DNA of 64,000 nt from assembly GCA_026122225.1 (NCBI GenBank), contig JANEZZ010000302.1, forward strand, positions 1 to 64,000. The letters are read 5' to 3'. The DNA comes from Heloderma charlesbogerti (lineage: Eukaryota; Chordata; Lepidosauria; Squamata; Helodermatidae). Below are positions 1 through 64,000 of this stretch, one piece after another (position 1 is the stretch's first letter; every line of letters starts with the position of its first letter). A program made the translations under genes and the position numbers. The notes under the pieces were generated by a model. The model saw only the letters and a list, made by a program, of their open reading frames with translations. It ran no database searches and was not told the origin of the DNA.

Positions 1-553
1 CAAGTTTTGAAATTTCTCTGAAGGTAAATAGATAAAGAGGGTGATCAATTCTCATTTCAGTATTGTTGTTGTTTAGGATATTTTCCAAAACATACACACA
101 ATTCTTCTTCCTTTAAGGATGGAATAAGAAACGGTGGAGAGTTTTTTTAAAGACCATGATATTGGGAGAAGAAAGAGAGAAGAATACCAGAAAGAAGAGA
201 AAACCAGAAAGTGACAGAGTGGGACAGGTTTCATTTCATCCTGGTGGGGGGTCCTAGCTCTTCTTCGAAAGACTCTAAAAAAAAGGTTTACACCTGCTTT
301 GTGGGCAGGAGGCAAGGAGGAGTGGTAAGAGGTTTGGGGTAATAAAGATTGTTTTTTATTTTTACTTTATTTTTAACAGTTATAGTAGAATAGTTTAGAA
401 AATACTTTCTTACCCATTAGCCAGTGGCACCACTCTCCCTGTATCAGCTTCTGAGTAGTAAGTAACGGCTCTGTGTTGTTTAAAGTATTAAAACAAACAA
501 AAAAAACAAAGAAATATTTGGGAAAACTTTTGTATTGTAGTTCAGCCCTGACA
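1..553. other. Unannotated flank
   Basis: AT-rich sequence with an A/T-only run near 340-380. I see no repeat family, exon or RNA gene. The last bases, 554-561 (GTGTGAAT), are the left target duplication of the adjacent element. Confidence 0.5.
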
Positions 554-561
554 GTGTGAAT

Positions 562-2027
562 TGCCGAATGGACGGATACACTTACTTCCATTCCATTTCT
601 GTTGCGCTGGGGGGGAGGGGAGGCACTCCGTCCATCCCACCGGAATTCATCAATGGTGGGAGGGAGGCACTCCGTCCCTCCTTCCTGGATTCTTGCCTGG
701 GGCTGGCTCACTCCTGTGGCCAAGCGCAGAGCCGCGGCGAGCTCGGCTGCCCGCAAGCCCGGACCATCCCGGGCCTGCGGGCAGCCTGAGGGATTGCAAA
801 CATGACGGTGGCCAATAGCCGCAGCCCTTTGTTTGTGTCTGTTTTTGTCACACCTTTTGTATTTTAGCCTTGCTTGATAGGTATTAGCTATACGTATGGA
901 TTTACGTTTTAGCTATCACGTTCTGGGTAGGTTATATAAAAAATAAATAAGCATTCGCATATGGCGGCGGCCAAGTTCGGTAGTATGTTTGAAATTGACT
1001 TGAATCAGCAATTTTTAACTGTGGGGGCGGCGCGAGGTCGTTTGAGGGGGGGAGAGGGGATAGGGGGGTGGTGTGGTGGGGGGGGGGGGGGGGGTGAGAA
1101 GGGGTGGAATGAGGTCAGCGTAGGTTTTTTGTTTTTTGATCGGGTTTTTATAATTTATTTACAATCTAATTGTGTGTGAGTGGGTGAAGTGGGGACTTTA
1201 AGTCACATTTTAAGCGTTAATTTTTTATTTTTTTTTATTTTATTATTTTTTTTTTTATTTTTTTTATTTTTTATTTTTTTTTATTTTAAATTATTTTATT
1301 TTTTATTTTTAATTTTTGTATTCTTTTTTATTTTTGTATTTTTTTTTTTTGACGTTTCTTTTTTATTTTTTTGTTTGGTTGGGTAGGGGTGTTTGGTTGG
1401 TGGGGGGGTGGGGTGGAGGGGGTGGTGGGGGGGTGGGGTTGGGTCTACTTGTTTGGTTACTTTTTTTTTTTTTTTTCTTTTTTTTTTTTTTTTTATTGGC
1501 GGTGCCCCAAAAAACCGGCCCCAAACCCCAAAAACAAAGAAAAACCCCAAAAACCACAAAAACAACACCAACACCCAAAAAAACAAACCACAAAAAACAA
1601 CAACACCACACCCCCAACACAAACCCAAACCCCCCACACAACCAACCCCCCACCCACCCCCCAAACCAACCCAAACCCCCCCCACCCATACACACCTCAA
1701 ACCCCCACCCCCCCCCCACCCCCCCCCCACACAACTCACCCCCCAACCAACCAACCCCAAATTGTGTGGGAAGCTGCCCCTATCACTGGCCAGCTTGAGT
1801 TTCGCTTTTTTTGTTTTTTTTTTTTTTTTGTGGGGGGGGGGTGGGTTGTGGTGGGGCGGGTGTGGGGGGGGGGGTGGGGGGGGGTTGTCATTGTGCCCTG
1901 ATGAGCGTGACGGGGTCGCTGTCATGGGGTCTGTGTGCTGTTGTGATTTATGGATTGGTGGGTGTTTGGCTTTGGGGTATTTGTCATTTACGTGTTCCCT
2001 TATCACACCTCAAATGGTAAAAAATAA

Positions 2028-2060
<33 letters not shown>

Positions 2061-2758
2061 AAACAGACAATTGACTGCAAATGGGCGGGCACGTGCCGGC
2101 GTTCTTTAATCCATATTTCCTCCAAACAGGGGGCCCCTATGGGGCAGAGCACACCCCAGTAGAGAATGAGGGTGAGTAAGGGCGAGATTATGGTAACGAG
2201 ACTAAGACGGTAAAAAAATCCAGCTAAGCCAGCACTCGTTAGTCTAAAAGATAAAGAAGATAGAAGACCCCCAGTCGATAGCCGCCGCCTTGAATGCCGT
2301 TGGCTGGAATGGCTATTGAGGCGCCCGCCGCCAACCATTCCCCTGTTATTTTTTCATTATTATTTCTTTTAGTTTTTCTTATTTTTTTTGTACCGAGGCA
2401 GGAAAAACCCTATCCGCCCCCAGGTTAAGCTTCGTCTCCCAGGGGGAGGATCACGGGGTGGGCGGGAGGGAAGGGCACAGGGGGGGCATTGGGGGGGCGA
2501 CGGGGGCTTTGCGGGGGCAACGGGCATGGGTGGGGCTATTTATGGGGGTGGGGGGCATGATATCAAATCAGTATCACATGGGGGGGGGGTGGCGCAGGCA
2601 GCGCGAGTGCCGTTCTAAGTATCCGACAGTTCCTCGTTCCGACCATGGTTTTCGGGGGGCTGAACTGATCTGAATGCTGGATCTCTGAATGCCTGAACTC
2701 TGAATGCCAGTGCATTCGGTCTCACTGAAATCCGTGGCGGAATTTTCCGCCATCCGTA
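562..2758 (+). mobile_element. Fam1 palindromic hAT-like element, copy A (anomalous centre)
   Basis: Non-autonomous DNA element. The left part (562-818) shows the Fam1 module: a GAATGGACG..CACTTAC start, then G-rich blocks reading GGGAGGCACTCCGTCC. The right end (2705-2758) is typical Fam1 3' sequence, with GCATTCGG, TCCGTGGCGGAATT and a degenerate terminus CATCCGTA. An 8-bp duplication flanks it: GTGTGAAT at 554-561 and GTGTGAAC at 2759-2766. No transposase is encoded. Remnants of the palindromic core (AGCTATACGTA, ATGGCGGCGGCC) remain at 880-975. The centre is replaced by extreme homopolymer sequence, annotated separately. Family calls rest on termini and duplication only. Confidence 0.75.
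1020..2640. other. Extreme low-complexity block, probable sequencing/assembly artefact
   Basis: About 1.6 kb made largely of homopolymer runs: G-rich 1023-1110, T-rich 1200-1480, C/A-rich 1500-1760, G-rich 1840-1890, A-rich 2020-2062, G-rich 2440-2600. It lies inside the position where other Fam1 copies carry long perfect hairpins, which stall polymerases. A short stretch of ordinary complexity (2095-2340) sits within it. Several long open frames here are composition artefacts. I infer poor base calls rather than biology, but a real purine/pyrimidine tract cannot be excluded. Confidence 0.6.
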
Positions 2759-2766
2759 GTGTGAAC

Positions 2767-4149
2767 CAACTCTTGGCTTTGATGGAAGCAAATGCAGTTT
2801 TAAAAAGGAAAGTCTGTCTGAAGAGGATCAAATATAATTTGATGTTAACACTTCATGCACCTGATGTCAGGGGACAGTGTCCAGGGGAGCTTATGCCAGA
2901 ATAAATTTGTTAGTCTTTAAGGGGTCACAAGCCTCGTTATTGTTTTTGTCTGAACAGGAGTAATTTCTGCTGCAGTGAGATAGCAGATGTGGGACAAGTG
3001 CTAGGAATGTGGAGGGTTTTGAATATCGACCTTGCTTTAAGTGGGTTCAGTTTCGTACAGACTGTTGTTCTGTACATTTGAGATGTTCTGTTCCTTCCCC
3101 AATTCCCAGGTTGAAAGAGAGAGAGAGAGAGAGAACAGATAGAAACAACTCACAGCATGGTAGCATGCCTGTGAAGATCCAGCTGGGTGAGAAATAGTAT
3201 TGAAGGCCAAGTTTCTTATTCCATACTACCTTGAAGGGCCAAAAAGGAATGCTACCTTCATTATTGGAGTTCAAGAGATGGCTGTGTGCTATTAAACCCT
3301 TCTGAAATAGTTTTCACAGGGCTGGGAGAGAGAGAGAGAGACCAACCATTCACACCAATATCCCAGCTGCAGAGCTGACATCTTGGTTGCTACTGGAACA
3401 TCACGATGCAAAATCACCTTCCCCACCAGAGAGTTTGAGAAACAAAGGAAAAACCTGTGTGCCAAAGCAGAAAAAACAACAACCATGTCTTGCTGTACAC
3501 TAATAATCTCTGAGACATTGCTTGGTGGCAGGGGAGTGAAGCTGGGGTTTGTCAAGTGCGCACTCTGAACGGCCCATGTCCTGCTGCCCTAACAATGAGC
3601 ATTAGCTTTGGAATTCTGTCCCTGCTCTGGCCCTTCACTGTCTTGCTGCTTTCACAGGCTGCATGCCTGGAACAAATTAAATGCCAACAAAACTGTCTTA
3701 CTCTCCCTTGGCATCCCATCAGCAAGTGAGACAAGCTCACTCCATCTCTCTCTCTCTCTCAATTGCCTGCTCTCATTTCCACTTCTTTTTATTTCTCAGT
3801 TTCTTCACGTCCCTTTTTCTCATGGTTTCTAGAAAGCATCTCTCTTCTGCAGGAATGTGTGAAAGCAGTTTCTTTATTTTTATGGATATTTCTGTTTTCT
3901 TGCGTGCTAAGATTGCATGGTTTGGACATTTAACTGAAAAAGCAGATATGTAATTTTCATGAAATAAAAATGGATCTGAATAATTGTTGAGCATTATGAA
4001 CTCATCATGTTCCATATTCAAAAGCACAGGCAGCAGTGCAGGTCTGAATCAATATTGCACAATGCACCTGGCTCAATTGTGCAACACGGTCTGCTCTGCA
4101 TTCAAAGAAAACACCAATATAAATGAACACAGGTTTGCACTGAATGTGC
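2767..4149. other. No recognised gene; short AG tracts
   Basis: Ordinary unique-looking sequence. It holds short (GA)n runs near 3114-3134 and 3326-3341 and a (TC)n run near 3748-3761. No exon-like ORF or known repeat is recognised. Confidence 0.5.
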
Positions 4150-4157
4150 AGTTAAAC

Positions 4158-4912
4158 TAGAGGTGTGCACAAATCGCTTCTTGACATTCTCTACCTTACT
4201 TGTGGGCAGAGAAATTTGGGAGACAACTTTAACGAATTTATCCAGGGGGAGAAGAAATTCTCCACAGTTTATCCTAGCTAGGGCTCCCTATTGGCAGGGT
4301 TGTGGCACAGCTTCTTTCTTTTTTTTCTAAAGGTTTTGGGGGTCTTCATGCTGCAACAGCATCAACTGTCTTGGCAGACTGCCCCCTCCCAGTTTGCATC
4401 CACTGCAATGCAGGTGGGGGCAGTGTTGAGTCCAGCTCCAGGGATAAGGTGGAGTTAGTGCTCTGCCAAAATCTGCCCTAGAATTCTCTGAAAGTTTCTC
4501 CTCCCATGAAAGAGGCTTCCATTGTTCTGCCTCATTCAGGATGTTTTATAATTTATTTTTGTGTGTTTTTTGGAGCTTCCCTAGTCACAGCTTCCCTCCC
4601 AGGCTGCCTGCACATCCTGATCTGGAAAAACCCCATGGGAGGAATTATCTCATGGTGCCTTAAACTGGGCTTTAATTGAAGTGTAGGAAGATGAGGAGGC
4701 TACAGGCAGCCAAATAGAGGATTGTACAATGAAAAACAGGGCACTTGTGCTCATTCCTGGGACACCTCCTAAGTAAGGTAAGCCCAAGAAACCCAAACCC
4801 CTCGCAAGATAATTTCTTCACCACTGAATTTCTTTTTGAATGCAATTTCCCTTCTATCCAACTGAATGAGAATGGTGGAAAAAATACGGGAGAAATTTTT
4901 GGCACAGCACTA
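4158..4912 (+). mobile_element. Fam4 hAT-like non-autonomous element
   Basis: It starts TAGAGGTGTGCAC and ends GGCACAGCACTA, so the termini are imperfect inverted repeats of the form TAGnGnTGTGC. It is flanked by AGTTAAAC (4150-4157) and AATTAAAC (4913-4920), a 7/8 match and the 8-bp duplication expected of hAT elements. The body is homologous, in reverse orientation, to 15204-16090. No ORF of note, so it was mobilised by a transposase encoded elsewhere. Confidence 0.75.
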
Positions 4913-4920
4913 AATTAAAC

Positions 4921-6387
4921 TATTGCTTCTTTTTCCTTGCTCATGCAGCAATAAAAGTACTGCTTTGGGATGCTTGCCCATAAAAGCAAATCCGTGGTGT
5001 TCACTTCAGGAGTAGAGTATAATTCATATTAGCAGGATCCCTACTTTTCTGTGTCTCTTTTTGGGGGGACTCTTGCTTTCCCTTTGACAGTTCTGTTTCA
5101 TTGCCTCAACCCTCCCTTCTGTTCATGCCTATTGAATTTCATCTCTTCCTTCCTTTTCAGCACCATCACACATCATGCAGAGGGAGAAAAAATGCTCTTT
5201 GACTTATGATTCCCTGCTGTATGCTCTGCTCTGCTGAGATCTTCCAAAGCGTTGGATATTCAACAGATCTTTGCAGATCTTTGCTTTGTTTTTAACAGAT
5301 CACTCCCATTTCCTGTTAGCAGCAACCATGTGCCTCTACAGAAGGGGAACAGCAGCTAGGAACCAGTTGCTTTGGCCTGGGAAACTAAGCAAGCAAGCCG
5401 GATTTAGACAGCCAGCCATATTACTGAAGAGGAGAAGGAGGAAGGCCAGGAAAAGAAAGGTTATGCTGTGGGCCTGCCAGTTGGTTATGTTGTATTGCAG
5501 GGGCCTCCAGATTTGTTCAACAGACTGGAGCACTTTACAAAAATGTAATAGGACTAAGTGAGACTGGGTTCAGAGGATAAGCAGAAGACTATTCAAGACA
5601 ACAGAAGAAAGAAAATTGCATGCCCAATGTGCAATTCATGCAGGAAGTTTAACCCTGGAAAGGAACAAAGTCCTGGGTGCAGCTATGGATTTGACAGACT
5701 AGTCACAGTGGAAGAGGAAAGGGCTATGTGTCTGCAGGGAAGATTGGAACCTGCAGCTATGGCAGAGTGCATCTCATTCACTGCAATTAGATAAGATGTG
5801 CAGTATGTGCAAAAAGATAAGAGGCAGAAATGAGGAGAAAAGATAGAAAGAACAGCCTTTTAAAGGGAAATATAATTGCATGCTATTACCGGAGAGCTGC
5901 ATGCGGAATAGCTCAACACAGCAGGAGTTTTCTGCTGCAGAGAGCATTGGCCTAGGTTTGCAAACCAGACTGAGAACACATCCTTCTCTTTCCCATGACT
6001 TAACCCAGCCTGCCACATCCTGGCCAGCTTACTTCTGAGGAGCCAAGTCAGGTGCAGTTACGGTGCAGACCTGCCGCCAACAGACAATAGCATTGGGTGG
6101 AGATAGATAACATATATTTGTTCCCTGGTTTCTGCATATGCATATACATCCACCACCACTATCACCACCCCATCTCTTGGTCAAACTGAACATCTGGTGC
6201 ACTACATCATCCTCTCCTCTAGAGAGTACATGCACATTGGAACCTTACGGTAATTCAGAGATGAAAACTAGGGACAGGAATTATCCTAGAAATACATTGG
6301 CTTTTGCAATTCCATTCCAGATGTATACTTGAATTGTAGCAGTCTGGCTATATGTAATCTTCTCAAGCTAATTTTATCTGTAGGCAA
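4921..6387. other. No recognised gene
   Basis: Unique-looking DNA with modest ORFs (for example 5271-5561) that resemble no protein I know. I see no repeat boundaries, RNA gene or regulatory signature. Confidence 0.45.
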
Positions 6388-6395
6388 CCATCAAA

Positions 6396-7142
6396 TAGGG
6401 ATGGACGAAAGGGACTTACCTCGTCCCGCAGCTTGCTTCGCGGTGGAGGGGAGGCGCTTCGGTTCTCCCCCTGAAGTTCAGGCGAGGGGGGGGAGGCGCC
6501 CCGCCTCGCCCGGCCAAAATTCAGGCCGCAGGGGAGGTGCCCCATCCCTCGCCGGCGAAATTCAGGCCGGGGAGGGGCGCCCCGTCTACCCGGCCGCGAA
6601 AAAAGTAAAAACAAAAAAACACACACACCCGTGATAGGCTACGTAAATAGCGTTCCCTTATTTTCGCCATAGTCTACGTAAATGTTTACGTAGACTAGAT
6701 GTGCCAAAATAAAGAACACAAATGGCGGTCCCCATGGGAGCCGCCATTTGCGTACACGCTTTTTTTCCCCCCCAAAGTCAACCGTGATAGGCTACGTGAC
6801 GATTTACGTAGCCTATCCTGGCTGACTTTGGAAATCTAGCCACGATAGGCTACGTAAATCATTACGTAGCCTATCTCGGATGTGGTTTGTTTTTTTTACT
6901 TTACTTTTTTTTTTTTTGCAATGGTGGTGGCGGCAGCCAGTCGGGAGACCGGCCGCCGCCCCCAACGAAACACCACCGAACCACCACCAGGACCCGCCGC
7001 CGAGAGGGACATTTGCCGAATGTAAGTCCCATCCCGGGGGGGGCGGGGGGCCAGTGGAGAATTTCCCCAACACTTTCGGGGGGCCGAATGCGTCGGCACT
7101 CGGCCTCACGAAGATTCGTGGAGAAATTCTCCGCCAACCCTA
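6396..7142 (+). mobile_element. Fam1 palindromic hAT-like element, copy B
   Basis: Terminal TAGGGATGGACGAAAG and ..CCGCCAACCCTA. A perfect 8-bp duplication CCATCAAA flanks it (6388-6395 and 7143-7150). After a G/C-rich block of three GGGGAGGCGCC-type repeats, the core is a row of hairpins: TAGTCTACGTAAA/TTTACGTAGACTA at 6670-6700, an AAATGGCGG../..CCGCCATTTGCG stem at 6720-6755, and GATAGGCTACGT../..ACGTAGCCTATC pairs at 6786-6875. It is a shorter subfamily than copies C, D and G, sharing its 5' block with copies E and F. Confidence 0.9.
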
Positions 7143-7150
7143 CCATCAAA

Positions 7151-7970
7151 CAAGTGCTTCACAGGTTGTCTCAAAACCTTTCTGGAACAAAATTGCCTTG
7201 CATATGTCTAAGATCCATAAAATTTGTCCTCTCATAACTCTCCTAGGCCAACAAATTCCAAAGAAGCAGAGCCAGCACCAAGAAGGCTCTGCTACTCTTT
7301 ACCATGGATATTACCTGCTTAATTGTGAATACTCTTATCAGGGGCTGCTCTGTTCATCCCAATGAAAGAATCACAGAGAAATCTCAAGAAAATTAGGTAT
7401 GTCTGGTCTCATTGAACCCAAGCACACTGATAAGAACATAAGCCCCATTGAAACCTATGAGATTTTGGTATATCTTATTATCTCTGGATTTCCCCCTTAT
7501 GATCAAATTATGACTCCAATAGTCAGGGACACCAAGGCCTATTGCTCGATATAAGATGTCAAACAACCCATTCATTAAATTCCCTTGGCCATAATTTTGG
7601 GTTTTTCTTTTTAAGCAGAGGGGGAGAGAAAGAGGGTTGACACTCAAAACTACATACTTATAAATAAGGAAATGTTGAGACCTCCTGTCTCCCTCCTCTC
7701 AGCTTCATTATATGGGAGTAGAACATGAGCATATTAATATCTGAATATTAATTCCCCAGAGAGAGGGGGGAAGGGGGGAGGTTACAGCACAGCGGTACAG
7801 TTTTAAAATAGTTTTCTCGACAACAGTGAAGTCCATATCAAGACTGACCTAGTGGCAATAGAGCTGCATGAGTGATGATAAGGAAAATAGTTAGGAAAAT
7901 TTAGTTACGTTGGATTATGGGAGACTGAATCTCTCCAGGTCCTTCCTTGAAGAAGTACAGTCTGGAACAT
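7151..7970. other. No recognised gene
   Basis: Ordinary sequence. The ORF-like stretches continue from the neighbouring element and are not conserved genes that I recognise. Confidence 0.4.
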
Positions 7971-7974
7971 TGCT

Positions 7975-8320
7975 GCAAGCTGTTCCAATGAGAGGTAATA
8001 ATTGAATTTGTTTTCATTTAATTTGGAGGGCCTTTAATTAAAAGCCAGGCCTGTGTGTGCAGAGAGATAAAGCCGAACACACGAGACTGGGGGTAATTTG
8101 GGTGCCAAATGCAATAATTAATTTTAAATGTGGAGGTCAGGAGACGGACTCTATCTCCCTGCAATCAGCATGCTGCACCGGCCATCCAAATGGAATAGGC
8201 TCATGAGCGGCGGAAATGCTTAAGTGATTTTTGAAGCCTTAATAGCAATTATACAGCAGCGTGGAGGTTAATTTGCAGAGTTCATTAATCAGGGAAATAA
8301 ACATGTCAGTGATCATGAAG
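7975..8320. promoter_or_regulatory. Candidate conserved non-coding element (homeodomain-type sites)
   Basis: A repeat-free stretch dense in TAATTA/ATTAAT cores (around 8000, 8036, 8115, 8270, 8284), with TTTAATTAAAAG and long balanced-composition segments without homopolymers. This texture is typical of vertebrate enhancers near developmental genes. The call is inference from composition and motifs; no target gene is visible in the window. Confidence 0.3.
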
Positions 8321-8329
8321 TAAAAGGAG

Positions 8330-8905
8330 AGCTTGACAAACTGAGTGACTGGGTGAGGGAAGAAGGGAGGAGGTGTGATCCCCCAATGGCTACTAAATGG
8401 AAGGAGAACCAATGGAATTGATTTGTGACCCTTATGCCTGCCTTGCTCAGACCATATTTCAGTTTGGATTGTGTATACCAGCTTTAAAGGCATAAAAGCT
8501 TCTGGGTTTGCAGGGAAAGGAGAGTGATCATGGGTGGTTTCAAAATACTCAGAATAAGGAAAGCCACCAATAGTGTTGGTTCTACATTTAGAAAAATGGC
8601 TGAATGGATTCCAAACTTCACAATGTTTCAAAAGTATTTCCTCCCATTTCCAAACAGCACAGATTCCTTCCCCCTTCCTGCACTGAGGAGTGAAAAAAAT
8701 CAAGGCTGTCACCTGATTAAAGATACTGAGTCAATTAATCATATGGATTTTATTTGATTAGATTTGCATGGGTATAGAGTACTTCTGAAATGGAAAAAAA
8801 ATACTTTTGTTGGTTTTCAGATTATGCACACACATGCCATAGCAGTAGGCATCGCTGCCTGTGCATTCTCTCTCTGAATCAAGGAATAAGGCCTCTTCTA
8901 CGATT
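8330..8905. other. No recognised gene
   Basis: Unique-looking sequence continuing from the candidate regulatory block. The open frames at 8239-8712 and 8524-8757 have no recognisable domain. Confidence 0.4.
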
Positions 8906-8906
8906 G

Positions 8907-9015
8907 GACAGGCTGTAGCCCAGTGGCAAAGCACATCTTCTTCATGGAGAAGGTCCCAGGTTCAATCCCTGGCATGTCCAGGTAGGGCTGGAAAAATTCC
9001 TGGAGAAGCATCCTT
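8907..9015 (+). mobile_element. tRNA-derived SINE head
   Basis: Contains a pol III A-box-like TAGCCCAGTGG (8916-8926) and a B box GGTTCAATCC (8959-8968) at tRNA spacing, followed by the SINE body CCAGGTAGGGCTGG. This is a reptilian tRNA-derived SINE, not a tRNA gene: there is no intact cloverleaf or acceptor stem and the body continues past the tRNA part. The 3' portion is diverged or truncated. Confidence 0.7.
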
Positions 9016-9347
9016 GACTAATAAGTCTTGTTTCCTGCAGTTCTCCCCTTTGGCAGGAGTGAGGAGGTGGTTCATTGGCTGACTCCCTGCCCAGTATTCT
9101 TCAGGGCACTGGTTCAAGACCCACTGTGGGTTCAAGTAGTGACACCTTCTCCCCTGCCTGAACTCAACAGAACTTAAAAGAATTAGCTTTGGTGAGATAG
9201 CAAAGTCAGGTTTAGTTTGTGTTGTTTCACTGTCACAGGCACATTAGCAACACACAGTAGTCCTGTGCTTTTGCAGGACCTTAAATTATTTCCATGCCAT
9301 TCTTATGCATTGCTACTATGGCTGTAAACATAATGGACTCTGGGTGA

Positions 9348-9540
9348 CAGGCCTCAGCTTAGTGGTAGAGCACCCGCTTTGCACACAGAAGGTCCCATCT
9401 CTGGCATCTCCAGCTAGGTCTCGGAAAAACCCTTCCCTGAAACCCTGGGGAGCTGCGGCCAGTCAGCATTGATGATACTAGATGGATCAGTCGTCTGACT
9501 CAGTAGAAGGCAACTTCCTCTGTTTCTATGTTCCTAAGAT
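9348..9540 (+). mobile_element. tRNA-derived SINE, near full length
   Basis: Head with CAGCTTAGTGGTAGAGCA (A-box region). The B box has been lost: GGTCCC runs directly into ATCTCTGGC where GGTTCAAT is expected. The body has CTGGGGAGCTGC, GATACTAGATGGA, and the tail GTCTGACTCAGTAGAAGGC..CTATGTTC. A related SINE lies in minus orientation at 30769-30903. Confidence 0.75.
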
Positions 9541-9934
9541 GCCACCTGCATTTTCCAAGTACTTGTTTTAAACAATAAGCATTTCAAAGAAGAAAGACGT
9601 CTGCTGCCTGATTAATTAGGGAAATCCTTTTCAGCCAAAAGTTTTTGAATCAATTCGTTTAACTGATTAATCATCTAATCAGTGCAGGCTGGGGGGGAGA
9701 CAGAGAAAATTTTCTCTTTTGAAAGAAGTGGAGAAAGAAAAGTACCCTTGAAATTTTGAAACACGCCAGAGCATATTCCAACAAATACAAGCAGTCTTCC
9801 ACAGCACCTTTGGATTATTCCCCAAGCCTCCCTTATTTTTGCAATGGATTGGCACTGCTGTCTTTTTTTTGGACTCAGATCTCCACACAGCCAAGACATC
9901 TAGTGAGTGTCTTTATGCAATCATTAGTTTGTTC
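9541..9934. other. No recognised gene
   Basis: AT-rich sequence with TGATTAATCATCTAATCAG-type elements near 9610-9680. No coding or repeat identity is recognised. Confidence 0.35.
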
Positions 9935-10200
9935 TCTGTTGCCCCAGAGGGTAGGACCTGAACCAATGGGCTTCAATTACAAGAAAAGGAATGTCAACTA
10001 AACATTAGGAAGAACCTCCTGATGGTACACGGTGTTTAAAAGTGGAATGAACTCCTTGGGAGGAGGCTGGCTGTCTTTTCTTAGAGGTTTTTAAGCAGAG
10101 GCCAGATGGCCACCTATCACAGGTGCTGTATTATAGTGGATTTCCTGCATCAGGAGGGGGTTGACTTTTGAGGTCCCTTCCAAATCTATGATTCTATCTG
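9935..10200 (+). mobile_element. CR1 LINE 3' fragment
   Basis: Sense CR1 end. ACTAAACATTAGGAAGAACC encodes the 'N(I/F)RK' region of the reverse-transcriptase C terminus, followed by GTGGAATGAACTCC, TTTTTAAGCAGAGGCCAGATGG, and the 3' signature GGGGGTTGAC..CTTCCAA..CTATGATTCTAT (10153-10197). It is diverged and 5'-truncated, with no intact frame. Confidence 0.75.
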
Positions 10201-10283
10201 TCCATCAGGAACATGTTGTGAAAGTTACATGACTTCCTTAGAGGAAGAATGGGATAAAAATATAATTAAATAAAGTTTACATT

Positions 10284-11450
10284 TAGCGCTGTGCACAGAC
10301 CCCCAACCCACTTCTGCCTCGGCCCAATTTGGACCCGATCCAACCTGCTTTGGACTCCAGATCCAAAGCCAGATTTAGACATCTGAAATGCATCCCAACA
10401 AGTGTGAGAGCCTCCCACCGAGCCGTGAGAGCCCCCTGCTCCTTACCTAGACCTGTTGCGAGTGCCGCAGCCCCCAACCATTTCAAAGGAGTCACCATTT
10501 TCTTTTAAAATGGTGGCTAGTCTATGTCTGTATTGTTATGAATCTGAGAGTGTGGAGATGTCTAGCAGATTAGATTCAGAATGGGAACAGCCAGAACAAG
10601 GGGAGGGTCCCTCCCTAGTAAGCTCAGATATGGCAAGACTTTCTTCCCAAGACCTTGACGCACGCACGGCTCAGCCTGAATGCCCCCCCCCCCCGTTTCC
10701 TCCACCATGAGAACCCAGGGTTCGAAAGAGAAGGAGGATGAGGAGAGTGAGGGGCATGACTTGGGGGATGCTAGGCTCCATCACAGAGTGAAGTGGGAAA
10801 AGTAAGAGACAGGGCCCAGACACTCCACCAGGTTGGCCACTCGCAAAAGCCTACATAGGAGGGAGCCACCCTAAGGGAAGGGCATCCCTGCAAAGCTAGT
10901 CTGGCTGAGAAGTTCTTGCCCAGACTACTGGCACCTTCTCTAACTTCCAATTCAGCTCCTGTATTGATATTCATAATTGTGTGGATTAGCTGTCTTCATT
11001 GCGGCCTGAGAGTTTCCTGGTAGTTACTTTGTAAGGAAGTTCGTTGTTAACTAATAAAGTAGTGAACCTGAAGCTTGGTATCCTGGAGTGTGTAGATTGC
11101 GAAGGGGGAGGTCAAACAATCGTGACATATATATCAAATGTTGTGGAAATGGTGGCCGTAAGATAGTCATTTATGCAACATTTCAGGCATAAATGGGCCA
11201 TCCGGGGTGAGGGGAGTGGAGGAAGCTTCTCAGCAGATGCCTGGGAAAGCCAGGCATGAGGCCAGTCCATCCCTAGGCTGCCTGGGCCTCAGAATCATCT
11301 GGATTGGTCCAAAGTGATCCGAAGTGATTCAGATCGATCTGACCTGCTTTGGACTGATCCCGACCCACTTCAGATCTCGACTAATTCAGTCTGAATCACC
11401 CTGCTTTGTCTCAGAATTAGGATCCAGATCCAAAGCAGTGTACAGCCCTA
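10284..11450 (+). mobile_element. Fam3 hAT-like element, split by a solo LTR
   Basis: Termini TAGCGCTGTGCAC and GTGTACAGCCCTA are imperfect inverted repeats. Both halves carry repeated 'GATCC..GACC..CTGCTTTGGACT' phrases (10325-10375 and 11320-11440). The interval 10534-11127 is a later LTR insertion. TAAAGTTT occurs at 10271-10278, 5 bp before the left terminus, and at 11452-11459, 1 bp after the right terminus. This is probably the target duplication, but the offset leaves the left boundary uncertain. Confidence 0.6.
10534..11127 (+). mobile_element. Solo LTR (Ty3/Gypsy- or ERV-type), copy 1
   Basis: Begins TGTTATGAATCTGAG and ends CAATCGTGACA, with TG..CA ends. Flanking pentanucleotides TGTAT/TATAT match 4/5. 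It is homologous along its length to 61392-61996 and to a minus-strand fragment at 60097-60418. It carries a late AATAAA at about 11054 and no internal region, hence a solo LTR. It lies inside a Fam3 element, so it is younger than that element. Confidence 0.7.
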
Positions 11451-11458
11451 GTAAAGTT

Positions 11459-12213
11459 TTAGGAAATAGGAAACACTTATTTCATCTTCTTGCAAGAGGG
11501 ATTGAGGGTGGCCCTTATGAGGAAGCAGAGTGACACTGTTGAATCAGCTAGTAGCTTCAGGGGTGGGTGGGAAACTTTTAAGTTGTCCAGAATTTTCCAC
11601 CATTTACAGTGATCCCCCTCATGTGGTGTGCACAAGCCCAATTCTCTAGGAACCTGCAAGATGGTGTCATTCATACATGACCATTCAGCATTTGTGTTCT
11701 AGAGCAGCCCCATGAGATGACATCAGCTCATGATCTTCAGTGGTCTGCATACAGATTTTTTTCAGTGACCTTTTTGGCAGTGCCATTATCCACTCCTACA
11801 CTTCCATAGTAGCCATTAAAGGATCATGTTGCTTCAGATTAACCTCCACAGGCAGACACTCACCTGCCACATTCTTCTAGGCTACCCCATAACCTGCCAT
11901 GTTCTTCTGTATGCTCAACTTCTAAAGTAATGGCCCAGTACTTTTGACATTTGAAAGCAGTCCTTGAATTATTGGGGGAAGGAAGGAAGGGCTGACTTTC
12001 AAAATCATTGCTTTTAGAAGGCTATTATCCCCAACTTGATTTAGGCAGAATCATAGCCTCCCTGTAGCCTTCTAAAACCAGTGGCTCAAGGATCCATCCC
12101 AAAAGGGAAAAGGAGTGGGCTCCTCTGCGACTGCCACTCTGTAATTCAAGCACTGGTCAAAAGCAGGCATGGCCAAGCTACATTTGGGAGAAGACCCTTA
12201 TCATTTTACTGAA
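11459..12213. other. No recognised gene
   Basis: Unremarkable unique-looking sequence; no gene or repeat family recognised. Confidence 0.4.
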
Positions 12214-12221
12214 GAGCAAAA

Positions 12222-12623
12222 TAGGGATGTATCAAAATTGTGTTTCTGTTCACAAATCATGTGAACATGCCCCATTCCCAATATCAAACACAAGCAGAAG
12301 TGTGTGTGTGTGTATTTAGAAATGTTTGCAAACTCCTGAATTTGTGTTTGCATTAGAAAAAATGTATACTTTAAAAAAAATGTGTAGTTTGAAATGCACA
12401 TTTAAAAAAAGTATTTTCATGCTTTAGTCAATGGGGTAAAAGTGCATAGTTTCTGAAAAATATGCACAGACATGCAAATTTTTTCTTGTTCAAATGAGCC
12501 AAAAAAAACAAACAAAACCCACACACAGATACAAAATGAAATCAGGACTGAGCCAAACTGAGCTTCGAAACAATTTTCGGAGAATTTAGGCAACCTCAAA
12601 AATTGCTGGTTCTCCTATATTTA
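12222..12623 (+). mobile_element. Fam2 hAT-like element, diverged copy
   Basis: Starts TAGGGATGTATCAAAATTGTG, matching the Fam2 5' end at 28099, and contains the AACATGCCCCATTC phrase. The right end is decayed (CTCCTATATTTA). Flanks GAGCAAAA (12214-12221) and GAGCAGAG (12624-12631) match 6/8. The body is A-rich with repeated AAATGCACATTT-like words and a short (TG)n run. Confidence 0.5.
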
Positions 12624-12631
12624 GAGCAGAG

Positions 12632-13441
12632 GCAGAAAGCTAATTTAGAACATGCATTCCATTTAGAAGTGAAGGTGAAATCTTGGTGAAGCAGAGCAGG
12701 GAAATTGTTGGTTAGAGTATCAGTTTACCCAGAAACAACTTTAGAGAAGCAGCAACCCAGCAGCTTTTCTCTAATTGCTCCCTGGAGAAGGGACCCCATT
12801 GCAAAAGCATGCATGATGTCCCCAGTCTTTTTACATCTATTTCAGGAACTATTTGAATTTCTTCTTCTTTTATAAAGTGCTATGGAACAGGCATGCTTAC
12901 AAAGGAGCTGTGAGATTCCATAAGCACTTTGATGTTGCTGGGAAACAAAACGGAGGGCAGAACAAGCATCTCTCCAAACAAGAAAAATGGGGGGGGGGGA
13001 TTAAATAAAAACGGAACAATGACATTGCTATACATTCCAGGCAACACTTTATTTTTCCCAGTTCCATTGGTGACGGCAGTATTGCTTTTTGGCTGCAAAC
13101 ACAATATGGCTTTTGAGTGTCCAATGCTATAGACCATGGGCAGAACATAGGAATGGGGTTAAGGGCTTCTAGTGCTGGTTCAAGTAGAATCCTGTTCTGT
13201 TGCCCCTGGCAGCTGATCCTGCTCCTTGCATCAAATTATCAGTAACTGTCACAATTCCTGTTTAAGGTAGAATCCCTTGTGTGGGATATGCACTAGGTGT
13301 TTTGCCCATCCTTGCAAATAAAAATCACCCCAAAGCTGTGTATAATCTTTCCCCACTTCATATGCATTGGGGTTGTGCAGAACTTCAAAATTCTCTTTAT
13401 TTTCTTCAGATGTTCTGCCCAGGTCTAAACATTCTGCTTTA
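12632..13441. other. No recognised gene
   Basis: Unique-looking sequence with a (G)9 run near 12990. No exon or repeat identity is recognised. Confidence 0.4.
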
Positions 13442-13499
13442 AATGAAACTAGGGATGGGCAAATGAGCAATGTTTCAGATCATCTGGATTCGCTGAACA

Positions 13500-13665
13500 T
13501 CATAGAATCATAGGGTTGGAAGGGGTCTACAAGACCATCGAGTCCAACCCCCTGCTCAGTACAGGAAGCCTAATTTCCAGGCAGTCTCCCATCCAAGTAC
13601 TAACCAGGGCTGACCCCGCTTAGTTTCCAAGATCAGATGAGATCAAGCACATCCAGCCCTTTGCT
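13500..13665 (-). mobile_element. 5S rRNA-derived SINE (SINE3-like) with CR1 tail
   Basis: Read on the minus strand, about 85 bp (13577-13660) resemble 5S rRNA, including the internal promoter: GATCTCATCTGATCTTGG, then AAACTAAGCGGGGTCAGC (A-box region), then GGTTAGTACTTGGATGGGAG (C-box, nearly unchanged). A CR1-type 3' tail follows directly: GGGGGTTGGACTCGATGG.. and CCAACCCTATGATTCTATG, ending at 13500. A 5S promoter head fused to a LINE tail is the architecture of SINE3 elements, with the tail recruiting CR1 machinery. It could alternatively be a CR1 tail inserted next to a 5S pseudogene. Confidence 0.65.
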
Positions 13666-13955
13666 CTTACTGCTCATCTTGTGCCTGATTCCAATTTGCA
13701 TTTGTGAACACTGCTCAAATGTGTCCAAACTGAGCAGTGACCAAATGCAAGATTTGTGCAAATTTCCCATATTTGCACAAATTTTCCCCCTAGACTAAAG
13801 TGGGGCTGATTCAGTCTATAGGGAGAAATTTGCACAAATTGAGCACGAGCACGTGTCTGATATTTTGCAAACGTTTTTGGCATTTTTGCATTCAAGGCTT
13901 CAAAGAGGAGATGTTCATATATTTTGTGAGCAAAAACAAAATGTGTATACATCCC

Positions 13956-14845
13956 TAGGGATGTATGAAAGTCACTTACCTTTTTGCAGATTCTGTTTGT
14001 GGTGGGGGGGAGGCACTCCGTCCCTCCCCCCAGAATCCTAGACGGAGGGGGAGGCGATCTGGTCCTCCCCCCCAGAATCCTCAATGGCTGGCTCTGCTCC
14101 ACGGTGGCTCTGCGGAGCAGCTGGCCAGGCCAGGGCCATCCGCAGCTGGATTTCTGTCCATGGACTGGCTGGTGCAGATGCAAATGGCGGCTGCTATACC
14201 GGCTGCCATTTGCATCCAGCCAGGGAGCCGTGATAGGCTACGTAAGTCTTTATGTAGCCTATCACGTCTGGGTAAAAAAAAAAAGCATACCCAAATGGCG
14301 GCAGCTACGGCAGCTGCCATTTGCATTCCTTATTTTTTGCCATTTTAGTCTACATAAATATTTACATAGACTATTACGGTGAAAAAAAAAGGGAACGCAA
14401 ATAGCGTAGCGGGCGCTATTTGTGTTCCTTTTTTATTCGCCGTTTTAGCCTATGTAAATATTTATGTAGACTAAAATGGCGAAAAATAAGGAACGCAAAT
14501 GGCGGCCACTGTATTCGCTGCAATTTGCGTACGCCGTTTTGTTTTTTTGGTTTTTTACCTCGACGTGATAGGCTACGTAAGTCTTTACATAGCCTATCAT
14601 GTCTGGGTAAAAAAAAAAAAGACCAGACTGCAAATGGCGGCCACGGCAGCCGGTTGAAAGTCCAGCTGCCGCCGCCGAACCCACCGCTGGAGCCGCCGCC
14701 GTCCGGAACATCAGCCCCAGGTAAGTCTCCTCCCAGGGGGGATCCGCGGGGGGGGGCAGGCTGTTCCGCCATGGATTTCGGGGGGGCCAAATGCCAGTGC
14801 ATTCGGCCTCACTGAATTCCGTAGCGGAATTCTCCGCCATCCCTA
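13956..14845 (+). mobile_element. Fam1 palindromic hAT-like element, copy C
   Basis: TAGGGATGTATGAAAGTCAC start and CTCCGCCATCCCTA end. The probable duplication is TACATCCC (13948-13955) and CACATCCC (14847-14854), 7/8 with one extra A at 14846. The core is a large inverted repeat centred near 14410, with arms about 14290-14530. Stems include AATAGCG../..CGCTATT, TAGTCTACATAAATATTTACATAGACTA and AAATGGCGGC../..GCCGCCATTTG-type pairs. Relative to copy D it lacks one central hairpin module. It contains ATTTGCAT octamers. Confidence 0.85.
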
Positions 14846-14864
14846 ACACATCCCTAGGTGAAAC

Positions 14865-15195
14865 TAAGTGGGTCAGTTGTATGTATTAAAATAACTTATA
14901 TGCTATGGCTATGATCCAACAGCTGTATATGCATGTGGAGCAGTACTTGAAATAGGGTGAGATGCCATCCCCCTTCATTTCCAATGGACCTATAACCATT
15001 GCACTTCTTTTCAAGCAGACATAATTGAGTCTAGCCTAACCATCCCACTTTGAAACCATGTCCCTTCCTTCAAAAGCATTCCACTTCCTTTTTCTCCCAT
15101 TTCACAAACTGATGTGCAGGGACGAACTGCAGGCACAGCTGAAGATTTCCTTAAAGTTACCAATTTATATTGGTGAAGCATCCAGCCGTTTCTCA
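14865..15195. other. No recognised gene
   Basis: About 330 bp between two hAT-like elements with no recognisable content. Confidence 0.35.
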
Positions 15196-15203
15196 GTTTC
15201 AGT

Positions 15204-15220
15204 TAGTGCTGCACCGAATT

Positions 15221-15272
<52 letters not shown>

Positions 15273-16090
15273 ACCAGTCCCATTCAGTTTGATGGAAAAT
15301 ACAAATATGCTTTCAAAAATAAATTCAAAAGAGAAGAAAATTCCTGAAAAATTATCACAGGTTGCATTCAGAGTTTGTGTGCTTACCTTACTTATGAGGT
15401 GGACAAGGACTGTATGTGTTTCCTGTCTTCTCAGTGTACAATCTTCTCTCCAGCAGCCTGTAGCCTCCTTGGCTTCCCACACTCCAATTAAAGCCCAGAG
15501 GAAGACATCATGAGGTAATGCCTCCCACAGGGTTGTGTTTTTTTTTTCAGATCAAGAAGCTCAGGCAGCCTGGGGGGCTGCAGAGCATTAGAGAGAAGAG
15601 AAAGAAATAAAAAACTCACACAGCACCGTTGGCCACCCCACAGTGATTACACTCATGAAAACCACCAAAATAAATTCAAAATAAAACTATAAAACTCCCT
15701 GAGAAAGAGGCAGGAAAAAATGGAAGCCTGTTCAGGGAGAGAAGAGAATTCCCAGGAAACTGGAGGACAGATTTTGGCACAGTACTATCTCCACCTCTTC
15801 CCTGGAGCTGGATACAGTACTGCCCATCCCACACCTGCATAGCAGAGGATGCAAAATGGGGGCTAGGCTGCCAACACAGTTGACTGACAGTGGTAGACAG
15901 TACAAAAACCCTTAGGAAAAGAAAAGAAAGAAGCTGTGCTACAACCCTTGCTGATGGTGAGTCCTACCTCCGAGAAACAGTTGAAGAATTTCTCCTCCCC
16001 TTGCAGAGGTAGGGTGAAATTATTCCATTAATTTCTCTGCCCACAAATAGGGTGGAGAATTCTGAGAGGCCATTTTTGCATGCAGCTCTA
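15204..16090 (-). mobile_element. Fam4 hAT-like element, inverted copy
   Basis: Reverse-complement homologue of 4158-4912. The + strand starts TAGTGCTGCACCG and ends TGCATGCAGCTCTA. The flanks GTTTCAGT and GTTTAAAC match only 5/8, so it is older or decayed. Alignable landmarks in both copies include the ATTAAAGCCCAG phrase, GCTACAGGC, TTTTGGCAGAG/TTTTGGCACAG and the terminal CTCCACCTTA-type segments. An embedded (TA)n microsatellite at 15224-15270 has expanded inside it. Confidence 0.7.
15224..15270. repeat. (TA)n microsatellite
   Basis: Uninterrupted AT dinucleotides, about 23 units, inside the inverted Fam4 copy. Confidence 0.95.
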
Positions 16091-16098
16091 GTTTAAAC

Positions 16099-17590
16099 TG
16101 TGACTTGCCTCTTCTGCAATATTTACTACATATATTTTTCTTACAGCAATCCTAATACAATTTTGTAAGGGAAATCAGGATTATCGTCCACATGTTGCAC
16201 ATAGGACACGGAGACAGGTATATTGGCTTGCCTAATGCCATGTAATGTAGTTAGAAGTAAAATAAAAATTTAATCAGGGACCTCACCACTCATTTTCTTA
16301 ACCATCATACTATGCTATCCTTCCCTACTTGCCTGCCAGCCACTACTTCACTATGTCCTTCAGGGTAGAAAAACAGCTTCTGTTCTTTCTCTTCAAATTC
16401 TGTATCTAAGGACTGACTGGTCTCCAGTCTTAAACTTTTCTGCCTACTTGAACTGTGCTTAATTAAACATTGTAATTAAAGCTTTCACGAATGATTGCAC
16501 CTGTCAGCTTGTAAATAGAAGGCTAACAGAAGTCCCATTTATCTACCGCAGTGAGCAATCCAAGGTTGTGTTCTGGATGGTCGCAAAAGTACTTGAGAAG
16601 GGAGCACGATGATGGTGGATGCAGTGGATGGGGACAACCAGCCCTTATCCTTATGCATCATCTAGGTTTTACTCCAATTGACACCCTTCAAAAAGATACC
16701 AGGGTTGGCCAGAGCTTGACTGGAAGCTGAGCTCACACCCAGGAGTGGACAATGCACCCACGGGTACAAAATTTGCATGGAGGGGCTGATAACCACAGTT
16801 TATAGAAAAGAAATGATCCCATTGAAATCAGCAACACAATTCTGAAATATAAAACACCAGCAGCCCTAATATATCAGTATGCAAGCAGGCCTTTTGGGAA
16901 AGGAAGGCCTTTAGCTGTTCATGAAAGCTGAGGGGAGAGGAGGCCAGGGCAACCCTCCCATACAAGTGGGTTTCATAAAGGGATAGGCTGAGAGATGGAG
17001 GTAGGTACATGACCACACACCATGTTCGGTCGTCTGTTTGGATTCAGATGACTCGTTTCTGAAGAGGTTAAATGTGTACCATTACTACTTGATCAATACC
17101 ATAGTTGTCAGCAGGACTGCCGTCAGCACCTAACATTCTTGGGAAGTTGTTAGGCCCCAGCACCCTTGCCATGGTCCATCGCTGATGCCTGTCCTGGGCC
17201 CCCCTTTTTTTACCTGCCATTTTAATTTCCAATAATGCCCCAGATGATGCTACATCGAGGGTACTGTGGGATATCAAAGTGGCAGCTAGACCTACCAACC
17301 TGGAGTAATGTTGATGCTGTCTGCTGCCTGCAACCAGGTTAGACCACCATGGTTCAGTGATGGAGGAGAGAGGCCACCAGAAGTCTCCCTCAAACATAGA
17401 GCCAGCCCTGGCTGTCATGCACCCATGCTGACTTGTATAATTCCATGCACATGGTGAGGAATCTCAGTTCCAACTCAGGTCAGTGCTTTATGTCTTCCAG
17501 TTTCACATCATTTACTTTCATCCAAGCATTGCAGAGTTTCAGTGTCTGAGGCAAAACAAGACCCTTCAGTGTTTTTCACCAATTGCAAAT
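16099..17590. other. No gene; possible short conserved block
   Basis: No repeat or exon recognised. A stretch at 16440-16560 has CTTAATTAAACATTGTAATT and TAATTA-type cores like those at 7975-8320, so it could be regulatory. This is weak inference. Confidence 0.3.
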
Positions 17591-18493
17591 TAAATCTTAG
17601 CAAATGTTTCCTTTCCCCCTGAAGCCCTTCAAGAACAAAGTATTTGCTGTTGACAGAGTAAAATATTTATCAAACACATTTAAAAGAAAATACAAACATC
17701 TGAGCCTGAGTAAGTACAGGGATGAGACATTTATAAATATTTTTTTGATCAGAGCCTTGAGTTTCAAAAATCCTGACATGGGAGGAAATGTATTCATCAT
17801 TTATTAAAATTTAATTTATTTATTTTTTTTTACATTCACAGGATTTTTTATTTTTATTGCTTTAGACAAACAAGCTTTGTGCCTTTATTTTTAAGTACTT
17901 CAGAAGGAAGCAGTTGGAAGGCCAACGTGGGTACAGGTTCTTTTAACTGAACCTTTTAAAATTTCATGCACACAAGCATTTTTGTATTTAGGAGAAAAAA
18001 AGGGTCCTTTTCTTTCAATAAAATTCTGTTATATAAAGGAGCTAAAACAAAGAATGAGAAGCCCTGTGTGGACGGGACAGACATATACTAATAGGTCAGT
18101 TTAGAACTTTCTCTTTATATGCCAGTTTTGCAAGTTTATGGGATATCTTATGTGGGGGAGATTTAAGCATTTGAACCTCCACAGGCAGAAAAGTACTCAG
18201 GTGGCATGCATGCAATACAACCTCAGTTTAAACATTGCCATTCATAGATGGAACAGTGCTGTAGTGGAACCAGGGCTCCCAGGGATGCAGAGCCAGAATG
18301 TTTGGCTTAGCAGAGACTCCCCCACCTCAGAATCCCCTGTTCCCTCCAAGCATAGCTGCAATCCTCACAGTAGCTGGGGTGGGGTGGGGTGGGGGGATGA
18401 ATTTCCCCAGCAATATATTATTCCCTGTTGTAATACAAAATATGATGGGGTAGCTTGGGCTTGAATGGCCATTTAAGACCCAATAGCTTTATT

Positions 18494-18534
<41 letters not shown>

Positions 18535-20195
18535 GTTGCTGGTAGGGATGAAAATGGCTAGTACTGGTTTGTTGATATGGATCAACCCAGCTGCATGAAT
18601 TTTTGGACTCTTTTGGGGGGTGAGGTTATGGAGACTGTCATGATGAGCAACTGCCCTTCAAAATGTTCCACTGCACCATTGGATGGGGATCCCCCTCTGT
18701 CTGTTTGGAATTCTGAGTTAGGGAGGGGGCTCCCTTCCATCAGCAGTCACAACAGTCGACAGGGGCAAAAAGGACTTGAGGACTAGGATCCTGTTGTTGC
18801 CTTGCCTAAACATCACAGACAGGAGAAAGCAAATATTCACCACACTAAAAACTGTCATTCATCAGGCAACCCAAGTGTTCACTTTGTTTCTGAGCACCAT
18901 CCTAATGCCTTGTTAAGAAGAATTTCCCAGAACAGGGAAAACAAACAAACAAAAAAACTGTAGTTCTGTTGGCAGAAGCATGCACATCAGAAAGCTGACA
19001 AATAGAAAATAATACCGACAAAACAATGAGCCCAAAAAGCCTATCCTTCCTTCCAGATTGCATCCATTTCTCTTCCATGATAAAAGGCCAGTTCCACAAC
19101 TAAGCCCACCGCTTGTGCCTTTCTGTTTGAGATTGCAAGGGTTACTTCTCCATTATCCTAAATAAAGCAGCTTTTCAAAATTGCTTGAGACCTATTAGAT
19201 CACACTTTTAAATTCTTTACAACACGCACACACATGCTTTCCAAAACTGTGGCTATAATATATTTTTAACAACACCGAGCAGAATCTATTTTCTTCCACT
19301 GAGCTGAAAAAAAAAATACTGTTTTCTCAAAGGATGAGGAAAGTGGGAAAAATAAGCTATTGATTTTGTTTAGGGTCAGAATAAAATATTGTTGGAGTGG
19401 GTGTTGAAATCCCCAGCCACAGATTATTTCCAGAGTGACAGGCTTGGGTAAGGAAGCTGCATTTTTGCCCCCAGTGAAATACAACAAAATACTAGATGAA
19501 ATATGGTGGTTCATTTTTTATCTCTCCCCTCGCCCTTTATACTCTATCTTTATACTGGATCTACTCAGATTTTTAACAGAACTTCCCCTGTCTCCCTCCC
19601 ACTGCCTGTCACCCTAGGGCCAAATTTTCCTAATATTCACACCACTATTTTTAGAGCTACATAGGCAAGCACCATTTCAGAGTCACACTAAAGTCAGTAA
19701 TGTGTCTTCCCTAAGCAAGGATGTTTAAATCTAGAGATGTATGATCTCTCTCCTGCCCGGACACCAAATAAATTTTGGCTAGCTTTATCGAAACCCATTG
19801 AGCTTCCCTCAAAATTCCTCTGATGTTTGCCAGCCTCCACATCTTCTTCGACTTTCACTTTGAGTGATCCCCCAAAGGTACGCACTTTAAGAATGCAATT
19901 GTAAGCACATTTATGCAAAAGTCATCTCCAGTTCCATGGGCCCTATTCCATAATAGCAGCGGAGATGGTTGGCTCCAATTTCGGTGGGGCTGTGAATCCA
20001 TTCTGGGTTTCAGTCAGAACCAACTAGAACTCTAAAAGAGCTATCCAAGATGCTGAACCATATCCCCCAAATAGATTCAGAACCTTAGATACCTCCTTTA
20101 GAGTTCTGACTGTTTCTGGCAGGAACCTGGAATGGATTTACAGCCCTACCAAAATTGGAGCCACCAACTGCACTGTATAATAGGTATACACTGAA
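17591..20195. other. Sparse region without recognised genes
   Basis: Largely unique-looking and AT-rich, with a T-rich patch near 17820. A (AC)n microsatellite lies at 18497-18532 and a G-rich GGGGTGGGGTGGGGTGGGG run near 18376-18398. I recognise no exon. A TAGGGATG word at 18545 has no matching terminus that I can pair. Confidence 0.4.
18497..18532. repeat. (AC)n microsatellite
   Basis: About 18 uninterrupted CA units. Confidence 0.95.
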
Positions 20196-20202
20196 ATAGG
20201 AA

Positions 20203-20272
20203 CACTGGAAACTGCCTTACCTGGAGATAGCAGGAATTGATCCTGGGACGTTCTGCATGTAAAACACCAAAC
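20203..20272 (-). mobile_element. tRNA-derived SINE fragment
   Basis: Minus-strand SINE head. The + strand reads CTGGAGATAGCAGGAATTGATCC..GGGACGTTCTGCATGTAAA, the reverse complement of the 'TGCATGCAGAAGGTCCC..GGTTCAATCC..CTCCAG' head. Only the head survives. Confidence 0.55.
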
Positions 20273-20275
20273 TAG

Positions 20276-20352
20276 GACTGCAGCCTTAGTCCCATTAATT
20301 TCAATGGGGACATTAATTGTACCACTGAATTCAGTGGGACTTCCAAGTGCTC
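20276..20352. repeat. Palindromic MITE half (CAATGGGGCTTACT-type)
   Basis: Contains inverted phrases GTCCCATTAATTTCAATGGGGAC and GAATTCAGTGGGAC. Related sequence is at 53700-53790. A decayed copy without clear termini. Confidence 0.4.
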
Positions 20353-20554
20353 ACGTTTGGCCAGTACATGCTCAGTGTTAATAACACTTTCAAACCTTCA
20401 TTGATCCCATGAAGGCAGGAGAGCAAGATCATATGCATACCATAATTGGATGGTCTACACAGAATCTACACACCTATGGTTGGATCCAAAGTTTGACAAG
20501 GTTAAAATAGACAGGGTGAAATCAATCAGCATTTGGGGTGGGCTAGGGTATTTT

Positions 20555-20695
20555 AGAAAACATTTTTATTGTAGAATTTTATTGTTTTAAACTGTTTTAT
20601 TATATGCTGTACATCGCCCAGAGTGGCTAGGTGACCAGCCAGATGTGCGATTAATAAATTAATCAAATAAATAAATAAATAAATAAAATGGAACT
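20555..20695 (+). mobile_element. L2-like LINE 3' end
   Basis: TTTATTGTTTTAAACTG.., then GTACATCGCCCAGAGTGGC, ending in (AATA)n at 20669-20687. CGCCCAGAG followed by an AAATAAAT tail is the common 3' terminus of L2-clade LINEs in reptiles. No coding sequence remains. Confidence 0.6.
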
Positions 20696-20983
20696 TGACA
20701 TAGTCATGACCCACTGATTTCAGTGGCTGTACTCAAAGCATGACTAAGTTTGGACTTAACCCCTATTTAGCTGAATGCAAGTAGGGTTTTCTCCATATGT
20801 GTGGGCTCCATGGAGACCTTCTAATCAATGTGCAAATGTCAGGAAATGGGACAGTATATGCAGCTATTGCTCCCCAACCCCCATATGTTTACCGAAGGTC
20901 TGAAAGTGTCTATACTGATTTAAGGAACTACATTTGGTTTGCTGCTCCCAGTGGATTTTTTTTGGTGTTGTTTTACCTTTTTC

Positions 20984-21085
20984 ATAGAATAGAATAACAG
21001 AATGGTAGGGTTGGAAGGGGCCTACAAGGCCATCAGGTCCAACCCCCTGCTCAATGCAGGAATCCAAGTCAGAGCACCAAGTCAG
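20984..21085 (-). mobile_element. CR1 LINE 3' fragment
   Basis: + strand CATAGAATAGAATAACAGAATG, GTAGGGTTGGAAGGGGCC, CCAACCCCCTGCTCAATGC: the reverse complement of the CR1 3' UTR. Short, 5'-truncated copy. Confidence 0.85.
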
Positions 21086-21519
21086 ATGCTTTTTTTTCTC
21101 TTTTCAAGTAGCAGACACACACACCCCTGCCCCACCATGCAATAACACCAACAGCTTTTGAAACACCCTCCAGTTCCTAAAGCATTTGTCCTGCTGTGTG
21201 ATGAGTTTGAGATTCAAGGAACACAAGTTGGATGAATTTTGCATTCCATGACATTTTGGGGAGTGTGGGGTGAGAAACAGTCATAGTGCAGCTATGGCTG
21301 GACCTTGGAACCAAACTCCAGGACTCCTGATACAAGGGGGTGGGGGAATGGCCACGCAGAAAGCGGAAGGCAATAAAGGCACCAGGGCAGCAGAAGCAAG
21401 CTTATTTTTATTCCTGTAGTGATTCCCTGTACTCTTGATTTAGATGACTTTAAAATGCAAAATTGCACATGTTCAGAGGTTGTGTATTTTTTTTAATCAA
21501 CAGTTCTATTGTTGTTGTT
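21086..21519. other. No recognised gene
   Basis: Unique-looking sequence, with a short (GTT)n at 21511-21520 next to the following element. Confidence 0.35.
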
Positions 21520-21641
21520 GTCAAAACTAGGGCTGTGCACCACCTCAGTACGAAGCCTGAATAACGAGGTGAAGCAGGCTGATTCGGGGGTGCCTCGTTG
21601 TGATACAAAGCAAATCAGACCAGCACCAAGGTGCCCTGAAC

Positions 21642-22535
21642 TAGGGATGTAAGAAAGTCACTTACCTTTCCGCAGATTATGTTGATGGTGGGGGGGGGAG
21701 GCGTTCCGTCCCTCCCCCTGGAATCCTCGACGGGGGGGGAGGCAATCCATTCCTCCCCCCCGGAATCCTCCACGGCCGGCTGTGCTCCGTGGCAGCTCCG
21801 CAGAGCAGCTGGCCAGGCCCAGCCAGGCCAGAGCCGTCTGCAGCCAGATTTCCGGCCACAGAGGGCTCTGGGGAAAAAAACAACCTGCGTACGCAAATGG
21901 CGGTGGCTACGGCTGCTGCCATTTGCGTTCCTTATTTTTGACCGTCTTAATCTACGTAAATATTTATGTAGACTATGATGACGAAAATAAAGGGGAACGC
22001 AAATAGCGTAGCGGGCACTATTTGCGTCCCTTTTTGATTCCCCGTTTTAGCCTACGTAAATCTTTACATAGGCTAAAACGGCGAATCAAAAAGGGACGCA
22101 AATAGTGCCCGCTACGCTATTTGCGTTCCCCTTTATTTTTGCCATCATAGTCTATGTAAATATTTACGTAGACTAAGATGGCCAAAAATAAGGAACGCAA
22201 ATGACGGCGGCCATAGCCGCCACCATTTGCGTACGCAGTTTTGTTTTGTTTTTTTAAACCCAGCCATGATAGGTTTACATATCTTTACGTAGCCTATCAC
22301 ATCGTTGTTGTTGTTTTTTTTACAAGACTGCAAGTGGCGGCGGCAGCCGGTCGGAAGACCAGCTGCCACCGCTGCCACTGCCGCCGCCCAGAAGATCTGC
22401 CCCAGGTAAGTCTCGTCCCAGGGGGGATCCGTGGGGGGGCGGGGGGGCAGGCCGTTCGGCGACGGAGTTCGGGAGGCTGAATGCACTGGCATTCGGCCTC
22501 ACTGAGATCCGTGGCGGAATTCTCTGACATCCCTA
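21642..22535 (+). mobile_element. Fam1 palindromic hAT-like element, copy D
   Basis: Starts TAGGGATGTAAGAAAGTCAC and ends CTCTGACATCCCTA. A perfect 8-bp duplication CCCTGAAC flanks it (21634-21641 and 22536-22543). The core (21890-22233) is a near-palindrome of about 344 bp centred near 22061. Within each arm are smaller palindromes: ACGCAAATGGCGG../..GCCATTTGCG, CTACGTAAATATTTATGTAG, ACGCAAATAGCG../..CTATTTGCGT, and the central TTTTAGCCTACGTAAA/TTTACATAGGCTAAAA. This is the clearest example of the family's architecture. Confidence 0.92.
21890..22233. repeat. 344-bp nested palindrome (copy D core)
   Basis: Left and right arms are near-exact reverse complements about 22061. Seven or so sub-hairpins of 25-45 bp lie symmetrically, so either strand could fold into one long stem or a string of hairpins. 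Confidence 0.85.
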
Positions 22536-24045
22536 CCCTGAACTGTAATGGCTCCTCCACGAAGCGCCTCATCTGCCTCATATATTAAGAGCTCTTCTTA
22601 TGTCTTCTGAGCAGCCTAGACAGGCTGTCTCCAAAATGTATCAACTTCTGAAAGATCACGCAGAGGTACAGGTGGAAGAGGAAGGAGGGGGGAAGGCGAG
22701 AGGATGGGTAGGCACCAAATGTATCAATCTGAGAGAGATCTGGCCACTGGAAGAGATGGGGGAATGGGAGAGGAGCGGAGAGAGGAGAAGGGAGTGAGCT
22801 TTGCTGTGAGTCAGCCTCCCTCTGCTCATTGTGAGAGAGGTGGTGTTACTGAAGAGGAGAGGACTGTCTGAACATTATTTGGCTAAAGCAGTGGTCTCCA
22901 AAGTGGGGTGCATGCATCTTGGGGGGGGGAGTACAAGATGATCCATTGGGGCGCGTGAGCCACCTGAGATTGAGCAGCCTCCCGTTTCCCTGGCATGCTG
23001 CTGTTGTGTGCAATGATGGTGGCAGCAGCAGCAGCAGGATGGGACAGGAGCTGAGAGGGAAGCTCCATGGCATTTCTCTCTCTGCTCCAGTCCTACCCGG
23101 TGAGAGCAACTGCCCCAGTCTCTGCCAGGCATGGCAGAAGAAGCCTTAACTCTTCCCACTCTCCTTTGGCAGAATGCAGCCAAGAAGAAAGAGCATGCTA
23201 TAGGAACTGCATAAGACAAGGATCCATGAAATCAAAAAGGGATTCTCATGAGTTCATATGATTTTTAAAGGGGAGACCCACAAAACCACCATCCCATCAC
23301 AGAGCACATATGCTTCCATGGACTGAAAAAGAAAAATCATGGAACTGCCACTTGCAGGCACAGCCACAACCCCCAAACAGGGAAAATTGTCTCTCCCTGT
23401 TCCCCGGAACAAGACTGCTGCTAGCGCACATCCGGAGGGCCTAGGAGCTGGCAGTGGCAGCAGCCCGCCCTCATTGGAGGAGTCATCCTCCAACCGGGTG
23501 CCCCCCCCTTCCAAGGAAGGGAGCGAGTGCAGTTGGAGGGAGATGCCTGCTCTCGTGGCTGTCGGTGGTTGGCGGGCTGCAGCAGGAAGCATTCTCCCCA
23601 GCAGCGTGTTCCTCGGCAGTGCGCTCCCCAGCAGCACCAGCAGCAGCTGCAGCACCTTCCCCAGTGTCACCAGCAGCAGTGGCAGTGACAGCTCGCCTGG
23701 TGGCAGAGTCCCCTCCCCCTGGAACAAGGGCTCGGGTAGGGAGCTGGGGGCTGGGTGGCATGTTGGGGGGGAGCGGGATTTGGCTTCGTAGTAGGCCAAG
23801 GCAGGTTGGGGGGGGTCAGCCCGAGCTGAAGTGGGCCCATCTCAGAATCCCCGAAGCAGTTTCCAAGTCAAATCGGGGGGCAGGGGTGTCCATGCACAGC
23901 CCTAGTTGAAACATATCAGGAATGCAACAGTTATAAAGGATGGAATGGAACTGGGGTGGTGGTGGAAAAATGTTAGCTGTATGCGTCACAGCTGAAATAA
24001 CAAACAGGGGCCCCCATAAGGCCAGTAAGTCCATTGTCTATAATT

Positions 24046-24771
24046 TAGGGATGTCAGAGAATTTCTCCACGAATCTTGGGGAGGCTGAATGCCAGTGCAT
24101 TCGGCCCCCCGAAATTGGTGGAGAAACGGTCTGCCCCCCCGCCCCCCCCCCCCGGGATGGGACTTACCTTGCTCGAATGTCCCTGGCGGCAGCGGCGGCG
24201 GCTCCGGCAGCCGTGTGGCGGCGGCAGCCGGTCTTCCAACTGGCTGCCGCCACTGCCATTTCCAAGTAAAACAAACAAACAAACAAATGTGATAGGCTAC
24301 GTAAAGATTTACGTAGCCTATCACGGCTAGATTTTTAAAAACACCGTGATAGGCTACGTAAATGTTTACGTAGCCTATCACGGCTGACTTTGAAAAAAAA
24401 AAAAGCGCGTATGCAAATGGCGGCGCCCATGGGCACCCCATTTGCATTCCTTATTTGGGCATGTGTAGTCTATGTAAAGATTTACAGCGAAAATAAGGGC
24501 AACACAAATAGCGTAAATACATTTACATAGCCTATCCCAGTTGACTGCAGGGACGCAAATGGCGGCGGCTACGGCCGCCGCCATTTGCGTCCTGGCAGGA
24601 GATGACGTTTCGCAGCCAGAGGGATGAGGCGCCTCCCCCCCGGCCAGAATTTCAGCGGGGAGGGATGGGGCGCCTCCTCCCCGGCCAGAATTTCGGGGGG
24701 AGGGACGGAGCACCTCCCCCCCACCGCGAAGCAAGCGTTGGGATCAGGTAAGGGACTTTCATCCATCCCTA
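24046..24771 (-). mobile_element. Fam1 palindromic hAT-like element, copy E
   Basis: Minus orientation. The + strand starts TAGGGATGTCAGAGAATTTC and ends CTTTCATCCATCCCTA. Flanks CTATAATT (24038-24045) and CAATAATT (24772-24779) match 7/8. It belongs to the same short subfamily as copy B. Paired GATAGGCTACGTAAA/TTTACGTAGCCTATC hairpins lie at 24291-24323 and 24347-24381, and an AATGGCGGCGGC../..GCCGCCGCCATT stem at 24557-24592. Confidence 0.88.
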
Positions 24772-24784
24772 CAATAATTACCTA

Positions 24785-25437
24785 GCTTCACCACTGGCCT
24801 TATAGACCCATGCATCTTGATGCGCTCTATATGGGGCTGCCCTTAAGGCTGCTCCGGAAGCTGGAGCTAGTGCAGAATGCAGCAGCTCAGTTCTTGTCAG
24901 GAGCTGCCCCTTTTCAGCATCAGCATGCATTCCTTTGCTGAGGGAACTGCACCAGTTGCCTGTTTGCTACCAGGCCAGGTTTAAGGTTTTGGTGCTAGTG
25001 TACAAAGCCCCAAACAACTTGGGACCAGGATCCCGGAGAGAGCGCCTTCTCTCTTGCCAACCTATCCAATCACTGAGGTCATCAGAGGGCATGCTCCCGG
25101 TGGTTCCACATGGACCTATGACCTGAATGGAGTTCACCCAGAGAAGTGCTTCATTGTGGTGGCTCCCATCCTATGGAACTCCCTGCCTGGCTGGAGGTCA
25201 GGCGGAGTTGTTATCGGCACCTCCTGGAAACAGCTCTTTTCCAGGAAGCCTCTCTTGGTTATCCAACCTCAGTTTTATTGGCACTGTGTGTGTGTGTGTG
25301 TTTTAAAGAACAATCTTTATATCATGTTTCTTCTCTTTTTATCTTTTCTTCATTTTATCTCTTATAGTTCATCACTCCAGAATCTGTTTAGATGTGGAGC
25401 GGTATACAAATGTTGGAAATAAATACAATAAATAACT
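24785..25437 (+). mobile_element. L2-like LINE, 3' reverse-transcriptase fragment
   Basis: Frames through 24830-25250 read a LINE reverse-transcriptase C terminus: 'WGCPLRLLRKLELVQNAAA', then 'LRELHQLPVCYQARFKVLVLVYKA' (from 24935) and 'LRSSEGMLPVV'. Reading shifts between frames, so it is a pseudogene. A (GT)n run lies at 25284-25301. The 3' end reads GCGGTATACAAATGTTGG then an AAATACAATAAATAA tail, typical of L2-clade LINEs. 5'-truncated. The family is assigned from these motifs only. Confidence 0.65.
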
Positions 25438-26157
25438 TTTTCTACACTTGGGCCCAAGACTCCCAGCTGTGTTCCTAATTGGAATCGCAAGACAGGCTAG
25501 GCCACTCATAAAGCATATGTTAGTATTTTTTCAAGGTGCCATGGTATGTATACTCCACTTCTCGAACTCTCTCCTTACCTTTCCAAAGAGTCAGAAAATT
25601 AATTGCCATTTAAATGCATATGCAGTTTGCTTCCAACTGCTTGTGTGCGCCTCTCCCTTTCTCACTATGCTTAGGCTGGCGAACAAGAATAATATTTGCT
25701 TTAAACACAAATCATCTCTTTATAAATACAGAACAGGCAAGACTTTTTTCCCTCTCTCTAAATGGGAAGCCAGATGGCTCTTCTACCCCTGAAGGGGTTT
25801 CACTCCACAGCACTATGTTTCGTGAGTGAAACATGACACATTTGGACTCTAGCCACTCTAGGTACAAGCCTTTTCCTTATTTTTTTTATTTCCATGAGTT
25901 TAGTTTTATGCCTGTATTTAAACAGTAGCAGTCCAAACAGCCTAAGAATCATTTGCACCATTTAAACCCAGAACAATAAATGCCACCATCAGTCCAACTG
26001 TACAGTTTCATGCAGACCATCGCTGGGGAGACAAGTTGGCTTCTCCTGCAACAAATCTCCTTTGTTATTATTTCACCTGATTTGGAAAGCAAAGAGAAGA
26101 GCTGAACCAAATCTCCAGCATAGCAGTCAAAACCTGGATTAAGCAGATGACTTGCTT

Positions 26158-26192
<35 letters not shown>

Positions 26193-26620
26193 ACTCTGCA
26201 AATCTATGTGCTGGATATAGTGCCTGCTCTGCTTGGAAGCCTGCTTGCAGAATGACTAAAGCTGGCCCCATAAATGATAAATGGCTGGCATAAAAATCCA
26301 CATCCCAATGAAACCAAAATTATCATTGAATTAAAATGGTTGTGGATTGGAGCCACAATCTTTTCATATGCATATGTCTCTCAGTCTTTTGAATCAACAC
26401 AACAGTAATGCCTTGATAATATGTCCTTACTTATATTATACCTGAAATACATTTATTAAGTTTCCCATTTCCGGAATTGTGAACATATGAAGTTGTCTCA
26501 TACAAAATCATGCCATCCGTCCATATATCGCCATGGCTAGCAACTCCTTTCCAAGGTCTCAGACAGATGTGTTTCCAAACCCTACTATTCATTCATTCAC
26601 TGATTGATTCATTCCATTCA
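25438..26620. other. No recognised gene
   Basis: Unique-looking sequence with a (TG)n microsatellite at 26161-26189. The ORFs present show no domain. The stretch near 26030-26110 is homopolymer-poor and could be conserved, but nothing firm supports that. Confidence 0.35.
26161..26189. repeat. (TG)n microsatellite
   Basis: About 14 uninterrupted TG units. Confidence 0.95.
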
Positions 26621-26624
26621 AAAT

Positions 26625-27185
26625 ACTTATTAAACACTTTTCTGCTCACCACAGATTTCAAAGTGATGTACAATTACATAAAATCCAACCCCCACCCCCA
26701 CCAAACACCAAAAACATTATTTGAAACAGGCTGAAACAGTCTAAAAAGCTAAAGGCCTGGCAAAATAGTGCAGTTTCCACTGCCTGTTTAAAACCCAATA
26801 GGGGCAGAGCCCACCTGACCACCCAGGGTAGAGAGAGTTCCACAGTTTGAGTGCTGCTACAGACAAGGCCCTCTCTCATGCACCCACCAAGGTGCATGAG
26901 ATGGGACAGAGCCCATCTGACCACCCCTGGTAGAGAGTTCCACAGTTTGAGTGCTGCTACAGAAAAGGCCCTGTCTCATGCACCCACCTAGCTGTATGTC
27001 GCACCATTTCTTGGTCATGGGACATACAACAGAGCCTTTGATGAAGATCACCAAGTATGGGCCAGTTCATATGGGAGGAGGCAGTCCTTCAGATATCCTG
27101 ACCCCAAGCTGCTTAGGGCTTTATAAGTCAAAATCAGCAAATTGAATTGGGCTCGGAAACAAATAGGAAGCCAGTGCAGTTGGTT
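26625..27185 (-). repeat. LINE-like interspersed repeat with internal tandem duplication
   Basis: Sequence of the dispersed-repeat type also seen at 38200-38620 and 63070-63350 (AGTTCCACAGTTTGAGTGCTG, AAGGCCCTGTCTCATGCACC, AAATAGGAAGCCAGTGCAG). A segment of about 95 bp is present twice in tandem (about 26804-26890 and 26907-26990), both carrying GAGTTCCACAGTTTGAGTGC. I cannot assign the family. Strand is tentative. Confidence 0.45.
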
Positions 27186-27221
27186 TAAACTGGTGGTACT
27201 CAAGTTCTTTAACTGAAAGTG

Positions 27222-27296
27222 CCAGGGACTGAACCAGAGACCTTATGAATATAAAGCATGTGCTCTGTCACTGAGCTATGTCCCTTCCCCTCCTTA
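27222..27296 (-). mobile_element. tRNA-derived SINE head fragment
   Basis: + strand GTGCCAGGGACTGAACCAGAGACC..AAGCATGTGCTCTGTCACTGAGCTA is the reverse complement of a tRNA-like head (TAGCTCAGTGACAGAGCA..). The A box is recognisable and the B box diverged. Confidence 0.6.
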
Positions 27297-27299
27297 CTC

Positions 27300-27858
27300 A
27301 CTTGCATCCCATGTGAAGCATTCTCAGAAGCATACCAGCATACTGACAAGCCATTTGAATTACCACCATGTCTGAATAGGAGTGTCCATTGGAACATTTT
27401 ACAGGGCGATTCATCCATTTTGCCATATGGTAAACAAAAAACTGATATCAAGAAGCCACTGTAGGAATTGACTGGTTAGGCATTACCTCCAATAAATCAT
27501 GCTGAGGCCCAATTCACGATAGATACACTTATTATTGTCTCAATTACACCCTCAACAGGGGTGATGGCATGAAGAAAGCAATAATCAAATCTGGAAATCA
27601 CAGAACTGTGTATCCATTACACAAATAGCCACTACACACTGAAGATCTGTGAAAAGGTGTACAACATGTTGTGTGCACAACTGCAGGTGCATCAGTGGTG
27701 GCCCAACTGACAGGAGTGATGGGAAACAATTATATGAGAAAGGCACACCATTTCCATTTGGTAAGACTCTAAAACCTGCTCCTCTTTTTAAAAACAAATC
27801 CAAACTAAGGTCAACAGCATTAGAATTAGTCCCACCCCAACAGTATCACTACCTCTGC

Positions 27859-27897
<39 letters not shown>

Positions 27898-28090
27898 TTC
27901 TTTCTGCCATGGCTACCCGCTTCACTACCATGGTAAAATTAAAGTGCCATCCAGAGATATGTTTCAACCCACCTCGAGGAGTCCCTGCAATACTCTCTCT
28001 TCACTCTGATCCTGATCCATAATGAAGGGCATTCTGCTAACAATAATGTCGAACACAAGTTGTCATGTTCTGGTCTGATGCAGGAACCCA
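27300..28090. other. No recognised gene; (TTA)n
   Basis: Unique-looking sequence with a (TTA)n microsatellite at 27860-27897 (about 13 units). No exon or repeat family recognised. Confidence 0.4.
27860..27897. repeat. (TTA)n microsatellite
   Basis: About 13 trinucleotide units without interruption. Confidence 0.95.
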
Positions 28091-28098
28091 GTGGAGCA

Positions 28099-29024
28099 TA
28101 GGGATGTATGACAATTTTGTTTTTGCTTGCAAAACATGGGAGTGTGCCCCGTTCAAAGCTCTGAACATGAGCGCAAGCACACGTCCACCAAAAAGATTTG
28201 TAAATTGCTGAACACGTGCTTGTGTTCATCCTGTTCCCGATTCCCAGCTCGATTTGCACACATTTCCTAATTTGTGCCAAGTGCCTCCATAGACTGAATG
28301 AGCCGGCTTTAGTCTATGGAGAAACAGTGCGCACGTTAGGAAATATGCACAAATTTGGGGAAATGTGTGCAAATTAGGGTTGTTGTCCCTTGGTGGGAAG
28401 CCCTGTTAATGTTTTGTTCAATGGAATCTCACTGGCTGCCTGACCCTGCCGTGCACATGACGTGAGCCACCATGGGACCCAGAGATGCCCAGCGAGAGCG
28501 TGTGGTTGGTTTGTTTTTATTACTGAGCTGTGATTTGCACAAAATAAGGGGAAATACGTATTTATGGAAATAGCAATTTGTGCACAATGGTGGCCGTAAA
28601 TAGCACAATTTGTGCTACATTGCAGGCGCAAATGGCTACTTACACATGCAATTTTGCACAAATTACGCTGTTTATGGACACAATTTTGCACAAATTACAA
28701 TTTGCACAATTTTTTAAAAAAGTGGAAAACCATGAGCTTGCCCAGCTTGTTGTGTGATGAGTTGGATTAGCTCGAGGATCTGCAAACTGGAGTCTGGGGG
28801 GCCAAGCTGGTAAAAACTCGCTAAGCTGTACCCCCAAACTGGATTCCTCTAACATCCCTAGTGCAAATCTCCTGTTCGATTGCTGCTTGATTTGGGAACT
28901 TTTCCCATTCATGCAGAATGAGCAACGATCGCAAACGTGAAGAGGAATCAGGCACAAGACAAGCAGCAGACCAATGTTCGGAGAATCCTAGTGGCCTCTA
29001 GCAGTGCTCGTTTGCCCATTCCTA
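28099..29024 (+). mobile_element. Fam2 hAT-like element with nested Fam6
   Basis: Starts TAGGGATGTATGACAATTTTG, ends GCTCGTTTGCCCATTCCTA. Flanks GTGGAGCA (28091-28098) and GTGCAGAA (29025-29032) match 6/8. Own sequence is 28099-28374 and 28869-29024, with the typical TTTGCTTGCAAAACATG block and many 'TTTGCACA' words. It is interrupted by a younger element at 28375-28860. Confidence 0.7.
28375..28860 (+). mobile_element. Fam6 hAT-like element nested in Fam2
   Basis: Starts TAGGGTTGTTGTCC, ends CTCTAACATCCCTA. A perfect 8-bp duplication GTGCAAAT is present at 28367-28374 and 28861-28868. The core has hairpin-forming phrases ATTTGCACAAAATA..TTTGTGCACAATGG..AATTTGTGC and GGTGGCCGTAAATAG. No ORF of note. 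Confidence 0.85.
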
Positions 29025-29387
29025 GTGCAGAAAGAGAGCTGGTTGTTGCAGCACCTAGGAGAGCTCCTAGTGAGCATCCTGCTCCAACAAGGCCTTGATA
29101 CCAGACTGAAGCCTTTTATGCTGCAGCCCAGAAGCCTCCTTTCATCCTTCATCCCTTCCTACAAAGTGGAAATCCTTACAGGGACATGCCTGTAGTCTAG
29201 CACTCATCTGCCTCTTTAAAAATCCATGCTTGGTTCGCTGCTGATGTTGACACACCACTTCCATGGATTGTAGAGCTGCCGGAGATGGGTGTGCTGTCCC
29301 AGTATTGGAGCTAGAATTGAGGGCTCAGTTGTTGGTCCAAGCTGAAGGGTCTCTGGCTTGGGGGTCTCCAGAATCTCAGGCTCAGGG

Positions 29388-29861
29388 TAGGGATGGACAG
29401 ACTCACCCCTGTCTGCACTCACCGGGTGCTCGCCAGACTGCTGCCACCTCTGCTCTGCACAAGCCCCTGGACGGCCTGGTGAGCAACCAGCAAGCTCTGC
29501 GTGGCCACCTTGTCCCCTAGAGAGCCACCATTTTGCATAAAAATGGCAGTTTGTTATTCTGTGTAAAAGGTCTTTTACACAAACAGCAGCCATAAATCCA
29601 CCATTTAGGCAAGATTAGAGGCATGAATGGACCAGTCGATCACCATTCGTATAAAATACCTTTTATGCAGAATAATGAGCCACCATTTTTATGCAACATG
29701 GCACCATTTTATGCAACATTGGACCGAGCGGCTGTGCAGAGCTTGCCAGGTACTTGCTGAGCCATTCAGAAGCTTGCACAGTTAGCAGGAACAGGCAGCC
29801 AGGCCAAGCAGGGGGGAGTCCATTGGACTCCACCCCTGGTTGGGTGCCCACAACATCCCTA
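29388..29861 (+). mobile_element. Fam5 hAT-like element
   Basis: Starts TAGGGATGGACAGACTCACC, ends CCCACAACATCCCTA. Flanks GCTCAGGG (29380-29387) and GCTCAGAG (29862-29869) match 7/8. The core contains an inverted arrangement of GAGCCACCATTTT..TGC and GTAAAAGGTCTTTTACAC (29560-29580). Related to 35066-35639 at its 5' end. Confidence 0.8.
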
Positions 29862-30029
29862 GCTCAGAGGTATTTGTTTCCAAAGTGGTGCTCAGGCCCA
29901 GTGCCTCTTCAGTCAGCACCACTGGTTTTATAGCTTCTCTGTCCATGTTCAGGGCCATACTGGACTTCAGGGTCACGACACTGGTGTTAGTGGATATTGT
30001 ACCCAGAAAAAAACATGGGGCAGTCTCAG

Positions 30030-30240
30030 CTCAAACCACTGCTCAGCCACAAAGCTCAAGCTCAAAACACTGCTCAGCCACAAAGCTCAGCTCAAAACAC
30101 TGCTCAACCACAAAGCTCAGCTCAAAACACAGCTCAGCCACAAAGCTCAGCTCAAAACACTGCTCAGCCACAAAGCTCAGCTCAAAACACTGCTCAGCCA
30201 CAAAGCTCAGCTCAAAACACTGCTCAGCCACAAAGCTCAC
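30030..30240 (+). repeat. 30-bp minisatellite, about 7 units
   Basis: Tandem units of exactly 30 bp (CTCAAAACACTGCTCAGCCA + CAAAGCTCAG). The first unit is followed by one extra base. Unit variants are few: TGCTCAA for TGCTCAG in one and ACAGCTC for ACTGCTC in another. Because 30 is divisible by three, open repetitive frames run through it on both strands. No spacer structure, so not a CRISPR array. Confidence 0.97.
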
Positions 30241-30768
30241 TAGCTGTGCTTGGGCTAGTCACATGGTTTCAGCCTAACCTAACTCACAAGCTTGTTGTGA
30301 GAACAAAGTAGAATAATTCCCATGTCTGTAGAGCCCTGACCCTGAGCTACAAATGTTAATCATAATAAAATGAAAACTGTTACATATTCTCTTTAGGCAA
30401 TTAGTGGGAAACAAGCAGAAAAAGGTAGCATCCCCTTTAGAGATGTGCAGAGGATGTACATAGAAATGGAGCAAAAGATATGGGGACATTGACTTCCCTC
30501 CCCAGTTGATTTCCTTATTGTGTTCGCTTTTTTTGCATTAAAGAAAAAGTGCAGTGCTTGCACAGAATCCTTAACGTGACTGAATCCTTCTTGCTACTTA
30601 TTTTGTTTTGTCATGCACTACATACAATTACACAGCCTTAATCCTCAAATCCTCCCCTGATTCCAGTACACGTGCCAAACCTGAGTTGTCAGCTGCTGTT
30701 GTATTAAAGGTCTTTGAGAGACTAGCAGACTTCATGCAACATCTCACCCTGGCTGTTTTTTCAAACAT
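30241..30768. other. No recognised gene
   Basis: Flank of the minisatellite; no exon or known repeat recognised. Confidence 0.4.
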
Positions 30769-30903
30769 CGCAAGGCTTCCTTATACTGAGTCAGACCAAT
30801 GGTCCATCTAGCTCAGTATTGTCGACATGACTAGTAGTGGGTCTCCAAAGCTGCGGGCAGGAGTTTTGTCAGCCTTACCTGGAGATGCTGGGGATCGAAC
30901 TTG
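30769..30903 (-). mobile_element. tRNA-derived SINE, truncated by Fam1 copy F
   Basis: + strand starts AAGGCTTCCTTATACTGAGT, GACCAATGGTCCATCTAGC, then TTACCTGGAGATGCTGGGGA, TCGAACTT: the reverse complement of the SINE at 9348. It stops at the B-box region where the hAT-like element begins, and its head does not reappear on the far side, so sequence was lost there. Confidence 0.7.
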
Positions 30904-31675
30904 TAGGGATGTACGAAAGTCACTTACCTGAACCCGAAAGTTGATTCGCGGTGGGGGGGAGGTGCTCCGTCCCTCCCCCTGAAATTCTGGCCGGGGGGGA
31001 GGTGCCCCATCCCTCCCCCCCAAAATTCTGGCCGGGGGGAAGCGCCACGTCCCTCCCCCCCGAAATTCTGCCTGGTGGGGAGGCACCCCGTCCCTCCCGC
31101 CGCAAATCCTGTCCTGCCGGGATGCAAATGGCGGTGGCTGTAGCCGCTGCCGTTTGCGTCCCTGCAGTCAGCCATGATAGGCTACGTAAATGTTTACGTA
31201 GCCTATCACGGCTGAGTGAAAAAAAAAAAAACGCGCGTACACAAATGGCGGTGCCCATGGGCGCCGCCATTTGCATTCCTTATTTTGGCACGTGTAGTCT
31301 ACGTAAACATTTACGTAGACTATGGTGAAAATAAGGGGAACGCTATTTGCGTTCCCCTTATTTTTGCCGTAGTCTACGTAAATGTTTACGTAGACTACAC
31401 GTGCCAAAATAAGGAACACACATAGCGGCGCCCATGGGCGCCGCTATTTGCATATGCGTGGTTTGTTTGTTTGTTTTCACTCAGCCGTGATAGGCTACGT
31501 AAACATTTACGTAGCCTATCACGGTGTTTTTTAAAAATCTAGCCATGATAGGCTACGTAAATCTTTACGTAGGGATGTCGGAGAATTTCTCCACGAATCT
31601 CCGGGAGGCCGAATGCCAACGCATTCGGCCCCCCAAAATTGGTGGGGAAATTCTCTGACACCCCCCTCACCCCGG
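30904..31675 (+). mobile_element. Fam1 palindromic element, rearranged copy F
   Basis: Normal left end (TAGGGATGTACGAAAGTCAC). The core is a palindrome of about 350 bp (31173-31523), centred near 31347 on GGGGAACGC/GCGTTCCCC. Stems include GATAGGCTACGTAAATG/TTTACGTAGCCTATC and GTAGTCTACGTAAA../..TTTACGTAGACTAC. At 31570 the expected TAGCCTATC switches to TAGGGATGTCGGAGAATTTC, the left end of an oppositely oriented Fam1 copy, which then runs out near 31675. No right target duplication is found, so this is a rearranged or chimeric copy. Confidence 0.75.
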
Positions 31676-31682
31676 ATAAAGT

Positions 31683-31790
31683 TAGTTGAACTTTAGTTGC
31701 CACTGAAATCACTGGGAGCTAAATCATCATGACTAACTTATCCCACTGTTTTCAATGGCACCCAAATTCAACTAACTCAGTCTGCATCGA
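31683..31790. repeat. Palindromic MITE remnant
   Basis: GTTAGTTGAACTTTAGTTGCC..CATCATGACTAACTT..CAATGGCACCCAAATTCAACTAACT: inverted ends around a TGACTAA phrase. A related block is at 20695-20775. Confidence 0.4.
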
Positions 31791-31944
31791 ACCAATAAGC
31801 AGATAATAGGAGGCTCATGTTTGGATAAGCAGAAGGAAGGACAAGAAAATGAAGTTCAACTGCCCAGATTAGGAGCACCATCTCCTCCCCCTGAGAAATT
31901 CGCTAGTTCTATTAAACTAATTTTTGTGTTCCATAACATAAAAC

Positions 31945-32225
31945 AAACTTTTGGAAATGACTACTGGAAGATGGGATGGCCACAAGCTTAGATGGCTTTT
32001 AAAAAAGTTGTAGACTAATTCACAGATGTTTCAACGACTGCTAGCAGTGGGTGCTTAAACAGAACATCAACATTCATGTTAGATGCAATATACCTCTGAC
32101 TACCAAATTGGGGGGGGGGCACACATGGGAAGTCCATCGTCACACTCTGCTTGAGAACTTCCAAAGGCATCTGACTGGCTGCTATTGGAAAGGAAGCAGA
32201 GCACTGGACTGGATAGCCCTTCATC
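31945..32225 (+). mobile_element. L3/CR1-like LINE 3' fragment (tentative)
   Basis: Carries GATGGCCACAAGCTTAGATGGCTTTTAAAA and, near the end, GGAAGCAGAGCACTGGACTGG, phrases of the same type as the L3-like 3' end at 60445-60628. Diverged, with a poly-G run at 32111-32119. Confidence 0.4.
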
Positions 32226-32318
32226 TGATCATAGACTCATAGACTCATAGAATAGTAGGGTTGGAAGGGGCCTACAAGGCCATCGAGTCCAACCCCCTGC
32301 TCAGTGCAGGAATCCAAG

Positions 32319-32754
32319 TCAGAGCATCCCTGACAAATGGCTGTCCAGCCTCGTCTTGAATGCCTGCAGTGTGGGAGAGCCCACCACCTCCCTAGGTAAT
32401 TGGTTCCATTGTTGCATTGCTCTAACAGTCAGGAAGTTTTTCCTGATGTTCAGCCGGAATCTGGCTTCCTGCAGCTTGAGCCCATTATTCCGTGTCCTGC
32501 ACTCTAGGATGATCAAGAAGAGATCCTGGCCTTCCTCTCTGAGACAACCTTTCAAGTACTTGAAGAGCGCTATCCTATCTCCCCTCAGTCTTCTCTTCTC
32601 AAGGCTAAACATGCCCAGTTCTTTCAGTCTCTTTTCATAGGGCTTTGTTTCCAGTCCCCTGATCATCTTTGTTGCCCTCCTCTGAACCCTCTCCAGTTTG
32701 TCTGCATCCTTCTTAAAGTGTGGTGCCCAGAACTGGACACAGTACTCCAGATGA
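32319..32754 (-). pseudogene. CR1 ORF2 fragment (reverse transcriptase C terminus)
   Basis: Open frame encoding the C-terminal end of a CR1-clade non-LTR reverse transcriptase, with [30 protein letters not shown] (here [20 protein letters not shown]), LNIRKNFLTVRAMQQWNQLP and FKTRLDSHL. This part lies after the catalytic palm and serves thumb/C-terminal functions. The upstream residues of the same open frame (to 32891) come from the inserted hAT-like element and are not CR1. 5' truncation and insertion leave it non-functional. Confidence 0.85.
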
Positions 32755-32762
32755 GGCCTAAC

Positions 32763-33698
32763 TAGGGATGTACGAAAGTCACTTACCTGTTCGTGGATTG
32801 TGTTGATGGGGGGGGGAGGCGTTCCATCCCTCCCCCAAGAATCCTCACTGTGGGGGGAGGCGATCCGTTCCTCCCCCCTGGAATCCTCCATGGCTGGCTG
32901 TGCTCCGCAGCAGCTCCGTGGAGCAGCTGGCCAGGCCTGGCCAGGCCAGAGCCGTCCACAGCCGGATTTCCGGCCGCGGAGGGCTCCGGGTTAAAAAAAA
33001 AAAAAAAACGCTTACGCAAATGGCGGCACCTACAGCCGCCATCATTTGCGCTCCTTATTTTTGCTCTCTTAATCTACGTAAATATTTACATAGACTATGA
33101 TGGCGAGAATCAAGGGGAATGCAAATAGCATAGTGGGCGCTATCTGCATCCCCTTTTGATTCGCCGTTTTAGCCTACATAAATATTTACGTAGGCTAAAA
33201 CAGGGGATCAAAAAGGGATGCAAATAGCGCCCGCTACACTATTTGCGTTCCCCTTGATTTTTGCTGTCATAGTCTACGTAAATATTTACGTAGATTAAGA
33301 GGGCAAAAATAAGGAACGCAAATGGCGGCGGCCGTAGTCGCCACCATTTGCGTACGTGGTTTTGTTTTGTTTTTTAACCCATCCAGCCATGATAGGCTAT
33401 GTAAATCTTTATGTAGCCTATCACGTCTTTCTTTCTTTTTCTTTCTTTCTTTCTTTCTTTTTTTTACCAGAGTGGAAATGGCTGTGGTGGCAGCCGGTTG
33501 GAAGACTGGCCGCTGCTGCCACCGGAGCCACCGCCACCCAGAAGATCCGCCCCAGGTGATTCTCGTCCCAGGGGGGATCCGTGGGGGGGTGGGGGGATCC
33601 GTGGGGGGGGCAAGCCGTTCCGCCACGGAGTTCGGGGGGCTGAATGCACTGACATTTGGCCTCACCGTGATCCGTGGCGGAATTCTCTGCCATCCCTA
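32763..33698 (+). mobile_element. Fam1 palindromic hAT-like element, copy G (in CR1)
   Basis: Starts TAGGGATGTACGAAAGTCAC, ends TCTCTGCCATCCCTA. A perfect duplication GGCCTAAC lies at 32755-32762 and 33699-33706. Removing the element and one duplicate restores the CR1 reading at this point, which fixes both boundaries to the base and the duplication length to 8 bp. The core palindrome is centred near 33183 (TTAGCCTACATAAATATTTACGTAGGCTAA), with arms about 33010-33360. A (CTTT)n tract at 33426-33465 is specific to this copy. The element is 936 bp. Confidence 0.95.
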
Positions 33699-33706
33699 GG
33701 CCTAAC

Positions 33707-34057
33707 CAGTGCTGAGTAGAGGGAAACTAGTACTTCCTGGGATTTGGAAGCTATGCTTCTATTAATGCAGCCCAAAAGAGCATTTGCCTTTTTGGAAGCC
33801 ACATCACATTGTTGGCTCATATTCAGCTTGTGATCGACAACAATTCCAAGATCCTTCTCACTTGTAGCGTTGTTGAGCCACGCATCCTGCATCTTGTAAC
33901 TGTGCCTTTGGTTTCTTTTTCCTAGGTGCAGAACTTGGCATTTATCCCTATTAAATGTCATTCTGTTGTTTTCTGCCCAGCGCTCCAGTCTATCAAGATC
34001 ACTTTGAATGTTGTTTCTGTCTTCCAAAGTATTAGACTGAGCCCTGCGGCACCCCAC
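33707..34057 (-). pseudogene. CR1 ORF2 fragment (reverse transcriptase palm/thumb)
   Basis: Encodes DRNNIQSDLDRLERWAE, MTFNRDKCQVLHLGKRNQ, DLGIVVDHKLNMSQQCD and VLVSLYSALVRP, the segment just downstream of the RT active site in CR1 LINEs. It ends at the insertion point of copy G and continues in frame family-wise at 32754. The catalytic FADD-type motif lies upstream in the family and is missing here through 5' truncation. Confidence 0.85.
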
Positions 34058-34070
34058 TCATTAGGTTGAA

Positions 34071-35057
34071 CTCATCCAGCAAGTCAGTTCTTATACTAGC
34101 ATTAATTATGGCAATCCTTGCTAGCAGCCAATGGGAGGGGGGTTACTTCTGCATCACTAAAACAAGAGGACAAAAGAAGGTACGGATCTGCATAAAAATT
34201 ACATATGCTAATTTATATGTATAGATGCAAATCTAGAAATAATAACTATACTTAAGTAGAAATAGAATCTATCTTGTCATAGTGGGGAAGACTGACCAGG
34301 TGACCAGTATGTAACTGCTCAGTCTGCTGGCCATGTGCTAACTGTTGATGCGCAAATTCATGGCCCCTGCTCTCTCTTCTTATGGATTACCATATTCAAA
34401 CAAAACTTGGACTGGACACTCCTCCAAATAGATGATGCCTCCAAACAGACGATGCTTTCAAGTAGAGGACTGCATACTGACAGCTCTTTAAATAGAGGAT
34501 TCTTGACTGTCAAGTAAGACACATGGTCATCCTAGGAACTGAAAATGCCTGCAGCTGCCACTTGTAGTATACCACAGTAGGGCAAAGCTTTAAAAGTTTT
34601 AAATCGGACTAGATTTCCCTTCAGGCCAGGCAAGCTTGAAACATGGCATATCCATCATCAGTGTTTTAGACAGCATATATGAACACTGAATGGAATACGA
34701 GGCAGAGGGCCTTGGGGACAAGACAGCACAGAAGTTGCAGCTTGACCCACTGAGTCATCTCTCTTGACAACTAGTAGCCAAAAGAGAGCCCTGCAGAATG
34801 TTTTGAGAGATTTTCAGAACCCATCGACACCATGAGTCATCAAGGTCAAAATGGGAAGCAAGAGGTAATGAGTCACATCCAAGTTAGTTCTGCACTCTGG
34901 AAATAATTTGCTCCCTCCACAGATGAGCTCACCTTCAAATCACAGTGAAGTACATGTTAATCCCACCTACCTTGTGCAAGCTGCATGAGCAACAGAGGGT
35001 TGCTGGACATATCTTGGGGATGCACACATCCAAAGGATGAGATGCTCTCGTCTCATG
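34071..35057. other. No recognised gene
   Basis: Unique-looking sequence; short ORFs lack any domain. 34430-34500 has loosely repeated 'AAACAGA..GATG..TTCAAGTAGAGGA' phrases. Confidence 0.4.
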
Positions 35058-35065
35058 CACAGATG

Positions 35066-35639
35066 TAGGGATAGGTGAACTCACCCCCGTCTGGGTTCTC
35101 TGGACTCCTGCCCAGCCCCTGACCCCTCTCGCTGGTCCCCAGACTGTGCTTGAGCCCCTCCCACTCTCAGCAAGCAGCCTGCACTCACCCCAGAAGCCTC
35201 ATCAAGCTCTGCAGTGGCCATTTCTAGAAAAAAATAAAATGGCAATCGCAAAAATGTGCATGCTTTTGTATGTGCGAAAATGCGTATTTTTGTAAATGTG
35301 CATATTCTCATGCGTGAAATGCACATTTTTGCGAAGATACACAGTGTGTGCACAAAATGTGCATTTTTCGTAAAATACGCATTTTTGCACATACACAAAT
35401 ATGTGCAGTCACAAAACGCGTATTTTCGTCTATGCGCAAATTTGCACATTTTGCAATTGCCATTTTATTTCTCAGAAAATGGTGACTGCAAAACTTGACA
35501 AGGCTGCCAGGGTGAGTGCAGGCTATTTGCTGAGCAGGGGGCGAGCAAGGGCAGGGGCTCGGGGAGCAGGGCTCGGGGGTACGGGCCGAAGCAGGTCTGC
35601 TGAATTCTTGGACTGAATCGTGCAACTGTGCCATCCCTA
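35066..35639 (+). mobile_element. Fam5-related hAT-like element with AT-rich palindrome
   Basis: Starts TAGGGATAGGTGAACTCACC, similar to 29388, and ends GCAACTGTGCCATCCCTA. No convincing 8-bp duplication: the flanks read CACAGATG and AACAAACA. The core (about 35210-35480) is a large imperfect palindrome of ATGTGCATTTTTGCG / CGCAAAAATGTGCA words, with outer arms ATAAAATGGCAATCGC and GCAATTGCCATTTTAT. Confidence 0.65.
35210..35480. repeat. 270-bp imperfect nested palindrome
   Basis: Outer arms AAAATGGCAATCGCAAAAATG and its approximate complement enclose smaller inverted units built on GCGTATTTT / AAAATACGC and TGTGCA. It parallels the Fam1 core but is AT-rich. Confidence 0.7.
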
Positions 35640-35881
35640 AACAAACACATTCCATTCCTACCACAATATCAGATTTGCTGATGGAAAAGAGCCAGCAGCG
35701 GATGGAGGGATTGAGATGCTTGAGCACAAGCCTGACATTAGTACCTGATATACTAGGGAACATGCCAGGGCCCACGCAGTCCGGTGGGGCCCAGCATAGC
35801 TAACACCTTACCTGGAACTCCCAGCGCCTGCTGCTGCCTGGGGCCCCTGGTGGCAGTACTGCTGCAAGTACCAGCCTCACC

Positions 35882-37130
35882 TAGGGATGCATGAGTAGGG
35901 ATGGCAGAGAATTCCGCCACGGATTTCAGTGAGGCCGAATGCACTGGCATTTGGCCCCCTGAAAACCATGGCAGAATGGCCTGCCACCCCCCCCACAGGG
36001 ACGAAGCTTACCTGGGGCAGATGTTCCGGATGGTGGCAGCAGCAGCTGGTCTTCCGACTGGCTGCCACCACCGCCATTTGTAGTCTGGTCTGTTTTTTTT
36101 TACATTGACGTGATAGGCTACGTAAAGACTTACGTAGCCTATCACATCTGGGTAGGTAAAAAAAAAAGTGTACGCAAATGGCGGCGGCCGCCATTGTGTT
36201 CCTTATTTTTCGCCATCTTAGTCTACGTAAATATTTACATAGACTATTATGGCAAAAAGAAAGGGGAATGCAAATAGCGCCCACTACACTATTTGCGTTC
36301 CCCTTTATTTTTGCTGTAATAGTCTACATAAATATTTACATAGACTAAGATGGCAAAAAATAAGGAACGCAAATGGCGGCCGCCGTAGCCGCCGCCATTT
36401 CCATACACATTTTGTTTTTGTTTTTACCTGCCCAGGCGTGATAGGCTATGTAAATACTTAAGTAGAGCTAAATACAGGGCCGCAAATGGCGGCGGCTATG
36501 GCAGCCGCCATTTGCATCCCTGCAGGCCGCCCAGAGGCTGGATGTCCAGCTGCGGGCAGCCGGAGCCAGCCGGCGGCTCCGCAGCTTGGCCGTGGAGCGG
36601 AGCTGGCCGGGCAGGATTCCGGGGGGGAGGGACGGAGCACCTTCCCCCTGTCGAGGATTCCGGGGGGAGGGACAGAGCGCCTCCCCCCCCAGCGGAAACA
36701 GAACGGAATGGAAGGTAAGTGTTCCATCCATCCCATGCATGAGAACTTTGGTTTTGCTTGCAAAACATGCAACCATGCCCTGTTTGAAGCCCCAAATGTG
36801 ATTGTGAGCGCATTTGCATGTTTGCAAAAATATTTGCCAGACATGAGCTTGCATGGAGTTCAACTCTCCTGGTTTGAATTTGTGCAAATTTCTAAATTTG
36901 TGTAAATTTCCCCTGTAGACTGAGTCAGCCCCGTTTTAGCCTATGAAGGAAAGTTGCACAAAATTTGGGCAAATGTGCACAACTTTCACATTTGATCACT
37001 GCTTGATTTGCACAAGTTTCCTGTTTACAGAAAGCGAGCAGCGTTCACAGGAATAGGGCATGACACGAGTGGAAAGACGATGTCCAGAGAATCCTAGAGA
37101 TCTCAAACAGTGCTCATTCGCTCATCCCTT
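35882..37130 (+). mobile_element. Fam2 hAT-like element with Fam1 copy H near its 5' end
   Basis: Starts TAGGGATGCATGAG, resumes after the insertion at 36744 with AACTTTGGTTTTGCTTGC, AAAACATGC, and ends GCTCATTCGCTCATCCCTT. Flanks GCCTCACC (35874-35881) and ACCTCACT (37131-37138) match 6/8. Fam1 copy H is inserted only 14 bp from the Fam2 terminus. Confidence 0.7.
35896..36735 (-). mobile_element. Fam1 palindromic hAT-like element, copy H
   Basis: Minus orientation. The + strand starts TAGGGATGGCAGAGAATTCC and ends GTGTTCCATCCATCCCA. A perfect duplication TGCATGAG lies at 35888-35895 and 36736-36743. Hairpins: GATAGGCTACGTAAAGAC/TTACGTAGCCTATC (36111-36143), TAGTCTACGTAAATATTTACATAGACTA (36217-36246), an AATAGCG hairpin, and AAATGGCGGC../..GCCGCCATTT (36373-36402). 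Confidence 0.9.
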
Positions 37131-37283
37131 ACCTCACTGCCCTTCTCACAAACAGGCTTAGCAAGAGAGGGTGTTGTCATCAGTGCCTGGAGGCTGCCAC
37201 ATATTATCTCCCATCTGCTGTGCCTGTGGAAGATAAAATATAGCAGCCACCAAACACTAATTGCAACTGAGTGGCCTCTTGGC

Positions 37284-37555
37284 TAGGGATGGCGGAGAAT
37301 TCTGCCATGGATTCCAGTGAGGCCGGATTCTGTAGAATTCTGCAGCAGCCTGTCCACAGCCGGAAGTCCAGCTGCAGATGGCCCTGGCTGCCTGCTCCGC
37401 GGAGCCGCCGTGGAGCAGAGCCGGCTGGGCAGGATCCCGGGGGGGAGGACCAGATAGCCTCCCCCCCCATTGAGGATTCCGGGGGGAGGGATGGAGCGCC
37501 TCCCCCCTACAGCGGATGCCCTGACCGGAACAGGTAAGGGATTCGTACATTCCTA
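37284..37555 (-). mobile_element. Fam1 deletion derivative, copy I
   Basis: Only 272 bp: TAGGGATGGCGGAGAATTC at one end and GATTCGTACATTCCTA at the other. A perfect duplication CTCTTGGC lies at 37276-37283 and 37556-37563. It keeps both terminal blocks and the GGGGGGAGG..CGCCTCC repeats but has no palindromic core. The intact duplication shows it either inserted in this short form or lost the core afterwards. Confidence 0.9.
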
Positions 37556-37563
37556 CTCTTGGC

Positions 37564-38038
37564 TCCTAGGATTCCTAGCCCATGACATACCAAACATATC
37601 AAAATACATTTTAAAATGAGTATTTTGTGAGAAAAGAAAACGTTGAAACTGTTATAGTGGTGGGCCAAATTATTCCACCCATAGTAATTTTCCCAGAATT
37701 TGGGGGTGGGGGAAGGGACTGAAAACATTCCACAAAGACTGGCTCACTCCTCCTGGGGGGATGTTCAGGTGGGCTTATGTTTAAAGCAGGGGTGGGCAGG
37801 GTTGTATTCTCCCACAGTGCACCCCCCCCCCCAAGCCTGTACTCCACAGTGGACCAGAAAAAGAAAAAAAGGAAAGCACCACTTTGCCACTGAAAATCAG
37901 TGGCAAACCATTAAGAACACCTAAAGCAGCCAAATCTTGCTTGTTTTGAAGTGAGATGTGGCCTTTTGGGCATTTCTAGCACTGTGGAAGCCTAAAATGG
38001 CAAAATCTCTTACTATATTATACAAAAATATCCAATAG

Positions 38039-38097
<59 letters not shown>

Positions 38098-38199
38098 CAT
38101 GCATACATACATACACACAATATCAATATTCAATAACATATAAAGATCTATCATGGAGGACAGCAGCACTGAAAGAACAAACAGGCACATTTTGGCCAG
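37564..38199. other. No recognised gene; (AT)n
   Basis: Unique-looking sequence with a long (AT)n microsatellite at 38042-38093 followed by (CATA)n. No exon recognised. Confidence 0.4.
38042..38093. repeat. (AT)n microsatellite
   Basis: About 26 AT units followed by CATACATGCATACATACATA. Confidence 0.95.
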
Positions 38200-38620
38200 A
38201 TGCCTCTAGGAGCAACATGTTGGGGTCTGGTGAACCTCTTTAGGGAGAATATTCCCACAAAGCAGGTGACACTACCAAAAAGGCCCTGCTCCTATTGGCT
38301 GGCTGCCAAACTTCGTTTGGCAATGGCACCCAGAGCAAGACCTCCGATATTGAATTGAACATAGAGTAGGCATACAAAGGAGCAGGTCCTTAAGATAGCA
38401 AAGTTGAAAGCCCAAATATCAAAACCAGTCCAGCACTGTAAATTGAGCCAGGAAACAAACAGGCAACTAGTACAGATTGAAGACAATCAGAGTAATATGT
38501 TCCCGTAGCCTGGTGAGCAGCCTGGTGGGAAGAATTTTGCACTATCTGAAGTTTGTGCATGTTTTAAGGGTAGCCCCACATTACAATAGTCCAGCCTAAT
38601 GGTCACTAAAGCATGAATGA
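38200..38620. repeat. Unassigned LINE-like interspersed repeat
   Basis: Contains AAAAAGGCCCTGCTCCTATT, AGTAATATGTTCCCGTAGCC, GGGTAGCCCCACATTACAAT and AGTCCAGCCTAATGGTCAC. The last phrases are a common feature of reptile and mammal LINE-derived repeats, but I cannot name the family. Confidence 0.4.
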
Positions 38621-38851
38621 TTGTAGCATGGTCTGAGTTTGTCAGAAACTATTATAACTAGTGTCACAGCTGCTGGATAGCACTCTTAGTCACTGCCACC
38701 ACCTCTACTCTGCAGCTCTGGCTGTTTGGAGGTGGCTGCTTTTCCAGTATCAACTTTTGGGAAGAAACTAGCAATTTCAATGGGGTAGATTCCCCACTCC
38801 AAAAATAAAAAGCCCACTTAGATTGTGCATATTAAGGATATTAAGGAAGTA

Positions 38852-38945
38852 AGGGTGCAATCCTATGCATATTTAGACAGAAAAAAATCTTACAGTTGTA
38901 GGACTTTTTCCCCTTTCTGAACATGCATAGGATTGTGCCTGAAGT
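38852..38945. mobile_element. Palindromic MITE (GTGCAATCCTATGCAT type)
   Basis: GGGTGCAATCCTATGCATAT, TTAGACAG, then TACAGTTGTAGGACTTTTT and ..ATGCATAGGATTGTGCC. The ends are inverted repeats of about 18 bp. A short fold-back element also present near 55602, 58236 and 58640. Confidence 0.75.
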
Positions 38946-39019
38946 ATATTACTTTAAAAATATTAGAAGAGCCCTGCTGGATCAGACCAAAGCTACATGT
39001 ATTGCAATATCCTGCTTCC

Positions 39020-39458
39020 CAGAGAAAGGATGGGAGAGAAAGTTATCACATTTTAATGCAAACTTAACTAATTTTACACTTTTGAACCACTATACAAACC
39101 AAAACTCGGTTTTCCTTCAATTCACACTTCTGAATTTTGCAACAAAGTTGTCCAACTAAAACATGTGTACAGAAATGTGTAGCGGGAAATTAGGGGAAAT
39201 AAATTTGTCAAAAATGCATATATTAGAGAAAGTAACAGTCAGATATTTATTATGGGGAAAATTGCTTGCAAAAAAAGGTGCACATTAGACAAACTTGAAT
39301 ACAAAAATGTGTGAATCCAGAGAAATGTGCACAAAATGTCATGCAAATTTTCACACAAACTTTTTCTTAAAAAACCAACAATCTCAAATCAATGTGTAAA
39401 TGAGATGGACGGAATGTAAGATTGGAGAACCTGAAATTGAAAGATTCATCCATCCCTA
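39020..39458 (-). mobile_element. Possible hAT-like element (weak)
   Basis: Ends on + with ATTCATCCATCCCTA, like other TAGGGATG-type termini, and the body is rich in AAATGTGCACA words as in the 12222 copy. The left end is not defined and I find no duplication. Confidence 0.35.
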
Positions 39459-39463
39459 TCCCC

Positions 39464-39720
39464 TAATGGCCAACCAGATATTTCCAGGATGATGTGAAGG
39501 CAACAGTGTCCTGCACCACTGTTATTCCCAAGCGACTGGTATTCAACAACATATTGGGTCTGAGCTTGAAGGTTCCCACATAGCCAGCATGGCTAATAGC
39601 TATTGATAGCTGATGTCTAATCCTCTTTTGAACCCCTTGTGGAAGTGCATTCCATGCATTGATTAGGCACTGCATGAAGGCATACTTTCTTTTACCTCTC
39701 CTGGATCTACTACCTGTTTT
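39464..39720 (-). mobile_element. L3-like LINE fragment
   Basis: + strand ATAGCTATTGATAGCTGATG, TCTAATCCTCTTTTGAACCC, TGGAAGTGCATTCCATGCAT: the reverse complement of the L3-like 3' region also seen at 56049-57475. Truncated. Confidence 0.6.
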
Positions 39721-40200
39721 GGTCCTATTCAGCAGCGCTGTTTCTTCCTACAGCTGCTGCTTCCTCTTGAAAGATGTAACAATGCTATGTAACCTGATTT
39801 GGCTAGGTGACGATGCCATGGGGAGGAAGCAAGGATATTGCTGTAAATAGCTTTGCACATCACCAAAAAGACAAGTTACTTTACAGCACAAAAAAAGTGA
39901 GTTGTTTCTGTTCACCTCTAAAAAGGAGCCCGCTCCCTTCTTCTCAAGATTAATATGGGGGGGGGGGGGCAGAAATGCATGTGTCTGTTTCCTGACTAGA
40001 CTATGAAGGTAATATGCAAATCAACCTTTGGTCAAGACTACAGAAAAAGAAACTGGTTGGGTGCATGTAAAGTTTTTGATCAGGAAAGCTACATTCTGCA
40101 ATGTGATCACAACAACTTGAACTAATGTGAATTATACCAATGTTTGCAAAAACCATTAGAAGCCAAGCCAACAAATCTGTTGAACCAAGATAACTGGAAC
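39721..40200. other. No recognised gene
   Basis: Unique-looking sequence with a (G)13 run at 39958-39970. Confidence 0.4.
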
Positions 40201-40213
40201 TAAAGCACTGTCA

Positions 40214-43200
40214 TGGATCATTGCCTTGTTGTGGCGAAGGGGCTTGCATAACTCAGTGAAGCCATAAGCTATGCCGTGCAGGGCCACCCAAGACGGACAG
40301 GTCATGGCGGAGAGTTCTGACAAAATGTGGTCCACTGGAGAAGGAAATGGCAACCCACTCCAGTATTCTTGCCAAGAAAACCCCATGGAATGTATCACAA
40401 GGCTAAAAGAGATGACGCCGGAAGATGAGCCCCTCAGGTCGGAAGGTGTCCAATATACTACTGGGGAAGAGCAGAGGGAATTTCCAAGTAGCGCCAGAAA
40501 GAGTGAAGCAGCTGGGCCAAAGCCAAAAGGACACTCAGCTGTGGATGTGTCTGGTGGTGAAAAGAACATCCGATGCTGTAAAGAACAATATTGTTTAGGA
40601 ACCTGGAATGTCAGATCAATGAATCAAGGTAAGCTGGAGGTGGTCAGACATGAGATGGCAAGATTGAACATCGACATCTTGGGAATCAGTGAACTAAAAT
40701 GGACAGGCATGGGCAAATTTAATTCAGGTGACCATCATATCTACTACTGTGGGCAAGAATCCCTTAGAAGAAATGGAGTAGCACTCATAGTCAACAAAAG
40801 GGTGGGAAAAGCAGTACTGGGGTACAATCTTAAAAACGATAGAATGATCTCAGTACGAATCCAAGGCAAACCATTCAACATCACAGTAATTCAAGTCTAT
40901 GCCCCAACCACTGATGCCGAAGAAGCTGAGGTTGATCGGTTCTATGAAGTCCTACAACACCTTCTAGAACTAACACCAAAAAAAGATGTCCTCTTCATCA
41001 TGGGGGATTGGAATGCTAAAGTAGGAAGTCAAGAAATCACCGGGATAGCAGGCAGGCATGGCCTTGGTGTACAAAATGAAGCAGGACAAAAGCTAATAGA
41101 GTTTTGCAAAGAGAACACGCTGATCATAGCAAACACTGTTTTCCAACAGCACAAGAGGCGACTCTACACATGGACATCACCAGATGGTCAATATCGAAAT
41201 CAGATTGATTATGTCCTTTGCAGCCAAAGATGGAGAAGCTCCATACAGTCAGTCAAAACAAGACCTGGAGCTGACTGTGGCTCAGATCATGAACTTCTTG
41301 TTGCAAACGTTCGGCTTAAATTGAAGAACGTAGGGAAAACCACTAAACCATTGAGGTATGACCTAAATCATATCCCTTATGAATATACAGTGGAGGTGAG
41401 GAATAGATTTCAGGGATTAGACCTGATAGACAGAGTGCCTGAGGAACTATGGACGGAGGTTCGTAACATTGTTCAGGAGGCAGCAACTCAATCCGTCCCA
41501 AAGAAAAAGAAATGCAAGAAAGGCAAGTGGCTGTCTGATGAGGCTTTTCAAGTAGCTGAGGAAAGAAGGGAAGCGAAAAGCAAGGGAGAAAGGGGAAGAT
41601 ATATCCAACTGAATGCAGAGTTCCAGAGAATAGCAAGGAGAGACAAGAAGGCCTTCTTAAATGAACAATGCAAAGAAATCGAGGAAAACAACAGAATGGG
41701 AAAGACTAGAGATCTCTTCAAGAAAATTGGAGATCTCAAGGGAACGTTTTGTGCAAAGACAGGCATGATAAAGGACAAAGAAGGCAGGGACCTAACAGAA
41801 GCAGATGAGATTAAGAAGAGGTGGCAAGAATACACAGAAGAACTATACAGGAAAGATCTTCATGTCCCTGATAGCCATGATAGTGCGGTCACTGAACTTG
41901 AGCCAGACATCCTAGAAAGTGAAGTCAAGTGGGCCTTAGGAAGCATTAGTAACAACAAAGCTAGTGGAGATGACAGTATTCCAGTGGAGCTATTTAAAAT
42001 CCTCAAAGATGATGCTGTTAAAGTGCTGCATTCAATATGCCAACAAATTTGGAACACTCAACAATGGCCGCAAGACTGGAAAAGGTCAGTTTACATTCCA
42101 ATTCCAAAGAAGGGCAACGCCAAAGTGTGTTCGAACTACCGCACAATTGCGCTCATTTCACATGCCAGCAAGGTGATGCTCAAAATCCTACAAGCTAGGC
42201 TTCAGCAGTATGCAAACCGAGAACTACCGGAAGTACAAGCTGGGTTTCAAAGAGGCAGAGGAACTAGAGATCAAATCGCCAACATTCGCTGCATCATGGA
42301 GAAAGCAAGAGAATTCCAGAAAAACATCTATTTCTGCTTCATTGACTACGCTAAAGCCTTTGATTGTGTGGATCACAACAAACTGTGGCAAATTCTGAAA
42401 GAGATGGGAGTATCAGACCACCTTACCTGTCTCCTGAGAAACCTGTACGAGGGTCAAGAAGCAACAGTAAGAACCAGACATGGAACAACCAAGTGGTTCA
42501 AAATTGGGAAAGGAGCACGACAAGGCTGCATATTGTCACCCTGCTTATTTAACTTATATGCAGAGTACATCATGAGAAATGCCGGGTTGGATGAATCAGA
42601 GGTCAGAATTAAGATTGCCAGGAGAATTATCAACAACCTCCGATATGCAGACGATACCACCCTAATGGCAGAAAGCGAAGAGGATCTAAAGAGCCTCTTG
42701 TTGAGGGTGAAAGAGGAGAGTGCAAAAGCTGGTTTGAAACTCAACATTAAAAAAACTAAGATCATGGCATCTGGCCCTATCACTTCCTGGCATATAGAAG
42801 GGGAAGAAATGGAAGCAGTGACAGATTTTACTTTCTTGGGCTCCAAGATCACCGCAGATGGTGACTGTAGCCATGAAATTAAAAGACGCTTGCTCCTTGG
42901 GAGGAAAGCTATGGCAAACCTAGACAGCATAGTGAGAAGCAGAGACAACACCTTGCCGACAAAGGTCCGTCTAGTCAAAGCTATGGTTTTCCCAGTAGTA
43001 ATGTATGGCTGTGAGAGCTGGACTATAAGGAAGGCTGAGCACCAAAGAATTGATGCTTTCGAACTGTGGTGCTGTAGAAGACTCTTACGAGTCCCCTGTA
43101 CTGCAAGGAGGTCAAATCAGTCAATCCTAAAGGAAGTCAACCCTGAGTGCTCATTGGAAGGACAGATCCTGAAGCTGAAGCTCAAATATTTTGGCCACCT

Positions 43201-43420
43201 AATGCAAAAAGAAAACTCTCTGGAAAAGACCCTGATGCTGGGAAAGACTGAAGGCGAAAGGAGAAGGGGACAGCAGAGGATGAGATGGTTAGATAGCATC
43301 ACTGATGCAATGAATATGAACTTGAGCACGCTCCGGGAGAGAGTGCAGGACAGGAAAGCCTGGCGTGCTATGGTCCATGGGGTCACGAAGAGTCGGACAC
43401 GACTGAACGACAACAACAAC
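40214..43420 (+). mobile_element. Full-length BovB (RTE) LINE
   Basis: A 3.2-kb non-LTR retrotransposon. It starts TGGATCATTGCCTTGTTGTG, contains the diagnostic GAAGGAAATGGCAACCCACT and ATTCTTGCC, and ends CATGGGGTCACGAAGAGTCG, GACACGACTGAACGA(CAA)n. Target duplications AAAGCACTGTCA (40202-40213) and AAAGCAATGTCA (43421-43432) match 11/12, confirming a single full-length insertion. With its ORF open throughout, it must be young, and BovB is the hallmark LINE of squamates. It could supply enzyme for itself and for SINEs that share its tail. Confidence 0.96.
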
Positions 43421-43489
43421 AAAGCAATGTCACCACATCTGAAATTAATGAGGCACTTTGGCTTAAAACCAAGACATCCCAGATTCTAA
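40271..43489 (+). CDS. BovB endonuclease-reverse transcriptase (intact ORF)
   Basis: 1072-residue polyprotein of the RTE/BovB clade that nicks target DNA and reverse-transcribes its own RNA at the nick. The apurinic-like endonuclease spans roughly residues 105-345: TWNVRSM at about 111, GDWNAKVG at 245, GSDHE at 337. The reverse transcriptase spans roughly 540-830: KASGDDSIPVELF, FIDYAKAFDCVD near 690, GARQGCILSPCLFNLY, and the catalytic YADD at about 792. A C-terminal region WLDSITDAMNMNLSTLRERV follows. All key residues are present and no stop or frameshift interrupts it. The first in-frame ATG after the stop at 40265 is used; a later Met near residue 12 or 39 could be the true start. The frame has no stop before the element's 3' end, so the last 22 or so residues are encoded by flanking DNA. 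Confidence 0.95.
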   Translation: MPCRATQDGQVMAESSDKMWSTGEGNGNPLQYSCQENPMECITRLKEMTPEDEPLRSEGVQYTTGEEQREFPSSARKSEAAGPKPKGHSAVDVSGGEKNIRCCKEQYCLGTWNVRSMNQGKLEVVRHEMARLNIDILGISELKWTGMGKFNSGDHHIYYCGQESLRRNGVALIVNKRVGKAVLGYNLKNDRMISVRIQGKPFNITVIQVYAPTTDAEEAEVDRFYEVLQHLLELTPKKDVLFIMGDWNAKVGSQEITGIAGRHGLGVQNEAGQKLIEFCKENTLIIANTVFQQHKRRLYTWTSPDGQYRNQIDYVLCSQRWRSSIQSVKTRPGADCGSDHELLVANVRLKLKNVGKTTKPLRYDLNHIPYEYTVEVRNRFQGLDLIDRVPEELWTEVRNIVQEAATQSVPKKKKCKKGKWLSDEAFQVAEERREAKSKGERGRYIQLNAEFQRIARRDKKAFLNEQCKEIEENNRMGKTRDLFKKIGDLKGTFCAKTGMIKDKEGRDLTEADEIKKRWQEYTEELYRKDLHVPDSHDSAVTELEPDILESEVKWALGSISNNKASGDDSIPVELFKILKDDAVKVLHSICQQIWNTQQWPQDWKRSVYIPIPKKGNAKVCSNYRTIALISHASKVMLKILQARLQQYANRELPEVQAGFQRGRGTRDQIANIRCIMEKAREFQKNIYFCFIDYAKAFDCVDHNKLWQILKEMGVSDHLTCLLRNLYEGQEATVRTRHGTTKWFKIGKGARQGCILSPCLFNLYAEYIMRNAGLDESEVRIKIARRIINNLRYADDTTLMAESEEDLKSLLLRVKEESAKAGLKLNIKKTKIMASGPITSWHIEGEEMEAVTDFTFLGSKITADGDCSHEIKRRLLLGRKAMANLDSIVRSRDNTLPTKVRLVKAMVFPVVMYGCESWTIRKAEHQRIDAFELWCCRRLLRVPCTARRSNQSILKEVNPECSLEGQILKLKLKYFGHLMQKENSLEKTLMLGKTEGERRRGQQRMRWLDSITDAMNMNLSTLRERVQDRKAWRAMVHGVTKSRTRLNDNNNKAMSPHLKLMRHFGLKPRHPRF

Positions 43490-44514
43490 CAGCTGGAAAA
43501 TTAGTCTTTCTTTATGATGCTGGAAATAGCAGTGGAGCCTCCCATGTGTGGGGAATAGATACTGTGTAAGTATAATCCATCAGAGAAAAACCACACACAT
43601 AACTCCCATAGAAATGGATGGGGATTTGTACAACAGCATGTCTGAAAAGGGAAAGCAGAACAGACATGATTCTGCAGATCAGTAGAAAAGATGCCCCAGA
43701 GGGATCCCTGTTTAACATCAGCTGGCCCTTCAATCTGCCTGCAGCTCCTTCTTCTTCCTTCTTCTGGAGAGAAATAAGAGCCTGGAACCTAGATGGTATC
43801 TGCAGATTCTAAAAATGAATAGAAGGGCTATGTCTGTGGCATCAACCAGTCCCTGAGTTCATTAGTTACACCCCCTGCCTTCTCGCACTGGAGGGCAAAG
43901 CTTGGAACCTGAGCTGTATCACCAACCGCAAATTGTTAGGAGTGGTTTCTATGTATTAGCATCTTTACCATCAACTACTCTCTTAGCCCATCTGCTACTT
44001 CTTCTGACACTTCTTTCTGGAGAGAAGAACTTGTAACATGGACCATGATACCAATTGCCAAGAGCTAGAAGAGACTCCACACACACACACACCAATGTAT
44101 ACAATTGTATGGATTTTAATTGGTAAGCAAGTCTGGAAGCGGGGTATGTCTAACACTCTAACTTTAAAAAAAAAATGAACTACCTACTTTTACACCTATG
44201 AATTATTGTGCACAACTGTGTTCTTGTTTTAACACTCCCTCACCCTACTGTAGGAATGGCAGGAAATCACACCAAAAAGAGCCAGGCTAAGGGTTAATTT
44301 ACTATTGGTGTTTTTTAAAGGTGAAATAGCAAGCACCTTTCAGGTTGCAGAGCTAATTAACAGCTCTGAATGCATCAGAGAGCCTTGGGTGCAAATTGGG
44401 GTCACAACGGTGGGGTTTCTAGCAGCCTGTTGGAGCCAAATTAGTTTGTTTCCTTTTAGACTAGCCTAGGGTTTTTGTGTATAAAAAATACTAACATTTT
44501 CTGAATGTTCTGTG
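43433..44514. other. No recognised gene
   Basis: Unique-looking sequence between the BovB element and the provirus. Several 'GGAGAGA.AAGA.C(T/C)TG.AAC' phrases recur (43765, 43885, 44020), suggesting a decayed local repeat. A short (AC)n lies at 44076-44091. Confidence 0.4.
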
Positions 44515-44518
44515 GTAG

Positions 44519-44965
44519 TGTTATAGAAATTTCAGTTGTAGTATGTCTGTTATCCCATGATTTTATAAGCTAGGCTATGTCTGTTTTACCTCAGTGTGAG
44601 ACTGCCATGCTAAACAAAGACACAGCACCTTATCAGAGACTCAAGAATGCCAAGAATGTGTTTACTGGAGTACAAGGCTACCTCTCTGCGCATGCCTAGA
44701 TATGTCAAAGGTGCTGCCTGTCTTCTGTTTCCCTCTCAGCTAGACAAAGAGATTAGTACAGCGCAAGCGTAAGACAGCCCCAAAGGTCTTGCCTATATAA
44801 ACTTTTGAATCACATCACTTGATTGTAACCTTTGTTGGAGCATTAGCCCCAAGGGTTACCTTATTCTGCAGAATAAAATCGTGTTGGACCAGATCTCTGC
44901 CTCCTCTCATTCTTGGTAAACTATTTGGAAAGTCTACCAGGGAGAAGAACACAATTTTTGTAACA
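44519..44965 (+). repeat. 5' LTR
   Basis: TGTTATAGAAATTTC..TTTTTGTAACA, with the TG/CA ends in short inverted repeats (TGTTA/TAACA). TATA box TATATAA at 44794-44800 and polyadenylation signal AATAAA at 44872-44877 delimit U3 and R. It differs from the 3' LTR only at 44627 (A versus G) and 44842 (A versus G). Confidence 0.96.
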
Positions 44966-44967
44966 AA

Positions 44968-44986
44968 TTTGGCGACCGCGACAGGA
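44968..44986 (+). other. Retroviral primer-binding site (tRNA-Arg-like)
   Basis: TTGGCGACCGCGACAGGAC lies 2 bp after the LTR. The TGG start pairs with a tRNA 3' CCA. From memory of tRNA 3' ends, the rest fits an arginine tRNA best, with about three mismatches; the identity is inference. Confidence 0.6.
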
Positions 44987-45339
44987 CGCCCTGTGTGACC
45001 TGGGAGCTAGGCAAACGCTGGATCAACCCAAGCGGAGGGCGCCCTGGACCTTGTTTGGTTCACCGTGAGGTTTGAGGCAGCTGTTGCCTGGCAACCCAGC
45101 TAGCAAAGGACTCCTGAAGAGACGAGGCGAGTGGCGGTCTTTGGAGGACAGGACGAAACGCTGTCCGACTCTGGGGTCGTTTGGAGGCTGAGCTACGAGG
45201 TAAGTTGGATCGCACTGTCTGGGCCGTCTAGGGAGTGCAAATCTCCCATTCTTGTCTAACTGAGCCTTGCTTAAGCAGCAGTTAGGAAAGAAAAAAATAA
45301 AAAAAATTGGCCGACAGGATAGGATCAAAACTTTCGTAG

Positions 45340-45600
45340 GAGAAAATAGCCAAGACCCACTGGGATGCATGCTTAAGAATTTTAAGTTGTTTAATGACAA
45401 AAGATGAGCTCATCAAGTTTTGTAATGGGGAATGGGTGACATTTAGTGTTGGCTGGCCAACTGGGGGAAGCTGAAGAAAAAATGTTGGGTCCAAGGTATA
45501 TAATAAAGTGATTGTTGATAACCATGGGGATCAGCTGCCTTATATTGATGCTTGGCAAATGTGGATATTGAAAAATCCTGACTGAATAAGAAAACATAAA
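45340..45600 (+). pseudogene. ERV gag matrix remnant
   Basis: Two adjacent frames carry pieces of a gammaretroviral matrix domain. DPLGCMLKNFKLFN (about 45352-45395) is followed, after a frame change, by ELIKFCNGEWVTF and SVGWPTGG (45406-45470), then a stop. The GWP motif and the short N-terminal region match the expected order. No start codon with a myristoylation glycine is apparent. The matrix normally targets Gag to the membrane; this copy cannot encode it. Confidence 0.7.
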
Positions 45601-46996
45601 GATCAATATTGTAAAGTCATGATGGTATGCTCCGAGATGAAGCCCAAAGCCCCTGTTCTCCCTGACTCAAGCCCCACAGAAAGAGCTTGGAGATTAAGAG
45701 ATCCTGCCCAAGGCTCCCTGGGTTTCCCCTGCCCTATTCGGCCTGTTAGGTTGGGAGGAAAGGTTGCTGGGGGAGGAGGGAGAGAAGCCCCCCCCCCACG
45801 GAGAACCCATCTGTTACATCCCCACGTCTCGCTCGGTCTAGCTCCTTCTAAGTTGAAACATCTTCCAGTGTATTCAAGTTTGTTAGAGGAAGCAAGAACA
45901 GCTACAACAACAACAAAAAAGTTGTAAACTCTGAAGAAAGAGATTTGTTCAAAGTCTTAAAGACTGTGGCAAAATTAAAGGAACAAAGACAGAGCAATGT
46001 CTGGGTCTGTGTAAGCTTATCTCTGCCAGTCTATTGAGAGCAGAGCTAAGGGGGGGTTGCCCGGCCCCACCAGAAGATGCCTGTGAGGACCTAATAGAAA
46101 CAGTAAGATTTGCAAAAGAATTGCCCAAGTTAAAGCATCACAGCTGGAAAGCTGAGCAGACCTTGCTCTTATCTGTCAAAGAATCTAAAAGAGGTGTAAG
46201 GTTACACCTTCCACTCTTAAACTAAGGAAAAGACAGACAGCCTTTGCTAACATCCCATTTTTTATTGCCCAAAGCTTTTTTGGATCCATTATTGTTTAGA
46301 TTTTTGAGAGGCACTCTGCACATAGATTAGAACTTTAGACTGTTAGAGATTTGCCATGAACAGTACTGTGAGGCTTGTCATAGCCATAAACTCCGGTTGT
46401 TGTAAATTGTGTGTTTGTTTGTGATCAGCTCAGTGCACAGTTTGATTTGTAACTTCAACACTCAGATAAAAAGCTGTATTTCCAAGGCTTTGAGAGATTC
46501 ACAGACTACAAAGGAAGCAGCCTTCAAAAAGTTCAAAGAGAAACTACGAAAGTTAGTTTCCGTTTAGAAAAAAAGGGGGCCAATAAATTGTATTAAAAAG
46601 TGAGAGAGGAAAATTCCCCCTCCCCTTCTCCTGTGGCATCTCTAAGCCCAGCTGTGCTTCTAAAGCCTGAGAAAGTTCCTGCCCCACGTGTTCCAGCTCT
46701 TTCTCAAAATCTGAACTGTCTGGACACTCTAAATGCTCAGAGGCAAGCTTGTCACTCTGTCAAAATTCATAAAGTGTGGAGTTGCCGATGCAAAAATGGT
46801 GGCTTAAAACTTTTTGCATATATAAAAATGCCCTTCCCTTGATCTTAATGGGCCCTGGCTGTGTAGCCAGAAGAACAGTATGATTGCCAGATCTGCTCCA
46901 CCATGCCCTGCAATGAAAAAAAAAAATGTTTTTCAGTCACGCTGTTAGATTTCAATGGTGTAAAGCAGAAAAGGCAAGGAAAAAAAAAAGAGAAAG

Positions 46997-47692
46997 TTGC
47001 AGAAGACTGATGGGGCAGCAGCAATGTCTCTGCCCCAGTTGATGGAGATTGCTTATAAGGTGTTTGTGAATCGTGAGAAAGTAGAGAAGAAGGAAACAGA
47101 TAAGAAGGGCAGACAGAACGCAGCTTTGATTGCAATGGCAATCACAGGGCAAGTCCCTGATTGGGCAGATAAAGGTTTAAAGAAAGATTTTGGGAATCAG
47201 AGAAAGCTGCATTTGGGAAGAGATGAATGCGCTTACTATAAAGAGAAGGGACATTGGCGAAAAGACTGCCCAAAGCGAAAGGGGAAGAAGAGGGGGGCGA
47301 TGGTGACCATAAAAGAGAAAGAGGACCAGCCGTGGGTGTCCTTGCTTCAGTATTCAAATGACCTTCTTCTGGCCACCCAGACAGAGGACTCATGTGCTAA
47401 AGCTACTATCTCCCTCTTGCAAGAATTAAACTTGAAAGGCTATAAAGTGTCAAGAGAAAAGGCTCAGATTTGCCAGACCCATGTCACCTTCTTGGGCTAC
47501 CTGATTCGAAAGGGAACCAGAGACCTGAGCACTGCTCGGTTGGACGTCATACAGAAGACACAGAGGCCTAAAGACCCTCGAGAGTTGCGAGCCTTCCTTG
47601 GGCTCACCGGGTTTTGTACAATGTGGATACCTGATTATGGAGGAAAAGCAAAGCCCCTGTATGAAGCTTTGCCAAAAAATATCATCCACTGA
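46997..47692 (+). pseudogene. ERV gag-pol deletion fusion (nucleocapsid to RT)
   Basis: A 231-residue open frame made by an internal deletion. Residues about 15-60 resemble the end of capsid (charged NREKVEKKETDKKGRQ). Residues about 77-91 are a zinc knuckle, CAYYKEKGHWRKDC, in which the second metal-binding cysteine is replaced by tyrosine. The frame then jumps, without protease or the RT N terminus, into RT from YSNDLLLA at about 118, where the conserved Y-x-D-D catalytic motif reads YSND. RT connection sequence follows (FLGYLIRKG, LRAFLGLTGFC, WIPDYG). It lacks intact zinc binding and RT catalysis. The open frame looks fortuitous or retained only for packaging. Confidence 0.85.
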
Positions 47693-48380
47693 AAATGGAC
47701 AAATAAAATGGAAAAGGCTTTTCTTAAGGTGAAGCAAGCCTTGGTGTCGCCACCTGCTCTGGCCTTACCAGATCCCAACAAACCGTACCGGCTCTGTGTA
47801 CATGAAAATAAAGGAGTGGCATCAAGGGTTTTGACCCAAAGGACAGGTCCTTCCTAGAGACTTGTAGGATACTACTCGAAGACTCTGGATCCAACCGCAA
47901 AGAGATGGCCTGCTTGCTTAAGGGCCGTGGCAGCAATTGTGCTTTTATCCGTCACGCCAGTCACGCTATGAGATCTTCCCTGCTTTCAAGCCCAGGCCTC
48001 ATCCTGCCACCTTGCTCCCTAAGCCAGATCTCAATTGTTATGACTGTTTAAAAATTTTGAGTCAGGTGACTCTGATCAGGCCTGACCTCACTGATTCCTT
48101 GTTACCAAAGCCAAACCTTAAGGTGTTTGTAGATACACAAGATGTGCAGTAGTTACTCTTGAAAAAGCGTATGGAAAGAGTGCCAATCCCGAAAAAAATA
48201 AGAGGCAATGCTTTGGCAGATAAGACTGCAAAAGAAGCCGCACACATGAGAAGTGAGGAGGTGCATTATGAAAGAGCCCTAATCCCATATTTGAGTACAG
48301 ATTTGGTTCCAATCTACTCTCCAGCTGAGCATGAGAGAGCTCTTGAATACAAGGCAAAGCAAACTAAAGATGGATGGTAG
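47693..48380 (+). pseudogene. ERV pol remnant (RT connection / RNase H)
   Basis: Out-of-frame continuation of pol. KMEKAFLKVKQALVSPPALAL, DPNKPYRLCV and the tract through 47930 correspond to the RT connection domain. GNALADKTAKEAA at about 48206-48245 is the conserved C-terminal helix of RNase H. Multiple stops and missing segments. Confidence 0.75.
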
Positions 48381-48398
48381 ATAGTCCCAAGAGGCAAA

Positions 48399-48970
48399 GT
48401 GTTCATATCCAGGCCTCTTCTGAGCTTTATAGTGAGAGACTTGCACCAGGCTACACATCTAAGAAAAATTGCAATAGAAGATCTACTCGTGAGACATGGT
48501 GTAGCCCCTAAATTAAAATGGCCACAGGCCTTGCCAATCTCCTTAACTCGAATACAGTGCACCCCCAGGGGAAGTATTAAACTGACACCGTTTAAAATGT
48601 TATATGGGCGCCCACCTCAGATGTTACCTATGGCTGATAGCTTAAATATAAACTTTAAAGTAAGGGCTTTAAAGATCCATGAATATGTTACTGCCTTGCA
48701 GTCTGTTTTGTCTTGTCTTCACAGGTTCGCAGCACCATACCAATCCTTGCCTTTAGATGCTCCAGTGCATAATTTCAGTCCTGGTAATTAGGTGCTGATC
48801 CAGTCCTGGAAAGATGAACCACTTACTGAGAAATGAAAGGGTCCATTCCAGGTTCTACTCACCACTCACACGGCTATAAAAGTTGCTAGAAAAAAGAAGT
48901 GCATCCATCACACCCACATAAAAGCATCACCTGCACCAGAGAGGGTCACACCGGAAGCTGACCCACCTAA
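48399..48970 (+). pseudogene. ERV pol remnant (integrase)
   Basis: The frame at 48399-48791 carries PRGSIKLTPFKMLYGRPPQM, the conserved region just after the integrase catalytic core. Further on, KGPFQVLLTTHTAIKV at about 48837-48885 is the GPY/F-type C-terminal module, in another frame. The DDE catalytic core is largely missing. Integrase would insert proviral DNA; this one cannot. Confidence 0.78.
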
Positions 48971-49029
48971 AGGCCACCGTTAAAGTAGCAAACCACTAGA
49001 AAAATAGGGCAACTTATAAAACAAATGAG

Positions 49030-49431
49030 TAAAAACTGTGATGACACTGTAATAATTGGAAAACAACTGTCAGATTCAGAACCAAACAAGGTAGGGGGTG
49101 AACTAGTTATAGGATTGCTGACCCTGGGTTTATACCTAAAAATTATTGCAGAAAAAGTATCCTAGGCCTCACTTGCCATTTAGAAGAGACCATCAGTGCC
49201 ACAGCCATAATGGTAAGGGCCATGCAATCTGAAATTGAAGATCTCAGCCAGCTGGTGGCCCAGTATCGGTTTGTTTTAGATTATCTCTTAGCACGCCAAG
49301 GTGGCTTCTGCACCTTAGTAAAGCAAGGGTGTAGAGTAAAGTTCCATGATTTAAACAAAACCATAGAAGATGAAATTGCCAAACTACAAGATATGATTGG
49401 ACAGAATTATTCAGGAGCAAGTGATCCTTAG
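49030..49431 (+). pseudogene. ERV env remnant (transmembrane subunit)
   Basis: A 73-residue frame at 49210-49431 reads as part of a retroviral TM ectodomain: a heptad-like stretch (MQSEIEDLSQLVAQYRFVLD) and a CX6C pair at CTLVKQGC in which the usual third cysteine is replaced by arginine. Just upstream (49030-49170) a hydrophobic leader-like segment survives. Most of the surface subunit and the membrane anchor are absent, so no envelope can be made. Confidence 0.65.
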
Positions 49432-49589
49432 TTATAGTTGACTTCCTGGCTCCCTGATTTTGCATGGTTAAAACAACTTGTAATCAATGCAGTCTTGTTT
49501 GTTATGATACTATTGATGATGGTTTGTGCCTTTAAGTGTGTAGTCCACTGTTAGACCAAGGAGAGGTATGAGATTTAAGAAAAGCCTTT

Positions 49590-49600
49590 TGAGGGGGGAC
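49590..49600 (+). other. Polypurine tract
   Basis: TGAGGGGGGAC immediately before the 3' LTR, the expected plus-strand primer position. Confidence 0.8.
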
Positions 49601-50047
49601 TGTTATAGAAATTTCAGTTGTAGTATGTCTGTTATCCCATGATTTTATAAGCTAGGCTATGTCTGTTTTACCTCAGTGTGAGACTGCCATGCTAAACAAA
49701 GACACAGCGCCTTATCAGAGACTCAAGAATGCCAAGAATGTGTTTACTGGAGTACAAGGCTACCTCTCTGCGCATGCCTAGATATGTCAAAGGTGCTGCC
49801 TGTCTTCTGTTTCCCTCTCAGCTAGACAAAGAGATTAGTACAGCGCAAGCGTAAGACAGCCCCAAAGGTCTTGCCTATATAAACTTTTGAATCACATCAC
49901 TTGATTGTAACCTTTGTTGGAGCGTTAGCCCCAAGGGTTACCTTATTCTGCAGAATAAAATCGTGTTGGACCAGATCTCTGCCTCCTCTCATTCTTGGTA
50001 AACTATTTGGAAAGTCTACCAGGGAGAAGAACACAATTTTTGTAACA
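49601..50047 (+). repeat. 3' LTR
   Basis: 447 bp, matching the 5' LTR except at 49709 and 49924. TATA box at 49876-49882, AATAAA at 49954-49959. Confidence 0.96.
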
Positions 50048-50051
50048 GTAG

Positions 50052-51940
50052 TAGTGGTTTCATTCTGTTAGAAGCCTAGCCTGATTTGCTCTGCTGTCCC
50101 ATACTTCTGGCGGCTTAGCCAGGGGACTATCTGTTTATGACTCAGTAAAGTTTTCCAAGCCCTTCACTTTCTGGATTCAGTCTGCTTTATTTATTCAGCC
50201 TCTTCTGTTAACACCTCCTTCATAGGGCTGTGCAGTGCCCAGCTTTATACAGTGCACCATTTGAACAAAGAAGCTGTCATCTTGCACATCTCTATAATGC
50301 TGTAAGAGAGGAGCATCCCACCCTGCAAAAAGTTTCAAAGATCTAAAGTGGAACAATACGAGTCAGGGGAAGAAGCAAGAATAGTGAAGGCCAAATGATG
50401 GATAGAATTCACCAGCAGAATCATTCAGCATCCTTGGTTTTGCATGTTGTGCCTGTAGGTGAAATATTATTTTATCTGTCCCTTATCTCTCTTTTCTACT
50501 GTTCCTCCTTCCCTGCAGACATTCCTTGCTCATTCATTCTTTCTTCAAATATCAAACGGTGCACAAATCCACATCTACAGCAGCTCCAGCTGTCAGGGGA
50601 GTGACTCACGTCGCTAATCACCAGCAGGAGACTGGGCTATCTCCACTGCACAGCAGGAGAAGGGAAGAGATATGAGCATGGCTTTTAACCAGGGCTGGAT
50701 CCTCCCCTCCAGTACAGGCCAGCTCCAGGTAGGCGAGCCACAATGCTGACAGTACGCCAGACCTCTTTCTCTCTCCCTTCTCCGTTTGGTTAAGAAAATA
50801 AAAGAGACATCAATTTCCAGAGCTCAGCATGAAAATCCAGCCTTAACCTTTGAAAGCATAATTTATTCAAGCCCTTCTATTATTGCAGTGCCAGTTTAGA
50901 CTTAGGGGTGGGGGATTGTGAAGAGGTCACAGCTTGAGCAATAATAATAATAATAATAATAATAGTAGTAGTAGTAGTAGTAGTAGTAATCTCATACAAG
51001 CTCCATCCACATCAGGATGAGTTTTTGTTTTCTAACCAAGGTGTTCCGAAGAAAACAGAAGGTGGGAGGGAAAGATAAGTGAAAGGAGCAGAGAAGGGAA
51101 TGTTCACCCACACAGTGGTAGGCTGGAAGGCATTTTCTCAGATTTCAATTTTGCAAAGTAGCAAAAAGGCATGTTATTGAAGCTGCTGAAGACCAAGCAA
51201 GCTCTTAATTGCTATGCTTGTTTGGGATGGGCTTCTTGAGGCTCATTTACACAATCAGTTATTCCAATATGGCCACTATTTAATTTTGGGAAGGAGGGAA
51301 GGGTTCTTTTGTCACAGATGTATATTGAAAAGGGTTGTAAAAAATGCTAAAAGGCAACAGAGGAACAATAAGAAGACTGGGTGGTTGGGGTGGGGGAGGA
51401 GAGAAACACCAGGGAACTGATTCATATAAGTTAACCAGAAGCCCAAAATATGCAATGCAATTAAAAAAAACAAAAAAAACCCAATAAAAACCATTGAAGT
51501 GGAAAGCAAGAAGAAGTTATCTGGAAAGAACATAAAGGGTGCTTCTTAACCAGCCAAATCCAGGGCTATAAGATACAATAATAATTATTAATCATTAATT
51601 CAGACCAAGCTCAGTATAGCAAAATACATTGAAAACTATGGGTGTGGGAGAATTCCACACCCATGGAACTCAGACAGCGATCACAATTTCTGGTAGGGAG
51701 GGAAGCAGTTCTGTAAGAGACTCAAAGCTGCTACTTTGAAGAAGGTTCCACATGGATCCACAAGTGCAGGAACACCTTCACTGTAAGTGTGTGTGTGTGT
51801 GTGTGCATGAGGGATAGGTGAAAATTTTGTTTCAGTTCAGTTGTGATAAGGATTTATTACAAATCATAAAGTTCTCCATAGTTGGGACAAATCGAACTTG
51901 AGCTGAGAACACTTTCAAATGCTAATAGAAAAGCTGGGGC
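50052..51940. other. No recognised gene; minor repeats
   Basis: Unique-looking sequence with one compound trinucleotide tract at 50939-50989 (ATA then GTA) and a (TG)n at 51785-51805. A 73-bp segment at 50224-50296 starts TAGGGCTGTGCAG and ends TTGCACATCTCTA. It may be a tiny Fam3-like derivative, but no duplication is visible. Confidence 0.4.
50939..50989. repeat. (ATA)n(GTA)n microsatellite
   Basis: Compound tract: about 8 ATA-type units changing to about 9 GTA units. Confidence 0.95.
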
Positions 51941-51942
51941 TT

Positions 51943-52028
51943 AGATTCCTGCATTGAGCAGGGGGTTGGACTCGATGGCCTTGTAGGCCCCTTCCAACCC
52001 TACTATTGCATGATTCTATGATTCTATG
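51943..52028 (+). mobile_element. CR1 LINE 3' end
   Basis: GAGCAGGGGGTTGGACTCGA, CCTTGTAGGCCCCTTCCAAC, then two copies of ATGATTCT..: the canonical CR1 3' terminus with octamer repeat (ATTCTATG). Severely 5'-truncated. Confidence 0.9.
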
Positions 52029-52229
52029 GGGCGGGAGGAGTTTGGTCAAAAAGTGTTAAAATATGATAGCTCACATGGAATGCTTTTATGCAAAGGACTT
52101 AAGATATCAGTTTCCTGCTGAGTTGCTGAAAACACTAAACATTAGGAGTGTGCATGGGGGAAAAAATGAGCTTTGTAACCTGCCTCAGTTCTGATGTAAA
52201 GTGGGGTTAGCACAGAGTTGAGCTAGACT

Positions 52230-52472
52230 GAGGGATGTCAGAGAAATCCACAATGGATTCAAATAAGTTTGGATTTCTATGGATCTGGCTTGTGGATTCC
52301 TCAGCAGACTGGCTTTTTCTCAGTTGCACAGATTCCACAGACTTGTGAACCAGTTTGTTATTGGGTGTGGGTGGGTCATAAATTCACACTTGCACTAATG
52401 CACATTACTGCAAGTGTGCACTTGTGCTAATGCACACTTCCACGAGTGGAACGAGATTCTTGTACATCCCTA
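52230..52472 (-). mobile_element. Fam1-related short hAT-like element
   Basis: + strand starts GAGGGATGTCAGAGAAATCC, ends GATTCTTGTACATCCCTA, matching both Fam1 termini but with a different, T-rich interior containing TGCACTTGTGCTAATGCACA inverted words. No 8-bp duplication found (GCTAGACT versus AAAAATCT), so it is old or a boundary is wrong. Confidence 0.5.
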
Positions 52473-52751
52473 AAAAATCTGATACCATCAGTGAGCAGAC
52501 AGTGAAATGAAAGTTGCCTGATGATCCTCAAAACGCAGATGAAATGCATTAAAACAAACAAACAACAACAACAACAAACATCCGTAGTTAAACCTTTTCT
52601 CACCCCTGCATCTGACAGGCTGATACCATGTCTATGCATGCATTCAGGAGAATTATGTGGTGATCTGAGGTGGCAGAATTCTGAATCATACCACTTCAGA
52701 CTGTAGGTGTGCAGTCTTCACACTTTTGTGCCAGCAGGCTCTGAATGTACA

Positions 52752-53155
52752 ACAGACAAACTGGAGAGGGTTCAGAGAAGGGCAACAAAGATGATCAGGG
52801 GACTGGAAACAAAGCCCTATGAGGAGAGTCTGATAGAACTGGGCATGTTTAGTCTTGAGAAGAGAAGACTGAGGAGAGATATGATAGCGCTCTTCAAGTA
52901 CTTGAAAGGTTGTCACAGAGAGGAAGGCCAGGATCTCTTCTCGATCATCCCAGAGTGCAGGACACGGAATAATGGACTCAAGTGACAGGAAGCCAGATTC
53001 CGGCTGAACATCAGGAAAATCTGATATGATCTAATCTGACTATTAGAGCAATATGACAATGGAACCGATTACCTAGGGAAGTGGTGGGCTCTCCCACACT
53101 GAAGGCATTCAAGATGAGGCTGGACAGCCACTTGTCAGGGATGCTTTGACTTAGG
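52752..53155 (+). mobile_element. CR1 LINE 3' fragment (RT C terminus)
   Basis: The open frame to 52985 encodes [20 protein letters not shown] and [19 protein letters not shown], equivalent to the minus-strand CR1 at 32319-32754. It is then disrupted by a stop and a small deletion. A 5'- and 3'-truncated pseudogene. Confidence 0.88.
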
Positions 53156-54055
53156 GTTTCATCAAACGAAGCTTTTATCCTGCTATTGAGATGGCTCTCT
53201 CACACAAGTTTACGGCTCTTTAGATGGCACCCCTACCCTCCAGGCTGTCTCCCATGATTTCCCCCAGCCTATCCCGTGTTTTCCCCAAATGCAATAAATG
53301 TGGTATTTTTTCCACCCCACGGAACATAAACAGCATGACCTCCCTGTGAAATTCTCCAATAGCCAAAGAAACCTCTCTGTCTGCCTACTGTGGGCATTTG
53401 TTTTCAGTTGCTGGGGGCGTGTGCAGTCAGGATGACAAAGGCATTGAAGATGGGAGAGGGGCATGCAGAAGCAAATTTGACAGGAGTGAGGGCAACAATC
53501 GCCTGTTGATTGCAATTCCTGCCTCTGCTTAAGTCTTGCTTTGGAAGGACTTTCCTCGATTCCCAGGTCTCTGCCATGTAAATGCTTGGACACATTTCTC
53601 AGTTGGAGGGAGAAGAGGGTAAAATGTCTCCCTGCAAGGAAGGGAGATCTGATCCCCCAACAAGCTCAGAAGCAACATCCCCTGTTGGTTCAGAGCACCC
53701 TATTATGTTCAATGGGGCTTACTCCCACATAAGTGTGCCAAGGGTTGCAGACTTACAGCACAATGCTACTTTTTATGTCTACTCAGAAGTAAGCCAGAGG
53801 TTTCCTGGGGGCTGTGAGAAAAGAGTACAACAGGAGTTAAGCTACAGGAACAAGAACCCACCCCCACCCACCGCTCCTTTGCACACATGCCAGGGAGGGA
53901 GGAAGGCACTCCCTCGGTTCAAACCATGTATCTGCCATGTAAAGTTGCCCTTCCTAATCCCACAAAGAAACCAAGAGCAGGAAGCTCCAGAAAGGATGTG
54001 GATTTTTGTGGGGGTTCTGCTTAATGTAGAAATACCCTTCGAATCCTGCTTCGAG
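53156..54055. other. No gene; MITE remnant
   Basis: Mostly unrecognised. At 53700-53800 lie the two inverted halves of a common lizard MITE (TTCAATGGGGCTTACTCCCA.., GTCTACTCAGAAGTAAGCC) around GGGTTGCAG. Confidence 0.45.
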
Positions 54056-54057
54056 TA

Positions 54058-54119
54058 AGAGGCTGGACTCGATGGTCTTATAGGCCCCTTCCAACCCTAT
54101 CGTTCTATGATGCTATGAA
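54058..54119 (+). mobile_element. CR1 LINE 3' end
   Basis: GGCTGGACTCGATGGTCTTA, TAGGCCCCTTCCAACCCTAT, then TTCTATGATGCTATGA. About 60 bp only. Confidence 0.85.
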
Positions 54120-54519
54120 CACCTTTTAGTTCTACTGTTGCTATTTTCCAATATGTAGTATCAATATCATATACAATCTCTGCTAGAGCATGTGTATGTT
54201 GAGTGCTGGTTATATTATATGTGTTAACAATCTGTGTAATTAGCATTTTAATTATTATTTTATTCCACTGTTTTTGCCCTTATGTGAAGGCCAGGGCCAA
54301 TAATCTGCACAGTCATAGGCCTATAAGCAGGGCTGTCATTAATTGTGCATTAGCACTTCCCTCCGCTGGCCCCCAAAATTCACTAGCCCTGTCGAGGTCA
54401 CTAGCTCCATCAAAACCCTTCTGGCTTCTTTTTAAATCCTTCAGATGTTTTCCATGAGGATCTCCTTGCAAATGCCCCTTGAATTTCACTTTAGGCAAAA
54501 TCCTTTTCTTTCATTTGTG

Positions 54520-55045
54520 CCATTCCATTTTGTCAGATCGTAAGCCATTGGCAGAGACTTCTTTAACTATACACGGCCTAGCGCCATATGTGATGCTTAA
54601 TAAGTAACCATAATCTTTTGATGGGCTTGATATACTCATGGGTTGCATTCCTTTCCTCCTGTATAGAGCCCCAGTAAGGGTGATTTGTCACCTGCAGCAC
54701 AGCAGTTTAAGGTTTAAGCAGATGTTAATAATGCTCCACTCCCTCATTCTTTGCAACACAGCAAACTAAAAAGTGCTGGGGAGGAAGGGGTGGATTTAAA
54801 GAACCTCACAAGGAGTGATGGGAGAGAGGGGCTTTAGCTGCTGGTGTTGTGAACCCAATTAAGCATATTTTGAGGGAAAAGGGTATGCGTATATTAGGTC
54901 TTAATTAAGTACCGTTAATTATAATCTATGTGATGTGCTTACTGTTTATCTGATAATTATGAGAAAGCCAATTTGGCTGGTGGCTTGTGACTAATTAAGT
55001 GGAATTAGTAATGATAATTATAGATTTAATTTTTGTTTGCCTTTA
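54520..55045. promoter_or_regulatory. Candidate conserved non-coding element cluster
   Basis: About 500 bp free of recognised repeats, rich in homeodomain-type cores: CCAATTAAGC, TCTTAATTAAGTACC, GTTAATTATAATC, TGACTAATTAAGTGG, GATAATTATAG. It also has TTTATCTGATAATTATG and CCTTTATTGG. Texture and motif density resemble enhancers around developmental transcription factors. The target gene is outside the window; this is inference. Confidence 0.35.
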
Positions 55046-55244
55046 TTGGTGAAGAGGGTAAACTTACTTAACTTGGTAGGGTGGGGCAGAAAGGGGGCAC
55101 AAAAAGAGATAGGGCAGGAAAACAATCATTTTGAGCAGTTAGACGGTAGCCAGCTAGATAGATATCTATCCATCTACCAGACACACTTCCAGTACTCACT
55201 CAGCCCCCCTGCTTGCCCCACTATTTCTGTTGCAAGAAACTCTG

Positions 55245-55295
55245 TATATACACACATGTGTGTGTGCGCACGTGCACACGCACACACACACACAC
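55245..55295. repeat. (CA/TG)n compound microsatellite
   Basis: TATACACACATGTGTGTGTG, CGCACGTGCACACG, then (CA)n: alternating purine-pyrimidine throughout, so potentially Z-DNA prone. Confidence 0.85.
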
Positions 55296-55307
55296 TTAGA
55301 GAGTGAT

Positions 55308-55725
55308 TTGTGCCAAATTCACCTAATAGATATTGAAATAAAAGTAAGATTAACCCATATTTGCATTTGAATAAGAAAAATCCCTGATCAACTTTGTAAC
55401 AATTTGCGATGCGCTAAATCTCTATGGGTTTAATGAATTTGGGAGATTGTTTTGGCAAGCAGGTTGGAGAATTAACAGCAGAAAGTGGAAGGTTGGAGAC
55501 TGGTGATGCAAGGGCAGGGGAAACCTGTGGTAGGGAATGCTACCTTTGAGAAGGTGTGGAGACACTATGAAGGATACTGATGCCCACCTTTACAAACCTA
55601 GGGCACAATTCTAGGCAAGTTTAGACAGAAAATGAGTCCACCAAATCCCAGCAGTGCTGGCTTGGGAATGCTGGAAGTTGTAGGACTTTTTTTTCTGTCT
55701 AAACATGCCTAAGATTGCACCTTCA
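55308..55725 (+). repeat. Dispersed repeat, inverted partner of 58236-58650
   Basis: Homologous in reverse complement to 58236-58650. Shared landmarks include AACCCATATTTGCATTTGAA, TTTTGGCAAGCAGGTTGGAG, ACTGGTGATGCAAGGGCAGG, GGGAATGCTACCTTTGAGAA and the AGGGCACAATTCTAGGCA junction. It ends in the palindromic MITE-type sequence (TTTAGACAG..GGACTTTTT..CTGTCTAAACATGCC). Confidence 0.8.
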
Positions 55726-55960
55726 CCCATTTATTTTAATGACAGATCCTGCTCACAGTTCTCAAAGCACATCGCCTCTGAAATTTCACAAGGTATTGAC
55801 TGTATGCTTTTTCTCACTCAATATCCCTAATGAAGAGTAACATGATGTATATATTTTAAATAAGATTCTCATATATCCCAGTTCTCAGGGTATCCTATCC
55901 TACACCCGATACCAGATTCCATAAGTGCACAGCACACCCACAGACAGACATAGTAAGAAA

Positions 55961-56039
55961 GCTGTTTTATACCAGGTTAGATTATATGTCCATCTCTAAC
56001 CCAGCATTGTCTTCTCTGAGGGTCTGATGCACAGGGTTT
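55961..56039 (-). mobile_element. tRNA-derived SINE 3' fragment
   Basis: + strand AGAAAGCTGTTTTATACCAG, GTTAGATTATATGTCCATCT, AACCCAGCATTGT: a diverged reverse complement of the SINE tail seen at 30769. Confidence 0.5.
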
Positions 56040-56048
56040 TGTCTTGTT

Positions 56049-57475
56049 TTTCCCATATCATAAGAATATAAGAACCATGCTGGATCAAACCAAAGGCCCA
56101 TCTAATTCCAGCATTCTGTTCACATAGTGGACAACCAGCTGCCCATGGGAAACCTACAAGCAGGACATGAATGCAACAGCACGCTACATGTTCCCCAGCA
56201 GTTGGTGGTATGCCTCTGATAGTGGTAGCCATATAGCCATCTGATAGCAGAGGTAGCAAATAGCCATCAGGTCTCGTAGCTGTTGATAGCCTTACCTGCC
56301 ATGAATTTGTCTAATCCTGTTTTGAAGCAATCCAAATTGGTGACCATCACTACATTTTATGGTAGCAAATTCCATGGTTTAAGCAACTAAGCAGTGTGTG
56401 ATGTTTACTTCATTTTCTCTGTCCTGAATCTCCCCACAAACAGCTTCATGGGATTCTAGTATTGTGGGAGAGGGAAAATAAGGTCTTCCTATCCACTCTC
56501 TCCACACCATGCATAGTTTTGTGTTTTTCTCTCTAACATGTCTCCCTTTACCACCTTTTTTCTAAGCTAAACAGTCCCAGACATTGTAACCTTTCCCTCA
56601 GACCCTTAGTCATTTGCCTTTTTCTGCACTTTTTCCAGCTCTACCATATCCTTCTTTAAGGATGCAGACCAGAACTGTACACAGTATTCCAAGTATGGTC
56701 ACTCTGTAGATTTGTATAAGAGTAGTATGATATTATGGCTGTGAGAGCTGGACTATAAGGAAGGCTGAGTGCCGAAGAATTGATGCTTTCGAACTGTGGT
56801 GCTGGAGAAGACTCTTACGAGTCCCCCGGACTGCAAGGAGGTCAAATCAGTCAATCCTAAAGGAAATCAACCCTGACTGCTCATTGGAAGGACAGATACT
56901 GAAGCTGAAGCTCAAATATTTTGGCCACCTAATGCGAAGAGAAAACTCTCTGGAAAAGACCCTGATGCTGGGAAAGACTGAAGGCAAAAGGAGAAGGGGA
57001 CGGCAGAGGATGAGATGGCTGGATAGCATCACCGATGCAATGAATATGAACTTGAGCACACTCCGGGAGAGAGCGCAGGACAGGAAGGCCTGGCGTGCTA
57101 TGGTCCATGGGGTCACGAAGAGTCGGACATGACTGAACGACTGAACAAACAAAAAGTATGATATTGGCAGTTTTATTTTGATGCCTTTCCTAATTATGCC
57201 TGAAATAGAATGTGCCTTTTTCATAGCAGCTGCACACTGGGCCACGGTTTTCATTGTGGTGACCACCACAACCCCAAGATCTCTTTCTTGGTTAGTCAGG
57301 TCAGATTCCATCATAATATATGTGAAGTTGGGTTTTTTGTCCCAGTGTTCAGCACTTTACACTTGGTTACACTGAACCCTGTTTGCCATTTTGATCCCCA
57401 TTCCCCCACTATGGAGAGATCTTTTTGGAGCTTGCTTGCAATCCCTTTTTATTTTAACCACCTGTTTTAACCATC
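56049..57475 (-). mobile_element. L3-like LINE 3' region, split by BovB
   Basis: Antisense L3/CR1-type LINE: AAGAACCATGCTGGATCAAA, CCATGGGAAACCTACAAGCA, GTCTAATCCTGTTTTGAAGC, CAGAACTGTACACAGTATTC, then after the BovB insertion GCAGTTTTATTTTGATGCC, CAGCTGCACACTGGGCCACG and ACCCCAAGATCTCTTTCTTG. The minus-strand coding fragments are heavily mutated. About 1 kb of L3 remains after removing the insertion. Confidence 0.75.
56735..57154 (+). mobile_element. 5'-truncated BovB LINE nested in L3
   Basis: About 420 bp matching the end of the full-length BovB at 43005-43420, ending CATGGGGTCACGAAGAGTCG, GACATGACTGAACGAC and a CTGAACAAACAAAAA tail. An 11-bp duplication AGTATGATATT lies at 56724-56734 and 57155-57165. 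The frame at 56884-57132 (MEGQILKLKLKYFGHLM..) is the BovB C terminus only. A typical dead-on-arrival insertion. Confidence 0.93.
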
Positions 57476-57498
57476 CTCTGCCAACCTGACAGTTCTAA

Positions 57499-57563
57499 CT
57501 GGAGATGCCAGGTATTGAGCCTGGGACTTTCTGCAAGGAAAGCATGTGCTCTAGATTCCCTCC
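57499..57563 (-). mobile_element. tRNA-derived SINE head fragment
   Basis: + strand CTGGAGATGCCAGGTATTGA, GCCTGGGACTTTCTGCAAGG, AAAGCATGTGCTCTA: reverse complement of the SINE head including B box TCAATACC. Confidence 0.6.
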
Positions 57564-57624
57564 CCATACAGAATGCAGTTCTCTGGTGTTCCTCCCCCAT
57601 ACAGAATGCTCACAATCTTATTTT

Positions 57625-57680
<56 letters not shown>
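57625..57680. repeat. (GA)n microsatellite
   Basis: About 28 uninterrupted GA units, a pure homopurine tract. Confidence 0.97.
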
Positions 57681-57681
<1 letters not shown>

Positions 57682-58235
57682 ACCACAGGAGATGAATGAC
57701 ATAGCACCCTTCTGTTTCCATATTAAACAGCACTTTTCACACATAATCAAACCATGATCCTAATCACTTTCAGAATTAAATAATACATGCCACTATATGG
57801 TCTAAATTACAGACAACACTGCAGGATAGTAGAGGCATGCAGTGAGAACATTAATGCATTCAGCTACACATTCCCCTTTACAGCACAACAAAACTTCCAA
57901 GATCTACCCATTCAAGACATACAGCCGATGTAACCAAGGCTTCTTATCCATTAGCAGGAACAAGAACAACACAAGGATTGTGCTCAGAACAAGGACCTGA
58001 CATGGAACTGTTTAATCTTTGCAATAGCTGCATATGCACATTTTAGATATCCAACAATAAAAGGTTTGTCTAAGGTTAGAAGAAGATGTAACTGTTCTCC
58101 TCCACCATCACCACCCTGCAACCAGAAAACACCGTATATAGTTCCAGCTCCTCTACTAGTTATCAGCCTGGGGCTGAATCTTCTGATCATTTGTGAACCA
58201 TAAGATTTCAGTTCCCCTAGGAGGACGAGCAGCAA
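57681..58235. other. No recognised gene
   Basis: Unique-looking sequence; no domain in the short ORFs. Confidence 0.4.
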
Positions 58236-58650
58236 AGGGTGCAATCCTATGCATGCTTAGACAGAGAAAAGGCCTACAACACCCAGCATTCTCCAGCCAG
58301 CATAGCTGGGAGTTGGATGACTCTTTTTCTGTCTAAACATGCCTAGAATTGTGCCCTAGCTTTGTAAAGGTGGGCACCCTTCATAGCATGTCCACACTTT
58401 CTCAAAGGTAGCATTCCCTATCAGAGGCTTCCCCTGCCCTTGCATCACCAGTCTCCAACCTTCCCCTTTCGGCTGTTATTTCTCCAACCTGCTTGCCAAA
58501 ACAATCTCCCAAATTCTTTAAACGCATAGAAATTTAGTACATCACTAATTATTACAAAGTTCATCAGGCATTTTTCTTATTCAAATACAAATATGGGTTA
58601 ATCTTACTTATATTTCAATATCTCTTGGGTTAATTTTGCACAAATCTGGC
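58236..58650 (-). repeat. Dispersed repeat, inverted partner of 55308-55725
   Basis: Begins with a complete palindromic MITE-type segment (GTGCAATCCTATGCATGC, TTAGACAGAGAAAAGGCC .. TTTTTCTGTCTAAACATGCC). It then runs through the reverse complement of 55308-55620, ending AATATCTCTTGGGTTAATTT. The two arms are about 2.5 kb apart. Confidence 0.8.
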
Positions 58651-58845
58651 TGGGGAATGCTGGGAGTTCTAGGCCTTTTCTCTGTCTATTTTTATTTTAT
58701 TTAAAATAATAAATAATAATTATTTATTATTTATTAATGCATGTCTAAACATGCATAGGATTGCACCAGCTATCCTGGGTAGGGTATTCTGGGAGTTGTA
58801 GGCCTTTTCTCTGTCTAAACATGCGTAGGATTGCATCCTAATTTG
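58651..58845. mobile_element. Palindromic MITE copies, interrupted
   Basis: GGCTGGGGAATGCTGGGAGT, TCTAGGCCTTTTCTCTGTC breaks into an (AATAAT)-rich tract, then GTCTAAACATGCATAGGATT. A second 3' half follows (GGGAGTTGTAGGCCTTTTCT, CTGTCTAAACATGCGTAGG). At least two partial copies joined. Confidence 0.65.
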
Positions 58846-58849
58846 CCAT

Positions 58850-60090
58850 TCCCATTCAGGTCTGGCAGCACTGCTTACAATCAATAGCAAGCTTAGCAGC
58901 TGCTCTAACACTAGTGGTTTGCATTCCTTATAAACCTCTCACAACCAGGTCTTCACCACATATCCCGAAAGTACAAAATAAAACACACTGATGCATATAG
59001 GTCTGTTTTGTAATGTTTTTGGTAGAACTGAACAGAATAAACATGACTACAAGAATAAAAAAGGAGATAGATCAGTGAGAGCCTACCACACAAGAGTTGA
59101 CAGATCATGTGGAAATTAGTGGTACTGGCCTCAACATCTTGGCAGATTTCATGTGAAGCTGTTGTTAGAGGTACAGCAAGATGCTGCCTTTACAGAAGCG
59201 ATGGTTCATTTTCTTCATCAGATAGCTGGAAATTCTATTTAGGGTCACATTTTTCTTTTAAAAAAAGTATGTTTCCAGTTTCTGAGCCACCATGCAGCAA
59301 AGAGGCATGCAAAACAGAAAGTAGGGGGTCAACTCGAAGGAATTTCTTCAGAAATTCAATGTGCATTCAAATTATAGCTACAGTGACTCGGCTTCTCTCT
59401 TTCTTCAAAGACACCCTGCTGGTTATGCCATTTCAACTTGTATTCTAGAAGCACATTCAGTTGCATTATTTAGGACTACAGAGGAGCAGAATTGAGCACA
59501 TTTGCTAAATCATACATTCATAATACTGAACTTTTTCTCTCCCTCTCTCCAAAACCACATTTGATTCACTTCCTCTGCCACAATACTCTAAGGATGAAAG
59601 ACACAGCTACATCATCTGATTCTGAGCAGATGTCAGTTTTATGCACTTGAGGCAAAGGGTTTAGCCAGTTCTGTCCATGCATTCAGTTGGTCAGCCTCAT
59701 GAAGCAAAGTGTTTCCAGAATCAAATCAGGTATGTTGTAAACTGTGTATACAGGCTTTCTGAAGGGGTTGATTTCAGACAAAGCCATATTATGCAAGATG
59801 GCAGTACCTACACACAACCACTTCTAAAAATCTAAAATCTAAAAAAGTTTTATGCAGAATACAATATAGACATTGCACCATAAAACAGTGAATAGTTGTC
59901 ACATTCCCTTGCCCCCCCTTCCTCATGCACACACCCACAAGAAGAGAGGCTTCAGTCTCATGCCTCTAATTCACTATCAACAGGTTCATTACAGATGCAA
60001 ATCCTTGCAGACTCTCAGGCTACAAAGGAATGGCAACAGGGGATCCAAATGGAAGCAAGCAGTTTGAAATATGACTTGCTGTCTAGAATA
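58850..60090. other. No recognised gene
   Basis: Unique-looking sequence. The ORF at 59107-59448 has no recognisable domain or flanking splice-site arrangement that I can support. Confidence 0.4.
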
Positions 60091-60096
60091 ACTTAG

Positions 60097-60418
60097 GGAG
60101 GGATGCCCCTCCCTTCCAGTGATGCCCTCCTAAATGGACCCTCACTCATCACCAACCAGGTCGACTGTCTGAGCTCCGCCTCTAACTTTTCCCGCTTCGC
60201 TCTACACCACAGTCTAGCATCCCTTAGCTCACACCCCATGCTCTCCTCCTCCTCCTCCTGGGTTATCATGGGGGGGGGCTTCAGGCCCAGCCATCTGGGT
60301 GTTAGCATCCTGAGAAACATGCCTATCCATATCTGAAGTCATTTGGGAAGAGGCCTCCCCCGGTTCTGGCTGTTCCCCTTCTGAATCTGAACTGCTCACT
60401 ATCTCCATACACATAGAA
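60097..60418 (-). mobile_element. LTR fragment (same family as 10534 and 61392)
   Basis: The reverse complement starts TGTCAGGAATGATTCTATGT and contains the TCAGATTCAGAAGGGGAACA and GCCTCTTCCC.. blocks of the other LTRs. It loses similarity beyond about 330 bp, so it lacks the LTR 3' half. (CTC)n at 60241-60257. Confidence 0.65.
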
Positions 60419-60444
60419 TCATTCCTGACAATAATTAAACTATG

Positions 60445-60628
60445 GAATTTGCTGCAAGGCATAGTGATAGCCACCAGCTTGGATGGCTTTAAAAGGAATT
60501 AGACAAATTCATGGAGGATAAGGCTATCAATGGACAAGTCATGATGGCTACAGATTACGTCTGCTATCAGAGGCAATATGCCTCTGTAGACCAGTTGCTG
60601 AAGAACACAAGCGCAAGGGTGCCATGGC
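60445..60628 (+). mobile_element. L3-like LINE 3' fragment
   Basis: Sense orientation: CACCAGCTTGGATGGCTTTA, AAAGGAATTAGACAAATTCA, TGGAGGATAAGGCTATCAAT, then GCAATATGCCTCTG and GCAAGGGTGCCATGGCACTC. This matches the antisense L3 phrases at 39464 and 56049. Confidence 0.65.
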
Positions 60629-61386
60629 ACTCACGTCTCAGTCTGCCCCCCCATGAGGGGTAGTGATTCCCTCACCTTAGCAGGACACAGTCAAGGAAGG
60701 GTGGTGGATCCCATGAACCTACTGCTGGGACTCCCAATGCCCCTTTCACCCTATGCCTCACAAACGGAGGCATAGAGCAGACAGGTGCTCCGGAGAGCCC
60801 TGCTGGCCACTCTCCTGCCATGGCAAATGCTGCAACAGGAAAGCAGCTTCTGCAGCTCCCCGGAATGCCCACTGCTCCCACCACCCACTGTCTCCCTCAC
60901 TCTGAGTCAGACACAGGTAGATGCATGCCCCACAGGGCTGCAAGAGCTCATCCCCAGCTGTGGTAAAGGCCACAGCAAGAGAATACCCAGTGCGGCTCTC
61001 TACAGAGACCACACCCAGCACAAATGGCTTGCTCTGACAGGTCCTGAGGCCTGTGTGAACAGAATGCTGGACAAAATTTGTTCTGCTTCTTTTTACATTA
61101 AAATTCTAGTCTATCTTTGTAAGTCCCATTCTACCTTTATATGTTTGCATGATCAAAGCCATCTACAGCCAGGTTCATACAGGACTCATCTTGGAACCAC
61201 ATAGCAAAGCATATAGCATGGTTCCTTCCAACACAAATGTCATCCTCCCTTGGAATCATTCCATTCAGCTTGCCCATATGCTTTCTCATTAGCATCCTAT
61301 CCTTCCATCAAAAAAAGAAAAGAAAAAAAGCTCACCTAGTTTTTGTTACCTGCAAAACAGCTCTGTGAGGTAAGTTAGGCTAAAAT
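60629..61386. other. No recognised gene
   Basis: Unique-looking sequence, locally GC-rich at 60690-60960. The overlapping ORFs on both strands show no known domain. Confidence 0.4.
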
Positions 61387-61391
61387 ATAAC

Positions 61392-61539
61392 TGTCAAGAA
61401 TGAATCTGAGCATGTGGAGATATTTAGCAGCTCAGATTCAGAATAGGAACAGCCAGAACAGGGGGAGGCTCCCTCCCTAGTGAGCTCAGATATGGATAGG
61501 CATTATTCTCAGGACCTTAGCACACAGATGGCTCAGTCT

Positions 61540-61575
<36 letters not shown>

Positions 61576-61996
61576 TTCCTCCTCCATGAGAACCCAGGTT
61601 TCTGAGGAGGAGGAGAGTGAGGGGTATGACTTGAGGGATGCTAGAGTCCGCTGCAGAGCAATGTGCGACAACTTAGAGGCGGAGCTCAGATGCTCTACCA
61701 GATTGGCTATGCATGAAAGTCTATGTAGGAGGGAGCCACCATAAGGGAGGGGCATCCCCCCTCATCTAGTCTGGCCAAGAAGTTCTTGTTCAGACTGCTG
61801 ACAACTTGTCTAACTTCCACTTTGTCTCCTCTATTGATATTCATAATTGTGTGGAGTAGCTGTTCCTTTGTAGCCTGAGAGTTTCCTAGTATTGCATTTG
61901 TAAGGAACCTGGCCATTAACTAATAACGTAGTGAGCCTAAAGCCTGGTATCTTGGAGTGCGTTGATTGTGAAGTGGGAGGACAAAGGAATGTGACA
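61392..61996 (+). mobile_element. Solo LTR, copy 2
   Basis: Starts TGTCAAGAATGAATCTGAG and ends GGAATGTGACA. Flanks ATAAC (61387-61391) and ATAGC (61997-62001) match 4/5, so a 5-bp duplication. Collinear with 10534-11127 along its length. A (CA)n tract at 61540-61572 has grown where copy 1 has a poly-C run. Confidence 0.75.
61540..61572. repeat. (CA)n microsatellite in LTR
   Basis: About 16 units inside solo LTR copy 2. Confidence 0.95.
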
Positions 61997-62001
61997 ATAG
62001 C

Positions 62002-62510
62002 AATAGGACCAAGGATATGACATGAGCTTAATGGCTGAGCTGAGCTAGATTTTGAATACAGGTCTCCCTTGTCCAAAACCAGCTCTCTTATTATACTACA
62101 CAAGTAATATTTGAGTTCAGGTTTTAATTAATGTTTATAAAAAATATCTTGTGCTAGTTGAATTCCACAGGGCAATTGTGAAGAGAAATAATTAGAGTTG
62201 CCACAAAACGATTCACCAAACTGAAAATCTGAAGTAGATTTGGTGTTGTTTTTTTCCCCTTAAGGGAAATTTTTAGAATAGCCAAGAACTTTGATAAGCC
62301 AAGAACTTTGATTTAACTGGTAAATCTTCTCAGGGGAGGTTGTATATCACTACAAACAATATAAAGAGAGTACACAACAAGTATCCCTTCCAGTACTTTT
62401 AATGGCTGGACCCTGGAATAGTGTGTACTGACCTCACCTGCAGAAGAAAGGCCTAGGAAAAACAAAACACCACCATGTGGGGGGAAAGGCATTGCACATA
62501 ATTTAATTCC
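62002..62510. other. No recognised gene
   Basis: AT-rich unique-looking sequence with a duplicated AAGAACTTTGAT phrase near 62284 and 62301. Confidence 0.4.
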
Positions 62511-62514
62511 TTAA

Positions 62515-62926
62515 GGGCAGAACCCTATGGGGATAGGCAGCCACCTTCGAACTCGGAGGCAACCACCTATCCAATGGAGGACAGGAGAAGCACAGAGGGG
62601 ATCATTCCCTCTGCGCTTCTCCTGCCCTGCATTTGTGGCTAGACAGCCAATTTTGGCTGTCTAGCTGCGGGAAGGTGGAGTGTAGGAAGAGGCTGCTGGA
62701 CGACACATAGGATGTGTTGTACCAGCATTTCCGCCTTCCCCACCCTGGAACACCACCCGGAATGCTGCATTTTGGCCGCTCTGTGCTCCTCTTCCGAGCA
62801 TGGAGCACAGGGCCATTCTGTGCTGCCTGCAAGGCAGGGCAGAAAGGTGGGGAGAAGGTTGGTTCCCAGGAAACCACATACGCTATGGCCGTCTAGCTGC
62901 TGACTAGTACCCATAGGACTGAGCCC
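62515..62926. mobile_element. Palindromic MITE, possibly piggyBac-like
   Basis: Ends GGGCAGAACCCTATGGG and CCCATAGGACTGAGCCC are inverted repeats of about 17 bp. Flanking tetranucleotides are TTAA (62511-62514) and TTAC (62927-62930), close to a piggyBac TTAA duplication. Interior hairpins: GGACAGGAGAAGCACAGAGG paired with CCTCTGCGCTTCTCCTGCCC, and a 28-bp perfect palindrome at 62638-62665 (GCTAGACAGCCAAT/ATTGGCTGTCTAGC, centre TT). No ORF of interest. Confidence 0.6.
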
Positions 62927-63069
62927 TTACTGAATAAAAAAGATCTTGAGTCTGAGAATTTATTCCACACAGCCCAAATAAAGGAAGCCCCAAGACCACT
63001 CGGTTGATTGCCCATAGCACCTTTTTTTTCTGGGAAAAGAGTGACAATTCCTATCTTTAACTTGTTTTA

Positions 63070-63350
63070 TTTATTTAATATTAGTTTTAGATTGCCTTTA
63101 ATCATAGAATAATCCCAAGCTACCATACAAGATAAAGCAAACAATACAAATCAATTGAACAGCGATTATAAGTAGAACCAGTAGCCACAAAATTAAGAAA
63201 ATGTCAGCAAAAACAAGTAGGTCTTCAGAGTTTTCCCGAAGACTTGTAAAGAAAGAGGCCTCATGAACCACCAATGAAAACTCATTCTAGCAGTCTGGAG
63301 CTGCTACCGAAGTTCCCCCTCATACTCACCAGCCTAACTGCCAATGGTGG
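63070..63350 (-). repeat. Unassigned LINE-like interspersed repeat
   Basis: AAACAAGTAGGTCTTCAGAG, TTTTCCCGAAGACTTGTAAA, AGTCTGGAGCTGCTACCGA and CTCATACTCACCAGCCTAAC resemble the dispersed repeat at 26625-27185 in style and order. Family unknown; strand tentative. Confidence 0.45.
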
Positions 63351-64000
63351 AGGAGAAGTGAGAAGAGCCTCTGACCTCAGAGTGTGGCTAAAATGGTACC
63401 ATTGATGCTAACATCCAGATAACTTCATACACCTATTAATGAAATGTCTCTAGAAACTGCAGACTCATTGGTATGAGACAGCAGAGGGAATGGGAGCGCA
63501 TATAAGGAAGTCAGAGCTCACTAAGTTCTAAAGATAGAAAGAAAACAAGAGGGAGGCAGATAAGTAAGGATAAGCATAGTGACTGTTTGCATCCTCTTGC
63601 ACTTATCTTATTAATTTTGACAGTCCTGTGGGGACAACATCACTTGGCTATCATCAGCGCTCAGAATACCTGTACTGAAGTATGAACTTAATGACACATT
63701 TAGATTGGTTGGGGCACACAACCAACCTAACAGAACAATCCAAGCCAGCTCTCTGCTCATGTGTTGAAAGGTTAAATACATGCACATTTAAGCTTCATTC
63801 ATTGCCTCCCAAGGAAGCTGAGCTCAATACATATTTCAATGTTTCACTCCATAGACATGGAAGGGGGGGGGATTTCTTCAGGACCCTGAGTTTCCACAAG
63901 CAAAATTCAGCTTTCGAATATGGGAAAGGGCAAGGCCCCTGAATCAATTGGAAGCATGGATTCTGCAGCTTCATTATTTGTTATTGCAAGGCTCAAACCT
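63351..64000. other. No recognised gene
   Basis: Unique-looking sequence with a (G)9 run near 63864. The ORF at 63682-63942 has no recognisable domain. Confidence 0.4.

What the first reader, a model, noticed from the sequence alone, without database searches (positions are those of the whole stretch)
21642..22535. Fam1: a hAT-like element whose core is a palindrome made of palindromes
Copy D is flanked by a perfect CCCTGAAC duplication. Its 344-bp core folds symmetrically about 22061, and each arm is itself a row of 25-45 bp hairpins (TACGTA-centred and GCCGCCATTTGCG-type). The arrangement recurs in copies B, C, E, F, G and H. Ordinary MITEs have simple TIRs or one fold-back; a modular hairpin string inside a hAT-type element is unusual and may be undescribed. 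TIR and duplication are read directly; the superfamily follows from the known hAT 8-bp rule.
Basis: partly seen in the sequence, partly recalled or inferred. Interest (0 to 1): 0.9.

Follow-up and report, generated by a model that had tools for sequence, protein, structure and literature searches.

The report
Lizard-type jumping gene made of hairpins
A short, non-coding cut-and-paste jumping element in what looks like a lizard or snake genome is built largely from DNA hairpins, and its copies suggest how one palindrome may grow out of another.

Summary
The element is real. Copy D (21642-22535) has 13-bp inverted ends, a perfect 8-bp duplication (CCCTGAAC) and a 372-bp core palindrome centred at 22061/22062. 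Eight copies lie in the window. Five have perfect 8-bp duplications (B, D, G, H, I), E has 7 of 8, C 7 of 8 with a one-base offset, and F is rearranged. Joining H's flanks gives an empty site that matches another repeat copy. 32 of the window's 53 strong hairpins lie in the copies (9.3% of its length).

Best reading: a non-autonomous hAT-type transposon of a squamate. The left end carries AAGT-C-ACTT centred on base 18 (4 of 8 copies), the layout of the transposase-binding site reported for the Hermes left end (centre 19). Core variants C, H, D and G differ by about 100-bp steps. D and G carry an inverted second M hairpin around a T hairpin, so a palindrome probably grew by inverted duplication at a hairpin loop. 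Resident copies mostly decay like ordinary DNA.

Not settled: whether Repbase/Dfam holds the family, where its transposase is, and which way the 100-bp steps ran. Outward splice-donor-like AGGTAAGT at both ends is noted; the binding-site reading covers the left one.

The parts
21634..21641 (.). left 8-bp target duplication CCCTGAAC of copy D
22536..22543 (.). right 8-bp target duplication CCCTGAAC of copy D
21642..21654 (+). left terminal inverted repeat TAGGGATGTAAGA
   Evidence: I11, 13 nt, 92%
22523..22535 (-). right terminal inverted repeat
   Evidence: I11
21655..21663 (.). AAGT-C-ACTT at element bases 14-22, laid out like the Hermes left-end STR1/STR2 pair
   Evidence: Hermes motif from PMC10368747
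21660..21667 (-). AGGTAAGT reading outward (splice-donor-like; overlaps the AAGT-C-ACTT site)
21691..21775 (+). two 41-bp G-rich tandem repeats near the left end
21876..22247 (.). 372-bp core palindrome, arms 185 nt, 90% complementary
   Evidence: I1
21891..21928 (.). hairpin module N, left copy
   Evidence: (D5)
21930..21993 (.). hairpin module T', left copy
   Evidence: I4
21989..22035 (+). hairpin module M, first copy (loop GTAGCGGGC)
   Evidence: (I8)
22030..22093 (.). hairpin module T'', centre of the large palindrome
22088..22134 (-). hairpin module M, second copy, inverted (loop GCCCGCTAC)
   Evidence: (I9)
22130..22193 (.). hairpin module T', right copy
   Evidence: I3
22195..22232 (.). 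hairpin module N, right copy
   Evidence: (I7)
22267..22299 (.). outer T hairpin, damaged in D (not picked up by the 5-mismatch T scan)
   Evidence: sequence; homologues C618, G635, H582
22330..22379 (+). N-like G+C-rich hairpin
   Evidence: fold
22404..22411 (+). AGGTAAGT reading outward, inside a block that looks like an inverted copy of the left subterminal block
   Evidence: the block comparison is by eye
22450..22535 (.). right-end hairpin module whose inner arm resembles an eroded terminus
   Evidence: resemblance read by eye
6396..7142 (+). copy B, duplication CCATCAAA perfect
13956..14845 (+). copy C, hybrid T''/T' hairpin; duplication TACATCCC / CACATCCC with one extra base
24046..24771 (-). 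copy E, duplication CTATAATT/CAATAATT
30904..31664 (+). copy F, right end inverted and rearranged, no duplication recognised
32763..33698 (+). copy G, duplication GGCCTAAC perfect
35896..36735 (-). copy H, duplication TGCATGAG perfect, inserted 14 bp inside another TAGGGATG element; empty-site match at 28099-28159
37284..37555 (-). copy I, without the hairpin core, duplication CTCTTGGC perfect
2700..2758 (+). fragment A, right end only

Best explanation
Fam1 is a non-autonomous, cut-and-paste hAT-type transposon of a squamate reptile, moved in trans by a transposase encoded elsewhere. Shown: copies sit between 8-bp duplications, and one (H) interrupts another repeat whose undisturbed form is present. 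Inferred: a BED-type transposase binds the left end at an AAGT-C-ACTT pair 14-22 bases from the tip, as Hermes does, with asymmetric ends. Palindromes grew stepwise: synthesis or repair turned back at the loop of a small hairpin and copied the strand already made, giving a larger palindrome centred on that hairpin, which then spread by transposition. Recombination between the resulting 100-bp units may also add or remove units. The hairpins are most likely passengers.
For: 8-bp duplications: 5 of 8 copies perfect (B, D, G, I; H), 7 of 8 recognisable (E; C). 172 end pairs were tested and a perfect match is expected in about 7e-5 of random pairs. Empty site: H's joined flanks match 28099-28159 across the junction at 80% over 61 bp, and two other places at 72-73%; the other 6 of 7 joined sites gave none. 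Left end: AAGT-C-ACTT at bases 14-22 in 4 of 8 copies (C, D, F, G), one half in B and E, and by eye in H's true left tip. The pattern occurs 8 times in the window, 4 of them these copies. Growth at a hairpin: the D and G core is N-T'-M-T''-inverted M-T'-N, and M's asymmetric loop is reversed in the second copy. C's second T hairpin is a hybrid: left half nearest D's T'' halves (0.092 and 0.105), right half nearest H's T' half (0.106); a tree puts the right half in the N-T' group (100/100) and the left half outside it, near the T'' halves of D and G. Little upkeep: D against G, 186 arm pairs, 31 with one change and 4 with a pair-preserving double change; in T centres CpG intact in 32 of 52 and other sites changed in 9 of 364.
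Against: No transposase or autonomous copy seen. The full hAT target rule nTnnnnAn is met by none of the 5 perfect duplications. The order of steps is open: C and H could each be a 100-bp deletion from a D/G-type core. Tree support is mostly low: 2 of 17 inner branches starred, 11 open; C's left half is not inside the D/G T'' fork (87/78) but beside it. D against H gives 4 pair-preserving double changes to 14 single ones on 75 comparable pairs, a higher share than D against G; D against C gives 0 to 22 on 86. In 25 of 26 T hairpins (one cut short was dropped) stems pair slightly better than under whole-arm permutation (73.5% against 67.9%, reached by 1 of 1000) and doubly changed cells are raised (40 against 24.9; 7 of 1000), though pairs with any double change are not (9 against 10.3; 886 of 1000).
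Confidence: 0.67

Rival explanations
1. Mobile bidirectional promoter: the CpG-rich hairpin core starts transcripts both ways, and outward splice donors near both ends join them to host exons.
For: AGGTAAGT occurs 11 times in the window, 9 of them in the copies, all 9 reading outward (6 left, 3 right); CpG observed/expected is 0.77-1.03 in the seven copies with a core (0.51 in I) against 0.22 in the rest. N hairpins carry ATGGCGGC on both strands, which I recall as YY1-like. From the ATG-like codon to the right donor C, D, G and H share a frame (D has GTG, C a stop); B and E use another.
Against: The left AGGTAAGT overlaps the AAGT-C-ACTT pair, so transposase binding can explain it. Left and right blocks look like inverted copies by eye, so it may be one event. 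A protein search with one outward frame of F scored 0 of 49 candidates. CpGs decay much faster than other sites, as in methylated DNA. No transcript data were available.
Confidence: 0.07
2. The hairpin array is selected for mobility, for example by extruding cruciforms or stalling forks so that copies amplify during replication.
For: Seven of 8 copies keep an array; energies far below shuffles; T, T' and T'' differ from each other by paired bases (10 of 26 centres flanked TAGG/CCTA, 7 TAGT/ACTA, 2 TAGC/GCTA) and doubly changed cells in T stems are raised.
Against: Copy I lacks the array and has a perfect duplication, though it may have lost the core after insertion. Stem pairs break freely between D and G.
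Confidence: 0.13
3. The hairpins arose by nested insertion of tiny palindromic transposons into one another.
For: The right end is itself a hairpin with an eroded terminus-like inner arm (by eye); C and H sit inside other TAGGGATG elements.
Against: No T centre at up to 5 mismatches lies outside the copies in this window (26 inside, 0 outside). The inverted second M is explained by one inverted duplication. Duplications around single modules were not searched for systematically.
Confidence: 0.07
4. Hairpins serve at the RNA level, as microRNA or small RNA sources.
For: Made1 MITEs gave hsa-mir-548 (PMC1784062, start of abstract in the listing).
Against: No Rfam family reached its gathering score in the copies (the one hit in the window is a 5S-like stretch at 13556-13672). 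Little stem maintenance between D and G.
Confidence: 0.05

Closest known systems
hAT superfamily, Hermes-type ends (PMC10368747: sections 7 and 8 read, other passages seen)
   Same: 8-bp duplications; short inverted ends; inverted AAG(T/C) pair near the left tip
   Different: no transposase; TAGGG tips; full nTnnnnAn target rule not met; the right tip has no AAG(T/C) in the first 30 bases, whereas Hermes has one in its right TIR
hAT MITEs such as those of BuT2 (PMC3942097, passages seen) and Mar (PMC3517528, start of abstract in the listing)
   Same: short, non-coding, TIRs and 8-bp duplications
   Different: BuT2 MITEs are described as internal deletions of the autonomous element, and MITEs as AT-rich inside; here the inside is a string of hairpins at 52-56% G+C (copies B-H)
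Foldback-like elements, e.g. Galileo (PMC4168063, passages seen)
   Same: large inverted repeats and structure that varies between copies
   Different: Galileo is of the P superfamily with long TIRs; here TIRs are 13 bp and the large palindrome is internal
Palindromic MITE-like clusters of Anopheles gambiae (PMC3212995, passages seen)
   Same: six clusters are palindromic repeats
   Different: no hierarchical hairpin modules in the passages seen
Bacterial BIME/REP arrays (recalled)
   Same: mosaics of small palindromes
   Different: bacterial, other mobility; no relation implied

Membership tests
hAT superfamily | 8-bp target duplication | tested here: met
   5 of 8 perfect, 7 of 8 recognisable
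hAT superfamily | short TIR of the (C/T)A(A/G)NG type (consensus recalled) | tested here: met
   TAGGGATG at both tips of D, 13 nt at 92%. Single-base departures at one tip in B, I and H; F's right tip is lost
hAT superfamily | nTnnnnAn target preference (stated for Hermes in PMC10368747) | tested here: inconclusive
   5 perfect duplications in element orientation: A at base 7 in B, D, G, I; T at base 2 in H; both in none (read)
hAT superfamily | subterminal AAG(T/C) sites, paired near the left tip as in Hermes | tested here: met
   perfect pair in 4 of 8 left ends; no AAG(T/C) in any of the 8 right-end 30-mers scanned, of which F's is not a true tip. A likeness of layout; binding not tested
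hAT superfamily | hAT transposase (own or in trans) | not testable with these tools
   genome search unanswered 10 times; only 7 ORFs of the window scanned with Pfam, none hAT
MITE | short, non-coding, many copies sharing ends | tested here: met
   8 copies of 272-936 bp in 64 kb. Non-coding rests on the ORF list and no domain search of the copies' own frames was completed
Foldback-like elements | very long terminal inverted repeats reaching the tips | tested here: not met
   tips pair for 13 nt; the large palindrome is internal

The most novel reading that the evidence does not exclude
Fam1 is a mobile bidirectional promoter and first-exon cassette: a CpG-island-like palindromic core that fires both ways, with consensus splice donors facing outward at both ends, so that each insertion can graft new first exons onto neighbouring genes.
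Probability: 0.06. Interest if true: 0.75.

Novelty: new variant of a known kind. Interest (0 to 1): 0.36.

Why it matters
Palindromic non-autonomous transposons are known, but how palindromes grow in them is seldom visible. Here one family offers cores that differ by single steps of about 100 bp, including a hybrid hairpin, so the order of steps and the role of hairpin loops as turning points can be tested with all genome copies. The left end also offers a test of whether Hermes-like asymmetric end binding extends to vertebrate elements with TAGGG tips.

Tried and rejected
Upkeep of stems by selection: not supported for resident copies, since D and G differ mostly by single stem changes (31 single, 4 pair-preserving double; on pairs without CpG 13 and 1); the T-stem permutation test leaves room for some paired history. 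Coding first exon at the right end: frames looked at in 6 copies; C, D, G and H agree, B and E do not, and no rate test was made. Relatives elsewhere: T-hairpin patterns gave 0 in viral contigs and 0 in genome contigs, collections not expected to hold reptile DNA; a protein search with one outward frame of F scored 0 of 49 candidates. Print: five module strings searched in the open-access library gave one paper, on a bacterium; searches for hAT palindromes, fold-back hAT or squamate MITEs gave nothing that I recognised as this family in the rows listed (20 of 64, 8 of 8, 20 of 20, 20 of 196, 4 of 4, 12 of 14). Searches were for background. Rfam: no match at gathering score in the copies. Deletion origin of C and H: kept open.

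Full report
Observation. Copy D is as described: TAGGGATG at both tips, CCCTGAAC on both sides and a core palindrome of two 185-nt arms, 90% complementary, two bases apart. It measures 372 bp, 21876-22247. Each arm is a row of smaller hairpins.

Copies. A self-search finds the family at eight places, plus one right-end fragment at 2700-2758. Testing every pair of near-perfect ends 60-3000 bases apart (172 pairs) gave perfect 8-bp duplications for B, D, G and I and 7 of 8 for E; a perfect match is expected in about 7 of 100,000 random pairs. Two other elements in that list, 28375-28860 (perfect) and 29388-29861 (7 of 8), show no match to D. H's left tip is mutated; it ends at 36735 with a perfect TGCATGAG on both sides. 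C has TACATCCC and, after one extra base, CACATCCC. F's right end is inverted and no duplication was recognised.

Insertion test. I joined the flanks of seven copies and searched the window for the undisturbed site. For H the joined flanks match 28099-28159 across the junction (80% over 61 bp) and two weaker places (72-73%). The other six gave no such match. H therefore probably entered another TAGGGATG repeat.

Host. The near-intact BovB-like retrotransposon frame at 40268-43489 matches best a Podarcis protein at 80% identity over 93% of the query; Varanus, Zootoca, Anolis and cattle proteins are among the 120 of 778 hits listed, with some filed under bacteria. A squamate is likely; the species is unknown.

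Hairpins. 32 of 53 strong hairpins of the window lie in the copies, which make up 5,962 of 64,000 bases. Energies of the copies against 30 shuffles each, as z: B -13.2, C -24.2, D -28.3, E -16.7, F -32.4, G -33.6, H -30.1, I -3.0. Four module kinds recur: N (ACGCAAATGGCGGC with its complement), M (GGGGAACGCAAATAGCG with its complement), T (GATAGGCTACGTA) and its relatives T' and T''. T-type centres at up to 5 mismatches: 26 in the copies, none outside. The right end folds as a hairpin too.

Grammar. The cores of D and G read N-T'-M-T''-inverted M-T'-N, C N-T'-M-hybrid-N, H N-T'-M-T'-N, and F N-T'-short M-T'-N between outer T hairpins; B and E have N, T and T' hairpins but no such symmetric core. 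The loop of M is asymmetric, and in D and G the second M has it reversed, so it is an inverted copy. In C the second T hairpin has a T'' left half (0.092 and 0.105 from D's two T'' halves) and a T' right half (0.106 from H). A tree of 20 of the 24 half-units (F's four left out) puts C's right half in the N-T' group (100/100) and its left half beside the D/G T'' fork (87/78), but is weak: 2 of 17 inner branches starred. Either a C-like core gave D/G by inverted duplication at the T loop, or C and H are 100-bp deletions of D/G. In both cases the D/G palindrome needs an inverted duplication centred on a hairpin.

Decay. On 186 arm pairs of D compared with G, 141 are paired and unchanged, 31 have one change, 4 have a double change that keeps the pair, 5 have two changes and are unpaired in G (4 of them also in D), 3 are mismatched and unchanged in both, and 2 are gaps. 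D against H: 75 comparable pairs, 14 single and 4 pair-preserving double changes; D against C: 86, 22 and 0. In 26 T centres, CpG survives in 32 of 52 places while other sites differ in 9 of 364 (centres were picked at up to 5 mismatches, which lowers both rates). That is mostly ordinary decay. Against this, 25 of the 26 T hairpins pair in 73.5% of cells against 67.9% when whole arms are swapped (1 of 1000 as high) and have 40 doubly changed cells against 24.9 (7 of 1000); pairs with any double change are not raised (9 against 10.3; 886 of 1000). I read this as the module kinds T, T' and T'' having each been copied as whole palindromes.

Mechanism at the ends. The Hermes transposase BED domain is reported to bind AAG(T/C), and two such sites form an imperfect palindrome with its central base at 19 of the left end, arranged differently from the right end (PMC10368747, sections 7 and 8 read). 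Fam1 has AAGT-C-ACTT at bases 14-22, centre 18, in C, D, F and G and half of it in B and E; I has neither half, and H, scanned with a tip cut short, shows ACTT by eye once its true end is known. The 8 right-end 30-mers scanned have none. The pattern occurs 8 times in the window, four of them these tips. This is a likeness of layout; binding was not tested.

Splice-donor-like sites. AGGTAAGT appears 11 times in the window, 9 in the copies and all 9 reading outward (6 left: B, C, D, F, G, H; 3 right: C, D, E). The left one overlaps the AAGT-C-ACTT pair and so has another explanation. The right one looks like an inverted copy of the same block, by eye. Seven copies have CpG observed/expected of 0.77-1.03 (I 0.51), the rest of the window 0.22. 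I keep the mobile-promoter reading as a low-probability case.

Verdict. A real non-autonomous hAT-type family with an unusual hierarchical hairpin core; a new variant of a known kind on present evidence, with the caveat that repeat libraries were not available. After rechecking I lowered confidence from 0.68 to 0.67, because the D-H comparison and the place of C's left half in the tree weaken the decay and stepwise arguments slightly.

Noticed in passing
window 40268-43489: Open frame of 1073 aa of a BovB-like retrotransposon (endonuclease and reverse transcriptase domains), 80% identical to a Podarcis protein; suggests recent activity.
   Followed up: partly
window 46964-49431: Remains of an endogenous retrovirus: a reverse transcriptase match below Pfam's cut-off and an envelope (TLV_coat) match above it in separate pieces; a third piece had none.
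   Followed up: no
window 13450-14864, 28099-28860, 29388-29861, 35882-37130: Other TAGGGATG-ended candidate elements, two of them hosting Fam1 copies; their tips printed lack the AAGT-N-ACTT pair.
   Followed up: partly
window 13556-13672: 5S rRNA-like stretch on the minus strand within a candidate TAGGGATG element (Rfam 44.8 bits); perhaps a SINE head or captured 5S.
   Followed up: no
window 30025-30239: 30-bp tandem repeat, 7.1 copies, 96% alike, with open frames through it.
   Followed up: no
window 2669-2758: Solo right end of Fam1 (2700-2758) overlapping 15-bp tandem units (2669-2708).
   Followed up: no
proteins P0013, P0015, P0041: BovB-like proteins filed under Staphylococcus aureus and Sinisalibacter, probably animal DNA contamination.
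   Followed up: no
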